The position numbers and the translations under genes are program-made. The notes beneath the pieces were generated by a model that was not told the DNA's origin, did not search any database, and worked only from the letters and a program-made list of their open reading frames with translations. Positions 1 to 64,000 of a DNA stretch of 64,000 bases are shown piece by piece. Positions within the stretch are counted from its first letter, which is position 1. The number at the start of each line of letters is the position of its first letter. Source of the DNA: Trichopria drosophilae (taxonomy: Eukaryota > Arthropoda > Insecta > Hymenoptera > Diapriidae); contig CM059585.1 in NCBI GenBank assembly GCA_030407085.1, positions 5,015,001 through 5,079,000 on the forward strand. The letters are read 5' to 3'.

Positions 1-3000
1 CAGTCAAAAAGCCAACAATTATTATACCAGCAGTCAAACCCCGGCAGCTAGTATATCGGCGGTCAAAAAATTGACAGTTGTTGTGCCGGCAGTCAACCCC
101 CGGCGGTAATTATGCTGGCGGTCAAAAATCTGGCAGTTGTTATACTGATGGTCAAAAAACTGACAGTTGTTATACCGGCAGTCAACCCCCCGGCGGTTAT
201 TATACTGGCGGTCAAAATCTGACAGTTGTTACACGGGCGATCAAAAAACTGACAGTTATTATACCGGCCGTAAAAAAACCGACAGTTATTATACCAGCAG
301 TCAAAAAGCCAACAATTATTATACCAGCAGTCAAACCCCGGCAGTTATTATACCGGCGGTCAAAAAATTGACAGTTGTTGTGCCGGCAGTCAACCCCCCG
401 GCGGTAATTATGCTGGCGGTCAAAAATCTGGCAGTTGTTATACTGATGGTCAAAAAACTGACAGTTGCTATACCGGCAGTCAACACCCCGGCGGTTATTA
501 TACTGGCGGTCAAAATCTGACAGTTGTTACACGGGCGATCAAAAAACTGACAGTTGTTATACCGGCAGTCAGAAACCCGACGGTTATTATACCGGCGGTC
601 AAAAAACTGACAGTTGTTATGCCGGAAGACAAAACCCCGACGGTTATTATACCGACGGTAAAAAAACTGACAGTCGTTATACCGGCAGTCAAAACCCCCC
701 AACGGTTATTATACTGGAGGTCAAAAAACTGACAGTTGTTATACTGGCGGTCAAAAAACTGACAGTTGTCATACCGGCAGTCAAAAACCGACAGGTATTA
801 TAACGTCGGACAAAAACTGACAGTTGTTATACCGGCAGTCAAAACCCCCCAACGGTTATTATACTGGCGGTAAAAAAACTGACAGTTGTTATACTGGCGG
901 TCAAAAATCTGACAGTTGTTATACTGGTGGTAATAAAACTGACAGTTGTTATCCCGGCAGTCAACCTCCCGGCGGTTATTATACTGGCGGTCAAAAATCT
1001 GACAGTTGTTATACTGGCAGTCAAAAAACCAAAAGTTATTATACCGGCCGTAAAAAAACCGACAGTTATTATACCAGCAGTCAAAAAGCCAACAATTATT
1101 ATACCAGCAGTCAAACCCCGGCAGTTATTATACCGGCGGTCAAAAAATTGACAGTTGTTGTGCCGGCAGTCAACCCCCCGGCGGTCAAAAATCTGGCAGT
1201 TGTTATACTGATGGTCAAAAAACTGACAGTTGCTATACCGGCAGTCAACCCCCCGGCGGTTATTATACTGGCGGTCAAAATCTGACAGTTGATACACGGG
1301 CGATCAAAAAACTGACAGTTGGTATACCGGCGGTCAGAAACCCGACGGTTATTATACCGGCGGTCAAAAAACTGACAGTTGTTATGCCGGAAGACAAAAC
1401 CCCGACGGTTATTATACCGACGGTAAAAAAACTGACAGTCGTTATACCGGCAGTCAAAACCCCCCAACGGTTATTATACTGGCGGTAAAAAAACTGACAG
1501 TTGTTATACTGGCGGTCAAAAATCTGACAGTTGTTATACTGGTGGTAATAAAACTGACAGTTGTTATCCCGGCAGTCAACCTCCCGGCGGTTATTATACT
1601 GGCGGTCAAAAATCTGACAGTTGTTATACTGGCGGTCAAAAAACTGACAGGTGTTATACCGGCAGTCAACACGGCGGCGGTTATTATACTGGCGGTCAAA
1701 AATCTGACAGTGGTTTATACTGGCGGTCAAAAATCTGACAGTTGTTATACTGGTGGTCAAAAAACTGACAGTTGTTATACTGGCAGTCGAAAATCTGACA
1801 GTTGTTATACTGGCGGTCAAAAAACTGACAGTTGTCATACCGGCAGTCAAAAACCTACAGGTATTATACCATCGGTCAAAAACTGACAGTTGTTATACCG
1901 GCAGTCAAAACCCCCAACGGTTATTATACTGGCGGTCAAAAGACTGACAGTTGTTATACTGGCGGTCAAAAATCTGACAGTTGTTATACTGGCGGTCAAA
2001 AAACTGATAGTTGATATACCGGCAGTCAACCCCCCTGCGGTTATTATACTGGCGGTCAAAAATCTGACTGTTGTTATACTGGCGGTCAAAAAACTGACAG
2101 TTGTTATACTGGCGGTCAAAAAACTGACAGTTGTTATACCGGCAGTAAAAAAACCGACCGGTACTATACCGTCGGTCAAAAACTGACAGTTGTTATACCG
2201 GCAGTCAAAACCCCCCAACGGTTATTATACTGGCAGTCGAAAATCTGACAGTTGTTATACTGGCGGTCAAAAAACTGACAGTTGTTATACTGGCGGTCAA
2301 AAACCTGATAGTTGTTATACAGCGGGTCAAAACCCTTACGGTTATTATACTGGCGGTCAAAAATCTGACAGTTGTTATACTGGCGGTCAAAAAACTGACA
2401 GTTGTCATACCGGCAGTCAAAAACCGAAAGGTATTATATCGTCGGTCAAAAACTGACAGTTGTTATACCGGCAGTCAAAACCCCCCAACGGTTATTATAC
2501 TGGCGGTCAAAAAACTGACAGTTGTTATACTGGCGGTCAAAAATCTGACAGTTGTTATACTGGCGGTCAAAAAACTGATAGTTGATATACGGGCAGTCAA
2601 CCCCCCTGCGGTTATTATACTGGCGGTCAAAAATCTGACAGTTGTTATACTGGCGGTCAAAAAACTGATAGTTGATATACCGGCAGTCAACCCCCCTGCG
2701 GTTATTATACTGGCGGTCAAAAATCTGACAGTTGTTATACCGGCAGTAAAAAAACCGACCGGTACTATACCGTCGGTCAAAAACTGACAGTTGTTATACC
2801 GGCAGTAAAAAAACCGACCGGTACTATACCGTCGGTCAAAAACTGACAGTTGTTATACCGACAGTCAAAAACCGACAACTATTGTGCCGGCCGTCAAAAG
2901 CCCAACGGTTATTATAATGGTGGTAAAAAATTTGACAGTTGTTATACCGGCAGTAAAAACTGACAGATATTATACCGGCGATCAAAAACGGACAGTTGTT

Positions 3001-3225
3001 ATACTGGCAGTCAACCCCCGGCAGTTATTGTGCCGGCAGTCAAACCCGACCGTTATTGTGCCGGCAGCCAAAAACTGACGGTTGTTATACAGGCAGTCGG
3101 TGCAGTTATTATATAGTCAGTCAAGAGCCGACAGTTGTTATACCGGCCATCAAAACCCGACAGTTTTTATACCGGCAGTCAAAAAACGACAGTTATTATA
3201 CCGGTAGTCAAAAAGTAGACTCATC
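1..3225. repeat. Satellite A: 30 bp tandem array made of two 15 bp half-units
   Basis: This is a near-continuous tandem array with a 30 bp period that runs off the left edge of the window. Each 30 bp unit is two diverged 15 bp halves, of the type CCGACAGTTATTATA and CCAGCAGTCAAAAAG. Variant units, for example those with GTCAACCCCCCGGCGG, recur at about 300 bp and 780 bp spacing, which shows higher-order amplification. Because 30 is a multiple of three and the unit lacks stops in two frames per strand, long pseudo-ORFs with a 10-residue period appear on both strands. I see no start context, splice structure or domain and infer that they are not genes. The unit closely resembles the 15 bp subrepeats inside the MITE at 62357-62588, the likely source. 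Confidence 0.95.
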
Positions 3226-3330
3226 GTCCAGAGAAGTCATTTTTAGCTGTCGGTCTTTTTACTGTTGGCTTTTCGGTTGTTGGATTCGTGATTGTCGGTT
3301 TTTTGATTTGTCGGTTTTTTACCGGCACCC
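3226..3330. mobile_element. Right arm of the MITE in which satellite A expanded
   Basis: Just after the array comes a segment whose word order matches the centre and right arm of the MITE at 62357-62588. It has a TAGACTCATCGTC junction (TAGACACATCGTC in the relative), then CTGTCGG, repeated GTCGGTTTTT words, TTTGATTTGTCGG, and a terminal GGCACCC (CGCACCC in the relative). The left arm must lie beyond the window. If the relative's 8 bp target duplication holds here, the other end should be flanked by AACAAATT. Confidence 0.8.
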
Positions 3331-3667
3331 AACAAATTTTTCCGTCTCACCGAGAAAAAACTTGTCGAAATTCTCATTTTTGATAATTTCCTCAATATAT
3401 TTAAATAATTCATAAGAATCATTGAAACGATATTAATCAAGGTTAATTACCGGGTTTTTACCAAATAATATTGTAATTCATGATTGTAATATCGAGACAC
3501 TGTACGATATAAGAAAAAAACACAGTGGTCAATAGTTCAAATTATTTAATTTCACTTTTTCTAACTTTAACGTTAAAAATAAATAAATTATGTTCGTTTT
3601 TCAATACTAGTGTCAAATATCATTGAGTTATGCCTAAATACTTAAATTTTTCTGTTTTAAAATATAT
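3331..3667. other. AT-rich spacer, nothing recognised
   Basis: This is AT-rich sequence between the satellite A element and the next MITE. I see no ORF of note, no RNA gene and no clear repeat. Confidence 0.5.
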
Positions 3668-3774
3668 CCCTGCAAACACAAAAGTAACAGTTATATAACA
3701 ACTATGTAACATTTATGTAACAAAATAACCATTATGTAAATATTACATAACTGTTACGTTCTGTGTTTGCAAGG
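3668..3774. mobile_element. Short MITE, CCCTGCAAACACAAAAGTAA type
   Basis: A roughly 107 bp inverted-repeat unit begins CCCTGCAAACACAAAAGTAA and ends with the imperfect complement (GTTACGTTCTGTGTTTGCAA then GG). Its centre is made of repeated 10-12 bp words such as TTATGTAACA. The same termini occur at 46038-46151 and one end recurs near 44810, so this is a dispersed family. No coding capacity; superfamily unknown. Confidence 0.75.
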
Positions 3775-4275
3775 ATTCGTCTTAAATACAAAATATGATA
3801 TTTAATAAAAATAGAATTCTGATATAATATTTATGTATTTATTTATTAAAATATACACGAGTGTTAAACGCCTCTTAACATAATAACAAAAGTAAACAAT
3901 GCTTATAAAATCTATAACAATAGGAAGATGCTCGAGTTTAGAGTTAGTGTAAAAGAAAAATGTTATCATAGTATGAAATTAAACGCTGTTTACACACAAT
4001 TGCAAAGGATCTCTGGGATTCTAGGTCTCTAATACTAATATCCGTGTTATTCCATTGCCTGGTAAGGCGAAAAACCACAGAGATAAGCACTTTAGGGTAA
4101 CGACATGGGTAATAATATTGATTATATAAAAATAAGTTTGAAATGATAATTAATATGATAAATAAAAATTCCATTTTTGATTCAAATACCAATTTTTACG
4201 AGAAAGCAAATTTTGTTTAATTGAATCGAATTTCAATTTATTTTGGAGACTAAAATCTACAAAAAAAAATGTGTC
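3775..4275. other. AT-rich intergenic spacer
   Basis: Holds a short minus-strand open frame (82 codons, about 3944-4192) with low-complexity composition and no recognisable domain. I do not call it a gene. No repeat or RNA gene seen. Confidence 0.45.
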
Positions 4276-4794
4276 TACATAGAAAAAAAAGTCTTAAAAT
4301 TGTTACGTCTCAAATTAAGCACTGTAAAAGGCTTAATTTCAGTCTAAATTTGAGCTAATTTTCATAAGTGAATATCTGCGCTTACTTTCAGACAACAAAG
4401 TTTAATTTTAGTCGAGATTTATGCTTAAAGAATAATTTTTCCAGCTTGTCACACCTAAGTTAGAGAATTCTTATCTCGAACCTGAATAATGACTAAAAGT
4501 AAGTTTCCGAAACTAAAAACAAGGTTTTGATTGCAAATATTGACGTAATTTAAGAAAATTAGCACTTTTATGCTCCCAGTAATCGAAAACGAATAGAAAG
4601 TTAAAAATACGAATTGAAATGAATTTAAGTGAATTAAAATGAATTAAAAAGTGGATTCAAGTAATCATTTTCATGCGTTTTAATTCATTTTAATTCGTAT
4701 TTTTTATTCGTTTTCATTTACTGAGCTGAAATTAAGCCTTTTACAGTGCTTAATTTGAGATGTAACAATTTTAAGACTTTTTTTTTTCTATGTA
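4276..4794. mobile_element. MITE with about 70 bp terminal inverted repeats
   Basis: The left arm starts TACATAGAAAAAAAAGTC and runs through CTCAAATTAAGCACTGTAAA. The right arm ends with the complement, finishing at CTATGTA near 4794. The arms pair over about 70 bp with few mismatches. A second palindrome is nested at about 4583-4723, built on GAATTAAAATGAATTAAAA and its complement. No transposase is present. Confidence 0.8.
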
Positions 4795-5772
4795 CGATTG
4801 ATAAAATTTACTCAGTGTAAATTCTGTGTAAAACCTACGCTATAAAATTAACTCGTACGATTGTAACGTTTTGTATTGAAAGATGCAAATGCAATATGAA
4901 TTTCTGTATTTTGCAATAAATCTACTGATAACGATCGATAATAGAGAGTGTTCATAATTTTGATCGTTCGCTATTGATAATATGAAAATTTAATAATTGT
5001 AAATTTCATCGATATCACTTTAAAAAAAAAAGAAGAATTGTGACAATCATAACAAAAAACTGTATTACCTAAAGCTGGAAGTGGCCATACCCCAATAACG
5101 AGTTTATTGTTTTGCTGCCAGTGCGTTTTAGACATTCCGAATTTCAACATCCGTCACTTTTGATAACACCTACTCCGATCCAAAGTATCCAAATCATCCA
5201 AGCTCCAATCAATCTGTATAAAACCAAATGAACTGTACCTGTATTGTACTTTGTACTATACCAGGCCCAAGAGGAGAATACACCACTGTGTATGTATGTG
5301 TTGATTCAATAGGTACAATTAAGGGAAGGCCTGAATCAGTCATTAAAAGGATGGGATAATATTCTGGGGAACATGAAAAATGTAGTATGTACACCAACCG
5401 TAGGGTGACGCATTCATCCATTTTGCGTCGATCGACCGCCATTATGTATATATGGCCGCCGCACCTTTCATTCTTTCCGACGCATTTGCCGGAGGTCCTC
5501 ATTTTTCTTTTCATTCTTTTTCGAAAGATTTTGTAATTGGTGTATATTCTATTCTGCAATTACATGAAACGAAAACTTCACCGCCGAAATTCAGCTGCAA
5601 CGTTCCATCAAAAGTTAGTATATTACTCTTTTACCGGTAAAATATTTACAATATAATTTATTAAAATTATAGATTTTTTGTTGAAGTAAATTTCTCAAAA
5701 TTCGACTAAAATATGCATAATTTCGATTTGATACACGAGAGAAATTGAATTTTGAGAATCCATTAGGAACTA
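4795..5772. other. Unassigned spacer with a less AT-rich island
   Basis: The first part is AT-rich. From about 5040 to 5560 base composition is more balanced and there are short open frames on both strands (60-120 codons). None shows a domain I recognise or convincing splice sites. It could be a decayed exon or transposon fragment; I cannot say which. Confidence 0.4.
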
Positions 5773-6057
5773 CACTGTAAAAAGTGTAAATGGAATTTAC
5801 AATTTTGTTGTGATTTTCATGCCAAAAAATATGGTGATATTCCCACGTTTAAAAATTTCCTACGGGAGGTTAGGAATTTCAGAACGATTTGTAAATTCCC
5901 TAAAAAAAATGAATTTTACAAACTCATTGTGATTTTCATTTTATATAAATTTGGTAATATTCCTACACTGTAAAAAATTAGTAATGAAATAACCCACGTA
6001 TAATGGTAATTTTACAAGCTTGTTGTAATTTCCCTACGCTTAATGTAGGGTGAAATA
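5773..6057. mobile_element. Two left ends of CACTGTAAAAA-family MITEs
   Basis: Terminus-like words CACTGTAAAAAGTGTAAATG (from 5773) and CACTGTAAAAAATTAGTAAT (from 5966) are each preceded by TA. They match the left terminus of the complete element that follows but lack matching right ends, so they look like truncated or nested insertions. Confidence 0.65.
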
Positions 6058-6770
6058 CACTGTAAAAAATAGTAATGAATTTTACCACCTTAAGCGTAAG
6101 CAATTATATGACCAACGCTAAGCGTAGCGATTTTACATAGTTTTTATTGTAAATTTACCATCTTATGTGAAGTTCCTTTTCGTCTTTGTAAAATTTCTAA
6201 GTAAAGTTGTAAATTTACAACACCGTATTAAAATTCAAAAAATGCAGTAATATTGTCACGCAGAGTGTATTAAATTTACCCATGTACGTTGTAAATTTAC
6301 AACAAAATATTAAAATTGTAGGTTATCCAGCTCGAAGATCTTATACACTAGACGGGCCGATCAATGAATTTCGCACTTTAATCCTGTATTTTTCCTATCA
6401 GAATGTACATTTAACATGTAATCGGTAATATTACAATTTTTAAATGTAAATTTACAATTAACTTAGAATTTTTACAATGACTATGTGTATTTTTACAAAA
6501 TCCTGTATTTTTCCCTCGAGTGGTAAAATTACCCCGCGTGGTAAGTCTACAGTTATGACCAACGTACAGTGTAGTACTTTTACAGCGCGTTGTAATTTTC
6601 CTGCTTTCAGCGTAGTACATTCACAACCGTGTCTGGTAAATTCACAAAAACGTTGTAAAATCCCAAACCTCAAGTGGTAAAAACCCTACGCTACATGTGG
6701 GAAATGTTGCCAAATTTGCACCCATGAAAATTACAATCAGTTGTAAAATTCATTACCATTTTTTACAGTG
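6058..6770. mobile_element. Complete CACTGTAAAAAAT-family MITE (about 713 bp)
   Basis: The left end CACTGTAAAAAATAGTAATG and the right end, whose complement reads CACTGTAAAAAATGGTAATG, form inverted termini. Both sides are flanked by TA (6056-6057 and 6771-6772), as expected of Tc1/mariner-like target duplication. The interior is rich in GTAAAATTAC, CTACGCT and TTTACAA words in both orientations. This word set also underlies satellite B. No transposase ORF is present. Confidence 0.8.
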
Positions 6771-7547
6771 TAGTGTTTTTACTATTTGAGGTTAGGATTT
6801 TTACAATATTTTTTGAAAGCAAATTTTAGAGCTATAATCTTTTGTCAATAGTAAAACTCTTGTTGAAAAGAAACATTAAATTTAAATTCTTTTGTTGATA
6901 GTAGAACTTTGATCGAAAACAAATTTTAGAGCTATAATCTTTTGTCGATAAAACTTTGTTGAAAGAAAACATTAAATCATAAAATCTAAATTCATAAATT
7001 ATTAAAATAACTAATTATTATTACAAGCCACTGCAATTGGTTCAGGATTACGTGCATAAATTTTACCACATAATGTAGAGTTCAAATCACCTGCCCGCAG
7101 GCTATTGAGCTTTAGTACATAACCTAAAATTTTTCCTATATTTTATTGTAAATTTACTATTCTCTTGGAAAATCTGAACCTCTCTACGATGTAATATTAT
7201 CTCAACCTACAAAAACTTTCAATTGTAAATTTACAATTCCAAGTTGACATTTACAAAAGTAATATTATGTAAATTGACAATAATATTGCGTAAAAGTCCT
7301 ACGTGTAGCATGGGCAATATTGGGTCCCATTCTGCAAGTTGTAAACTTACATTTCCATTTTTTAAAGTGTAACGTAGTAATTCAAAAGTTGTAATTGTAC
7401 TTTGTATCAAATATTTGTATTGCGTACAGAAATAACCATACTAAATTTTTATAATATACAGTAAAGATCGCTAAAGGTTCCTGTAAATGCACATGAATTT
7501 ATTAGTTACTTATTTAATTTTATTAAGCAGACACAATTTAGTAGTTA
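6771..7547. other. Spacer with fragments of the same MITE family
   Basis: Contains a right-end-like CCATTTTTTAAAGTGTA near 7350 and scattered TTGTAAATTTACAA words, so at least part is decayed CACTGTAAAAA-family material. About 6780-7000 has two similar TTAGAGCTATAATCTTTTGT blocks, a small duplication. No gene seen. Confidence 0.5.
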
Positions 7548-7930
7548 CACTGTAAAATATCCAGGTGAAATTTACAACGTTAAACGTGGTGAAGATGGAA
7601 CCTACGCTAAATATGGTAATTTCACATTGCGAGCTGTAAAATTACTATGTTAAACGATGCAAAATTACTGCATTTAATGTAGGATTTTTACATTTGCGTT
7701 GTATATTTTTACAAAAATGTTGCTTTATCTCGAATGGTAAAATTACAATTTCGTTTTAAACTGTCGAACCAATGTATAGCGCGGCAATTTGACACCTCCT
7801 TGTAATTTCCCTACGCTCGGTGTAGTAAATGTACATAACCTTTAAAATTACTTCGTTTTTCGTGGGAAAAACCCTATGCTTTACGTGGTAATATTACCAA
7901 TTTTGGTCAATGAATATTACACGAGTTATT
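7548..7930. mobile_element. Unexpanded CACTGTAAAA-family MITE carrying two 23 bp units
   Basis: Left end CACTGTAAAATATCCAGGTG is preceded by TA. At 7636-7681 it holds two consecutive 23 bp units whose shared core is close to GTAAAATTACTACGTTTAAC. The following 7682-7925 segment (GGATTTTTAC, CGTTGTATATTTTTACAAAA, CCTACGCTCGGTGTAGTAAA, GGTAATATTACCAA) matches the sequence after satellite B at 24376-24625 block by block. This element is therefore a near-ideal picture of the parent of satellite B. Confidence 0.75.
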
Positions 7931-7987
7931 TTATTAATTTACAATGTTAAATGTGGTAAAGATGGAGCCTATTTTAAATCGTAAGCT
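7931..7987. mobile_element. Left part of the MITE interrupted by satellite B
   Basis: The segment TTTACAATGTTAAATGTGG through GATGGAGCCTA and TAAGCT parallels 7568-7635 of the neighbouring unexpanded element (TTTACAACGTTAAACGTGG, GATGGAACCTA, GAGCT). It leads straight into the first 23 bp monomer. The matching right part follows the array. Confidence 0.65.
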
Positions 7988-9453
7988 GTAAAGTTTCTAC
8001 GTTTAATGATGTAACATTACTACATTTAACGATGTAAAATTACTACGTTTAATGATGTAAAATTACTACATTTAACGAGGTAAAATTACTACGTTTAACG
8101 ATGTAAAATTACTACATTTAATGATGTAAAGATACTAATGTAAAATTACTACGTTTAACGATGTAAAATTACTACATTTAATGATGTCAAGTTACTAATG
8201 TAAAATTACTACGTTTAACGATGTAAAATTGCTACATTTAACAATGTAAAATTACTACATTTAACGATGTAAAATTACTACGTTTAACGATGTAAAATTA
8301 CTACATTTAACGATGTAAAACTACTACATTTAACGATGTAAAGTTACTAATGTAAAATTACTACGTTTAACGATGTAAAATTACTACATTTAATGATGTA
8401 AAGATACTAATGTAAAATTACTACGTTTAACGATGTAAAATTACTACATTTAACGATGTAAAATTACTACATTTAATGATGTCAAGTTACTACGTTTAAC
8501 GATGTAAAATTACTACATTTTACAATGTAAAATTACTACATTTAACGATGTAAAATTACTACATTTAACGATGTAAAGTTACTAATGTAAAATTACTACG
8601 TTTAACGATGTAAAATTACTACATTTAATGATGTAAAGATACTAATGTAAAATTACTACGTTTAACGATGTAAAATTACTACATTTAACGATGTAAAATT
8701 ACTACATTTAATGATGTCAAGTTACTACGTTTAACGATGTAAAATTACTACATTTTACAATGTAAAATTACTACATTTAACGATGTAAAATTACTACGTT
8801 TAACGATGTAAAATTACAACTAACTTACGTAAAGTTACTGATGTAAAATGACTACGTTTCACGATATAAAGTTACTGATGTAAAATTACTACGTTTCACG
8901 ATGTAAAGTTATTGATGTAAAATTACTACGTTTCACGATGTAAAGTTACTGATGTAAAATTACTACGTTTCACGATGTAAAGTTACTGATGTAAAATTAC
9001 TACGTTTAATGATGTAAAATTACTACGTTTAACGGTGTAAAATTACTACATTTAACGATGTAAAATTACTACGTTTAACGATGTAAAATTACAACGTTTC
9101 ACGATGTAAAGTTACTACGTTTAATGATGTAAAATTACTACGTTTAATGATGTAAAATTACTACGTTTAACGATGTAAAATTACTACATTTAACGATGTA
9201 AAATTACTACGTTTAACGATGTAAAATTACTACGTTTAACGATGTAAAATTACAACGTTTCACGATGTAAAGTTACTAGTGTAAAATTACTACGTTTAAT
9301 GATGTAAAATTACTACGTTTAATGATGTAAAATTACTACGTTTAACGGTGTAAAATTACTACATTTAACGATGTAAAATTACTACGTTTAACGATGTAAA
9401 ATTACTACATTTAACGATGTAAAATTACTACATTTAACGATGTAAAGTTACTA

Positions 9454-9655
9454 TGACGCTGAAGCTAGCAGCAGATTCGCAGCAGCGGATTCCAGGAAAC
9501 TGCGGAAATGGATAATTTCATATTAAAAATTATTTGCATTTAAACATTTTTAGACAAATTTTATACAAATAATTTGTTTTTGGCAATTTTAATGGCTGAA
9601 AACCATAGTTTTTTTTTAATCTGCTGCGGCGAATCTGCTGCTAGCTTCAGCGTCA
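9454..9655. mobile_element. Trapped 202 bp MITE, copy 1
   Basis: Inverted termini TGACGCTGAAGCTAGCAGCA and its complement, flanked by TA (9452-9453, 9656-9657), inside satellite monomers. The interior is AT-rich and non-coding. I infer insertion into one monomer, then amplification with the array. By eye it is identical to copies 2-4. Confidence 0.9.
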
Positions 9656-12600
9656 TAAAGTTACTACGTTTAACGATGTATAACGATGTAAAATTACTAC
9701 GTTTAACGATGTAAAGTTACTAATGTAAAATTACGACGTTTAACGATGTAAAGTTACTAATGTAAAATTACGACGTTTAACGATGTAAAGTTACTAATGT
9801 AAAATTACGACGTTTAACGATGTAAAGTTACTAATGTAAAATTACGACGTTTAACGATGTAAAGTTACTAATGTAAAATTACGACGTTTAACGATGTAAA
9901 GTTACTACATTTAATGATGTAAAATTACTACATTTAAGGATGTAAAGTTACTAGTGTAAAATTACTACGTTTAATGATGTAAAATTACTACGTTTAACGA
10001 TGTAAAATTACTACGTTTAACGATGTAAAATTACTACGTTTAACGATGTAAAATTACAACGTTTCACGATGTAAAGTTACTAGTGTAAAATTACTACGTT
10101 TAACGATGTAAAATTACTACATTTAATGATGTCAAGTTACTACATTTAACGATGTAAAAATACTACGTTTCACGATGTAAAGTTACTGATGTAAAATTAC
10201 TACGTTTCACGATGTAAAGTTACTGATGTAAAATTACTACGTTTCACGATGTAAAGTTACTGATGTAAAATTACTACGTTTCACGATGTAAAGTTACTGA
10301 TGTAAAATTACTGTTTCACGATGTAAAGTTACTGATGTAAAATTACTACGTTTCACGATATAAAGTTACTGATGTAAAATTACTACGTTTCACGATGTAA
10401 AATTACTACATTTAACGATGTAAAATTACTACATTTAATGATGTCAAGTTACTACGTTTAACGATGTAAAATTACTACATTTTACAATGTAAAATTACTA
10501 CATTTAACGATGTAAAATGACTACGTTTCACGATATAAAGTTACTGATGTAAAATTACTACGTTTCACGATGTAAAGTTACTGATGTAAAATTACTACGT
10601 TTCACGATGTAAAGTTACTGATGTAAAATTACTACGTTTAACGGTGTAAAATTACTACATTTAACGATGTAAAATTACTACGTTTAACGATGTAAAATTA
10701 CAACGTTTCACGATGTAAAGTTACTACGTTTAATGATGTAAAATTACTACGTTTAATGATGTAAAATTACTACGTTTAACGATGTAAAATTACTACATTT
10801 AACGATGTAAAATTACTACATTTAACGATGTAAAATTACTACGCTTAACGATGTAAAGTTACTAATGTAAAATTACTACGTTTAACGATGTAAAGTTACT
10901 AATGTAAAATTACTACGTTTAACGATGTAATGTTACTACGTTTAATGATGTAAAATTACTACGTTTAACGATGTAAAATTACTACGTTTAACGATGTAAA
11001 ATTACTACGTTTAACGATGTAAAATTACAACGTTTCACGATGTAAAGTTACTAGTGTAAAATTACTACGTTTAATGATGTAAAATTACTACGTTTAACGA
11101 TGTAAAATTACTACGTTTAACGATGTAAAATTACTACGTTTAACGATGTAAAATTACAACGTTTCACGATGTAAAGTTACTAGTGTAAAATTACTACGTT
11201 TAACGATGTAAAATTACTACATTTAATGATGTCAAGTTACTACGTTTAACGATGTAAAATTACTACATTTTACAATGTAAAATTACTACATTTAACGATG
11301 TAAAATTACTACGTTTAACGATGTAAAATTACTACATTTAACAATGTAAAATTACTACATTTAACGATGTAAAAATACTACGTTTCACGATGTAAAGTTA
11401 CTGATGTAAAATTACTACGTTTCACGATGTAAAGTTACTGATGTAAAATTACTACGTTTCACGATGTAAAGTTACTGATGTAAAATTACTGTTTCACGAT
11501 GTAAAGTTACTGATGTAAAATTACTACGTTTCACGATATAAAGTTACTGATGTAAAATTACTACGTTTCACGATGTAAAGTTACTGATGTAAAATTACCA
11601 CGTTTCACGATGTAAAGTTACTGATGTAAAATTACTATGTTTCACGATGTAAAGTTACTGATGTAAAATTACTACGTTTAATGATGTAAAATTACTACGT
11701 TTAACGGTGTAAAATTACAACGTTTCACGATGTAAAGTTACTAGTGTAAAATTACTACGTTTAATGATGTAAAATTACTACGTTTAATGATGTAAAATTA
11801 CTACGTTTAATGATGTAAAATTACTACGTTTAACGATGTAAAATTACTACATTTAACGATGTAAAATTACTACGTTTAACGATGTAAAATTACTACGTTT
11901 AACGATGTAAAATTACTACATTTAATGATGTCAAGTTACTACGTTTAACGATGTAAAATTACTACATTTTACAATGTAAAATTACTACATTTAACGATGT
12001 AAAATTACTACGTTTAACGATGTAAAATTACTACATTTAACAATGTAAAATTACTACATTTAACGATGTAAAAATACTACGTTTCACGATGTAAAGTTAC
12101 TGATGTAAAATTACTACGTTTCACGATGTAAAGTTACTGATGTAAAATTACTACGTTTCACGATGTAAAGTTACTGATGTAAAATTACTGTTTCACGATG
12201 TAAAGTTACTGATGTAAAATTACTACGTTTCACGATATAAAGTTACTGATGTAAAATTACTACGTTTCACGATGTAAAGTTACTGATGTAAAATTACCAC
12301 GTTTCACGATGTAAAGTTACTGATGTAAAATTACTATGTTTCACGATGTAAAGTTACTGATGTAAAATTACTACGTTTAATGATGTAAAATTACTACGTT
12401 TAACGGTGTAAAATTACAACGTTTCACGATGTAAAGTTACTAGTGTAAAATTACTACGTTTAATGATGTAAAATTACTACGTTTAATGATGTAAAATTAC
12501 TACGTTTAACGGTGTAAAATTACTACATTTAACGATGTAAAATTACTACGTTTAACGATGTAAAATTACTACATTTAACGATGTAAAACTACTACATTTA

Positions 12601-13316
12601 ACGATGTAAAGTTACTAATGTAAAATTACTACGTTTAACGATGTAAAATTACTACATTTAATGATGTAAAGATACTAATGTAAAATTACTACATTTTACA
12701 ATGTAAAATTACTACATTTAACGATGTAAAATTACTACATTTAACGATGTAAAGTTACTAATGTAAAATTACTACGTTTAACGATGTAAAATTACTACAT
12801 TTAATGATGTAAAGATACTAATGTAAAATTACTACGTTTAACGATGTAAAATTACTACATTTAACGATGTAAAATTACTACATTTAATGATGTCAAGTTA
12901 CTACGTTTAACGATGTAAAATTACTACATTTTACAATGTAAAATTACTACATTTAACGATGTAAAATTACTACGTTTAACGATGTAAAATTACAACTAAC
13001 TTACGTAAAGTTACTGATGTAAAATGACTACGTTTCACGATATAAAGTTACTGATGTAAAATTACTACGTTTCACGATGTAAAGTTATTGATGTAAAATT
13101 ACTACGTTTCACGATGTAAAGTTACTGATGTAAAATTACTACGTTTCACGATGTAAAGTTACTGATGTAAAATTACTACGTTTAATGATGTAAAATTACT
13201 ACGTTTAACGGTGTAAAATTACTACATTTAACGATGTAAAATTACTACGTTTAACGATGTAAAATTACTACATTTAACGATGTAAAATTACTACATTTAA
13301 CGATGTAAAGTTACTA

Positions 13317-13518
13317 TGACGCTGAAGCTAGCAGCAGATTCGCAGCAGCGGATTCCAGGAAACTGCGGAAATGGATAATTTCATATTAAAAATTATTTGC
13401 ATTTAAACATTTTTAGACAAATTTTATACAAATAATTTGTTTTTGGCAATTTTAATGGCTGAAAACCATAGTTTTTTTTTAATCTGCTGCGGCGAATCTG
13501 CTGCTAGCTTCAGCGTCA
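13317..13518. mobile_element. Trapped 202 bp MITE, copy 2
   Basis: Same sequence, orientation and TA-flanked monomer context as the copy at 9454. The shared satellite flanks on both sides show a copied block rather than a fresh insertion. Confidence 0.9.
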
Positions 13519-15366
13519 TAAAGTTACTACGTTTAACGATGTATAACGATGTAAAATTACTACGTTTAACGATGTAAAGTTACTAATGTAAAATTACGAC
13601 GTTTAACGATGTAAAGTTACTAATGTAAAATTACGACGTTTAACGATGTAAAGTTACTAATGTAAAATTACGACGTTTAACGATGTAAAGTTACTAATGT
13701 AAAATTACGACGTTTAACGATGTAAAGTTACTAATGTAAAATTACGACGTTTAACGATGTAAAGTTACTACATTTAATGATGTAAAATTACTACATTTAA
13801 GGATGTAAAGTTACTAGTGTAAAATTACTACGTTTAATGATGTAAAATTACTACGTTTAACGATGTAAAATTACTACGTTTAACGATGTAAAATTACTAC
13901 ATTTAACGATGTAAAATTACTACGTTTAACGATGTAAAATTACTACGTTTAACGATGTAAAATTACTACATTTAATGATGTCAAGTTACTACGTTTAACG
14001 ATGTAAAATTACTACATTTTACAATGTAAAATTACTACATTTAACGATGTAAAATTACTACGTTTAACGATGTAAAATTACTACATTTAACAATGTAAAA
14101 TTACTACATTTAACGATGTAAAAATACTACGTTTCACGATGTAAAGTTACTGATGTAAAATTACTACGTTTCACGATGTAAAGTTACTGATGTAAAATTA
14201 CTACGTTTCACGATGTAAAGTTACTGATGTAAAATTACTGTTTCACGATGTAAAGTTACTGATGTAAAATTACTACGTTTCACGATATAAAGTTACTGAT
14301 GTAAAATTACTACGTTTCACGATGTAAAGTTACTGATGTAAAATTACCACGTTTCACGATGTAAAGTTACTGATGTAAAATTACTATGTTTCACGATGTA
14401 AAGTTACTGATGTAAAATTACTACGTTTAATGATGTAAAATTACTACGTTTAACGGTGTAAAATTACAACGTTTCACGATGTAAAGTTACTAGTGTAAAA
14501 TTACTACGTTTAATGATGTAAAATTACTACGTTTAATGATGTAAAATTACTACGTTTAACGGTGTAAAATTACTACATTTAACGATGTAAAATTACTACG
14601 TTTAACGATGTAAAATTACTACATTTAACGATGTAAAACTACTACATTTAACGATGTAAAGTTACTAATGTAAAATTACTACGTTTAACGATGTAAAATT
14701 ACTACATTTAATGATGTAAAGATACTAATGTAAAATTACTACATTTTACAATGTAAAATTACTACATTTAACGATGTAAAATTACTACATTTAACGATGT
14801 AAAGTTACTAATGTAAAATTACTACGTTTAACGATGTAAAATTACTACATTTAATGATGTAAAGATACTAATGTAAAATTACTACGTTTAACGATGTAAA
14901 ATTACTACATTTAACGATGTAAAATTACTACATTTAATGATGTCAAGTTACTACGTTTAACGATGTAAAATTACTACATTTTACAATGTAAAATTACTAC
15001 ATTTAACGATGTAAAATTACTACGTTTAACGATGTAAAATTACAACTAACTTACGTAAAGTTACTGATGTAAAATGACTACGTTTCACGATATAAAGTTA
15101 CTGATGTAAAATTACTACGTTTCACGATGTAAAGTTATTGATGTAAAATTACTACGTTTCACGATGTAAAGTTACTGATGTAAAATTACTACGTTTCACG
15201 ATGTAAAGTTACTGATGTAAAATTACTACGTTTAATGATGTAAAATTACTACGTTTAACGGTGTAAAATTACTACATTTAACGATGTAAAATTACTACGT
15301 TTAACGATGTAAAATTACTACATTTAACGATGTAAAATTACTACATTTAACGATGTAAAGTTACTA

Positions 15367-15568
15367 TGACGCTGAAGCTAGCAGCAGATTCGCAGCAGCG
15401 GATTCCAGGAAACTGCGGAAATGGATAATTTCATATTAAAAATTATTTGCATTTAAACATTTTTAGACAAATTTTATACAAATAATTTGTTTTTGGCAAT
15501 TTTAATGGCTGAAAACCATAGTTTTTTTTTAATCTGCTGCGGCGAATCTGCTGCTAGCTTCAGCGTCA
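15367..15568. mobile_element. Trapped 202 bp MITE, copy 3
   Basis: It lies 2050 bp from copy 2, and at least the 900 bp before each of them correspond closely. After it, the array follows the version seen after copy 1, so blocks have been shuffled. Confidence 0.9.
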
Positions 15569-18500
15569 TAAAGTTACTACGTTTAACGATGTATAACGAT
15601 GTAAAATTACTACGTTTAACGATGTAAAGTTACTAATGTAAAATTACGACGTTTAACGATGTAAAGTTACTAATGTAAAATTACGACGTTTAACGATGTA
15701 AAGTTACTAATGTAAAATTACGACGTTTAACGATGTAAAGTTACTAATGTAAAATTACGACGTTTAACGATGTAAAGTTACTAATGTAAAATTACGACGT
15801 TTAACGATGTAAAGTTACTACATTTAATGATGTAAAATTACTACATTTAAGGATGTAAAGTTACTAGTGTAAAATTACTACGTTTAATGATGTAAAATTA
15901 CTACGTTTAACGATGTAAAATTACTACGTTTAACGATGTAAAATTACTACGTTTAACGATGTAAAATTACAACGTTTCACGATGTAAAGTTACTAGTGTA
16001 AAATTACTACGTTTAACGATGTAAAATTACTACATTTAATGATGTCAAGTTACTACATTTAACGATGTAAAAATACTACGTTTCACGATGTAAAGTTACT
16101 GATGTAAAATTACTACGTTTCACGATGTAAAGTTACTGATGTAAAATTACTACGTTTCACGATGTAAAGTTACTGATGTAAAATTACTACGTTTCACGAT
16201 GTAAAGTTACTGATGTAAAATTACTGTTTCACGATGTAAAGTTACTGATGTAAAATTACTACGTTTCACGATATAAAGTTACTGATGTAAAATTACTACG
16301 TTTCACGATGTAAAATTACTACATTTAACGATGTAAAATTACTACATTTAATGATGTCAAGTTACTACGTTTAACGATGTAAAATTACTACATTTTACAA
16401 TGTAAAATTACTACATTTAACGATGTAAAATGACTACGTTTCACGATATAAAGTTACTGATGTAAAATTACTACGTTTCACGATGTAAAGTTACTGATGT
16501 AAAATTACTACGTTTCACGATGTAAAGTTACTGATGTAAAATTACTACGTTTAACGGTGTAAAATTACTACATTTAACGATGTAAAATTACTACGTTTAA
16601 CGATGTAAAATTACAACGTTTCACGATGTAAAGTTACTACGTTTAATGATGTAAAATTACTACGTTTAATGATGTAAAATTACTACGTTTAACGATGTAA
16701 AATTACTACATTTAACGATGTAAAATTACTACATTTAACGATGTAAAATTACTACGCTTAACGATGTAAAGTTACTAATGTAAAATTACTACGTTTAACG
16801 ATGTAAAGTTACTAATGTAAAATTACTACGTTTAACGATGTAATGTTACTACGTTTAATGATGTAAAATTACTACGTTTAACGATGTAAAATTACTACGT
16901 TTAACGATGTAAAATTACTACGTTTAACGATGTAAAATTACAACGTTTCACGATGTAAAGTTACTAGTGTAAAATTACTACGTTTAATGATGTAAAATTA
17001 CTACGTTTAACGATGTAAAATTACTACGTTTAACGATGTAAAATTACTACGTTTAACGATGTAAAATTACAACGTTTCACGATGTAAAGTTACTAGTGTA
17101 AAATTACTACGTTTAACGATGTAAAATTACTACATTTAATGATGTCAAGTTACTACGTTTAACGATGTAAAATTACTACATTTTACAATGTAAAATTACT
17201 ACATTTAACGATGTAAAATTACTACGTTTAACGATGTAAAATTACTACATTTAACAATGTAAAATTACTACATTTAACGATGTAAAAATACTACGTTTCA
17301 CGATGTAAAGTTACTGATGTAAAATTACTACGTTTCACGATGTAAAGTTACTGATGTAAAATTACTACGTTTCACGATGTAAAGTTACTGATGTAAAATT
17401 ACTGTTTCACGATGTAAAGTTACTGATGTAAAATTACTACGTTTCACGATATAAAGTTACTGATGTAAAATTACTACGTTTCACGATGTAAAGTTACTGA
17501 TGTAAAATTACCACGTTTCACGATGTAAAGTTACTGATGTAAAATTACTATGTTTCACGATGTAAAGTTACTGATGTAAAATTACTACGTTTAATGATGT
17601 AAAATTACTACGTTTAACGGTGTAAAATTACAACGTTTCACGATGTAAAGTTACTAGTGTAAAATTACTACGTTTAATGATGTAAAATTACTACGTTTAA
17701 TGATGTAAAATTACTACGTTTAACGATGTAAAATTACTACATTTAACGATGTAAAATTACTACGTTTAACGATGTAAAATTACTACGTTTAACGATGTAA
17801 AATTACAACGTTTCACGATGTAAAGTTACTAGTGTAAAATTACTACGTTTAATGATGTAAAATTACTACGTTTAATGATGTAAAATTACTACGTTTAATG
17901 ATGTAAAATTACTACGTTTAACGATGTAAAATTACTACATTTAACGATGTAAAATTACTACGTTTAACGATGTAAAATTACTACGTTTAACGATGTAAAA
18001 TTACTACATTTAATGATGTCAAGTTACTACGTTTAACGATGTAAAATTACTACATTTTACAATGTAAAATTACTACATTTAACGATGTAAAATTACTACG
18101 TTTAACGATGTAAAATTACTACATTTAACAATGTAAAATTACTACATTTAACGATGTAAAAATACTACGTTTCACGATGTAAAGTTACTGATGTAAAATT
18201 ACTACGTTTCACGATGTAAAGTTACTGATGTAAAATTACTACGTTTCACGATGTAAAGTTACTGATGTAAAATTACTACGTTTCACGATATAAAGTTACT
18301 GATGTAAAATTACTACGTTTCACGATGTAAAGTTACTGATGTAAAATTACCACGTTTCACGATGTAAAGTTACTGATGTAAAATTACTATGTTTCACGAT
18401 GTAAAGTTACTGATGTAAAATTACTACGTTTAATGATGTAAAATTACTACGTTTAACGGTGTAAAATTACAACGTTTCACGATGTAAAGTTACTAGTGTA

Positions 18501-20670
18501 AAATTACTACGTTTAATGATGTAAAATTACTACGTTTAATGATGTAAAATTACTACGTTTAACGGTGTAAAATTACTACATTTAACGATGTAAAATTACT
18601 ACGTTTAACGATGTAAAATTACTACATTTAACGATGTAAAACTACTACATTTAACGATGTAAAGTTACTAATGTAAAATTACTACGTTTAACGATGTAAA
18701 ATTACTACATTTAATGATGTAAAGATACTAATGTAAAATTACTACATTTTACAATGTAAAATTACTACATTTAACGATGTAAAATTACTACATTTAACGA
18801 TGTAAAGTTACTAATGTAAAATTACTACGTTTAACGATGTAAAATTACTACATTTAATGATGTAAAGATACTAATGTAAAATTACTACGTTTAACGATGT
18901 AAAATTACTACATTTAACGATGTAAAATTACTACATTTAATGATGTCAAGTTACTACGTTTAACGATGTAAAATTACTACATTTTACAATGTAAAATTAC
19001 TACATTTAACGATGTAAAATTACTACGTTTAACGATGTAAAATTACAACTAACTTACGTAAAGTTACTGATGTAAAATGACTACGTTTCACGATATAAAG
19101 TTACTGATGTAAAATTACTACGTTTCACGATGTAAAGTTATTGATGTAAAATTACTACGTTTCACGATGTAAAGTTACTGATGTAAAATTACTACGTTTC
19201 ACGATGTAAAGTTACTGATGTAAAATTACTGTTTCACGATGTAAAGTTACTGATGTAAAATTACTACGTTTCACGATATAAAGTTACTGATGTAAAATTA
19301 CTACGTTTCACGATGTAAAGTTACTGATGTAAAATTACCACGTTTCACGATGTAAAGTTACTGATGTAAAATTACTATGTTTCACGATGTAAAGTTACTG
19401 ATGTAAAATTACTACGTTTAATGATGTAAAATTACTACGTTTAACGGTGTAAAATTACAACGTTTCACGATGTAAAGTTACTAGTGTAAAATTACTACGT
19501 TTAATGATGTAAAATTACTACGTTTAATGATGTAAAATTACTACGTTTAACGGTGTAAAATTACTACATTTAACGATGTAAAATTACTACGTTTAACGAT
19601 GTAAAATTACTACATTTAACGATGTAAAACTACTACATTTAACGATGTAAAGTTACTAATGTAAAATTACTACGTTTAACGATGTAAAATTACTACATTT
19701 AATGATGTAAAGATACTAATGTAAAATTACTACATTTTACAATGTAAAATTACTACATTTAACGATGTAAAATTACTACATTTAACGATGTAAAGTTACT
19801 AATGTAAAATTACTACGTTTAACGATGTAAAATTACTACATTTAATGATGTAAAGATACTAATGTAAAATTACTACGTTTAACGATGTAAAATTACTACA
19901 TTTAACGATGTAAAATTACTACATTTAATGATGTCAAGTTACTACGTTTAACGATGTAAAATTACTACATTTTACAATGTAAAATTACTACATTTAACGA
20001 TGTAAAATTACTACGTTTAACGATGTAAAATTACAACTAACTTACGTAAAGTTACTGATGTAAAATGACTACGTTTCACGATATAAAGTTACTGATGTAA
20101 AATTACTACGTTTCACGATGTAAAGTTATTGATGTAAAATTACTACGTTTCACGATGTAAAGTTACTGATGTAAAATTACTACGTTTCACGATGTAAAGT
20201 TACTGATGTAAAATTACTACGTTTAATGATGTAAAATTACTACGTTTAACGGTGTAAAATTACTACATTTAACGATGTAAAATTACTACGTTTAACGATG
20301 TAAAATTACAACGTTTCACGATGTAAAGTTACTACGTTTAATGATGTAAAATTACTACGTTTAATGATGTAAAATTACTACGTTTAACGATGTAAAATTA
20401 CTACATTTAACGATGTAAAATTACTACGTTTAACGATGTAAAATTACTACGTTTAACGATGTAAAATTACAACGTTTCACGATGTAAAGTTACTAGTGTA
20501 AAATTACTACGTTTAATGATGTAAAATTACTACGTTTAATGATGTAAAATTACTACGTTTAACGGTGTAAAATTACTACATTTAACGATGTAAAATTACT
20601 ACGTTTAACGATGTAAAATTACTACATTTAACGATGTAAAATTACTACATTTAACGATGTAAAGTTACTA

Positions 20671-20872
20671 TGACGCTGAAGCTAGCAGCAGATTCGCAGC
20701 AGCGGATTCCAGGAAACTGCGGAAATGGATAATTTCATATTAAAAATTATTTGCATTTAAACATTTTTAGACAAATTTTATACAAATAATTTGTTTTTGG
20801 CAATTTTAATGGCTGAAAACCATAGTTTTTTTTTAATCTGCTGCGGCGAATCTGCTGCTAGCTTCAGCGTCA
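20671..20872. mobile_element. Trapped 202 bp MITE, copy 4
   Basis: By eye identical to copies 1-3, with the same monomer junctions on both sides, including the GATGTATAACGATG double motif just downstream. Confidence 0.9.
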
Positions 20873-23513
20873 TAAAGTTACTACGTTTAACGATGTATAA
20901 CGATGTAAAATTACTACGTTTAACGATGTAAAGTTACTAATGTAAAATTACGACGTTTAACGATGTAAAGTTACTAATGTAAAATTACGACGTTTAACGA
21001 TGTAAAGTTACTAATGTAAAATTACGACGTTTAACGATGTAAAGTTACTAATGTAAAATTACGACGTTTAACGATGTAAAGTTACTAATGTAAAATTACG
21101 ACGTTTAACGATGTAAAGTTACTACATTTAATGATGTAAAATTACTACATTTAAGGATGTAAAGTTACTAGTGTAAAATTACTACGTTTAATGATGTAAA
21201 ATTACTACGTTTAACGATGTAAAATTACTACGTTTAACGATGTAAAATTACAACGTTTCACGATGTAAAGTTACTAGTGTAAAATTACTACGTTTAACGA
21301 TGTAAAATTACTACATTTAATGATGTCAAGTTACTACATTTAACGATGTAAAAATACTACGTTTCACGATGTAAAGTTACTGATGTAAAATTACTACGTT
21401 TCACGATGTAAAGTTACTGATGTAAAATTACTACGTTTCACGATGTAAAGTTACTGATGTAAAATTACTACGTTTCACGATGTAAAGTTACTGATGTAAA
21501 ATTACTGTTTCACGATGTAAAGTTACTGATGTAAAATTACTACGTTTCACGATATAAAGTTACTGATGTAAAATTACTACGTTTCACGATGTAAAATTAC
21601 TACATTTAACGATGTAAAATTACTACATTTAATGATGTCAAGTTACTACGTTTAACGATGTAAAATTACTACATTTTACAATGTAAAATTACTACATTTA
21701 ACGATGTAAAATGACTACGTTTCACGATATAAAGTTACTGATGTAAAATTACTACGTTTCACGATGTAAAGTTACTGATGTAAAATTACTACGTTTCACG
21801 ATGTAAAGTTACTGATGTAAAATTACTACGTTTAACGGTGTAAAATTACTACATTTAACGATGTAAAATTACTACGTTTAACGATGTAAAATTACAACGT
21901 TTCACGATGTAAAGTTACTACGTTTAATGATGTAAAATTACTACGTTTAATGATGTAAAATTACTACGTTTAACGATGTAAAATTACTACATTTAACGAT
22001 GTAAAATTACTACATTTAACGATGTAAAATTACTACGCTTAACGATGTAAAGTTACTAATGTAAAATTACTACGTTTAACGATGTAAAGTTACTAATGTA
22101 AAATTACTACGTTTAACGATGTAATGTTACTACGTTTAATGATGTAAAATTACTACGTTTAACGATGTAAAATTACTACGTTTAACGATGTAAAATTACT
22201 ACGTTTAACGATGTAAAATTACAACGTTTCACGATGTAAAGTTACTAGTGTAAAATTACTACGTTTAATGATGTAAAATTACTACGTTTAACGATGTAAA
22301 ATTACTACGTTTAACGATGTAAAATTACTACGTTTAACGATGTAAAATTACAACGTTTCACGATGTAAAGTTACTAGTGTAAAATTACTACGTTTAACGA
22401 TGTAAAATTACTACATTTAATGATGTCAAGTTACTACGTTTAACGATGTAAAATTACTACATTTTACAATGTAAAATTACTACATTTAACGATGTAAAAT
22501 TACTACGTTTAACGATGTAAAATTACTACATTTAACAATGTAAAATTACTACATTTAACGATGTAAAAATACTACGTTTCACGATGTAAAGTTACTGATG
22601 TAAAATTACTACGTTTCACGATGTAAAGTTACTGATGTAAAATTACTACGTTTCACGATGTAAAGTTACTGATGTAAAATTACTGTTTCACGATGTAAAG
22701 TTACTGATGTAAAATTACTACGTTTCACGATATAAAGTTACTGATGTAAAATTACTACGTTTCACGATGTAAAGTTACTGATGTAAAATTACCACGTTTC
22801 ACGATGTAAAGTTACTGATGTAAAATTACTATGTTTCACGATGTAAAGTTACTGATGTAAAATTACTACGTTTAATGATGTAAAATTACTACGTTTAACG
22901 GTGTAAAATTACAACGTTTCACGATGTAAAGTTACTAGTGTAAAATTACTACGTTTAATGATGTAAAATTACTACGTTTAATGATGTAAAATTACTACGT
23001 TTAACGATGTAAAATTACTACATTTAACGATGTAAAATTACTACGTTTAACGATGTAAAATTACTACGTTTAACGATGTAAAATTACAACGTTTCACGAT
23101 GTAAAGTTACTAGTGTAAAATTACTACGTTTAATGATGTAAAATTACTACGTTTAATGATGTAAAATTACTACGTTTAACGATGTAAAATTACTACATTT
23201 AACGATGTAAAAATACTACGTTTCACGATGTAAAGTTACTGATGTAAAATTACTACGTTTCACGATGTAAAGTTACTGATGTAAAATTACTACGTTTCAC
23301 GATGTAAAGTTACTGATGTAAAATTACTACGTTTAATGATGTAAAATTACTACGTTTATAGGTGTAAAATTACTACATTTAGCGATGTAAAATTACTACG
23401 TTTAACGATGTAAAATTACTACATTTAACGATGTAAAATTACTACGTTTAACGATGTAAAATTACTACGTTTAACGATGTAAAATTACTACGTTTAACGA
23501 TGTAAAGTTACTA

Positions 23514-23715
23514 TGACGCTGAAGCTAGCAGCAGATTCGCAGCAGCGGATTCCAGAAAACTGCGGAAATGGATAATTTCATATTAAAAATTATTTGCATT
23601 TAAACATTTTTAGACAAATTTTATACAAATAATTTGTTTTTGGCAATTTTAATGGCTGAAAACCATAGTTTTTTTTTAATCTGCTGCTGCGAATCTGCTG
23701 CTAGCTTCAGCGTCA
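23514..23715. mobile_element. Trapped 202 bp MITE, copy 5 (diverged edge copy)
   Basis: Differs from the others by two visible substitutions (CCAGAAAAC for CCAGGAAAC, and CTGCTGCTGCG for CTGCTGCGGCG). It sits near the right edge, where monomers are also more varied, consistent with weaker homogenisation there. Confidence 0.9.
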
Positions 23716-24375
23716 TAAAGTTACTACGATTAACGATGTATAACGATGTAAAATTACTACGTTTAACGATGTAAAGTTACTAATGTAAAATTACTACGTT
23801 TAACGATGTAAAGTTACTAATGTAAAATTACTACGTTTAACGATGTAAAGTTACTAATGTAAAATTACTACGTTTAACGATGTAAAGTTACTAATGTAAA
23901 ATTACGACGTTTAACGATGTAAAGTTACTACATTTAATGATGTAAAATTACTACATTTAACGATGTAAAGTTACTAATGTAAAATTACTACGTTTAACGA
24001 TATAAAGTTACTAATGTAAAATTACTACGTTTAACGATGTAAAGTTACTAATGTAAAATTACTACGTTTAACGATGTAAAGTTACTACTCTTTAACGATG
24101 TAAAATTACTACTTTTAACGATCTAAAATTACTATATTTAACGATGTATAACGATGTATAATTACTACGTTTGACGATGTAAAGTTACTAATGTAAAATT
24201 ACTACGTTTAATGATGTAAAATTACTACGTTTAACGATGTAAAGTTACTACGTTTAATTATGTAAAATTACTATGTTTAATGATGTAAAATTACTACGTT
24301 TAACGATGTAAAATTACTACATTTAACGATGTAAAGTTACTACGTTTAACGATGTAAAATTACTACTTTTAATGT

Positions 24376-24625
24376 AAGATTTTTATATTTGTGTTGTGTA
24401 TTTTTACAAAATCATGTATTTTTCCTCTCCAACTGTAAAATTACAGTTGTAGAGTAAAGTTAGTGAATGTGGTAATTTTACACCTCGCTGTAAAATTCCT
24501 ACGCTTTTTGTAGTAAATTGACATAACCTTGTAAAATTCATCTTGTTTTTTGGGAAAATCCATACATTTTATGTAGTAATATTACCAAGTTTTTGGCAAG
24601 GAAAATTACGATTGTAAAATTCACC
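24376..24625. mobile_element. Right part of the MITE interrupted by satellite B
   Basis: Matches 7682-7925 in the same orientation: AGATTTTTATATTTGTGTTG, TTTTTACAAAATC, CCTACGCTTTTTGTAGTAAA, TTGACATAACCTTGTAAAAT and GTAGTAATATTACCAA appear in the same order. The terminal inverted repeat itself is not clearly preserved. Confidence 0.7.
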
Positions 24626-24792
24626 AGGATAAGATCGATTTATGTTTGTAATATTCTTATGAAGGTGTGATTTAAGAATGTCTTAATCTAGTTTGTGAAT
24701 AATTATACATAAAGTTTGATCCACCAGTATCCATCGCTAGAGTTAGTAGATGTCTAGTATTATATGAATAATATCTCCTTGGAAAAAGACTT

Positions 24793-24919
24793 AGGGCCGA
24801 TTTCATCAATTCAGATTAAAACTTAATCGATGATTAAATCCATAACCGACCAATCACGAGCGGTTAAACTGTCGTTAATCACGGATTAACTTTTAACCGG
24901 AGTTGGTGAAATCGGCCCT
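24793..24919. mobile_element. 127 bp MITE with AGGGCCGATTTCA termini
   Basis: Begins AGGGCCGATTTCATCAATTC and ends with the complement of AGGGCCGATTTCACCAACTC. Inside are TTAATC and GGTTAA words in inverted arrangement. No obvious target duplication. Superfamily not assigned. Confidence 0.8.
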
Positions 24920-24968
24920 CAAAACTATTAAGATTAAATCAATGCACGATATGTGATTGTTTATTATA

Positions 24969-25130
24969 TTAACCCATTAACGTCCAAATGCACAGACAAT
25001 GTACACGAACTTCAACGCTTATTTCCAGTATGATATAAATTTTGAAAAAAATCCAACTTACCAGATTCTACCATTTTCGGGGTCGCTCTTTCGAGCAGTG
25101 AAGAGAAAATTGTAAAAAATTCAAAATTTA
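24969..25130. mobile_element. Single end of a TTAA-flanked piggyBac-like foldback element
   Basis: TTAA followed by CCCATTAACGTCC, then, about 100 bp inside, GGGGTCGCTCTTTCGAGC. Both features match the ends of the elements at 41230 and 43622. I found no opposite end, so the right boundary given is arbitrary. Confidence 0.5.
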
Positions 25131-26950
25131 TCTATGATTTAAACAAATTAATTAACGTATCTTATTTTTTTGTTATTGTCCCAATTTATTTATCTCTAGC
25201 GACAATTATTATACCTTTTTTTCCTATATTTCTTTACAAAATTAGCTAGTTTTTACTTCTACTATACAAAAAATAGTTTTGGAGCAACGCTCGTGTAAAT
25301 TTAGAAGTAAATTCATCCGAATAACAAATAAATCAATAAAATATGATTCAAAATAGTAACACGATTATTTCATATTAATTCTGTTTATTTATAAATATAA
25401 TATTTCCGAATTTATTCGAAAAGTTGAAATAATATATACTAGAAACGAAAACATGCCTGTCAGTACTTAAAAGTAATATTTAGATTAAATATTTTCTTCT
25501 AAGTATAACTTTTTCGAAGAATCATCATTCATAAGTTAACTATGTTGACATCCTGCATATAGCTATTAGTTTATCAATATTTGTTTATAATATATGTTTA
25601 TTATTATTCATTCAAGCTATTATATTGTTCTTGATCACAACATACAATTTCTTTTGTTTTCCATTGGTAACAACACATGTTTTCAATTATTTTCAACATT
25701 TTAAACGGTTGCAACATTTTTTCACTGTCCTATAAGACCTCACATTAAAATGTGCACATGTTTCATAAAAATTTGCACCAAGTAGTTGCAGTTTTTACAA
25801 AAGTGGAATAGGTGCACTGTACGGGTGCAATTATCAGCTGAATATGCTATTAGAATGATTTTTTTAGATGAATGGGGGTAAATATCTAATTAAAAAAATT
25901 ATTGTATATGGGTAAATATCAAAAAGTTGGCAAAAATCTTGTACAGTTTAAAAAAAAAAATTACTATGATAAATTAATGCAAATAATGTTTTTTCTGATT
26001 ATATTAATTGTCATAAGTAATAAAAAATGTTTATGCAAGGTGAAATAATTCAGGAAAATTTTTAATAAATATTTCTTTAACGCTATAAATATACAATTTT
26101 CATAGTACATTCAATTCATTTTCGTAATAACGTTCAATACTTGTTTTAATGTATGAGAAATGTTAGATTTTATGATTAAATAAATGTTCTTACCTGGTAT
26201 AAACCGATTCTAACCAAAAACTAAATTACTTAATTTAATGATTAATTTTAGAAAATATACAGCGTATTTCATTATACAAGGAATCTTCGGATATGATTTT
26301 ATAATAAAATACATTCATTTTTGGATTTGCGGATCTTTTAGCCAAATTATACCAGAAATACCGTATTTCTAATAAAAGCATTTTACTTTTTTTTTGTAGC
26401 TAATAACAAATATTTCAGATATTTTCTTTCAGGAAATAATGCATTGCATTATAAGGAATATAAATATAATTTTATCCCAATTTCAGCAGATTTGCTTAAA
26501 TTTTCCAGTTAGAATAATCACGCTTATATTACACATAAATTAACTGCGCTTAATTATTTAACTACGCTTATATTATACATAAATTAACAGGACCCGATGA
26601 CATTGCATTGATGTACGAAATTTTTAGATAAATACATTTGTTATTTTTTTCGAATAAATATATAATCTATATATAAATTAATTACCGAAATTTAAAATAC
26701 AATAAAACATGATATATTTAAAAATAATTATTGAAGGTGAAGTACACTATATAGACAGGAAAATAAACCATATCTATTGAAGAACCAGATGACATGTAGT
26801 CTCGGGACATTTAATCAATCGATTAATTCGTCTAAAAATACAATTCGATACTCTAATGCTTTACTATATAATTATACGATAAATTCTGAAGAAATCTATG
26901 CTAAAGTCCTTATTTATAAAGTATTTTGTGGGAAAATACACTTAACCAAA
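25131..26950. other. AT-rich intergenic region
   Basis: Very AT-rich, with no ORF above about 65 codons, no tandem array and no inverted repeat I could confirm. A TTACACATAAATTAACTGCGC / TATACATAAATTAACAGG near-duplicate lies at about 26530-26590. Confidence 0.45.
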
Positions 26951-26975
26951 GTTGAGGAATTGTCGAGAAAATAAT

Positions 26976-27342
26976 ATTAAGCAAATATGTGGCAACCCCA
27001 TGCACCCTTTCGATCATCAGTATGAAGATCATGCTAAGTCTTTCGATCTTCGCTCTATTAAATCTTTGTATGTTTACTATGATAATATTTTAGGCTTTAA
27101 AATAATCAATAAAATAATAAGGAGTGATGAAGTTATGGGTCTACTTAGATCGAGGTCCATCCCTCATCAACTTCGGACTTTACAACCGATTCATGAATCT
27201 GTTCATAGAACAAACTATGGTTTTTTTTTCTCTGGTGGCCAGAATTACACGAGCGTTGAATTCTGTACCAAACGATATAACCTTTGAAAGACTTGCCACT
27301 TTTAAATTGCATATTGCTAACACTGCGAAAAATTATGTTTAA
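26976..27342 (+). pseudogene. C-terminal fragment of a non-LTR retrotransposon reverse transcriptase ORF
   Basis: Two overlapping plus-strand frames (about 26976-27230 and 27205-27342) read together like the carboxyl end of a jockey/CR1-type ORF2. The clearest segment is RTNYGFF followed, after a frameshift, by VARITRALNSVPNDITFERL and a stop. The same pattern (RSNYIFNYPVARLKRVWNSL) ends the better preserved element at 34712-36261. The rest of the polymerase is missing, so this is a 5'-truncated, frameshifted copy. It is followed by a 3' untranslated stretch and a TAAA microsatellite, the expected 3' end. Confidence 0.75.
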
Positions 27343-27463
27343 GTATTTTATATTCGATTATTATTATTTATAAATTCTTTATTGATGTTTCAAATTTTAT
27401 AGCGCCTCAATATTTTTGTATACTATTTTTTGTGTAAAGGCACTTCATTATGCGATTTATCTA

Positions 27464-27464
27464 C

Positions 27465-27499
<35 letters not shown>
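27464..27499. repeat. TAAA microsatellite forming the 3' tail of the non-LTR fragment
   Basis: About nine tandem AAAT/TAAA units lie 120 bp after the stop of the reverse transcriptase remnant, where a target-primed element carries its simple-repeat tail. Confidence 0.85.
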
Positions 27500-27500
<1 letters not shown>

Positions 27501-30001
27501 ATCACTACTAGCATAATTGAGTAATATGCCGAGGACATGAATTATCCAACTTTTTTATTTTTACCCTTTTTTTTAAATGTTAGGGTATTCAATTATAATA
27601 CTCAATTTTACTTGCATATTATGAATAATATTTTACCTCAATACGCAAGAGCTAAAATTTGTATTCCGTCTGAGAATTATTACAACCCATTTAATTTTTT
27701 GTATAAACTATTTATATGTATTAACCTATATTATCATTAAAAACAGTAATTATACATCAACAATGTTGTCCTCAGCAAGAAGAAACTGTCCCACCAAGGA
27801 TTCAACACTAACAATCAACAATCATGGCTGCACAATCTTTGAAACACCGAAGATCTTTTCGTAAATTGTGTTTCAAGTTCAGAGGTGTCAGCAATATGCA
27901 GTTCAAATCATGAAGTCATTATGACTTGAAGAATATACATCGAAGCCTTGGCGATGGATGCGTTTGGCGAGGTAATTTATAAAAATGAAAAACATAAATA
28001 TGTAAGAAGTTGGGACAGTCAAACTTTTATATCTTTATGAAGAAGAAAATGGAAGGATCAGAAATCCTGCAGTGGTGTTCGGTAGAGTAAATCAGATACA
28101 CAAAGAATGTACTGGGTTTACTCTAATTTATTTTTCTCTTATTTGGAATACACTCAATCATAACCGATAACTTTCGGAAGATTATGACTAACTAAACCTT
28201 CCTTAGGAAAGTCCTATTATTGGGCCATACTCCTGAGGTTGTGGTTAGAAATAAAAAATACATCAATTCACAAAAGTAATGAAATATATCATTAACTACA
28301 TGAATTTACTTTAAATGTATCAAACATTTGATTAAATTAATGAATCCACGTTAAAGTATACTTGAAAATTCTTAAAAACATGAATTCAGAACTTATTTAA
28401 ATGCTAAACTGAGTTCAGGGAGTCAAATAGTTTATTGTCCAAAACGGATTTATTTGTGTTGTATCGACACTAGATATTTTGCCAAGTCAAATTAGATAAG
28501 GCAGAATAAATCACTTTATTTCAATATGATTTGAGGTTAACCTGTCAAGTTGAAATCTTATTTTCCTATTTCTGTTCAGTATTCTACATACTACATACTA
28601 AGATATTTCTAGTAGACTTAACAATAAAACAAGTCAATTATAGAGAAATATACTTTGTTCACTAAAAATAACATGAAAAAGTTTGCTGCATATCATTGCA
28701 CAGCAACTTATTGACAAATATTATAAACAAAATAATATTACAAGACAAATAATAAAAAATGACATTTAACAAATTATCACAACTGTGAAATCGTTTCAAT
28801 TATTATTAACTCGAGTTTGAATGTCTTCAGCCAAGTCTGTGAGTTTATAATCTCCGGTTTGACGAATCCTTCTGACTCATGAGCCATACTCTTGAAGAAT
28901 TCATAATCAGAATAACTGATAAAGAATAAAAAAGGGTTTACTTTGATTATGATTAACTATAGGAGTAGTTAAAAGAACTCAGCGGAATAGTTTAAATAAA
29001 TCAAAAGAAGTATTGGATAAAATTTAAATACTACTGCAAATGTAATAAATTACTTGATGACCAATTGCATTTGTATTATCAATTTCCTGTCAACAATGCT
29101 TCATCAGACAACACATCAAAGACTCAAAGATGATTATTCTTTCAAATTCATTTTAAAGAAATGATTTTGGTTGTCTCATAAAAGTAATCACACAATTTGT
29201 TTTTAAAGAATTAAAAACTGTTGTAAAATTACTACTTTATTCATAAAAAATTTATCTACAGAACTACAGAAAACAAACTGTGTTTAAAAAACTATTCCGC
29301 ACAAACACGAAATCGTATTATTTTGACAGGTTATTAACTAAAATTTGAGTATGATTATAAAGTTCCAAAAAATGTACTACTCCATGAATCGAAAAGTATG
29401 GAAGTTGATTATGACGATCTGTAAAAGTAGTTGAAGGAACTTAGCGGTATAGTTTAAACCAAAAAAGCAATAGTCATTTTAATTGAAATTTAATTGATGC
29501 AACTAACTACAAACAATCATACGAATTGTTTCGTGAAAATGACAAAATTTCATGAATTACTACTGAAGAAAGCTGATTTATTAAAAAAGTATTTGGATGT
29601 ACTGATCAACAGCAAACTCTTTAACTATACCGCACACATGAAATCGTTTTATTTTGTCAGGTTATTAACTCAAATTTGGATACAAATCTAAGGTTCGAAG
29701 AATTATTCAATGTTAATCAGATAAATGTTGAATGAACGAAAGAACATACGAATAATAAATATTTGTACAAATAGTGCAAAGAATTCTTCGGAAAAGTGTG
29801 TGTACGAAATGATATGAACCTTAGATTTGCCAGAAGAAACATGGGACATCGATACCTCTGGTATTTCAGGGTATAAGTCGATTCTCATATAAGATCTCCA
29901 CTTTCAGCTTCAGCAAATTTGTTAGAAGCAGAATGTGATGCGTTAAAGTCCATCATCTGTCAATGTGACTTTATACAAGACATAAAAAATATTGGATACA
30001 A
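27500..30001. other. AT-rich region with degenerate internal duplications
   Basis: No gene recognised. Related blocks containing CGAAATCGT or GAAATCGTTT followed by a TTATTAACT word occur near 28785, 29305 and 29640, and two carry a nearby AACTYAGCGG-ATAGTTTAAA motif (28977 and 29438). I read this as an old repeat in several decayed copies; boundaries cannot be set by eye. Confidence 0.4.
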
Positions 30002-30619
30002 ATGATACTTGTATTGAATATCCACAAAACATCGTTTATGGCTTTTGGAAATTATACTGATTCTATACCAGATAACATACATATATCTATTAACGGTGCA
30101 AGGATAGAAAGGGTTAGTAATTGTAAATATCTAGGAATAGTGTTTGACCAAAATATAAAATGGAACATACATGTAATGAACATAGTCAATAAAACTAAAT
30201 ATCTTAAGTATGTATTCTACAGATTAAAGAAAATAATGTCTAAAAACCAACTACTACAACTATATTTTGGATTATTTAACAGTATTGCTAAGACTGCAAT
30301 TAAAACTATTGAAAATAATAGGCATTAATCAAAATGAAATACAAATTCTAAATATCAAACAAACCTTCGTACTAAACTCTATACTTTACAACTATAAAGA
30401 AGATCTACAAGGAACGCCCTGGAAATACCAGAAACAGAAGTTTACCATTGCCAAAGTATAATTTATCAATAGGTCAAAGATTACTAGGCCGTTGAATATT
30501 TTAATATGCTACCTAAATCACTAAAAGATATGCAGCTACACAGTCAAGTAATCAAGAAAAAACTTAAATCAATAATCAACAGATTCATAGTGGATTACAT
30601 GAAAACCAAATTTTTCTGA
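30002..30619 (+). pseudogene. Non-LTR retrotransposon reverse transcriptase fragment (thumb to C-terminus)
   Basis: Begins downstream of the catalytic palm: SNCKYLGIVFDQNIKWNIHV is the conserved block found after the polymerase active site in jockey/I/CR1-type elements. After a frameshift near 30300, INQNEIQILN and FVLNSILYNYKED continue the C-terminal region, and further frame changes lead through YFNMLPKSLKDMQLHSQVIK to a stop near 30619. A roughly 250 bp AT-rich tail ends in AATAAATCTGATGATGATGA, possibly the element's 3' end. It lacks the catalytic YADD block and is not functional. Confidence 0.8.
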
Positions 30620-30875
30620 ACATACCCAAGAAATGCTAAAAGAAAAATGAAGAATAATTTGTTTTTATGTGTGTTTTAAACAGCTTGAATATTTTTAATA
30701 ATCCCAGTGTTATAAGATAGGATAAACTCTATATCGAATAATGTAAATACTAGTACTATAATTTATATTTTATATATTTTTTATATTTTTTTGTTAGGTT
30801 ATAAGTAACATTTTAATGCCCCCTATAGGTCCTCAATTGTATTTATTGTAGGAAAAGGAATAAATCTGATGATGA

Positions 30876-31191
30876 TGAATTTCAATAAAATTAACACAAT
30901 TGAAATTTTGTGTATAGTAGAAATTACTATCAACCTATAATGTAATTTGTTAGGTTATAAATTAATTTTCTTCTTTGTTCTAAAAGTGTCTATTGAAAAT
31001 TGTATTAAACCAGCCGCTGATGCGAAATTGTAAACTTTAGAACAAGGAACTTTTAGAATGTATTGTTACGTCCGAATGATCAAGTCGAAACCTAACACAT
31101 GTTTGCCTAAAAAAATATAAAAGAATCGTTCTTCTTAGCTCGAGGGCCAGGAAAAGAAATTAAATATTCTTATTTAGTAGGTAAAAAATAA
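30876..31191. other. AT-rich spacer between two retroelement remnants
   Basis: No gene or defined repeat. Contains two similar phrases around TTAGGTTATAA (about 30796 and 30950), too short to interpret. Confidence 0.4.
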
Positions 31192-31925
31192 TCAAAGAGG
31201 ATGGTATGAAAAGAAGTTTAAATATCTACCAGAGAAAGTTTTTTTATAATACCAATCAGTTATTATTTTACCATTTTCGTTAATCATTAAAATATCTAAA
31301 AAATTAAGTTTATGATAATTTTCCAATTCAAGAGTAAAAGAAATTCTGTTATTATGTCCTTTAATTTTATTTAAACTATTAAAAATATTTAAAATGTTGT
31401 CAATAACATTACTATCTGTAATAAAAAGGTAGTTTGAAAGGTATTTTTTGTATAAGAATATCCTCAGTAAAATCCATGGTGATATTCGAAACAATAGGAG
31501 ATAATGGAGACCCCATAGGTACACCATAAACCTGTTTATAAATGTTATTTTGAAATTTAATATTAAATTTAAACCTTCAAAAAAAGCATCTTTAGGTAAA
31601 TTGGTAAAATTACTAATTTTGGATCATTTAATTTTCAGAATATAATTGATTAGATTAACAGAAACATTAGTAAAAAGTGAAACAACATCTAATGAAATTA
31701 GAATAAAATTATTAGGTAATTTAATATTTTTAATCTTATTTCATAAATCCCAGCTATCTTTTATAAATCTTGATCGATTGGTGTTAATTGAAGATAGTAT
31801 AGAACTATAATATGACGCTAATTTATAAGTAGGAGACTTAATTGTAGAAAAAATAATTCTTAAAGGATTATCAGGTTTATGGATCTTGGGTAAACCATGT
31901 GCTCTGGGAATTAATGAATTATAAG
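31192..31925 (-). pseudogene. Penelope-like retroelement reverse transcriptase remnant
   Basis: On the minus strand the order of motifs is that of Penelope-like elements: HGLPKIHKPDNPLR (near 31900), SLDVVSLFTNVSVN (near 31700), then a frameshifted, deleted palm, ELENYHKLNFLDILMINENG (near 31310) and the hallmark KKTFSGRYLNFFSYHPL ending at 31192. In-frame stops (after DSWDL and LKIK) and frameshifts break it, and the YxDD catalytic block is not readable. No GIY-YIG endonuclease was found downstream. The element is dead. Hammerhead-like cores upstream at 33646-33680 and 33981-34010, same strand, may be its terminal repeats. Confidence 0.88.
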
Positions 31926-33094
31926 TATGTAAAATTTTTTTTTTGTAATTTATGTAATGGTTTCAGACTTGGGACGTATCTTAAAAGTAGATAAACTTTA
32001 TGACGGTTTTCCGTCTTAAGATACATGAAAGTACATGCGTCTTGACACATGAAAGGAAACGCGTGTGTAATCGACGGTTTATAATATGCAGCTGTACAAA
32101 GAAAACCGCATGCTGTACTTTTCCGGCTAGCTTCTAAAAACTTCAAATTACTTATAGAAAAAGAAACGCACGTACGTCTCGCACGTTCTTTTGGGAATGT
32201 ATACAAATATTTTATAAAATTATACTAATAAAATTTATATTATATAAAATATTGTCACCGAATGAATGACCATTGCGATAATACATAAAATATTGTAACT
32301 TTATATTCCTATTATGTTTTATTGTAAATAATTGTGTAATGCCATCTCTACTCCCTTATATTACTGTAAACCTTACATTCTTTTGTGGCAATACGAAAAC
32401 GATAACTATTGAATAGTTGTTACGAAACGAGGAATGTAATAAAATTACTCAATGGATGAAATTAAATGATGGCTGTGATAATAAATCAGTAAAATGTGAA
32501 ATTGCACAGTCTTAGCCTCATTTTATCTATACGAATGAAATTCTTCTTCGAAGCTGAAAATTTCTATACATTTTCTTTGAAAATTCTTCACTTTCAATAA
32601 TTATATTATTCTCCGAGTAATATTGCCACACTCCTCTACCAATATTGCATCATTCCTCACATAAAAAAATGTTGTAAAAGCGATAAATATTAAGAACAAA
32701 TTGTATGTAGGATTTAAAAATGTGAAGTATGGATGTGGTTTATACAAAATTCTGTTTAAATATTTCAAGTGCCGTTTCCTTTTAATGTTTGTATTTAATG
32801 TAAATCAAAATCATGCCTTTGAAGATAAAAATAAATTGAATATTAAACTGTGAATGTACTTCTGTTTGATTTTACCAACCTCATTCTTAACGAAGTTTCT
32901 CGATGAAATTTTATTTAATCTAAATAGTCCAGGAGCTTTTATTAATTTCCAGACATTAGCTGATTTTTTACAGTTGATTATTTATACTATTTCAACAAAA
33001 AAAAATGAGTTTTCCGACAAAGAAGTCGGGACATGTGTCTGCCACTTGGAATCGGCCATTTTTTCTTTGTCTCTTGACCGATTTTCTTACAGCT
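31926..33094. other. AT-rich region, possible remains of the Penelope element's 5' part
   Basis: A minus-strand open frame (about 31919-32206, 95 codons) ends next to the Penelope motifs but shows no recognisable domain. The rest is AT-rich without ORFs. If the hammerhead-like cores belong to the same element, this interval would be its decayed 5' coding part or later insertions. Confidence 0.4.
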
Positions 33095-33131
33095 GAATGT
33101 AATTTTACATTTTAAATGTAAAATTACATTC
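33095..33131. repeat. 37 bp near-perfect palindrome
   Basis: Arms GAATGTAATTTTACATTT and AAATGTAAAATTACATTC pair perfectly over 18 bp around a single central T. The words resemble those in the CACTGTAAAAAAT MITE family, but the termini of that family are not present. Confidence 0.85.
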
Positions 33132-33416
33132 GGAATGTAATACATGAAAATGCCAGTATTAATCATGGTAATTTTACGTCGATTATGTAATGGAAACAAA
33201 AATGTTTTTCATGAAAATTACAAGCACAGGGTAAGAGGGATCACTTTTCCTCTGTACATATATGGAATCATTCATTTGATAATTGAATGAGAACTTTGAA
33301 AAATTGTGGATGTGCAAGGTAAGTTGAAAAATTCGCAGTTTTCTCAACAATGCATGAAATATTAATTAGATTAATTTCTTGGTATGTACGGTCCTTTTAC
33401 TTAAATAAACAATTAA

Positions 33417-33444
33417 TAAATCATAAATCATAAATCATAAATCA
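33417..33444. repeat. Short AAATCAT tandem repeat
   Basis: About four copies of a 7 bp TAAATCA unit in a row. Confidence 0.8.
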
Positions 33445-33645
33445 AATACATGGGTTGACGATTGCAACCACTAAGTGTGTCGTAAAGTAAACTTAAGTGA
33501 GCATTGCCGGGATTTGCAGTATAACCGCTCAGACCTTTTGATTTTACTGTTCGGAATATAAGGAATTTTAGTGATTTGACTATTAATAGGTTCTGTGTCC
33601 CTCTAGCGGTGATACAGGGAACAATTGTCTATTTTAGAAAATATA

Positions 33646-33680
33646 CGTTTCGTCCCAGTTTTTTCACGTGGACTCGTCAG
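33646..33680 (-). ncRNA. Candidate hammerhead ribozyme core 1 (Penelope-associated)
   Basis: The minus strand reads CTGACGAG, then GTCC, a loop, GGGAC and GAAAC. This gives the CUGANGA box, a stem II (GUCC with GGAC) and the GAAA box, in the correct order and spacing for a hammerhead catalytic core. Hammerhead motifs are established in the terminal repeats of Penelope-like elements, and a Penelope remnant lies on the same strand downstream. I could not settle stems I and III or the cleavage site by eye, so activity is not claimed. Confidence 0.6.
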
Positions 33681-33980
33681 TAAGACCGTGAAAAAACCTG
33701 TCTTATTAATGCATGAAATATTCTTTATAAAAAATATTTATGTACGCTTTGAATAATTTTTATTGTTCTTTGATTATCTTTGATGATCTTTGATATTATT
33801 CCACCGTTACTTTTAAAAAATTGAGCTAGTATATTATGTTATCCTCTTTATATTTTATTTAATAAATCCATGAATGAATCTTTTTTCTTATCTGACCTTT
33901 TCGTAAGTGAAAATTTTCTTGATGAGTTTCTTTTATTTTATGTCAGATTTACTTGGTGTAATAACTAGACAATTTTTAAA

Positions 33981-34010
33981 GTTTCGGTCATTTATTTTGA
34001 CCCTCTTCAG
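33981..34010 (-). ncRNA. Candidate hammerhead ribozyme core 2 (Penelope-associated)
   Basis: The minus strand reads CTGAAGAG, GGTC, a 9-base AT loop, GACC and GAAAC. It again has the CUGANGA box, a closed stem II (one extra G bulged) and GAAA. It lies 330 bp upstream of core 1 in the same orientation, as expected if two terminal-repeat copies are in partial tandem. Stems I and III are unresolved, and sequence outside the cores shows only weak similarity. Confidence 0.55.
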
Positions 34011-34151
34011 AAAATTATAATTCTATTGGCTTAGTGCGTGACTTTGGAAGAGATATGACAATCAACGCCAGCGCTCGATGCGGCGGAATATGAAAGGATT
34101 GAATGATTGAATACACATTTTCAAAATTCAATATGGCGGCTACAAGTTATA

Positions 34152-34345
34152 CAGTAGGACCTCTCTTATTCTAATCGTTCTCCCACAAGTCTTCTCCCAC
34201 TATCACACGAAAAGTCAACGAAAAATATTGTCCACGAATCACAAGCTCGCAAGCAAAGTAAGTGGAGGTAAGGGGAAAATTGGAATAAGAGAGATCGGCG
34301 CCATCTTGATAAACTTTACTAATAAGAATAAGAGAGGTCCTACTG
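34152..34345. mobile_element. TA-flanked pogo-like MITE, CAGTAGGACCTCTCTTATTC family
   Basis: Begins CAGTAGGACCTCTCTTATTC and ends with the exact complement. It is flanked by TA at 34150-34151 and 34346-34347. Internally it carries CGGCGCCATCTTG and inverted GGAATAAGAGAG words. The CAGT terminus with TA duplication fits pogo/Tigger-type elements; no transposase is encoded. Related copies: 36574-36811 and 46306-46617. Confidence 0.88.
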
Positions 34346-34377
34346 TATATAAGCTACAAAAATTGTGAATTTCGGGA

Positions 34378-34711
34378 TCCCTATTAGCATGGATGTTTAA
34401 CTGTATCACCCAAAGAAATCTAATAGTGAGATATAAAAATTTCCAATCTAGGGAAATAAAAGCATCTTCAGGTGTACCCAGGGATCTCACCTTGGCCCTA
34501 TCCTATTTAATATATTTATTAAGGATATTTTTTTGGTAATAACCAATTCAAATTTTATGCTATTTGCAGATGACTTGAAAATATACAATACCATTACAAG
34601 TGTATGCTCAGAGGAAATACAAAGAGACCAAACACTTGTAACTGGTGTAAACTAAATGGTATGAAACTTAATAGTAGTAAGTGCTCTTTAATCACGTTTT
34701 CGTCAAGTCTC
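34378..34711 (+). pseudogene. Reverse transcriptase fragment (palm) of an older non-LTR element, part 1
   Basis: Plus-strand reading gives LLAWMFNCITQRNLIVRYKN, then SSGVPR, then after a frame shift LGPILFN-like sequence, then FMLFADDLKIYN, which carries the catalytic ADD block, and LNSSKCSLITFSS. Here it is cut by the minus-strand element at 34712-36261 and resumes at about 36262. Jockey/CR1-type by the order of its blocks. Frameshifts show it is inactive. Confidence 0.75.
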
Positions 34712-36261
34712 CTATTTATTTATAAACGGACTGTAAGTCCTTGAATAAAATGTTACAATACATAAATATCCAAAATATTACATAAAAATAATACAAAAAT
34801 AGACGCTGAACAGTTGCACAGGTAATAATATAAAATAATAAAAATTTTCAAGAATAAAATGTACAAAAAATAATAGTGCCAGCATTAACGAGACTAATAC
34901 AAGTGTACAAAATAAAATAAAATTTAAAACTTAAACAGACATAAATATAAACAGAAAATAAGACGCGATACAGTGAATATAAAGTAATATAAAACGCACC
35001 GAATAAATAAAAAACAAAAGATTTAATCATAATATTTGTACACGATACGCACATTACGTTTAAAAGTAGCTAATGAATTAGTCGCACGGGTAGTAACATT
35101 AAGACTATTCCAGACACGCTTAAGGCGAGCGACAGGATAATTAAATATATAATTCGATCTGCATAAAGATTCCTGAAGTGTTCTGTGATTACGGAAAGAA
35201 TAAGAAAGGACACGAGAAGGGAATAATGACGATAAATTAAAAAGTTCTGGTGAGTGTAGAATTCGGAAAACAGTTAACGCATCGTGATATCGGTGAATTG
35301 AGCTGATAGTAGGAAAATTAAAATTGAGAGCTATATCGTGATAACTGTGATTAAAACGGGACATTGGGTTCCCTGATTTAAATGACAGATAACGAAGTGC
35401 TCTCCTTTGCACTCCTTCTAAAAGATCAATATCCGAAAGCGTGTATGGTGACCAGATCGGAGCTGCGTAGACTAAATGTGGCAAAACAAGAACTCGTATG
35501 AGGTGTGAGATCGTTAAAGGATTTTTAAAGTCCTTGGTAGATCTTTGAATAAAGCCCAGCATCTTTGATGCTTTGGACCGTGCATTTAATAAATGGTCCT
35601 GAAACGTGAATTTATTGGACATAGTAACACCCAGATCAGTGATGTGATAAACTCTAAGTAATGGCACATTAAGTAAGCAATAATTATATAAAAATTTGTC
35701 AGACCTTCGTGAAAAAGATATAATATTGCACTTAGAAATATTTAAGTTCAAACCTCCTTTTAAGTTCAAAGTTCCTCTTAGACCACGCCTCAACTGAGTT
35801 TAGATCCTTCTGAAGATTTGATGCATCTAAAGGTGATCGGATTAAATTAAAAATTTTGATGTCATCAGCATAAATCAGGAATTTTGAAAACTTTATAATT
35901 TGACCAATGTCATTAATGAAAAGGTTGAACAAAATTGGACCCAGATGGGATCGCTGTGGTACACCCGAAGGAACAATACAAGGATCCGATCTGATGTTTT
36001 TTATTCTAACCCTTTGGATTCTACCAGACAAATAGGATTCGATCCATCTCAGAAATGGGCCCGAAAAGCCAAGGTCATTTAATTTGCATAAAAGCAAGGA
36101 ATGGTTGACACTATCAAAAGCCTTCGAGAAATCTAAGTAGATCGAATCCACCTGACTATAAGACTCGATTGCTCCAGATACAAAATCGGAAAATAATAGC
36201 AAATTAGTTGTTGTCGATTTGCTTTTACAAAAGCCATGTTGGTTCTCTACAATAATATCTG
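34712..36261 (-). pseudogene. 5'-truncated jockey/CR1-type non-LTR retrotransposon
   Basis: Minus-strand frames at 35732-36261 and 35023-35793 together cover the polymerase from NQHGFCKSKSTTTNLL through DFSKAFDSVNH, SGVPQRSHLGPILFN, FLIYADDIKIF (catalytic ADD) and, after a frameshift, FQDHLLNARSKASKMLGFIQ to the C-terminal VARLKRVWNSL. The frameshift near 35740-35790 sits at a local duplication that turns one ELK segment into two (FELKRRFELK). The endonuclease and 5' half are missing. Downstream (34712-35022) is a 3' untranslated stretch ending in TAAATAAA-like sequence. The element lies inside an older plus-strand relative. I found no clear target-site duplication. Confidence 0.88.
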
Positions 36262-36573
36262 TATCATCTTAAAAATTTTAAGCTTCAAAGAGTCGAGAAA
36301 ATTAAGGATCTTGGTGTAATATTTGATTCCAAGTTAACATTTACTGATCATATTCTTGACATAAGCAAAAGAGTTGACAAATATTGGGTTTCATTATTCA
36401 TTATACTCAAGAATTTAAAAGTATAAACACAATAAAAATGCTCTATCTCACTCTAGTCCGTCCCTTATTATCTTATGCACCAATAATATGAAATCCTTAC
36501 TATAATATGCAGATAAATAGATTAGAGAGGGTACAGCATACATTTTTTAGATACGCATCCTATAAACTAGGTA
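36262..36573 (+). pseudogene. Older non-LTR reverse transcriptase, part 2 (thumb)
   Basis: Continues the fragment at 34378-34711: LQRVEKIKDLGVIFDSKLTF and TDHILDISKRVD are the block that follows the catalytic region, then after frameshifts MLYLTLVRPLLSYAPI and RLERVQHTFFRYASYKLG. It stops exactly where the MITE at 36574 begins. Confidence 0.75.
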
Positions 36574-36811
36574 CAGTAGGACCTCTCTTATTCTAATTAC
36601 ACTTCTTATTCTAATTATTCAGCCTCTCTTATTCTAATCGCTTCTCCTCAAGTCTTCCCCTACTACCGCGGCGAAAGCGACTCTGAAATACCGCGACGCT
36701 AATATCGATACGTAAACAAGCTCGTGAGTGGGGATAAGGGGAAAATTAGAATAAAAAAGGTCGGCGCCATCTTGAAAAACTTTTCTGGTTAGAATAAGAG
36801 AGGTCTCACTG
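36574..36811. mobile_element. Pogo-like MITE inserted in the reverse transcriptase fragment
   Basis: Begins CAGTAGGACCTCTCTTATTC, ends GAATAAGAGAGGTCTCACTG, with TA at 36572-36573 and 36812-36813. Contains CGGCGCCATCTTG. It splits the older polymerase ORF between SYKLG and TLEFTRIQNH; removing the MITE and one TA rejoins that frame. Confidence 0.88.
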
Positions 36812-36813
36812 TA

Positions 36814-36950
36814 CTTTGGAATTTACTAGAATTCAAAACCACTCTAATCCCTTTTTTGAACAAAATGAATTAAAAGTAGTCTCATTTAAATCCCAATTGA
36901 TCCCTTTTTAATACTTTTCAATCTTTTTTCATTTACTGGGAGGCTCGTTT
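36814..36950 (+). pseudogene. Older non-LTR reverse transcriptase, part 3 (short tail)
   Basis: About 75 bp after the MITE stay open in the frame before it (LEFTRIQNHSNPFFEQNE). Beyond that no conserved block is visible, so the end is uncertain. Confidence 0.5.
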
Positions 36951-36975
36951 AATAAATGAAATAACAAAAATAAAA

Positions 36976-37845
36976 TATTTCGTTCCAAAATGACAAAATT
37001 TGTCGCCAGTTTTCATCCTCCGTAACTTTATGGATATATTTGAGATATTGTTATGAAATTAAGGTTTCCTATAATTTTTGGGTATGCTCTTTTCGAATCT
37101 GAAGTCCGATTTTCAATATCACTTTCCATTTTTTAAATGTGGTTACATAAACGAAAGAAAACGTGGAAAACAATAAAAACTTTTTTAGTAAACTGCAATC
37201 TTTATTGCGAAGGAGTTCCTGGATCGTGTCAGGCCTCAGAATCCTGTGGCATAATGAATTTTACTAAAAGTTAGTCAAAATTAAGATTTAAATTACAAAA
37301 TGGCGCTATTTCTGTATCTTGTTTAATTTTATAAATGTGTTCTTGTAGATTATTTTTGAGGTTACTGAATACCAATACGTCATTACATTTTGGAAAATTA
37401 AAATGGCGAATCCAATATGGCTAACCGAAATTTAAAAAAAAATTGGTATTTAGTCATATTGGATCCTCCATTTAGAATTTTCAAAATTTAATAACGGATT
37501 TATATTCAGTCACCTCAAAAACATTCTACATATTCATCAAAATAGACGTCAAGATACCAGAAGTATTTTAATAAAACGCAAATAACAAACAAAACCCGAA
37601 TCAATATCGCCATTTTGTAATTTAAATCTTAATATTGACCAACTTTAAGTAAAACTCATTATGCCACAGGATTCTGAGACCAGACACGATCCCAGAACTC
37701 CTTCGCTATAAAAATTGCAGTTTACTAAAAAAGCTTTCGCTTTTTTCCACTTTTTTTTTTATTTAAGTAACCATATATTAAAAAAATAGAAAGTAATATC
37801 GAAAAATTACGGAGGATGAAAAATGTTGTCGTTTCGGGACTCGAA
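36976..37845. mobile_element. About 870 bp foldback (near-complete palindrome)
   Basis: The left arm starts near TTCGTTCCAAAATGACAAAA and includes TTTTCATCCTCCGTAA, GCGAAGGAGTTCCTGG, CAGAATCCTGTGGCATAATG and TTACAAAATGGCG. The right arm carries the complements in reverse order and ends near TGTCGTTTCGGGA. The centre is near 37430, around GGCGAATCCAATATGGC and its complement. No ORF. Its class is unclear; no TTAA or TA duplication was seen. Confidence 0.8.
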
Positions 37846-38189
37846 AAAACTAAATTTTAATTATAATTATAGTTTTAAATGAAGTAAAAGATTTGTGTAA
37901 ACAAAAACAAGAGAATAAATATCAATTAATATTTGTCTCAGGTTAACACGTTTTTAATACTTTGAATTCTAAATTAACTGTAAAGAAATCAATTTGCTAA
38001 TACTTTGAGGTTATGTGTACATTTTATTTTATTAAAAAATGGAAATGAACATTATAAATCAGTTGTAATTATTATTCTTAAAAATTTCTTATACCTATGC
38101 TTAATATTATGTAAAATTTTTCTTTTACTCCAAAACCTTCAAAGATCAAATTTCTGATAAAATATATTTTGTTTTATTTTTCATCTACC

Positions 38190-38530
38190 ACATCAGCTCG
38201 GCCATTTTAAATTTCGAAAACTTAACATCAAATACGTCATCAACTACTTCAAACCCTCTATATACCAAATATGAGACAACATGCCCGTATTTTCAAATTT
38301 TTGGTCGGCCATATTGGATCCGCCATTTTGAATTTTGAAAATCTAACACCGTAGTCGTAATCAGTATCCTCGAAAACCCCTATATACCAAATATCAGTCA
38401 CAATTACCACTTTCCAAATTTCTGGTCGGCCATATTGGATCCGCCATTTTGAATTTTGAAAATCTAACAGCGGATTCATAATAAGCAGCCTCGCAAACCC
38501 CTATATACCAAATATCGCAAAATGAAACCT
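38190..38530. repeat. Three tandem copies of a roughly 121 bp unit
   Basis: Units contain GGTCGGCCATATTGGATCCG, CCATTTTGAATTTTGAAAAT, CTAACA, a GTAATCAG-CTCG word and CCCCTATATACCAAATAT. Copies 2 and 3 are 121 bp apart (38303 and 38424), and copy 1 before 38280 is more decayed. The same unit occurs near 44070, 48100 and 54860, often in inverted pairs. Confidence 0.8.
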
Positions 38531-38573
38531 ATTACTTCATCCTAGCATGAAATTTATGCTTTTTTTAAAAGTA

Positions 38574-39166
38574 CAGTAGTCCTTCTCTTATTCTAATTTG
38601 TCCAGTCAGGCAAGATGGCGACCTTCTTCTCTTATTCTAATTTTCTCCTCTCTCCCACTAAACGTTTGCTGTCTCGCTTTTCCTCTCTCTTTCTCTTTCG
38701 CAGAGCATGCGCAGTTATATGCCATATGTGCTGCTAAGAAAAGTAGTACAGTGGTCCTTCCCTTATTCTAATTTTTTCTCTTCTCCTATTCTAATATTTC
38801 CCCTCACGCTTTTCCTCTCTCTTTCTCTTTCGCAGAGCATGCGCAGTTATATGCCATATGTGCTGCTAAGAAAAGTAGTACATTGGTCCTTCCCTTATTC
38901 TAATTTTTTCTCTTCTCCTATTCTAATATTTCCCCTCACGCGTTCTCCCCACTGATGTGTGTTAACGTGTGGATTTTCAAAATACAAATAACGGCGCATG
39001 CGCAGCAAAAGAAAAAGAGACAAGAGTGAGACAGCAATTTTAAGTAGGGAGGAGAGGGGGAAATTAGAATAAGGGAAGGAGTACTGTAGGTGCAATGGGG
39101 AGAACGCGTGAGGGGAAATATTAGAATAGGAGAAGTGAACAAATTAGAATAAGGGAAGGACTGCTG
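38574..39166. mobile_element. Composite pogo-like MITE, CAGTAGTCCTTCYCTTATTC family
   Basis: The outer left end CAGTAGTCCTTCTCTTATTC and outer right end (complement CAGCAGTCCTTCCCTTATTC) are flanked by TA at 38572-38573 and 39167-39168. Inside are further ends: CAGTGGTCCTTCCCTTATTC near 38749 and a GGAGTACTG right end at 39086. A 132 bp tandem duplication (GCATGCGCAGTTATATGCC at about 38707 and 38839) includes one internal end. Carries GGCAAGATGGCGACC near 38614. A plus-strand open frame with a duplicated block over 38707-38955 is an artefact of this duplication. Confidence 0.8.
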
Positions 39167-39209
39167 TAATTTGTTTATATCAATAATTATTTTAAATAAT
39201 TGTGCAATA

Positions 39210-39472
39210 CAGTAGACTCCCGCGTTAGTGACGCGATGGAACCCCGTGTTAGTGGCACTTCTCGGTATCTTTCCATCCCCACCATGTCGTCAGCCGCCTG
39301 AGGGGCGTGGCCTAATAAGGTACGGGCCTCAGGCGCGTGATTTGAATTACGTCACGTGACTGCAGGACTGCAGTCTAGCGGGGGAAGCGATGTTTCTCCT
39401 ACTTCCGTCACTAACACGGGGATTGAGGGGAGGGCTCGGAACCGAGCACGCCACTAACGCGGGAGTCTACCG
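39210..39472. mobile_element. TA-flanked MITE with CGTTAGTG subterminal word
   Basis: Left end CAGTAGACTCCCGCGTTAGT; right end complement CGGTAGACTCCCGCGTTAGT; TA at 39208-39209 and 39473-39474. The CGTTAGTG/CACTAACAC word recurs inside in both orientations (GTGTTAGTGGCAC near 39245, CACTAACACGG near 39409). GC-rich compared with its surroundings. Non-coding. Confidence 0.88.
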
Positions 39473-39544
39473 TACTATTATTTGTTAACATTTATTGTAG
39501 TTTTAGGAAGGCCAGGAACAAAAATCCTGAACGAAATCGTTGAA

Positions 39545-39579
39545 AAGAAAACACTGGTGTCCCGCTGGGACTGAAAGGG
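39545..39579. mobile_element. Solitary end of a TTAA-flanked piggyBac-like element
   Basis: On the complement: TTAA, then CCCTTTCAGTCCCAGCGGGA and CACC. It matches the CCC-N-TT...GGACAC pattern of the elements at 41230 and 43622. No opposite end was found between here and 39200 or 40020. Confidence 0.5.
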
Positions 39580-40019
39580 TTAAAAAGGGAATTTTGAGGT
39601 TATGTATACATCGTACGTTCGATGATAAAATTGTAATGCATTGTATTTTTATTATACGTTGAACAAAATTGAACACACATTTCACATGATAAATTTACCA
39701 AAGGTGAAACACCAATTTTTAGGAGTGAAAATGACAGAAAATTAAAATAGATTAAGTTTTTGTAGGTTATGGACATATAAAATCAGATTAAACTTCTAAT
39801 TTAAATAAAATTTATATCAAATTGTAACTTTTGTCATTAAATTTCCAAAAATGTTTCGGCCATCAACGAAAATTTAATACGAATTTATTTAAAGCACTCT
39901 GAAAATTCATGGGAAGGTACAAGAAATACGAAATAAGGTAAAACTATATTTGTTAACTGTAATTCGCTGATTTTTAATAATAAATAATCACTGTTTATAT
40001 GAAATTTACAAAACTTATA

Positions 40020-40695
40020 TCACCAGTCGTACTGCGGTACCCTGTAAGTGTCATTATTACTTCTTATAATAGTAACTCCAGCTCCGTAATAAGGCATCAC
40101 ATAGTGCGAACCGTCCGCAGGTCCAACAATTTGTGTTGCGATAAGTATGACGTCACAGAACTGACCAAGAAATAAAAAACCTAACGTTGTTAGTTTCAAC
40201 AAACCCAGAGCGGGATAACCTAAATAAAATCTATCAGCACCAAACATTCCAAGAAAAATGGAAAGCAGTAACGAAGTTTCGAAAGAATATCCATTTCTAA
40301 AATATAAAAATGAAACGTTATTTAGTGAAGAATTTATTCTGTATTTTTCTAACTTACGTCCATTTGCAAGGAATTTCTTTTGCGAAAGTCGTATTTTTAG
40401 GGTCACTGCAGATAAGACCTTCGGCTACTTGACACAAGACTGTAAAATAATTATTCGATTATACGAAATTGTTTGGGGTTATGAATTATATCTTACTTTT
40501 AGCTTTGTTTTCTTTTGTACATCCTCTCGGTTGTTGAGTTTTCGGATCTATAAAATCTGGATGTTCTGGATGCGGACATATATATTGTCCTATTCGTAAC
40601 TTGTTGCAGTCAACTTCGAAAAGGTCTGCAGCATTACTCGGAGACAAAGTGAAGAATATTAAAAGAAAACTACAAAAATGAAAGCACTTCATCAT
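40020..40695 (-). CDS. TM2D1: TM2 domain-containing protein 1 (three exons)
   Basis: Minus-strand exons are 40695-40497, 40439-40358 and 40296-40020, joined by 57 and 61 bp GT-AG introns with correct phase; the product is 185 residues. Residues 1-22 form a signal peptide (hydrophobic LLIFFTL core). An extracellular Cys-rich part follows, with LRIGQYICPHP and EGLICSDPKNTTFAKEIPC. The TM2 domain from about residue 96 has two membrane segments around a GADRFYLGYPALGLL loop containing the DRF motif at 115-117, and a C-terminal tail with IVGPADGSHYVMPYYG. That tail and the PALGLLK loop separate TM2D1 from TM2D2 and TM2D3. In flies TM2D proteins act in Notch-related signalling; molecular activity is not settled. 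A polyadenylation-type ATTAAA lies at 39978-39973. The exons look intact. Confidence 0.93.
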
Positions 40696-41225
40696 AAAAA
40701 ATCATTATTATTCGATACTTGAAAAATGGGTTTCACGTCCATAACGTCTATCTATAACCATAACAATGGATTTTACACACTTTCACAGTTAGAACACGAA
40801 TGGGAATACACGAATTGAACACATAGGTTATTCCGTCAATTTAAAAAATGTTTTATTGTAATTTTGCAAAACATTATCAAATGTCACTTGACGTAAAATC
40901 AACATTCGTAAGATTTGCAACAATATTGCACCTATGTATACATACAAATTTTAATCGATTGTCTTTCAATTCGAGATCGATTTAAATCGATTTTTTACTT
41001 ATGGTCCAGGACGTCATAATGTTGTCTTAAAATGTTTGCGGGCATCACTAGCAGCGCCACTAACGACCAAATTTTAATTTGCATTAAGGGCTTCGTCCGT
41101 CGGTAAGGTAGGAAATTTTACTAAAATCCGGAAATTCAAGGTGTCTGAATAAAATTTTCAAAATTCGGGCTCTGTAAGGACAATTTTAAGATCTATAAAC
41201 AGTTTCCTAGAAAATGACAATGACA
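40696..41225. other. Upstream region of TM2D1
   Basis: Holds the presumed 5' untranslated region and promoter of the minus-strand TM2D1 gene (next to 40696) and AT-rich spacer. No TATA box or divergent gene is evident. Confidence 0.4.
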
Positions 41226-41229
41226 TTAA

Positions 41230-42920
41230 CCCATTAACGCCTGAGCGGACACGTTTTCGGCACGATTTTCGACATTATTTTTAATGTTTTGAACAAAAAT
41301 TCTGATTCATGAATTCTTACGTAAAATTTGGTGCTCTTTCAGAATCCGTCATCAGAATTGACATACAGTCGTCCCCATCCTAAGTTATGCGGTCGGGTTT
41401 TCCAATATGGCGACCGACTGTCCAAAGTTATATACCCCTCACTACCCCCACTGCCGTATTTTCGTTTATGTTCGTTGCGACTTGCGAATGTGTGGGACTA
41501 ACTTAACCAAACCCATAAAACAACCGATTACCGAAGTGTCAAATCAAATAATTACATAAGGATTAAAGATGAATAGGTAATTGAGAGCAACGGTGAGAAA
41601 GTCAGCGAGAAAAGAATGAGGTCGAATAGACAGTATAAGTAACGAAAATGACAGAATACAAATAGAATGTGACAGAATGATTGTAGGCAAAGGAAAATAA
41701 CCAAAAAAAATTAAATTAAATGAAAGCGAGAGGGAGAATGATTGTGAATGCAGAATGAAAGAGACGGCAGAACATATATGAGTAAAGAATAAACGAGATT
41801 GGAAAATATGCAAGTGTTCTTTCTGACAGTGAATTTAAAACATTACCTTGCTATTGTTCGTACTAATGAATTGAAGTTCGATACTGATTAATAAATTACT
41901 TATTATGCTTATAAGTAAAATTTACGTAAATAATGTATGATGTACATATGTAACTGGATAATGTTACATACATAACCTGCAATCCGTTATCCGAATATTT
42001 ATACCTGAACTTCACATAGATGCTTATGTGTGCTTATGTTTGAGTGCCGCCGTGAAGCAACATCGACACGTTATGGTGGGGGAAGAGGGGAAATGAATAG
42101 TATAACTTTGGATGGGGAAAATGTATAACTTTGGATGGGATAACTTAGGATAGGGACCACTGTACAATGCTTAGAAAATTAAATATGGCGGGTTGAATGC
42201 AAAAAAAACGCGTCTAATTTTTTTCGTCAATTTTTATCCTAACGAAAATCTGTACGCTATCAGTTCTAACCAACCCTATAAGTGATCAAAATAGTTGTAC
42301 TTTTTTAATACATTTTTTTGTATTATTTTAAAATCATCTCAGAATTATTAAAATTGCCGCCAAGTATGAGATCCACATTGATTTTAGAGCATATGATGAC
42401 CTTGAAAAAATTATATTCGAAAATGATTGTTTGTCTTTGAGGTCGCTGATTACAAATCGGTTGATAATTTCTTAATTTTATTAAAGCTCTAAATTCAAAT
42501 ATCTTCTTCAAATAAATTTCTGAGGCTCTAAAATCAATGTGGATCTCAAACTTAGTTTTTTAACGCATCGGCGGCCATTTTAATAATTCTGAGATGATTT
42601 TAAAATAATGCAAAAAATGTATTCAAAAAGTACTATTTTGACCACTTATAGGGTTGGTTAGAACTGATAGCGTACAGATTTTCGTTATGATAAAAATTGG
42701 CGAAAAAAAATTAGACGCGTTTTTTCCTGTTTTTTTTTTGCATTCAAGCCGCCATATTTAATTTTCTAAGCATTGTATGTCAATTTTGATGACGGATTCT
42801 GAAAGAGCACAAGATTTTACGTAGGAATTCATGAATCAGAATTTTTGTTCAAAGCCTTAACATTAAAAATAATGTCGTTGAAAATCATGCCAAAAAAGTG
42901 TCTGCTCAGGCGTTAATGGG
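41230..42920. mobile_element. TTAA-flanked piggyBac-like foldback element, split by a MITE
   Basis: Begins CCCATTAACGCCTGAGCGGA and ends with its near-exact complement, flanked by TTAA at 41226-41229 and 42921-42924. Arms pair along almost their whole length, through GAATTCATGAATCAGAATTT-type and AGAACTGATAGCGTACAG words, with the centre near 42470. Without the nested 797 bp MITE and its extra TA the element is about 892 bp. No transposase ORF. CCC...GGG termini with TTAA are diagnostic of piggyBac-type target choice. Confidence 0.88.
41366..42162. mobile_element. Nested TA-flanked MITE, TAAGTTAT family
   Basis: Left end CAGTCGTCCCCATCCTAAGT; right end complement CAGTGGTCCCTATCCTAAGT; TA at 41364-41365 and 42163-42164. 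Subterminal words CAAAGTTATA and TATAACTTTGGATGGG repeat the terminal TAAGTTAT theme. The opposite arm of the host foldback (GCATTGTATGTCAATT at about 42770) preserves the empty site with a single TA, so the duplication is read directly. An interior minus-strand open frame (41544-41813, 89 codons) is AT-rich, hydrophobic and not a recognised transposase. Confidence 0.9.
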
Positions 42921-43136
42921 TTAATTGAGAATTGACTGATAATTTTCGGAAATAAGTGAGTTTTATTTTACTGGCGGACCACTTTAGAACACTCTTATCT
43001 TTAGCACCTCCAGAAGAAAGTAAATTATTGATAAGAATTGAAAAAAAAGCAATGTAATATGAATACAATCCCAATAAGCACAGATTTTGAAAAAATATTA
43101 CTTTATGACTTCTCGGATGTCCTCATGCTTATTATA

Positions 43137-43408
43137 CAGTAGAACCTACGATATCGCAAACGGTCGGTTCCAGCCTACCTACGATATCGCCAAAAGAAAC
43201 CCCTTCTCCTTGTACCCCTTCTCTATATACCTCGCGCCCCTATTTCGGAGACGCGCATGCGCTTCTCTATATGTATGTGTGTACGTATGTAATGCACAGA
43301 CGATGGTGGGGGAAAAAACTTTCCCTCTTTTGGCGATATAAGAGGTTCTTCATTTGCGATATCATGGGTTTGGCGATATCCGAGTTTGCGATATCGTAGG
43401 TTCTACTG
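43137..43408. mobile_element. TA-flanked MITE with GATATCG subterminal word
   Basis: Begins CAGTAGAACCTACGATATCG and ends with the exact complement; TA at 43135-43136 and 43409-43410. Further GCGATATC/GATATCGC words occur at six or more internal positions, mostly as TTTGGCGATATC or TTTGCGATATC. Contains an ACGCGCATGCGC island. Non-coding. Confidence 0.9.
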
Positions 43409-43621
43409 TACTAATAATTTATATAAGAAGTAATAAATAAGAATTCTTTTTTAACAAATTTATGTATCTTAATTGTAAATTAAAGAGTATAAAAAGATTA
43501 GGTAAGTAAATTCCCAGTAATCTGAAATGCATTCAAATATTGAAATATAGATACATTTAGATTAATGAAAATTTTTTAAATTTGAAATGTTGGAAATTCA
43601 CAAATGTATAAAATAGCTTTA

Positions 43622-44695
43622 CCCTTTAACGCCGGGAAGGACACTTTCTTTTAACTATTTTCAATCTTAATTTTCTTTACTAATATAGATGTAAAATAAA
43701 AGAGGAAGAAAATGCCTAACGTATTTGGGATCGCTCTTTCATAATATGCCAATAAAATAACAAAAAAATGAATTTCCGAAAAGTTGCGGCCATTTTTATA
43801 AAAAAAAGTAGGAATTTTGGACAATTTTGTTTAAAAAATTACTTTATTTTCATACGGCATGTATCCCGAGCACTGTTTCTCATCAATATATCGCGTCCGC
43901 ATTGTCTAAGCTTCAAAATGGTGAAACGTACTTTTGAACATTTTAAGATGGCGGATCCTAAATGGAAACGAAAGAATTTTTCCCACCGATGGTAATATCC
44001 AGTGTCCGTTTCATTAAACAATTTTTTTTTTAGTATCTAAATATTTTTTGTTCTAAAATTCAAATCGGCGGATCCAATATGGCGGACGATATTGGAATCG
44101 CCATTTTGAATGTTTGAAATCAGACTTCCCCGAGGAGTAACAACTTTCATAATAATCCGACTAATTTTGAAAATATCGTCCACGATATTGGATCCGCCAT
44201 TTGGAATTTTTCAAATTTGACTTCACATTCTTGATCGGCACCTAAAAAATATTTAGATACTCAGTGTCATTAAAAAAAATCAAAGAAACGGACACTGGAT
44301 ATTATCATTTGTGGAAAAAAAATCCTTTCGTCGCCATTTTGAATACGTCATTTTTGATACGCCATCTTAAAATTTTCAAAAGTACGTTTCACCATTTTGA
44401 AGCTTAGACATTGCGGACGCCATATTTTGAAGTGAACCAGTGTTCTGGATACTTGCCGTATGAAAAAAAAGTAATTTTTTAAACAAAATTGTCAAAAATT
44501 TCTATTTATTTTGCACACAAATGGCAACAGCTTTTTGAAAATTCATTTTTTTGCAATTTTATTGGCAGATTCTGAAAGAGTGATCCCAATTACCTTATAA
44601 ATGGTTCTTCCTCTTTTATTTTATATCTATATATTAGTTGAGAAAATTAACGTTGAAAATAGTCGGAAGAAAGCGTCCTTCCCGGCGTTAAAGGG
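43622..44695. mobile_element. TTAA-type piggyBac-like foldback element
   Basis: Begins CCCTTTAACGCCGGGAAGGA and ends with its complement. The right flank is TTAA (44696-44699); the left flank is TTTA (43618-43621), one base off. Arms pair over several hundred bases (GGAAGAAAATGCC..., GGGATCGCTCTTTCA, GTACGTTTCACCATTTTGAAG words). The centre carries inverted GGCGGATCCAATATGGCGGA units. No transposase. Confidence 0.82.
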
Positions 44696-44808
44696 TTAAA
44701 TTTGAAAAATGTTGTAATTTTTAAAGTCTAATTTTAGCAAAGTTATTGGAAAAAAGTATTCTTATCTAACTCTTAATTTAATAACTATATCTGACATTCG
44801 TTTTCAGG

Positions 44809-45242
44809 AACTGTTACTTTCGTGCCTTTTGTGTTTGCAGGGTATCCATTTAGTTAAATGGTAAAATATTGTACAGTCTTATATTAATTAAATATTATTC
44901 AGTTTTCAATTAATTTCTTTAGCATTTTCAAGGATTAAATATTGAAAAATCTCAATTTAGTAATTTTTTTATTTATGATATTTAGTGAAACTTCCGACTT
45001 TATCGGCGGAGCACTTTAGAAACCCCTTAATTTTTAGTTTTTTTTTTTGTAAAACTTTACTACCTTACCGGCGGAGCACTTTAGAACCTCAGATTTTTCT
45101 TTAGATTTGTAATGCAGTAAAAGTTTCTATAACTTTTATATTTTTTTATTACATATAGAGAAAATTGTTTTGGGTCGCCGAAGCATAAAATATATAAAAA
45201 CTGTAGAATCGCCAACAATATCTATGTTGCAGTGCATATTTC
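44809..45242. repeat. Segmental duplication, copy 1
   Basis: From AACTGTTACTTTCGTGCC to TTGCAGTGCATATTTCA this stretch matches 46113-46790 in the same orientation, with scattered mismatches. It lacks the MITE found in copy 2 and so serves as an empty site (CTTCCGACTTTATCGG). Confidence 0.8.
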
Positions 45243-45252
45243 AAGACAAGTA

Positions 45253-45756
45253 CAGTACTCCTTCCCTTATTCTAATTTTTTCTCTTCTCCTATTCTAATA
45301 TTTCCCCTCACGCGTTCTCCCCACTGATGTGTGTTGACCTGTGGATTTTCTAAATACAAATACAGTGGTCCTTCCCTTATTTTAATTTGTCCAGTCAGTC
45401 AAGATGGCGGCATTCTTCCCTTATTCTAGTGTTCCCCTCTCCCCTACTACTTCGATTTGCTGTCTCACTTTTGTCGCTTTTTCTGTTGTTGCACATGCTC
45501 CGTTATTTGTATTTAGAAAATCCACACTTCAACGCATGTCAGCGGGGAGAACGCATGAGGGGAAATATTAGAATAGAAGAAGAGAAAAAATTAGAATAAG
45601 GGAAGGACCACTATAACAGCGCATGCGCAACAAAAGAAAAAGAGACAAAAGTGAGACTACAAATCTAAGTAGTGGGGGCGAGGGGAAAATTAGAATAAGG
45701 GAAGAAGGCCGCCATCTTACCTGACTGGACAAATTAGAATAAGGGAAGGACTACTG
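45253..45756. mobile_element. Pogo-like MITE, TTATTCTAAT family (host of a nested copy)
   Basis: Begins CAGTACTCCTTCCCTTATTC and ends with the complement of CAGTAGTCCTTCCCTTATTC; TA at 45251-45252 and 45757-45758. Its right half carries GGCCGCCATCTTACC. It is related to the right half of the composite at 38574-39166. Confidence 0.85.
45363..45613. mobile_element. Nested MITE of the same family
   Basis: Left end CAGTGGTCCTTCCCTTATTT; right end AAGGGAAGGACCACTA (last base mutated from G); TA at 45361-45362 and 45614-45615. Contains GTCAAGATGGCGGC. The sibling element at about 38975-39000 has the uninterrupted site ATACAAATAACGGCGCATGC, with one TA. Confidence 0.87.
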
Positions 45757-46037
45757 TAGTCGGTTACTTAATAGAAACTAAATATTTGGTAGTTTTTGTA
45801 CTATATTTAATTTAGTTTACTAACAATAAGTTTTAGTCGGTTTAACTAAATTTGAATCATTTTTACAGATCTCTACGTATAGTAAAACTGACTAAAATTT
45901 ACTTAAACCAACTCAAACGTATTGTCATTGAACTGAATTAAATGTAACTGTAAAAGCTAATAACCAAACTAAATATTAGTCAGTTTTACTATACGTATAT
46001 AATAAAATGAATAACAATTTCGTTGTCATCGACAACT

Positions 46038-46151
46038 CCGCAAACATGGAAAGTAACAGCTCTGTAATATTTACTTAATGGTTACGTTGTTATATAAATG
46101 TTACATGGTTGTTATATAACTGTTACTTTTGTGCCTTTTGCGTTTGTAGGG
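46038..46151. mobile_element. Short MITE, second copy of the CCCTGCAAACAC family
   Basis: Starts CCGCAAACATGGAAAGTAAC and ends with TTTGCGTTTGTAGGG, complementary in part. The interior has GTTATATAA and GTTACATGG words. Related to 3668-3774. Its right end is also the start of the segmental duplication. Confidence 0.65.
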
Positions 46152-46790
46152 TACCCATTTAGTTAAGTGGTAAAATATTGTTCAGTCTTATATTAATTAA
46201 ATATTAGTCAGTTCTCAACTAATTTCTTTGGCATTTTCAAGGATTAAATATTGAAAAATCTCAATTTAGTAATTTTTTATTTACGGTATTTAGTGAAGCT
46301 TCCTACAGTAGGACCTCTCTTATTCGAACGTCTCTTATTCTAATTGCCTTTCTTATTCTAATTATCCAGCCTCTCTTATTCCAATCCACAAATTATTACA
46401 ATAGGACCTCTCTTATTCTAATTGTTCAGCCTCTCTTATTCTAATCGTTCCCCCACAAGTCTTCTCCCATTATCATACGAAAAGTCAACGAAAAAAATAT
46501 TGTCCACGAATCACAAGCTCGCAAGCAAAGTAAGTGGAGGTAAGGGGAAAATTAGAATAAGAGAGGTCGGTGCCATCTTGAAAATCTTTACTAATTAGAA
46601 TAAGAGAGGTCCTACTGTACTTTATCGGCAGAGCACTTTAGAAACCCCTTAATTTAGGTATTTTTTTTGTAAAACTTACTACATTACCGGCGGAGTACTT
46701 TAGAACCTACTTACTGTTGGGTCTCCGAAGCATAGAATATATAAAAACTGTAGAATCGCCAACAATATCTATGTTGCAGTGCATATTTCA
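46113..46790. repeat. Segmental duplication, copy 2 (interrupted by a MITE)
   Basis: Same order as 44809-45242, but split at CTTCC / CTTTATCGG by the pogo-like MITE at 46306-46617. The shared ending CAACAATATCTATGTTGCAG marks the right limit. Confidence 0.8.
46306..46617. mobile_element. Pogo-like MITE, CAGTAGGACCTCTCTTATTC family, with extra left ends
   Basis: Starts CAGTAGGACCTCTCTTATTC and ends with its complement; TA at 46304-46305 and 46618-46619. A second left end (CAATAGGACCTCTCTTATTC, 46399) lies inside, and the TCTTATTCTAATT word is repeated four times in the first 100 bp. Carries GGTGCCATCTTG. Confidence 0.85.
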
Positions 46791-47041
46791 TGGTCAATAA
46801 CTAATCACTTCATACACATGTGCATTCTCTATATGTACGTATGTATACACACGCTGTACAATACAATACCATTTTATGTAGTTGGTTTGGTGTAAATCGT
46901 GTAAATTGTATGCATGTCCGCTTCGGTTTCGGCGTAAACAGCGCGGTTACGGGTTACGGATCTAATAAATGCCAAGGATCTCGAATTTTTCTATCTTCCG
47001 TTTTTTCTAATATTGGGGAGCCAATAAAGTTGAATTCATAA

Positions 47042-50000
47042 ATGGCCGATACGGAACTGAGTTTGGATGACATAATTAAGAGTAACAAAGCAACGAAAAT
47101 GAAGAGTAAAGGAGGGTAAGTACAATTTTATTACTACACCGGAAAATTTCAAATTCTATTTTGTTTATGAAAATAAGTAAATTACCGAGAAATCTTCTCG
47201 TTTATATTTTGACAAGTTGCGCTCCGACTTATAGATTGCAACATTGAGGTTAACAACTATCATTTTTTTATTCCTAAAAACTGCCCCGATCAAAAAATTA
47301 TTAAAAATGTGAGTTTCTGAGGATTGTTATTTCGAATAATTTAATATTACTTAATATCTTTATCGTAATGCAAAATGATAAAATGTGTGACGGTATACAA
47401 ATGCTCTGCCATGTTTGGTGCGAGAAGATAAGCGTTGTAAGGACAGATATTGAATAAAATTGTATTCGATTTGTAATAAATCTTTTATTTTATTGTTGTA
47501 CTGTTTTTTTATAGTTTAATAGTATAAATACTGATAATAACGTCATAATTAACTAAAATTACGTTTTATAAATTCTTTGAAACAAAAATTATTTAAAATT
47601 ATCTTTGTTTTTATTTTTATATTCTTAATTTTTATCTGGTGACGAATTATTCTGTGAATTCAACTTTTCAAACTTCATGCAGCATTATTTATAATAGTTT
47701 TGGAAAGGCATTTCGATATTTCAACAAAAAAATTATAAACGTTACGTCAGTAATTTTATACACATCATATTTGACCTATAAACAAAATTCTTTCTTATAA
47801 TTTGCCGTTAGGTGCTCAAAAAAGATAAATTCATTTATCAATCTCTCTAGCATTTCTTCGTAAGATGCTAAAAAATTGTAAATAAGAAAGATTTGCAGTT
47901 AAAAACGTCTTCAGTTTCAATTTAACCCTTTCCGTCACAGTGTGCGTTCTTCGTTAGTTTTTTTACATTTAAAAATCAATCTCTCATGTTTTTTAAGTCG
48001 TGTAATAATTCCCTACAAACATAAACGGATAACTTGTCATTTATACGTTTTTGAGGTCGCTGAATACGATTCTGATGTCGGTTATCAAAAATTCAAAATG
48101 GCGGATCCAATATGGCGGACAAAAATCGAAAATTAACGGAATTCGCTTGAAAAAAGACGAATTCTGTCAATTTTCAAATTTTTGTCCGCCATATTAGATC
48201 CGCCATTTTGAATGTTTAAAAACTAACATCAAAATCGTATTTAGCGACCCTGAAAACCCCCGAGTAACTTTTTTCAAGCGAATTCCGTTAATTTTCGATT
48301 TTTTATCCGCCATATTAGATCCGCCATTTTGAATTTTTGAAAACTAACATCAAATTCGTATTTAGCGACCCTTGAGTAACTTTTTTCAAGCAAATTCGGT
48401 GAAAAGAAAAATGCATGACTAAAAGGTTTAAGGTGTTAAAAAACGATCATCATTTCTATAACTACAAACAATGAAATAATTATGACAGATGTAAACGTCA
48501 GGTCCATCACAATGGTATATTTTATTTATCGCAATTTAAAAAGAAAAACTTGAATAGTGAAGTTAAAATGATAAAAAATTATACATTACTTTTAAATAGT
48601 TAATTTACGTAATTAATCTAGGTTAAATTTCATTACAATTGTATACACATCGCATTTCAACTACCCAGGTATCAACTGAGTCCAAGAACTTGCCGTGTTG
48701 CCTCAGCGTTGAAAAATCGTCCGTTTCGTAAAATAATTTCTGTATAAAGTTATTAACGAACTTGCAAATACAATATGTGACATTAAAAATTAATAATATG
48801 CATTATATTGAAACGCAATATCTAATGTTATTATTTCTTTTCTTAAGAATATACAGAAAAATTTGAGCAATACTCAAAATATCGAATTTTCAGTAGTTCA
48901 TATTTGCGATAATAAATAAATAACAGTTTTTAGAGAAATAGCATTTATGTATTTCTATTTCTGTTATATTCATGCTGAAAGCAAAATTTTTTTGTTTAAA
49001 CTGACTAATAAATTAAATAAATATATAAAATATACATGATTCAGTTTATTGAGGAATAATAGTTTGAAATTTATTTTTACAATAACTTAAGAAAATATGT
49101 ATTTAAGCAGAGAATATTGTTGTAACATATCCATCGATTAAGAAATCTATATTACTCTAAGAGAGTGAGCACACTGACAGCGAATCGCGACAAGCGGAAT
49201 ATACCACAATTTTACAATAATCAAAATGTATTTATCGATATTGCTGTTTAAAAATAATTATATTTACTTGTTTTTTCATTTTTTTATATATCGACAGCTT
49301 TTACAAAGAGTAGCACGTTTCATTTCTCTTACGAAGAATAGTATATATCCGGCTTACTCGAAGAAAAATGTATTTCAGTGTATGTAACGAAAAGTAACCC
49401 ATTTCTGGATTATCGACGAAAACTAATATATTTCAGCGTTCAGACAAACGTTGACACGAAAAGTAACATATTTCGCTTGATGTCGTTGAAAACTATTATG
49501 TTTGAGTGCTATTCGACGAAGACTATCATGTTTCGTTAAATCCACGAAAACTATCACGTTCCGTAGTTCACAATCGTCCAGCCGCGAAAAGTAACTTGTT
49601 TCATGCCATATAGCGAAAATGAATACATTTCAACATTTTATCACGAACAGTAGCACATTTGCGTTTCTTATCACGAAAACTAACATGTTCCACAGTTTAC
49701 ATGCATTCATAATCGCGTAAGCGCTAAAAATAACTTATTTCATTTTATATCAGTAAAATGAATATGTTTCAATATTTCACCACTTTTCACGTTCTTTTAT
49801 TATTTATTTATGAAAAAATATTAATTTGCCGGAAAATAATTAAATTCGAAATCTTGACAAATGTTTGTCACTTTATTGGCTTATTTCAGTCTTTATTAAA
49901 ACCTTTTAAATAGTTCTCATGATAAAATGTACAAAAATATTTAATTCGATTATTGGTGTATGGAAAAAATATTATTTTGCCGAAATATAATGAAATATTT

Positions 50001-53000
50001 GAAATTCATAATTTTCATCTAATTTTTGAAAATTTGTCATCCTAAAAGATGCGTCAATTTTTAAACTTGTTCAATATTTTTAATTAAAAATGTATAACAT
50101 TATTAGTTAGTCGATTAATGCATGGGAAAAATATTATTTTGCCGAAATATATTAAAATACGTACTTTTCGGTGTTGACACAAGAGAAGACAGCTCCTAAC
50201 AGCTAAAATAGCGATCTTAGTACGAATATATGTAAGCGAATCGTTTATAATGAAAAATTATGTACACTTTTGCGTTAGCATTCTTATTATTTTTCTTTTT
50301 TAAAATGCATACATTTTTATGTACAGTTTATATTATCTTATGTTTTGTTTTACTATATTTTTATATATATTTTTGTTATTTTTTCTTAGTTATATATATG
50401 GGCATTGTTCTAGAATTTTTAAACTTTATGTTGTCGCTCATTATGATACCTTAAAAATTTTAAATATAACTTTGCAACACTACAGATCAACAAATTTTTG
50501 TTCGTTTTACATGTAATAAGTGTTTATTACTAATTACAGATATGTAGAAAACAATGAGAGTAAATAAAAGTAGTGAATTTGCCTGTTTTTGGTGCGCAAC
50601 ACTTGCTACATTTTTACAGTTTTAACATTGAAACTTTTTGAACCTTTTTTTAATGGTCTGTGGTTTTTTGTGGAAGTATTTGGGGATGCAAACAAATGAA
50701 AAATCCTTAACTTAATGATGTGCCTCACTGAGGAATAAAATTATATACATACCTTCAAACTTGCGAGATAACTTTTTTTTATAGTTGACAATTTAGCAAT
50801 CAACCTTAGATAATTTTTTTCACATTGGTTTTTAAGAAACCACACAACAGGGGTACATTACCTATGTGATAAGAAGTAATTCGAGCCTTTACTCGAATGT
50901 GTGCCACCTATACATAAAAAATGCGACAACGTCAAACTTTAAATTTCCAAGCGAAACTCACTTTGAAAAATCAAATTATTTAATGGCACATCTACAATTT
51001 AGCTTCTAAGTACTTTGGAATCATTGTGATCTTTTCTCCTATGTTATTAAAGTATTTATAACTTTTGTGTTTTTTTAATACAACAAAAAACACACTTTTT
51101 GACAATAATAAAATGATTATTCTTTACAAATCGTTTTAATTTTTTAGTATCCTTAATGTTAAATCATGTATTTGGATTTCAAATTTTAATGAAAACTGAC
51201 TTTGGATTTGTAATCAGTGGCCTCAAAATCCCTAACATATCAAATTTTATAAAAATCAATGAAATTTTGTAAAAATAGTCCGCCATATTTAATCCATTAT
51301 TTTAAATTTGAATAACTATTAACTAGACGTTTAATTTTATATACTAGCTTCTAAAAATTAGGCCATAAGCAATAGAACTGCATTTCTTTATGTATATTAA
51401 ACGTTGCAAAACTAAAAACTAATTTTACGAGTAACGTAACATGTTACATTAAAAAAAAAAATACATTGTGTATAAATGAGTCACGCAAGGTTTTTCCTTT
51501 CATTTGATCAATTCTAAAGCCAATAAAATTAATTTCATGAATGTGCCTAAAAAAAAAAATGCATTTTTCTTCAACCTCAAAGTTTAAAAGTTCTAGAATA
51601 ATTCCCATATATTAAGCTCTAGGCCTAGCTCTACGTACAGATAGTTATTACCTCTGTAGTATATCGTTATGTTTTATATGTAATTGTATAATATTGCTAG
51701 AATGAATAAATAAAAAATAAAAACTCTGCAGTAAAACGGCAGGTTCTTGGACTCAGGCGTCGATATGTTTGGTTTATGAACGGAAGCAATTCAATTTAAA
51801 TTAAACACAATCACAATCGAACTATCAACTTTTATTAATTTTAGGCAAGGGGCTGGAAAAGGGGGTGCGAAAGGGGGGGCTGCACAAGGACCACGAAAGG
51901 GATCTGGTAAAGGAGTTGGAAATGGAGCTGGAAAAGGATCCGGACAAGGTGCCGGAAAAGGAGTACGTTCGAACGGAATTACGAAAGCCAAAGCAGTAAC
52001 CGGTAAAGGTCGTGCTGGCATACCAGACGCACGTTTCAAAATAATCCAAAAAAACCGTCAGAAAATGACGGATGCACGTGAAAAGTTGGTAGAAATCGCT
52101 AAACAAACGGACGCTAGATTGAAATTAGATAAGTTGCGTGCGATTCACGTAAAGAAAGGAAATTCGTTGCGGAATAATATTTCGCGCAAGACAAATAAAA
52201 ATGGTCGTATTACATTGTCTACTAACAAGCCGCTCCCACCGGCACCTTCGGCAGCTAGAAATAGAGGGATTCCTCCGTTATTCCCTCCTGCATCATCGAC
52301 AAGGATAGTCGGTTACAGACCGCCACCTCTAATGGCAGAGCCTCGTTTTATTAATGACGTATCATTAAATTTTGGAAATGGTATATTTTACAGTTTAATT
52401 TTCTAATTTTTTTTGTGTAGGAATCTAGTTTAATCCGAGTTTTTTTATTCAGACTATCTAGTCAACCCGCCTTTAAGACGCACAGTCAACAATGATTATG
52501 CTCCTGCGCCGTTACCTCCGCCACCCGTATTTAATGTCAAAAATACAGGGCCGTACAGTTGGGGAAAGAGCGGTCAAGTGCGAGCGCCACCTCTTAGATC
52601 TCAAGAAATTTCAAGGTCGAGAGATTATAAAGACATCGGCTCTTCAATGGTACTGCTTTAGATCTTTAATATAATCTATCGACAACATTGTTAGAATAAC
52701 AGTAGAATACATTTTTATTTGTTTAATTATGTTTGGCAGAAAAACAATTCCCATCCGTATAGAGATTGGAGTTTCGGATCAAAGACCAGGTAATTATGAG
52801 AGATTTATGAATTTTGTATACAATATTAAGAAATGTAAAATTTAATATTATTTTATCTTTTTAGAACAATCATACCAGATAATTCTACGGATAACAAATA
52901 TTACGGTAGACATAGAGAAATAAATAATAAAGGAAGACTTGAATCTCCAGCTTTGAAACCCGCACGATCATTAGGGCCGGCACCTCGTCAAAAATCGGGC

Positions 53001-53504
53001 TCTTCATCGCATTCATCAGGATATCGAATCGTCGTTTCAAATTTACAAGCAAATGTCACCCAAGAAGATATAAAGGTATTTAATAAACTACATTTTTAGA
53101 AATTATCAACTTAGTAACGTTGAATTATTTTTATTAGGAATTATTCGAAGATGTTGGAGAATTACTCGTCTCTAGGTTAGTGCGACCAGGCACAGCTGAA
53201 GTTATATATAAAACACTGAAAGATGCATCCAAAGCAGTAGAAACTTATCACAATAGGCAACTCGACGGTCATCCAATGAAGTGTCTTCTCGTCAACCCTC
53301 GACCAAAGAACAATCCTACGGGACCAGCAGTGAGACAAGGTGCACAGTAAGTTCAATTGATCATACGTATATCAGTTGTGTTTTTGTCAACGAACTTTAT
53401 GCTTTATGAAAATTTTCAACTACGGTTCTAGGTCGAGGTCCGCAGGGTCGGGGTATGTTCAACCTAGTTTAGGAGCTGTTCATCGCGCTCTCTTCGACGA
53501 TTAG
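47042..53504 (+). CDS. POLDIP3: POLDIP3/SKAR-like RNA-binding protein (seven coding exons)
   Basis: Coding exons 47042-47115, 51845-52380, 52453-52649, 52740-52789, 52865-53075, 53138-53346 and 53432-53504 join in frame with GT-AG borders; 449 residues. The start has a good context (CATAAATGG) and opens MADTELSLDDIIKSNKATK, like the family's N-terminus. Residues 25-64 are Gly/Lys-rich. Three DAR motifs lie at 86, 101 and 114 (PDARFKIIQK, TDAREKLVEI, DARLKLDKLR). A Pro-rich, Arg-rich linker follows, then one RRM at about 340-412 (YRIVVSNLQANVTQEDIK, DVGELLVSRLVRPG, NRQLDGHPMKCLLV). Known family role: exon-junction/TREX-associated adaptor for mRNA export and S6K1-linked translation; here this is by homology. 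AATAAA near 53842 may end the transcript. Confidence 0.88.
47926..48426. mobile_element. TTAA-type repeat in intron 1, with inverted 124 bp units
   Basis: Starts after TTAA (47922-47925) with CCCTTTCCGTCACAGTGTGC. The right end is weaker (complement ACCTTTTAGTCATGCATTTT). Inside is one plus-oriented CAAAATGGCGGATCCAATAT unit and two inverted GTCCGCCATATTAGATCCGC-type units 124 bp apart. Non-coding; it lies within the POLDIP3-like gene's first intron. Right boundary tentative. Confidence 0.6.
48427..49310. other. Intron 1, AT-rich unassigned part
   Basis: AT-rich intronic sequence between the TTAA-type repeat and the GAAA...TTTC motif cluster. No ORF, no RNA gene and no clear repeat. Confidence 0.45.
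49311..49790. repeat. Cluster of about 14 GAAAA...TTTC motifs in intron 1
   Basis: A degenerate 18 bp motif of the form CGAAAANTAACATRTTTC recurs about every 25-50 bp, for example ACGAAAAGTAACCCATTTC (49388), ACGAAAACTAATATATTTC (49417), CGAAAAGTAACATATTTC (49457), CGAAAACTATCACGTTCC (49547), CGAAAAGTAACTTGTTTC (49586) and CGAAAACTAACATGTTCC (49675). Spacers are not conserved in length or sequence. It could be an old minisatellite or a clustered protein-binding region; I cannot tell which. Confidence 0.7.
49791..51844. other. Intron 1, 3' part
   Basis: AT-rich. An ATTATTTTGCCGRAATATA word recurs near 49970 and 50127. A GTCCGCCATATTTAATCC word at about 51280 is a decayed copy of the dispersed 121 bp unit. 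The acceptor TTATTAATTTTAG precedes exon 2. Confidence 0.5.
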
Positions 53505-53984
53505 CAAATACAAAAGTGTATTTAAAATGAGAAATTTGTAATCGAACTTAAATAAGAGACTTCAGAGTGATCGATGCCAAAACGGCTTAATTCCATTTTA
53601 CATGTAACAGTGCAGGCATACTAATTTTAATTCTTACTCGCGAGTAAGAACCTGTGGCACCGCAGACCAACGGTTAAGGATTCGCTTGTTCACGCAATAC
53701 AAATAATGTCGACAATTTCTAATAAGGAGAATTCACTTTTGCTCCTAGTTTATTTTAACTGGCTGTTGTGAATTTGGAGATATTTTTGAAATCATGATCG
53801 GCATAACATTCTAAATTTGTTTGATAATGCAGAAAAATACAAAATAAATAATTTAGATGTTCTAAAGAAAGAATTTTTAAGACTACATTTTTTTCCCTAT
53901 GATAAATTTATTGTTCGTGTGCTGTGCACGAGTTATAGAAAATTGTATGTATAATGTGAGAAGATAAGATGACATCAACAATTA

Positions 53985-54183
53985 CAGTAGTCCTCCCCTT
54001 ATTTTAACTATTCGGGACAAGGAAGATGGCGACTCCTTCCCTTATTTTAACATCTCCCCTCTTTCTTACGATCAGCAGTGAGAGCGAGAGAGCACGATAA
54101 AAAGTTAAAATAGGGGAAGGAAAAAAGTTAAAATAAGAGACGCGTTTATAATAAGAGGAGTTAAAATAAGGGGAGGACTACTG
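53985..54183. mobile_element. Pogo-like MITE, TTATTTTAAC family
   Basis: Begins CAGTAGTCCTCCCCTTATTT and ends with the exact complement; TA at 53983-53984 and 54184-54185. The AGTTAAAATA word recurs inward in both orientations. Carries GGAAGATGGCGACTCC. It lies about 480 bp downstream of the POLDIP3-like stop. Confidence 0.9.
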
Positions 54184-54302
54184 TATTAGTGTATTTATAT
54201 TCCAATGTTTACAGCGCCACCTACATCACCACAGCCAAGCTGCAGCAGGAGTAGTTTGCCAACAATATCCGGAAACCGCTCACGAAAACAAAAAGTTCAA
54301 TA

Positions 54303-54563
54303 CAGTAGGGTATCCCTTATTGCATACTGCAGATTTTTCAAAATGACGGCGGTTTCCCTTATTCTCTATTTCCCCTTTACCCCCACTCTTAGTGGTGGAC
54401 GGTCGACAACGGTTCGCGATTCGCTCAGCCGCGAAGGTTAGGTTAGGAGGCAATGGAGGAGGGAAGCCGACCGAAGGGGAATATATGCAATAAGAGATTC
54501 TAAATACAGAGATTAAGAGATGTCTAGAGATTAAGGGAGGATTCAATAAAGGAAACCCTACTG
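54303..54563. mobile_element. Pogo-like MITE, CAGTAGGGTATCC family
   Basis: Left end CAGTAGGGTATCCCTTATTG; right end complement CAGTAGGGTTTCCTTTATTG; TA at 54301-54302 and 54564-54565. Internal TTATTGCATA / TATGCAATAAG words are inverted. Contains CAAAATGACGGCGG, a variant of the ATGGCG word. Short open frames on both strands are not genes. Confidence 0.85.
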
Positions 54564-54839
54564 TACTTTCAATCTGGCTCTGATTGATTGACCTTAATCA
54601 CGACGCCTGGGTCGTTTTTGAACCAGAGAAAATTCAAATTGTACTTAATAATAAATAAAATAGGGTTAATTTTGGTTATTTCACATTTTAATGCAATAAA
54701 ATTACATAAAAAGCAAATTAGAATAACTCTGCCCTCACTTTTATTGCGAAAAACGATAAAAAGAGAAGTGGTCCAAATTGCAACATTGGTATTATTTTCA
54801 TTATTCCCTTGACTGCTACGAGAATTTCACAAAAAATGC

Positions 54840-55240
54840 CAAAAAAGGGCAGATTTTGAAAATTCAAAATGGCGGATTCAATATGGCGGACAAATTTTCC
54901 AAATTCCAACCATTTCACTTGATATTTGTTACTCTGGGGTTTTCGGAATCGCCGATTACGAATTTGAAATTGGATTTTGAAAATCTTTCAACCAAAATGG
55001 TTCCATTTTTGGAAAATTTGTCCGCCATATTGTAGCCGTCATTTTAAAATTTCAAAATATATCATCAGAATTGTAATCAGCGATCTCGAAAACGCCCGAG
55101 TAACAAGTTTCAAGTAGAATGGTTAGACTTTTCGAAACAGTGTCCGCCATATTGGATCTGCCATTTTGAATTTCTAAAATCTGACCTCAGATTCGGAATC
55201 AGCAACCCCGAAAACCTCCCAGTAACAAATTTCAAGTGGT
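54840..55240. repeat. Inverted and tandem copies of the roughly 121 bp dispersed unit
   Basis: One copy in plus orientation (CAAAATGGCGGATTCAATAT, about 54866) faces two in minus orientation about 122 bp apart (GTCCGCCATATTGTAGCCGT at 55020, GTCCGCCATATTGGATCTGC at 55142). Between them are AATCAGCGATCTCGAAAAC and GAGTAACAAGTTTCAAG words, also seen at 48240-48390. Confidence 0.75.
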
Positions 55241-55449
55241 TTGTGTAAACTTTTTATGCATAAATTGATTGAACACGTCATATTTCATGACTAAGATTTT
55301 GCAAAAATTGTGAAAACTACCATCTTTGTGGATTTTTATATTTTTTTTTACACAGCGATTATGAAAATGGACAACGCTATCATATTCAGTAAATCTCGGA
55401 CTATCTAGAAATGGATTTGGCATTATTTTACATAAATTCCAGAATTTGT

Positions 55450-55725
55450 TAGTCTAGGTTATAAGGTTAGGTTAGGTTAGATTTTTATTAGACTTTTCAA
55501 GACAAGTATGTTTTCACCACAAGATAACTTCATCATAAAATTTGTCAACAAATGACCATTTTAACATAATATATTAAACATTTTAACAAAATAGATTAAG
55601 TTAGGTTAGATTAGGTTAGGTTAGATTTTTATTATAGATATTTCAACACAAGTTAGGTTAGGTTAGATTAGGTTATAAGGTTAGGTTAAGCCAGGTAAGG
55701 TAAGGTTAGGATAGGTTAGATTTTT
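55450..55725. repeat. TTAGG-like interstitial repeat stretches
   Basis: Two patches (about 55455-55490 and 55595-55725) contain runs of GGTTAGGTTAGGTTAG mixed with GGTTAGATT and GGTAAGG variants. They match the canonical insect telomeric TTAGG word but are short, degenerate and far from a demonstrated chromosome end. Confidence 0.7.
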
Positions 55726-55777
55726 TATTATTTTGCGTGTATAATATGTAATTGTTATTTTCAATTATTTTATTTAA

Positions 55778-55950
55778 CACATTAACGCCCAACGGCCACT
55801 TCTTCATGCGTCAATTTCAGTCCAGTATTTCGTATCAAAATCGAAGTTGACAAAAATTGAGAGGTATATATCCTACTATTTTCGAGGTCGCTCTTCAAGA
55901 TTCCGAGGTCAAAATTGAGTTTCGGCCATTAGGGATTCCAATATGGCGCC
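55778..55950. mobile_element. Single end of a TTAA-type element
   Basis: TTAA (55774-55777) then CACATTAACGCCCAACGGCC, followed about 100 bp in by GAGGTCGCTCTTCAAGATTC and CAATATGGCGCC. It matches the ends at 41230 and 43622 apart from CAC for CCC. No right end recognised; the end given is arbitrary. Confidence 0.5.
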
Positions 55951-56351
55951 GAATTTGAAAAAAATGTCAAAAAAATTGGGAAACATTTATTCTTACCAAT
56001 TTTTTTCGAGCCCTTAGAATATTGGGATTCTATTGAAACTCTGAATAAAGGTGAATTAAATACTTCTATTTTAAGGAAAAATTTTACTTTTTTACAGATT
56101 TTTTTAGATTTTTGTAACGAATTTTTTTTGTATTTTTTCAAAATTGTAATTTACTTTCAAAAAATTCTGAAAAAATGTAGTGTATTCTCTCATGAATTCT
56201 GAGAGTTTGTTCTCCTTTGTATTTTTTCCGAAAGTTGATAGTTTTTGAGAAAATGAATTTTAAATATTATAGCTTAGGATTTTTTTTCTCGAACCAATAG
56301 CATGTGCTTAACCGAACATGTTCATAATACTAGTCATGCATTTGACTTTAA

Positions 56352-57847
56352 CCCTTTTTCTTCCCAAAAGTCCGGAATTTGGACACAACTTTCAACGATG
56401 TAATTTTGTTCCAAACAGCGTTAAAAAAAATTAATCTAAGTAAAAATCGATAGATTTGGACCTCCTCTTTCAAATGCCGTGGTCAGAATCAGCCGAAAAT
56501 TTCAGAAAAAAAAGTTATGTAAATTTTTTCGACAAAAATACTGATTTTTTCGACGTTTTTTCCCAATAATTGCGTTTTTTGACATTGAAAAAGGCAGTGC
56601 TGATCATTGCAAAACATACTAATTGCGTCTTTTTGCTTAGACCATTCTTCTCCCGTCGGATTTTTTTCAGAAAACAAAATGGCGGCTTCAAGATGACTTC
56701 TCTAAGTTGTAATTTTACATTTTCTCCCGCAAATATTGATTATTTGACCGCGTAACTGTTCAGATCACGGAGAACTGGGATTAAAAAGTAATTATTATCA
56801 TTTTGAATACTTACTCCTATCATGATTCATTCATAACCTCAAATTAGTTATGTACAATATGGGTTTTTACCGATATTTTGTCTGATTTTCACTCAATTTC
56901 TGACGTTTCCGTATGACTACGTACGTATGAAATTGAAAATGGCCATATACGATTGTGACCTATGAAGAATTTGTTTATAACCTACAAATTGAGTGCAGGT
57001 CAACTCACATCTTATAGTGCGACATAACTTTCAATATCTGCAATATTGATTTACAAAATGCAAAATAAAACACAAAAATTAAAAACAAATATTTCCTCAT
57101 TGCCTCCACGTGTGTTTTAAATACCAGAAAATGAAAGTAATAAAATTAAAATAAAAAATAATTAAGGAAAGTATTTTAAAAATAAAAAAAAAGTCGAACT
57201 GTACTAAATTTTTAGGTTATAAACCGATAATTAATAGGTCATAAGGGTATATATGGTCATTTTTAATTTCACACATAAGTAATGTTACGGAACATCGAAA
57301 ATTGTGTGAAAATTAGACAAATAATCGGTATAAATCCATTGTGTCTATCTAATTTGAGGTTATGAGGTTATGAATAAATCATGATGAGACTGGGTATTCA
57401 CAAATGATAATAATTACTTTTTCATTGCCATTCTCCATGATTTGAGGCGTTACACGGTCAAATAATCGATATTTGTGCGAGAAAATTACAACTTCCAGAC
57501 GCCATCTTGAAGCCGCCATTTTGTTTTTTGAAAAAAAAAACGACGGGAGAAGAATGGTCTGAGCAAAAAGACGCGATTAGAATGTTTTGCAATGATCAGC
57601 ACTGCCCTTTTCAATGTCAAAAAACGCAATTATTGGGAAAAAACGTCGAAAAAATCAGTATTTTTTTCGAAAAAAACGATTATAACTTTTTTATCTGTAA
57701 TTTCCGGCTGATTCTGACCACGGTATTTGAAAGAGGAGGTCCAAATCTATCGATTTTGACTTATTTGAATTTTTTTTAACGCTGTTTGGACCAAAAGTTA
57801 CATCGTTGAAAGTTGTGTCCAAATTCCGGACTTTTGGGACGAAAAGG
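56352..57847. mobile_element. TTAA-type foldback element, about 1.5 kb
   Basis: Left end after TTAA (56348-56351) is CCCTTTTTCTTCCCAAAAGT; the right arm ends with the complement of CCTTTTCGTCCCAAAAGTCC (right flank AATA, not TTAA). Arms pair over about 650 bp each, through GTTTTTTCCCAATAATTGCG, GACCATTCTTCTCCCGTCG and TAATTATTATCATTTTGAAT words; the centre is near 57100. Both arms carry GCCATTTTGTTTT/AAACAAAATGGCGGC words. Overlapping open frames on the two arms are mirror images and not genes. Confidence 0.82.
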
Positions 57848-58046
57848 AATAAAAATTTTGGACAAAGAAGATCATTTAGGTAAAATATTAACTTTAGAAG
57901 CAATTCATATCTTTCAAAATAAAAACAATGTCGATATACAAAGAGACGCGCTATCTCTGGACCTAATTTATAAAATCATATTGTAATGGATCCTTCTCAA
58001 TAACTCTTTGTAACGCATTGTTAATGCCTCAGTACTATTCAACCCT

Positions 58047-58497
58047 GCCGAAAAAATACTATAGAACACGATTCAGAAAACATATAGAGCACCATACAAA
58101 GTATATTTATTAAGAAAAAAAGTAGCTCAATACCTGAATATTTACGTTATAGAAATGTTGAGGGCATACAATTTCATGCAAAACTTCCGTTAAACTTAAA
58201 AAAGTAAGAAATATTGCGAATCCCTTGTAAAAAGACCTCGTCCTAAATTTAACTTTGTATGATGCAAAAACTACATATACAATGGTGTAAAAACCATAAA
58301 AAGTTAAATTTGGGATAAGGTCTTTTTACACGGAATTTGCATACTATTTTAAGTTTTGAAGGAAGTTTGTAATAACATTGTAAGCCCTCAACATTTCTAT
58401 AACATATTCAGGTATTTAATTACTTTTTTCTTAGTAAATACAATTTATGGTGCTTTATATGTTTTCTGAATCGTGTTCTATAGTATTTTTTCGGTAA
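58047..58497. mobile_element. 450 bp palindromic foldback
   Basis: Arms pair from CCGAAAAAATACTATAGAAC inward through CATATAGAGCACCAT, CAATACCTGAATAT, AGAAATGTTGAGGGC and AAAAAGACCTCGTCCTAAAT, meeting near 58272. No coding sequence; target duplication not recognised. Confidence 0.82.
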
Positions 58498-58571
58498 ACA
58501 CGATTCCAAAACGTTTCAACTCTAGAAATCTAATAACATCTAAAGATATACCTCGTATTCAGTATTACCCA

Positions 58572-59024
58572 GTAAACGGAAAAGGATTGAAAATGATAGA
58601 AAGGGATTCATTTAATCTGATTTCAATTCAAAATCTAAACATTTTTAATCCTTAGCTATCCATGAGAAACTTATAAAAGATTTCAATTGATTTTAATCCT
58701 GAAATTGGAAATAAAATATTATACATAATTTTAATCCATTTTATTCTCTCAAAACTTTCCGCTTATACGAATCGTTTTCTATTCTCAGGACAGAATTGAA
58801 AAAAAATCTCTGTATCCTTTCCAATAATTTAATCATTTTCGTCTCAAGGATCCCATTTTATTCACAGCAGAGGATAGAAAAATCGTCATTTGTATTATTT
58901 TAATCTTTAAATAATTGTAGAGGATCGACCATTTTTATTTTTTATTATTTTAATCCCAGAAAGCTGTAATCCACTTAAATTCGTGAAATCAGATTAAAAT
59001 TGATTTCTTTCGATACTCTTTATT
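58572..59024. mobile_element. Possible MITE with TTTAATCTGATTTCA arms
   Basis: Left AGGGATTCATTTAATCTGATTTCA-type sequence faces a right GAAATCAGATTAAAATTGATTTC-type sequence, and ATTTTAATC words recur between them about every 60-90 bp. Ends are not sharp. Confidence 0.45.
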
Positions 59025-59284
59025 AATAATAACGATTCTCGTAATTTTTAAACATATTAAGGAATTACAATCAATGTACGTAAACTAATTACGAAAACTG
59101 TATATACACGAATATATACGTAATTACAGAAAAATATAATAATTAATTAGGCTGCAAATTTAATTTGACAATATTAACAACGTTATATTGCAATTTTCGC
59201 TTAAAATTACAAGCTCTGTATTTTATAATTAAAAGTTTTGTTTTGTGATAAATAAAAGTTTTTCCCTCTTTTCTTGCCGCTGCG

Positions 59285-59960
59285 AAAAATTTTAAGTAGG
59301 ATTCTTATGAGAATCTCATGAGAAATTGAAACAAGTGCCTTATAGTTGTCATAAATATAAATTATATACATCTAGTAGTCATACAAGTATCGTACGGAAT
59401 ATGTAAAGTTTTATTATATGAAAGAAAATAATTTAATAGGTAGTTTTATGAGCATATAATCATGAATGTTTTGAGTTGAAAATTTATGGAAATTACATAA
59501 AAATCTCATCACAATCAGGTAAATTTTTGTACAAATCGCTTTCGTAACATAGTGCGAGTACTATACGACATTTATATGAAATTTACAAGGTACAGTAGCC
59601 CTTCCCTTATTTTAACTTGTTGAGACAAGGAAGGTGACGGCTTCTTCCCTTATTTTAACGCTTCCCCTCATCCCCACCACTAAGGATCTAAGAAAGAGAA
59701 AACAGATGTGGTGGCATCTTTCTTCGCGATTTCATTTCGAGTTTTTACAGTGTATCCTGATTTGTATACACATATACATATATGTACATATGTATGTATA
59801 GTGTATATGCATGTGTGAACTGACGTCAAGTGGGGGAACGGGTGAGGGGAAAAAGTTAAAATAGAGGAAAGAATAAAGTTGAAATAAGGGAAGGGCTACT
59901 GTACTTGTTTCAAGTTCTCATGTGATTCTCATGAGAATCCTACCTAAAATTTTTCGCGGG
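59285..59960. mobile_element. Foldback element with about 55 bp arms, host of a nested MITE
   Basis: The left arm GCGAAAAATTTTAAGTAGGA continues through TTCTTATGAGAATCTCATGA to TTGAAACAAGTGCC. The right arm is its complement (ACTTGTTTCAAG, GATTCTCATGAGAATCCTAC, TAAAATTTTTCGCG). The MITE at 59593-59901 lies just inside the right arm. Confidence 0.75.
59593..59901. mobile_element. Pogo-like MITE, CAGTAGCCCTTCCCTTATTT family
   Basis: Begins CAGTAGCCCTTCCCTTATTT and ends with the complement (one mismatch in the inner part); TA at 59591-59592 and 59902-59903. TTATTTTAAC / GTTAAAATAG words repeat inside, and a CATATGTATGTATA palindromic AT stretch sits in the middle. Confidence 0.87.
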
Positions 59961-60047
59961 GACCACACAAGTTTTTCGGGGGGTTTTCAATTTGATTTTA
60001 TGGCATACGTATATGTATACGCAAGAGTATTTGAAAAATATTGTATA

Positions 60048-60085
60048 TATCCTTAAGAAGAAGGCCCACAAGTGGCCAAAACGTC
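60048..60085 (+). ncRNA. Weak hammerhead-like relic
   Basis: Reads CTTAAGAAGAAGGCC, CACAAG, TGGCC, AAAACGTCG. It resembles a CUGANGA box, stem II (GGCC with GGCC), and GAAAC with mutations in both conserved boxes. As written it would not form the catalytic core. I include it because arrangement and spacing fit a decayed Penelope-type hammerhead; no Penelope ORF lies nearby. Confidence 0.25.
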
Positions 60086-60101
60086 GAAAAAGACACTTCG
60101 A

Positions 60102-60761
60102 CACTGTTAGAAATGTTCGGAAAATTCTGATACTTTAATGTTACCGGAGTAATAGAAATTTATTAAAACCTGTAATAGACAGCACAAATTATGCAACAGT
60201 CTCAGAAAATTCCGAAACTAGTAACGAAAATATGAATATGAATTAACGAGCGAAGGTGAAGTTAGTTTGGTTCGTCGTCACCAGGCGCAGACGCGACTTT
60301 AGAAGAGACACGCGTGATTCCTGTTGTAGAAGTTGGGGTTTGATTCGATCATAAGGGATTCCATAATGTAGCTTCGATACTTAAAGTATTCCATGTCTGA
60401 TAAAATTGTTATGACGTTGAAACGAGTACAATCACAATACATGAATAATATTTTGAAGGAAAATGTGCCATTGTTGGTTCAATAAATTTAATATGTTTTA
60501 TATAATTTATCTATGTAATTAACAATAATTTAATTTTAACAATAAGATTTGATGTTATTTATTCATTAATAATAATTTACGTACATAAATATACAAAACA
60601 TGTTGATAAATTATTTAATGAAGCTATTTTTGTTTTTCGCCTTGCATATTTCTGTTACTGTAACTAAAAATCACTAAATTTTGGTTCAGAAAATTATGAA
60701 ACAGTAACCGTAAAAAGCTTCCGTTACATGTTTCAGAAAATTCCTAAAGTTTGTAACAGTG
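60102..60761. mobile_element. MITE with CACTGTTA termini
   Basis: Left end CACTGTTAGAAATGTTCGGA; right end complement CACTGTTACAAACTTTAGGA. Pairing continues imperfectly for about 30 bp (TTTTCTGA words), and CAGAAAATT words recur inside. No TA flank and no clear target duplication. 660 bp, non-coding. Confidence 0.7.
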
Positions 60762-62348
60762 CATCCTGAATCTTCTTTCTTCATTGTGTCGCAAGTAAAA
60801 AACTAAGAAATTCGGGTCTTCCGTAAGAAACGCGAAATTCACGAACAATTTACGAAAAAATCAACAAAAAAAGTCATTATTTATATTGACTATTTTTAAT
60901 GTAAAATAAGATTGATAAAATATTCTGTAGAGATATATAATAAAGTTTTAAATACAATTTCACAAGTCTATATTTGTTATTATCTGAACATTCTGTCAAG
61001 TAACCCTCATTTTCAGTAAACAGGGCGTGCAAACATTTTTTTTTATACTGGTCCTATTTTTTATCGGGTAGAAACTAACATGTTTAACTAATGAACTCTT
61101 ATTCTTTATTCTTATTTCTTCAAATGGTTTGTTTACTTAAAGAACTGAGCAGTTTACAAAGATTTTGCATGTTGTAAAATTGGAGTACGTTTTACATATA
61201 CACCGATTTTTACTAGGAATTTCTTCATAAAAGTTTATAATATAATTGATACAATATTTCCCAAACGCTCTTATATATACGTATGCCATTTTTCTTCATA
61301 AAAGTTTATACTTTTACTTTGAACGCCATTCTTCTATGGTGAATATAAAGCTCGAGTTATCCGTATATGAACTGTAAAATATTACCAGGTACATTTTAGG
61401 AATCAGGTATTTTTCGGGTTTCGTTTTATCTTCCAGGTTAAATAGACTTCACATTTTTACGCATATTTTATGGGCTTGGACGACGAAAAATTGTTTTGGA
61501 AATTTCGAGGGTTTTATAAAATATTGTTTAATTATTGCTTCTAAATTTCGTTAGATTTTTAAAAATGCATACAAAAAACGTTTAAAAAAATATACAACAT
61601 TTTTCGTCCATCTTTTATTTAAAAACTTATTTTAATTCGAGTGTTTAAAGATAGCACGTATCGATTTTTACGAACTAATTTCTGTTATAAAGTTCAAAAC
61701 TATCTTAAATGGTCAACAAAATTTCAGAAAGGCGTTTTGCTTTTTTCGAGTAATGAATTTTCAAAGTTTTAAGCGCAGTGTGAAAATAACGTGGGAATAT
61801 GGAAAATTATTCTTGAAATTTTTATCCGCCATTTTGTATTTTCAATTTCGATGTTAAATTCTTAATTGACAATTTTTTTTTACAAATTTTTGTAAATACA
61901 TTTTATTTATTTATTTTAACAAATTACTGAAGATTTTCTCAACATGTCAAGGTTTTTGCACATTTTTTATTAAAAAGCTGGGAATTTCATCCATTTTCGA
62001 AATCTATTTTGTCGTATTTTTCATACTTTATCATGGTCCAGCAACCATTTTTTTCTCTTTGTGCAAGCATAACAATTCAGATTTAGTATTTCATGTCTTC
62101 AATTTTCATCACAAACAAATATAAGTGGTGTATTAAAATGTTCTGAGGAAATTCAGATTAGTAAAACGTTTATACCATCGAATTATAAATCTAAAAAGGA
62201 TTTCGAAAATGACATTAAAATAAAAATTGAGGTCGTAAGTTAAATTGACTTTCAGAAGTCCAATGTTTTGATTTTCTCATTTGAAATACATTTTTTTAAT
62301 TACCATCAATTGTTGATCGGTTGTTGTGAAAACGTATGTTCTCTTGTT
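60762..62348. other. AT-rich intergenic region
   Basis: No gene recognised. A TTTCTTCATAAAAGTTTATA phrase occurs twice (about 61222 and 61294). A TTATCCGCCATTTTGTATTT word near 61823 is a lone copy of the dispersed ATGGCGG-type word. Confidence 0.45.
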
Positions 62349-62356
62349 GCATTGAT

Positions 62357-62588
62357 GGGTGCGGGTCGAAAAACCGACAAATCGAAAAGCGGACAGGTCA
62401 AAAAACCGACAATCATAAAGCCGACAGTAAAAAAACAGTCAGCCGAAAAGCCGACATATAAAAAAATAGACACATCGTCACGAGGACAGGTATTTTTTGA
62501 ACTGTCGGTTTTTTTGAGTGTCGGCTTTTCGATTGTCGGTTTTTCGACCTTTCGGCTTTTTGATTTGTCGGTTTTTCGACCCGCACCC
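62357..62588. mobile_element. hAT-like MITE with 15 bp subrepeats and 8 bp target duplication
   Basis: Begins GGGTGCGGGTCGAAAAACCG and ends with its complement CGACCCGCACCC. It is flanked by GCATTGAT (62349-62356) and GCATTGCT (62589-62596), an 8 bp duplication with one mismatch, as in hAT elements. The left arm is about seven 15 bp units of the type CCGACAGTAAAAAAA; the right arm holds the complement. The centre is TAGACACATCGTC. It is the unexpanded relative of satellite A. Open frames on both strands across it come from the stop-poor subrepeats. Confidence 0.85.
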
Positions 62589-62596
62589 GCATTGCT

Positions 62597-63508
62597 TACC
62601 ATAAAGTGTCTTGAGGTAACTTGTTGACCTAAATGAAGTGACGGGTAAAAATAATCTAGAAAACGAGTCTCTTCGTATGATAAATTGTTTATATACTTGT
62701 ACAAGATAATCACAACATCGCAGTCCATACCTGTAGAATATAAAAGTTAGGACAGGCATATACATGCATTCTACGCTTCAGATGTAAAATACGCCGAACT
62801 TCGATAAACCTGCGCCACATCATGGGAAAAAATGTCGCTTTCCGATTACGCATTTTTCAGTACTCATCCATTTCTCACAACTTTTACGCAATATTTAGCG
62901 AAGTTCCGCATGCGAATCGTTAGATCGTCAAATTATCTGAAAGTAGGATCGTAATTACAATTTATCGGGATGTAATGGCACATGAGCGATTTCCCACCTT
63001 CCTCCGGTACGATATTTAGTTTTGGAATATTACGATGCTCCGCTTAAAAAATAACTTCGAGATTTATCAGGTATGTGCTGGACGACACAAACTTCGACGA
63101 TTACACCCGGAAACTCACTCATTCTCACGGACAAAAGATATACACGATACAAAATATGTCTAAGAATCGTCGCTACACCGTTTAAAATACAGTCGAGCCC
63201 GCTAAGTCCGTACCTAAATTTTTTTCGTGATATTTACAAAAGAGGACTTCTAAATGGCTGCGCCGTCAATACTGAATCTGATTTGAACTTCATACACTAC
63301 ATCGTACGGGACACCGGGTCGTTTTTTTTTTTAGTGCTTGGTGAACCGATTTTTTTTTAGTTTGTGTATTTTCGAAAATTATTTCTGGTAAAAATGTAAA
63401 GTTATCACCTTAAGTAATATCGTCAGGGCTCCGTACTATCGTGCTCGTATATGCAACGACATTATGGTAAGAATTTTTTATTCGCGCAATTATGTACGGA
63501 GACCGTTA
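62597..63508. other. Intergenic region with no recognised gene
   Basis: Less AT-rich than average. Plus-strand open frame 63073-63360 (95 codons) shows no domain and no conserved pattern. Nothing else recognised. Confidence 0.4.
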
Positions 63509-63657
63509 AGGTGCGCTTACAGGAAGCGCGTTTATAACTAGGTAGAATAATTCGCAAAGTTAGTAGGAAGATCAGCATCAGAAATCCTGGTAATTTTTAT
63601 GGTTCATATCAGAGTTGTTTCTCCTAGTACATATAAAACGCTTCTTGTAAACGCCCT
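63509..63657. mobile_element. Short MITE with AGGNGCG...AAGCG arms
   Basis: Left AGGTGCGCTTACAGGAAGCG pairs with the complement of the right end, AGGGCGTTTACAAGAAGCG, over about 30 bp with mismatches, and CTAGG/CCTAG continues inward. 149 bp; target duplication unclear. Confidence 0.65.
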
Positions 63658-64000
63658 AATATCTTGTGGTTATATCTGCACATCAACAACTAATCGATTT
63701 TACGATAAGTAACGTTAAAATTTATATAAATATTCAGTAAAAGGAATTACTAGAATATCAACGCAGCTTCTCTGATCATCGTCAGTATATCGTAATTAAA
63801 AATAACCAGTAGTTATTTTCAGGAAAGAGTTAAAATTTTTGAAAAAATGTTTGAACTAGATAAAATAGATGTACTTCCTTATTTATCGTCCTACTCGATA
63901 GTTGAGATTTACAATAAATCGATATAGTAAAATCAATTTCAGTCGAATTGCCGAATTAGCTCTATTAAAACACGGGTTGACGTAATAACGGGACTAACAC
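63658..64000. other. AT-rich spacer to the window edge
   Basis: No ORF, repeat or RNA gene seen. Confidence 0.4.

Follow-up and report, generated by a model that had tools for sequence, protein, structure and literature searches.

How does a satellite array begin? The beginnings of satellites usually cannot be read, because an array erases its own origin and spreads. Here, we analyzed a window of 64,000 nucleotides from Trichopria drosophilae (GCA_030407085.1, contig CM059585.1, positions 5,015,001 to 5,079,000 of the forward strand), which holds a 16.4-kb array that stands alone in the assembly, has parts of its birth element on both flanks, and has sister copies that show the number of units before take-off. 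An earlier note on this DNA had read the locus as a satellite born inside a MITE with its two-unit ancestor lying next to it. We asked which parts of that reading hold, and how the array grew.

The array fills the unit slot of a MITE

The array, the expanded MITE that contains it (COPY2), and the neighboring elements are arranged as follows.

6056..6772, + strand: element A, a related MITE with TIRs matching at 31/33 and TA at both ends
7546..7930, + strand: MITE1, the neighbor, of another, older-looking subfamily (TIR scans, subfamily sites)
7546-7577: left TIR of MITE1, complete and preceded by TA; its right TIR is missing
7636..7681, + strand: the two 23-bp units of MITE1
7931..7986, + strand: left remnant of COPY2, with the left TIR missing
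7987..24375, + strand: the array (segmentation and TRF)
24376..24631, + strand: right part of COPY2, with the right TIR at its end and the outer part of that TIR absent

On the right, 24375-24609 aligns to 7680-7920 at 73.6% identity, scoring 163 where the highest of 500 dinucleotide shuffles scored 33; on the left, 7936-7979 matches 7569-7612 at 84% (score 53; best of 500 shuffles, 25). Both borders lie far above the shuffles and correspond to the left and right parts of the neighboring MITE in the order and orientation that had been claimed, including the right border, on whose alignment above background the earlier reading had been staked. Further, the alignment places the first array unit on unit 1 of MITE1 and the last on unit 2, such that the array occupies the slot where MITE1 has its two 23-bp units. 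That the neighbor has exactly two units is true of its well-kept units, both of which are clear; at a threshold of at least 15/23, its body (7682-7930) holds two further weak units, a count reached by 2.5% of 200 shuffles, and the COPY2 right flank holds three (0.5% of 200 shuffles).

Both flanks come from a MITE family that is dispersed and flanked by TA, which supports birth inside a MITE. A search of the 936-Mb genome, in which 40 of 329 candidates were scored, returned 46 matches among those scored, so the family is dispersed in at least that many matches. It is also short (L012 spans about 0.4 kb by eye, element A 0.7 kb), has TIRs and a TA target duplication, and lacks coding capacity of its own, with no open frame of at least 110 aa, stop to stop, in 5771-7930 or 24376-24631. 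The TIR score of element A was reached by 0 of 2,000 shuffles. Across the expanded locus, 7558-7580 matches 24608-24631 at 21/24 positions, the right side keeping the inner part only (reached by 0 of 2,000 mononucleotide and 1 of 2,000 dinucleotide shuffles), and neither half on its own has a TIR pair (score reached by 634 and 63 of 2,000 shuffles). Both TIR ends are visible by eye in the dispersed copies L009, L011, and L012. TA flanks element A at both ends, as it does L011 and L012 when inspected by eye; L009 has TA on the right only, and the expanded locus keeps only the left TA.

Degenerate forms of TGTAAAATTAC number 14-43 per kb across 5771-7930 and the right flank, compared with 0.8-2.8 per kb in five control stretches, and are absent from the 56-bp left remnant. 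A literature search by TIR word found no transposon paper by title or abstract opening, and we found no paper describing this MITE family by name, a weak absence. In viral contigs, the TIR pattern and the insert-end pattern had 0 matches each, and the unit pair pattern had 0 matches there and in prokaryote genome contigs. Rfam gave no entry at the gathering threshold over the whole window.

The neighbor is a cousin, and sister copies show the starting states

Over its right flank, COPY2 is 84-86% identical to the eight nearest dispersed copies, themselves picked by likeness to that same flank, and 74.3% identical to MITE1, which ranks last by score among 33 relatives. Over the 56-bp left remnant MITE1 ranks 5th of 33, the short left side not separating subfamilies. 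MITE1 instead groups with the dispersed element L029:1216-1549 (165/183 across the right part, with a clade support of 0.915). At the 26 diagnostic columns that set this pair apart from 80% or more of the remaining copies, COPY2 has the common letter in 23 and that of MITE1 in 1. The letters A18 (unit 1) and C3 and G13 (unit 2) of the MITE1 units are found in 0 of 524 array units, and position 15, where unit 1 has G and unit 2 has A, is also G or A in the array. In a tree, COPY2 nests among 32 dispersed copies (the clade that they form with it has support of 0.87 and 0.49 in two trees), its nearest relative being the two-unit copy L044 (support 0.74-0.80); its flank branch is long, with a best match of 86%. 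Judged on sequence likeness, MITE1 appears to be an older cousin of the expanded copy and is not supported as its ancestor. The picture of two tandem MITE copies survives as a head-to-tail arrangement and fails as a pair of twins of one kind, given that the two belong to different subfamilies. Nor did the proposed monomer tree root the array with the MITE1 units, which fall inside the array monomers, in different classes, in a tree to which 23 columns give little power.

We fetched 39 places from the genome, and automatic sorting placed 27 of them, with 0 units at the slot in 1, one in 12, two in 12, and "three" in 2, one of which (L012) reads by eye as two units and a TTAGG-like insert. The search for other copies with two, three, or more units, as the earlier note advised, thus recovered a ladder of 0-3 units. 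In the other 12, the anchor was eroded or displaced; by eye, L018 and L045 have one unit, L028, L034, L037, and L039 have two, and L040 has 7, interrupted by another MITE. Because most examined copies have one or two units, the starting states of a satellite are readable from this genome. When unit number is mapped on the tree, a one-unit seed for COPY2 takes 13 changes, a two-unit seed 13, and a three-unit seed 12 (with L012 coded as three), and MITE1 and COPY0, both outside the dispersed clade, have two units. The seed was probably one or two internal units, with two the more likely. The outgroup COPY0 sits within element A, where two degenerate unit-like stretches lie near 6425-6467.

A single-locus array that grew by kilobase blocks

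By segmentation, the array comprises 749 units, 551 near 23 bp and 198 near 14 bp, the 14-mer being the 23-mer minus 9 bp. Length is exactly 23 or 14 bp in 711 of the 749, so junctions are mostly in register. Expansion was indeed large, and nearer 370-fold over two units than the 300-fold first estimated. The first six array units show a G-A alternation. A founder G-A dimer was considered and rejected, since there are too few data and each of the two shared positions is a CpG site; derivation of the unit from the TIR was also rejected, the inner TIR resembling the unit weakly (1.5 and 2.3% of 1,000 shuffles reach the likeness in two of six comparisons, and 19-80% in the other four).

A search of the assembly for the 46-base dimer, allowing 3 mismatches at most, gave 279 matches and 0 in a reversed control. 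The array holds 268 of these near-consensus dimers and is the only long array of its kind in the assembly. Among the 11 outside, 7 are among the matches listed: three are the fetched two-unit copies L026, L028, and L037, and four end in the same unit-MITE junction or one like it. As a long, homogenized, head-to-tail array, the locus qualifies as a satellite; it does not by abundance at many or large loci. A stricter name is "single-locus satellite-like array" or long minisatellite.

The array also contains five 202-bp inserts of a second MITE (MITE2), absent from the earlier note, and exact repeats on the kilobase scale.

9454..9655, + strand: MITE2 copy 1, flanked by TA on either side, its inverted ends sharing 27 matching bp
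13317..13518, + strand: MITE2 copy 2, 0 differences from copy 1
15367..15568, + strand: MITE2 copy 3, 0 differences from copy 1
20671..20872, + strand: MITE2 copy 4, 0 differences from copy 1
23514..23715, + strand: MITE2 copy 5, differing at 2 sites private to it
11812..15911, + strand: a 2050-bp block with an exact copy behind it, head to tail (at offset 2050, identity runs over 2089 bp)
18243..20218, + strand: a 988-bp block and its exact head-to-tail copy
9300..17723, + strand: a 2511-bp exact repeat (9300-11810 = 15213-17723)
7987..8502, + strand: left edge, outside exact 12-unit duplicates, with 5 of 17 single-copy units
23160..24375, + strand: right edge, outside exact 12-unit duplicates, with 12 of 17 single-copy units

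Exact blocks reach 2511, 2089, 1987, 1812, and 1533 bp, at offsets that include 5913, 2050, 5281, and 988, and exact 12-unit duplicates cover 679 of 756 array pieces. In block alignments whose gaps are whole units by construction, 9300-15212 and 15213-21125 are identical in 227 of 228 aligned units, and 15912-21192 and 21193-24100 in 116 of 129, the rightmost array being less uniform. Growth has continued recently via kilobase-scale duplication, with blocks identical up to 2.5 kb. All 17 single-copy units are in the edges, which contain 74 of the 749 units; the definition accounts for part of this, since a duplicated unit is never single-copy. Of the 17, 14 lie within 400 bp of an array end, a zone of 38 units. 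The center has been turned over and is thus young, while the edges have not and keep their single-copy units.

A proposed history and its alternatives

We consider it very probable that the array grew in place inside a dispersed MITE copy, from the internal 23-bp unit of that copy. A TA-inserting copy (COPY2) with one or, more likely, two units would have inserted beside the older MITE1, and a later deletion may have removed the facing ends of both. The unit would then have multiplied by small steps into 23-mers, the shorter 14-mer, and mixed 23+14 stretches; a single MITE2 insertion into the array probably came next, after which blocks of about 1-6 kb would have been duplicated with the insert carried along, perhaps by unequal exchange or a repair or replication equivalent that kept the unit register. 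Many copies of the family have one to three units; in this assembly, only the copy that lacks its transposition ends, probably through fusion with MITE1, reached 749. The generalization that loss of mobility, or several related MITEs within 2 kb, is the license for satellite growth and that two units suffice as a seed is doubtful. The locus permits a direct test of expanded versus unexpanded copies with respect to seed number, unit identity, end loss, and location.

The original reading, in which two tandem copies of one MITE stood side by side and the left one preserves the two-unit ancestral state of the right, draws on the adjacency and shared orientation of MITE1 and COPY2, the register of the first and last units, the 5th rank over the left remnant, and the shared G/A at position 15. 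However, the shared differences at positions 15 and 21 are both CpG sites, prone to recurrent change, and against this reading stand the last rank over the right flank, the 23-versus-1 split of diagnostic sites, which places MITE1 in another subfamily, and the lack of A18, C3, and G13 from the array; such ancestry is refuted, barring gene conversion from the dispersed subfamily across the entire right flank, and we regard it as highly improbable. A single insertion with a partial internal duplication, running from the left TIR of MITE1 to the right TIR of COPY2, would account for the TIR match across the locus and the want of a TIR pair in either half, but dispersed copies carry near-identical TIR sequence and the two halves, by the same diagnostic sites, come from different subfamilies, leaving it extremely improbable.

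Alternatively, the MITE could have been a carrier that captured a stretch of pre-existing satellite, or recombination could have placed a pre-existing array here. A capture model is credited to Scalvenzi and Pollet in a review, at least as summarized there, and the cluster MITE bodies are rich in degenerate TGTAAAATTAC, such that the family may have gained repeats long ago. This is distinctly unlikely, given that nearly all near-consensus dimers lie here, no other array occurs in the assembly, and the array sits precisely in the slot where the family has its units. That assembly error inflated a shorter array, producing most of the length and of the kilobase duplications, is unlikely: exact blocks of 1533-2511 bp, known from assembly evidence only, could come from a mis-resolved repeat graph, but block offsets differ, alignment of the compared stretches needs gaps of several units, and the two private differences of the fifth insert are unexpected from simple assembler repetition. 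The unit ladder and the flanks are independent of array length.

Relation to known MITE-borne arrays

Growth of repeats inside small transposons is already known from miDNA4, Xstir, and Tetris, and the present array is a clean further example. In miDNA4, which is a Tc1/mariner MITE from Xenopus tropicalis that contains a satellite (Scalvenzi and Pollet 2014; PMC9659126, PMC12628747), the element, as these sources outline it, holds one monomer or variable copies and arrays expand within it, much as in the COPY2 family. Here, one assembly locus has a long array, framed on both sides by MITE parts, and growth took a second, nested MITE along with it; the likeness drawn here is one of structure. 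The Xstir/Xmix arrays of Xenopus (Hikosaka and Kawahara 2004; PMC9659126, PMC12628747) likewise derive tandem repeats from a MITE interior, with MITE, array, and composite forms in one genome set; the mechanism proposed for them, in the accounts cited, joins two nearby elements, whereas growth here looks in register within one. In Tetris/TIR-220 of Drosophila virilis, repeats already in the element amplify within it, as here, up to 66 copies, with two alleles of 3 and 4 units described (PMC4079207). Tetris is, by that description, a foldback element whose TIRs contain its 220-bp units, whereas the 23-bp units here lie in the interior of a short-TIR MITE. A minisatellite inside a MITE is also reported from Porphyromonas gingivalis (PMC4596501), a parallel that differs, as far as that report describes it, in being bacterial.

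The array and its host element

Segmentation into units and inserts delimits the satellite as follows.

7987-24375, array of short tandem units with nested inserts

Of its 749 units, 551 measure about 23 bp and 198 about 14 bp; five 202-bp inserts complete the array, and all but two bases, which lie at the far end of the input stretch, were assigned. Exact length is kept in 711 of the 749 units (524 of 23 bp and 187 of 14 bp); the 14-mer is the 23-mer minus nine bases, and the most frequent unit, TGTAAAATTACTACGTTTAACGA, occurs 119 times. The right flank is 73.6% identical to the right part of MITE1, the neighbouring two-unit element, scoring 163 where 500 shuffles reached at most 33. The left flank aligns to the left part of MITE1 with a score of 53, the maximum among 500 shuffles being 25. 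Both scores far exceed the shuffled maxima, so the flank alignment proposed as a check in the earlier note was passed; together with the unit segmentation, it therefore upholds that note's observation of an array bordered by sequence corresponding to the two parts of MITE1.

The structure of the host family is displayed by element A (6056-6772), with inverted ends matching at 31 of 33 positions and TA on both sides. In the genome (936 Mb, 509 contigs), the right flank has at least 46 matches, 40 of 329 candidates having been scored; 39 of the 45 other places were fetched, and the remaining six lie inside fetched stretches. By eye, both MITE ends are present in L009, L011, and L012, with TA on both sides in the latter two and on the right only in L009.

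Related elements also cluster upstream, at 5771-7375; given the terminal inverted repeat pairs 6056/6772 (31/33) and 5771/7371 (30/36), a MITE there may be nested within a second one. In the MITE bodies (5771-7930 and 24376-24631), two near-palindromic words, TGTAAAATTAC and TGTAAATTTAC, are enriched in either orientation, at 14-43 per kb versus 0.8-2.8 in controls, with no TGTAAAATTAC in the 56-bp left remnant; they are perhaps transposase-binding sites.

Ancestry of the expanded copy

The earlier note had taken MITE1 to be the ancestor of the expanded copy, that is, of the MITE framing the array, a proposal that our comparisons did not bear out. We compared both with 32 dispersed copies (the 39 fetched, minus six with poor left ends and minus L040), which had been selected for their similarity to the expanded copy; the low rank of MITE1 is independent of that choice. 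The right part of the expanded copy shows 86.4% identity with the best dispersed copy and 74.3% with MITE1, which ranks 33rd by score among 33 relatives; for the short left part MITE1 comes fifth of 33, and this side does not decide. In the trees, the expanded copy falls among the dispersed copies with MITE1 outside; the clade of all 33 is supported at 0.87 in one tree and at 0.49 in a second, and that of 32 at 0.91 and 0.82. There, the closest relative of the expanded copy is L044 (contig C5, two units), a placement whose support is modest, 0.74-0.80. MITE1 pairs with another dispersed element, L029:1216-1549 (support 0.915), which is identical to its right part at 165 of 183 positions. Of the 26 sites that mark this pair, the expanded copy carries the common letter at 23 and that of MITE1 at one. 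Within the units, the MITE1 letters A18, C3, and G13 occur in none of 524 array units and T14 in nine of 524; by eye, stretches with T14, A18, and C3 recur in L029. The expectation that the two MITE1 units would group outside the array monomers failed as worded, as they fell inside; the unit tree, with 23 columns, carries little weight, and inheritance of the units by class would give the same placement. As judged from sequence comparison, the subfamily evidence, which is stronger than the unit tree, decides against MITE1 as the ancestor.

Unit number among dispersed copies

The distance between the same two anchors in the sorted copies is close to 2, 22, 45, or 68 bases, corresponding to zero, one, two, or three units. 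Automatic sorting placed 27 of the 39 copies: one with no unit (L047), 12 with one, 12 with two, and two called three-unit, L031 and L012, the latter by eye being two units plus a TTAGG-like insert. Among the other 12, in which an anchor was missing or displaced, we read by eye one unit in L018 and L045 and two in L028, L034, L037, and L039, and in L040 seven units split by another (third) MITE, with a second unit block further on. On the tree, seeds of one and two units are equal, at 13 changes each, and a three-unit seed costs 12, a lower figure due solely to the coding of L012 as three. MITE1 and the outgroup inside element A, COPY0, have two units each, which favours two, without proof, as the older condition in the family.

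L040 (G000:C3:105051100-105052613) appears as a small independent unit expansion with its own end variant. In L018 (G000:C2:21271222-21281087), a different internal segment of about 27 bp, in the left part of the MITE, is by eye expanded to about 16 copies beside one retained 23-bp unit. The host MITE copy L016 likewise contains, close to its units, a stretch that matches the ends of MITE2, the nested 202-bp insert.

Across the 226,098 bases of L009-L047, uninterrupted runs did not exceed five units (at least 18 of 23 matches). Genome-wide, a 46-base unit dimer allowing up to three mismatches gave 279 matches (reversed control, 0), 268 within the array and 11 elsewhere (three forward, eight reverse). 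Seven of these 11 were listed: three lie in the fetched two-unit copies L026, L028, and L037, and the other four, at places outside the fetched set, terminate with that same junction of the second unit (AATGT). Thus, no other array was seen in the assembly by this search, although arrays may have been lost from the assembly.

Growth of the array

Exact repeated blocks of 2511, 2089, 1987, 1812, and 1533 bp occur in the array without differences, and two of the duplications, one of period 2050 bp and one of 988 bp, are direct and head-to-tail. At the unit level, 9300-15212 and 15213-21125 are identical in 227 of 228 aligned units with four gaps, three further comparisons gave 92/93, 113/113, and 65/67 identical units, and that of 15912-21192 with 21193-24100, which reaches the right edge, gave 116/129. 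Gaps in these comparisons are whole units by construction, and the exact length kept in 711 of 749 units is a better sign of register. Exact 12-unit duplicates cover 679 of 756 array pieces, leaving outside only 7987-8502 and 23160-24380. All 17 single-copy units lie in the array edges, which hold 74 of the 749 units, a placement that is partly by construction, and 14 of the 17 are within 400 bp of an array end, a zone holding 38 units. Unequal exchange would be expected to yield such a pattern, with a young centre and older edges.

The nested MITE2 insert is itself MITE-like, since its inverted ends match at 27 bases and it is flanked by TA on both sides. Four of its five copies are identical, as are the 30 bp on either side, and the fifth, closest to the right edge, has two differences; the simplest reading is a single insertion, later multiplied along with the array.

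Other features of the window

A second case is an array of 30-bp units at 1-3214, its left border lying beyond the window, that ends in sequence (3152-3330) matching a foldback MITE (62401-62588) in 139 of 190 columns, with a score of 108 (maximum in 500 shuffles, 41); restricted to the portion beyond the array, the score is 99, against at most 35. The arms of this foldback MITE, within 62357-62588, are composed of related short units. Further features are as follows.

37110-37805, 42163-42777, 43618-44699, 54846-55187, 58048-58494, long inverted-repeat (foldback-like) elements
35732-36268, minus strand, reverse transcriptase fragment (RVT_1)
40020-40424, minus strand, TM2-domain reading frame

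Comparison with known systems

Satellites arising from MITE-internal repeats are a known phenomenon; reviews describe miDNA4 and Xstir of Xenopus (PMC9659126, PMC12628747), and arrays amplified inside the element are reported for Tetris of D. virilis (PMC4079207). The trait that these share with the present array is that repeats inside an element became arrays. What is unusual here is the completeness of the case, with one locus, both flanks, and a dispersed ladder from zero units up, together with a nested insert from which the sequence of steps can be ordered.
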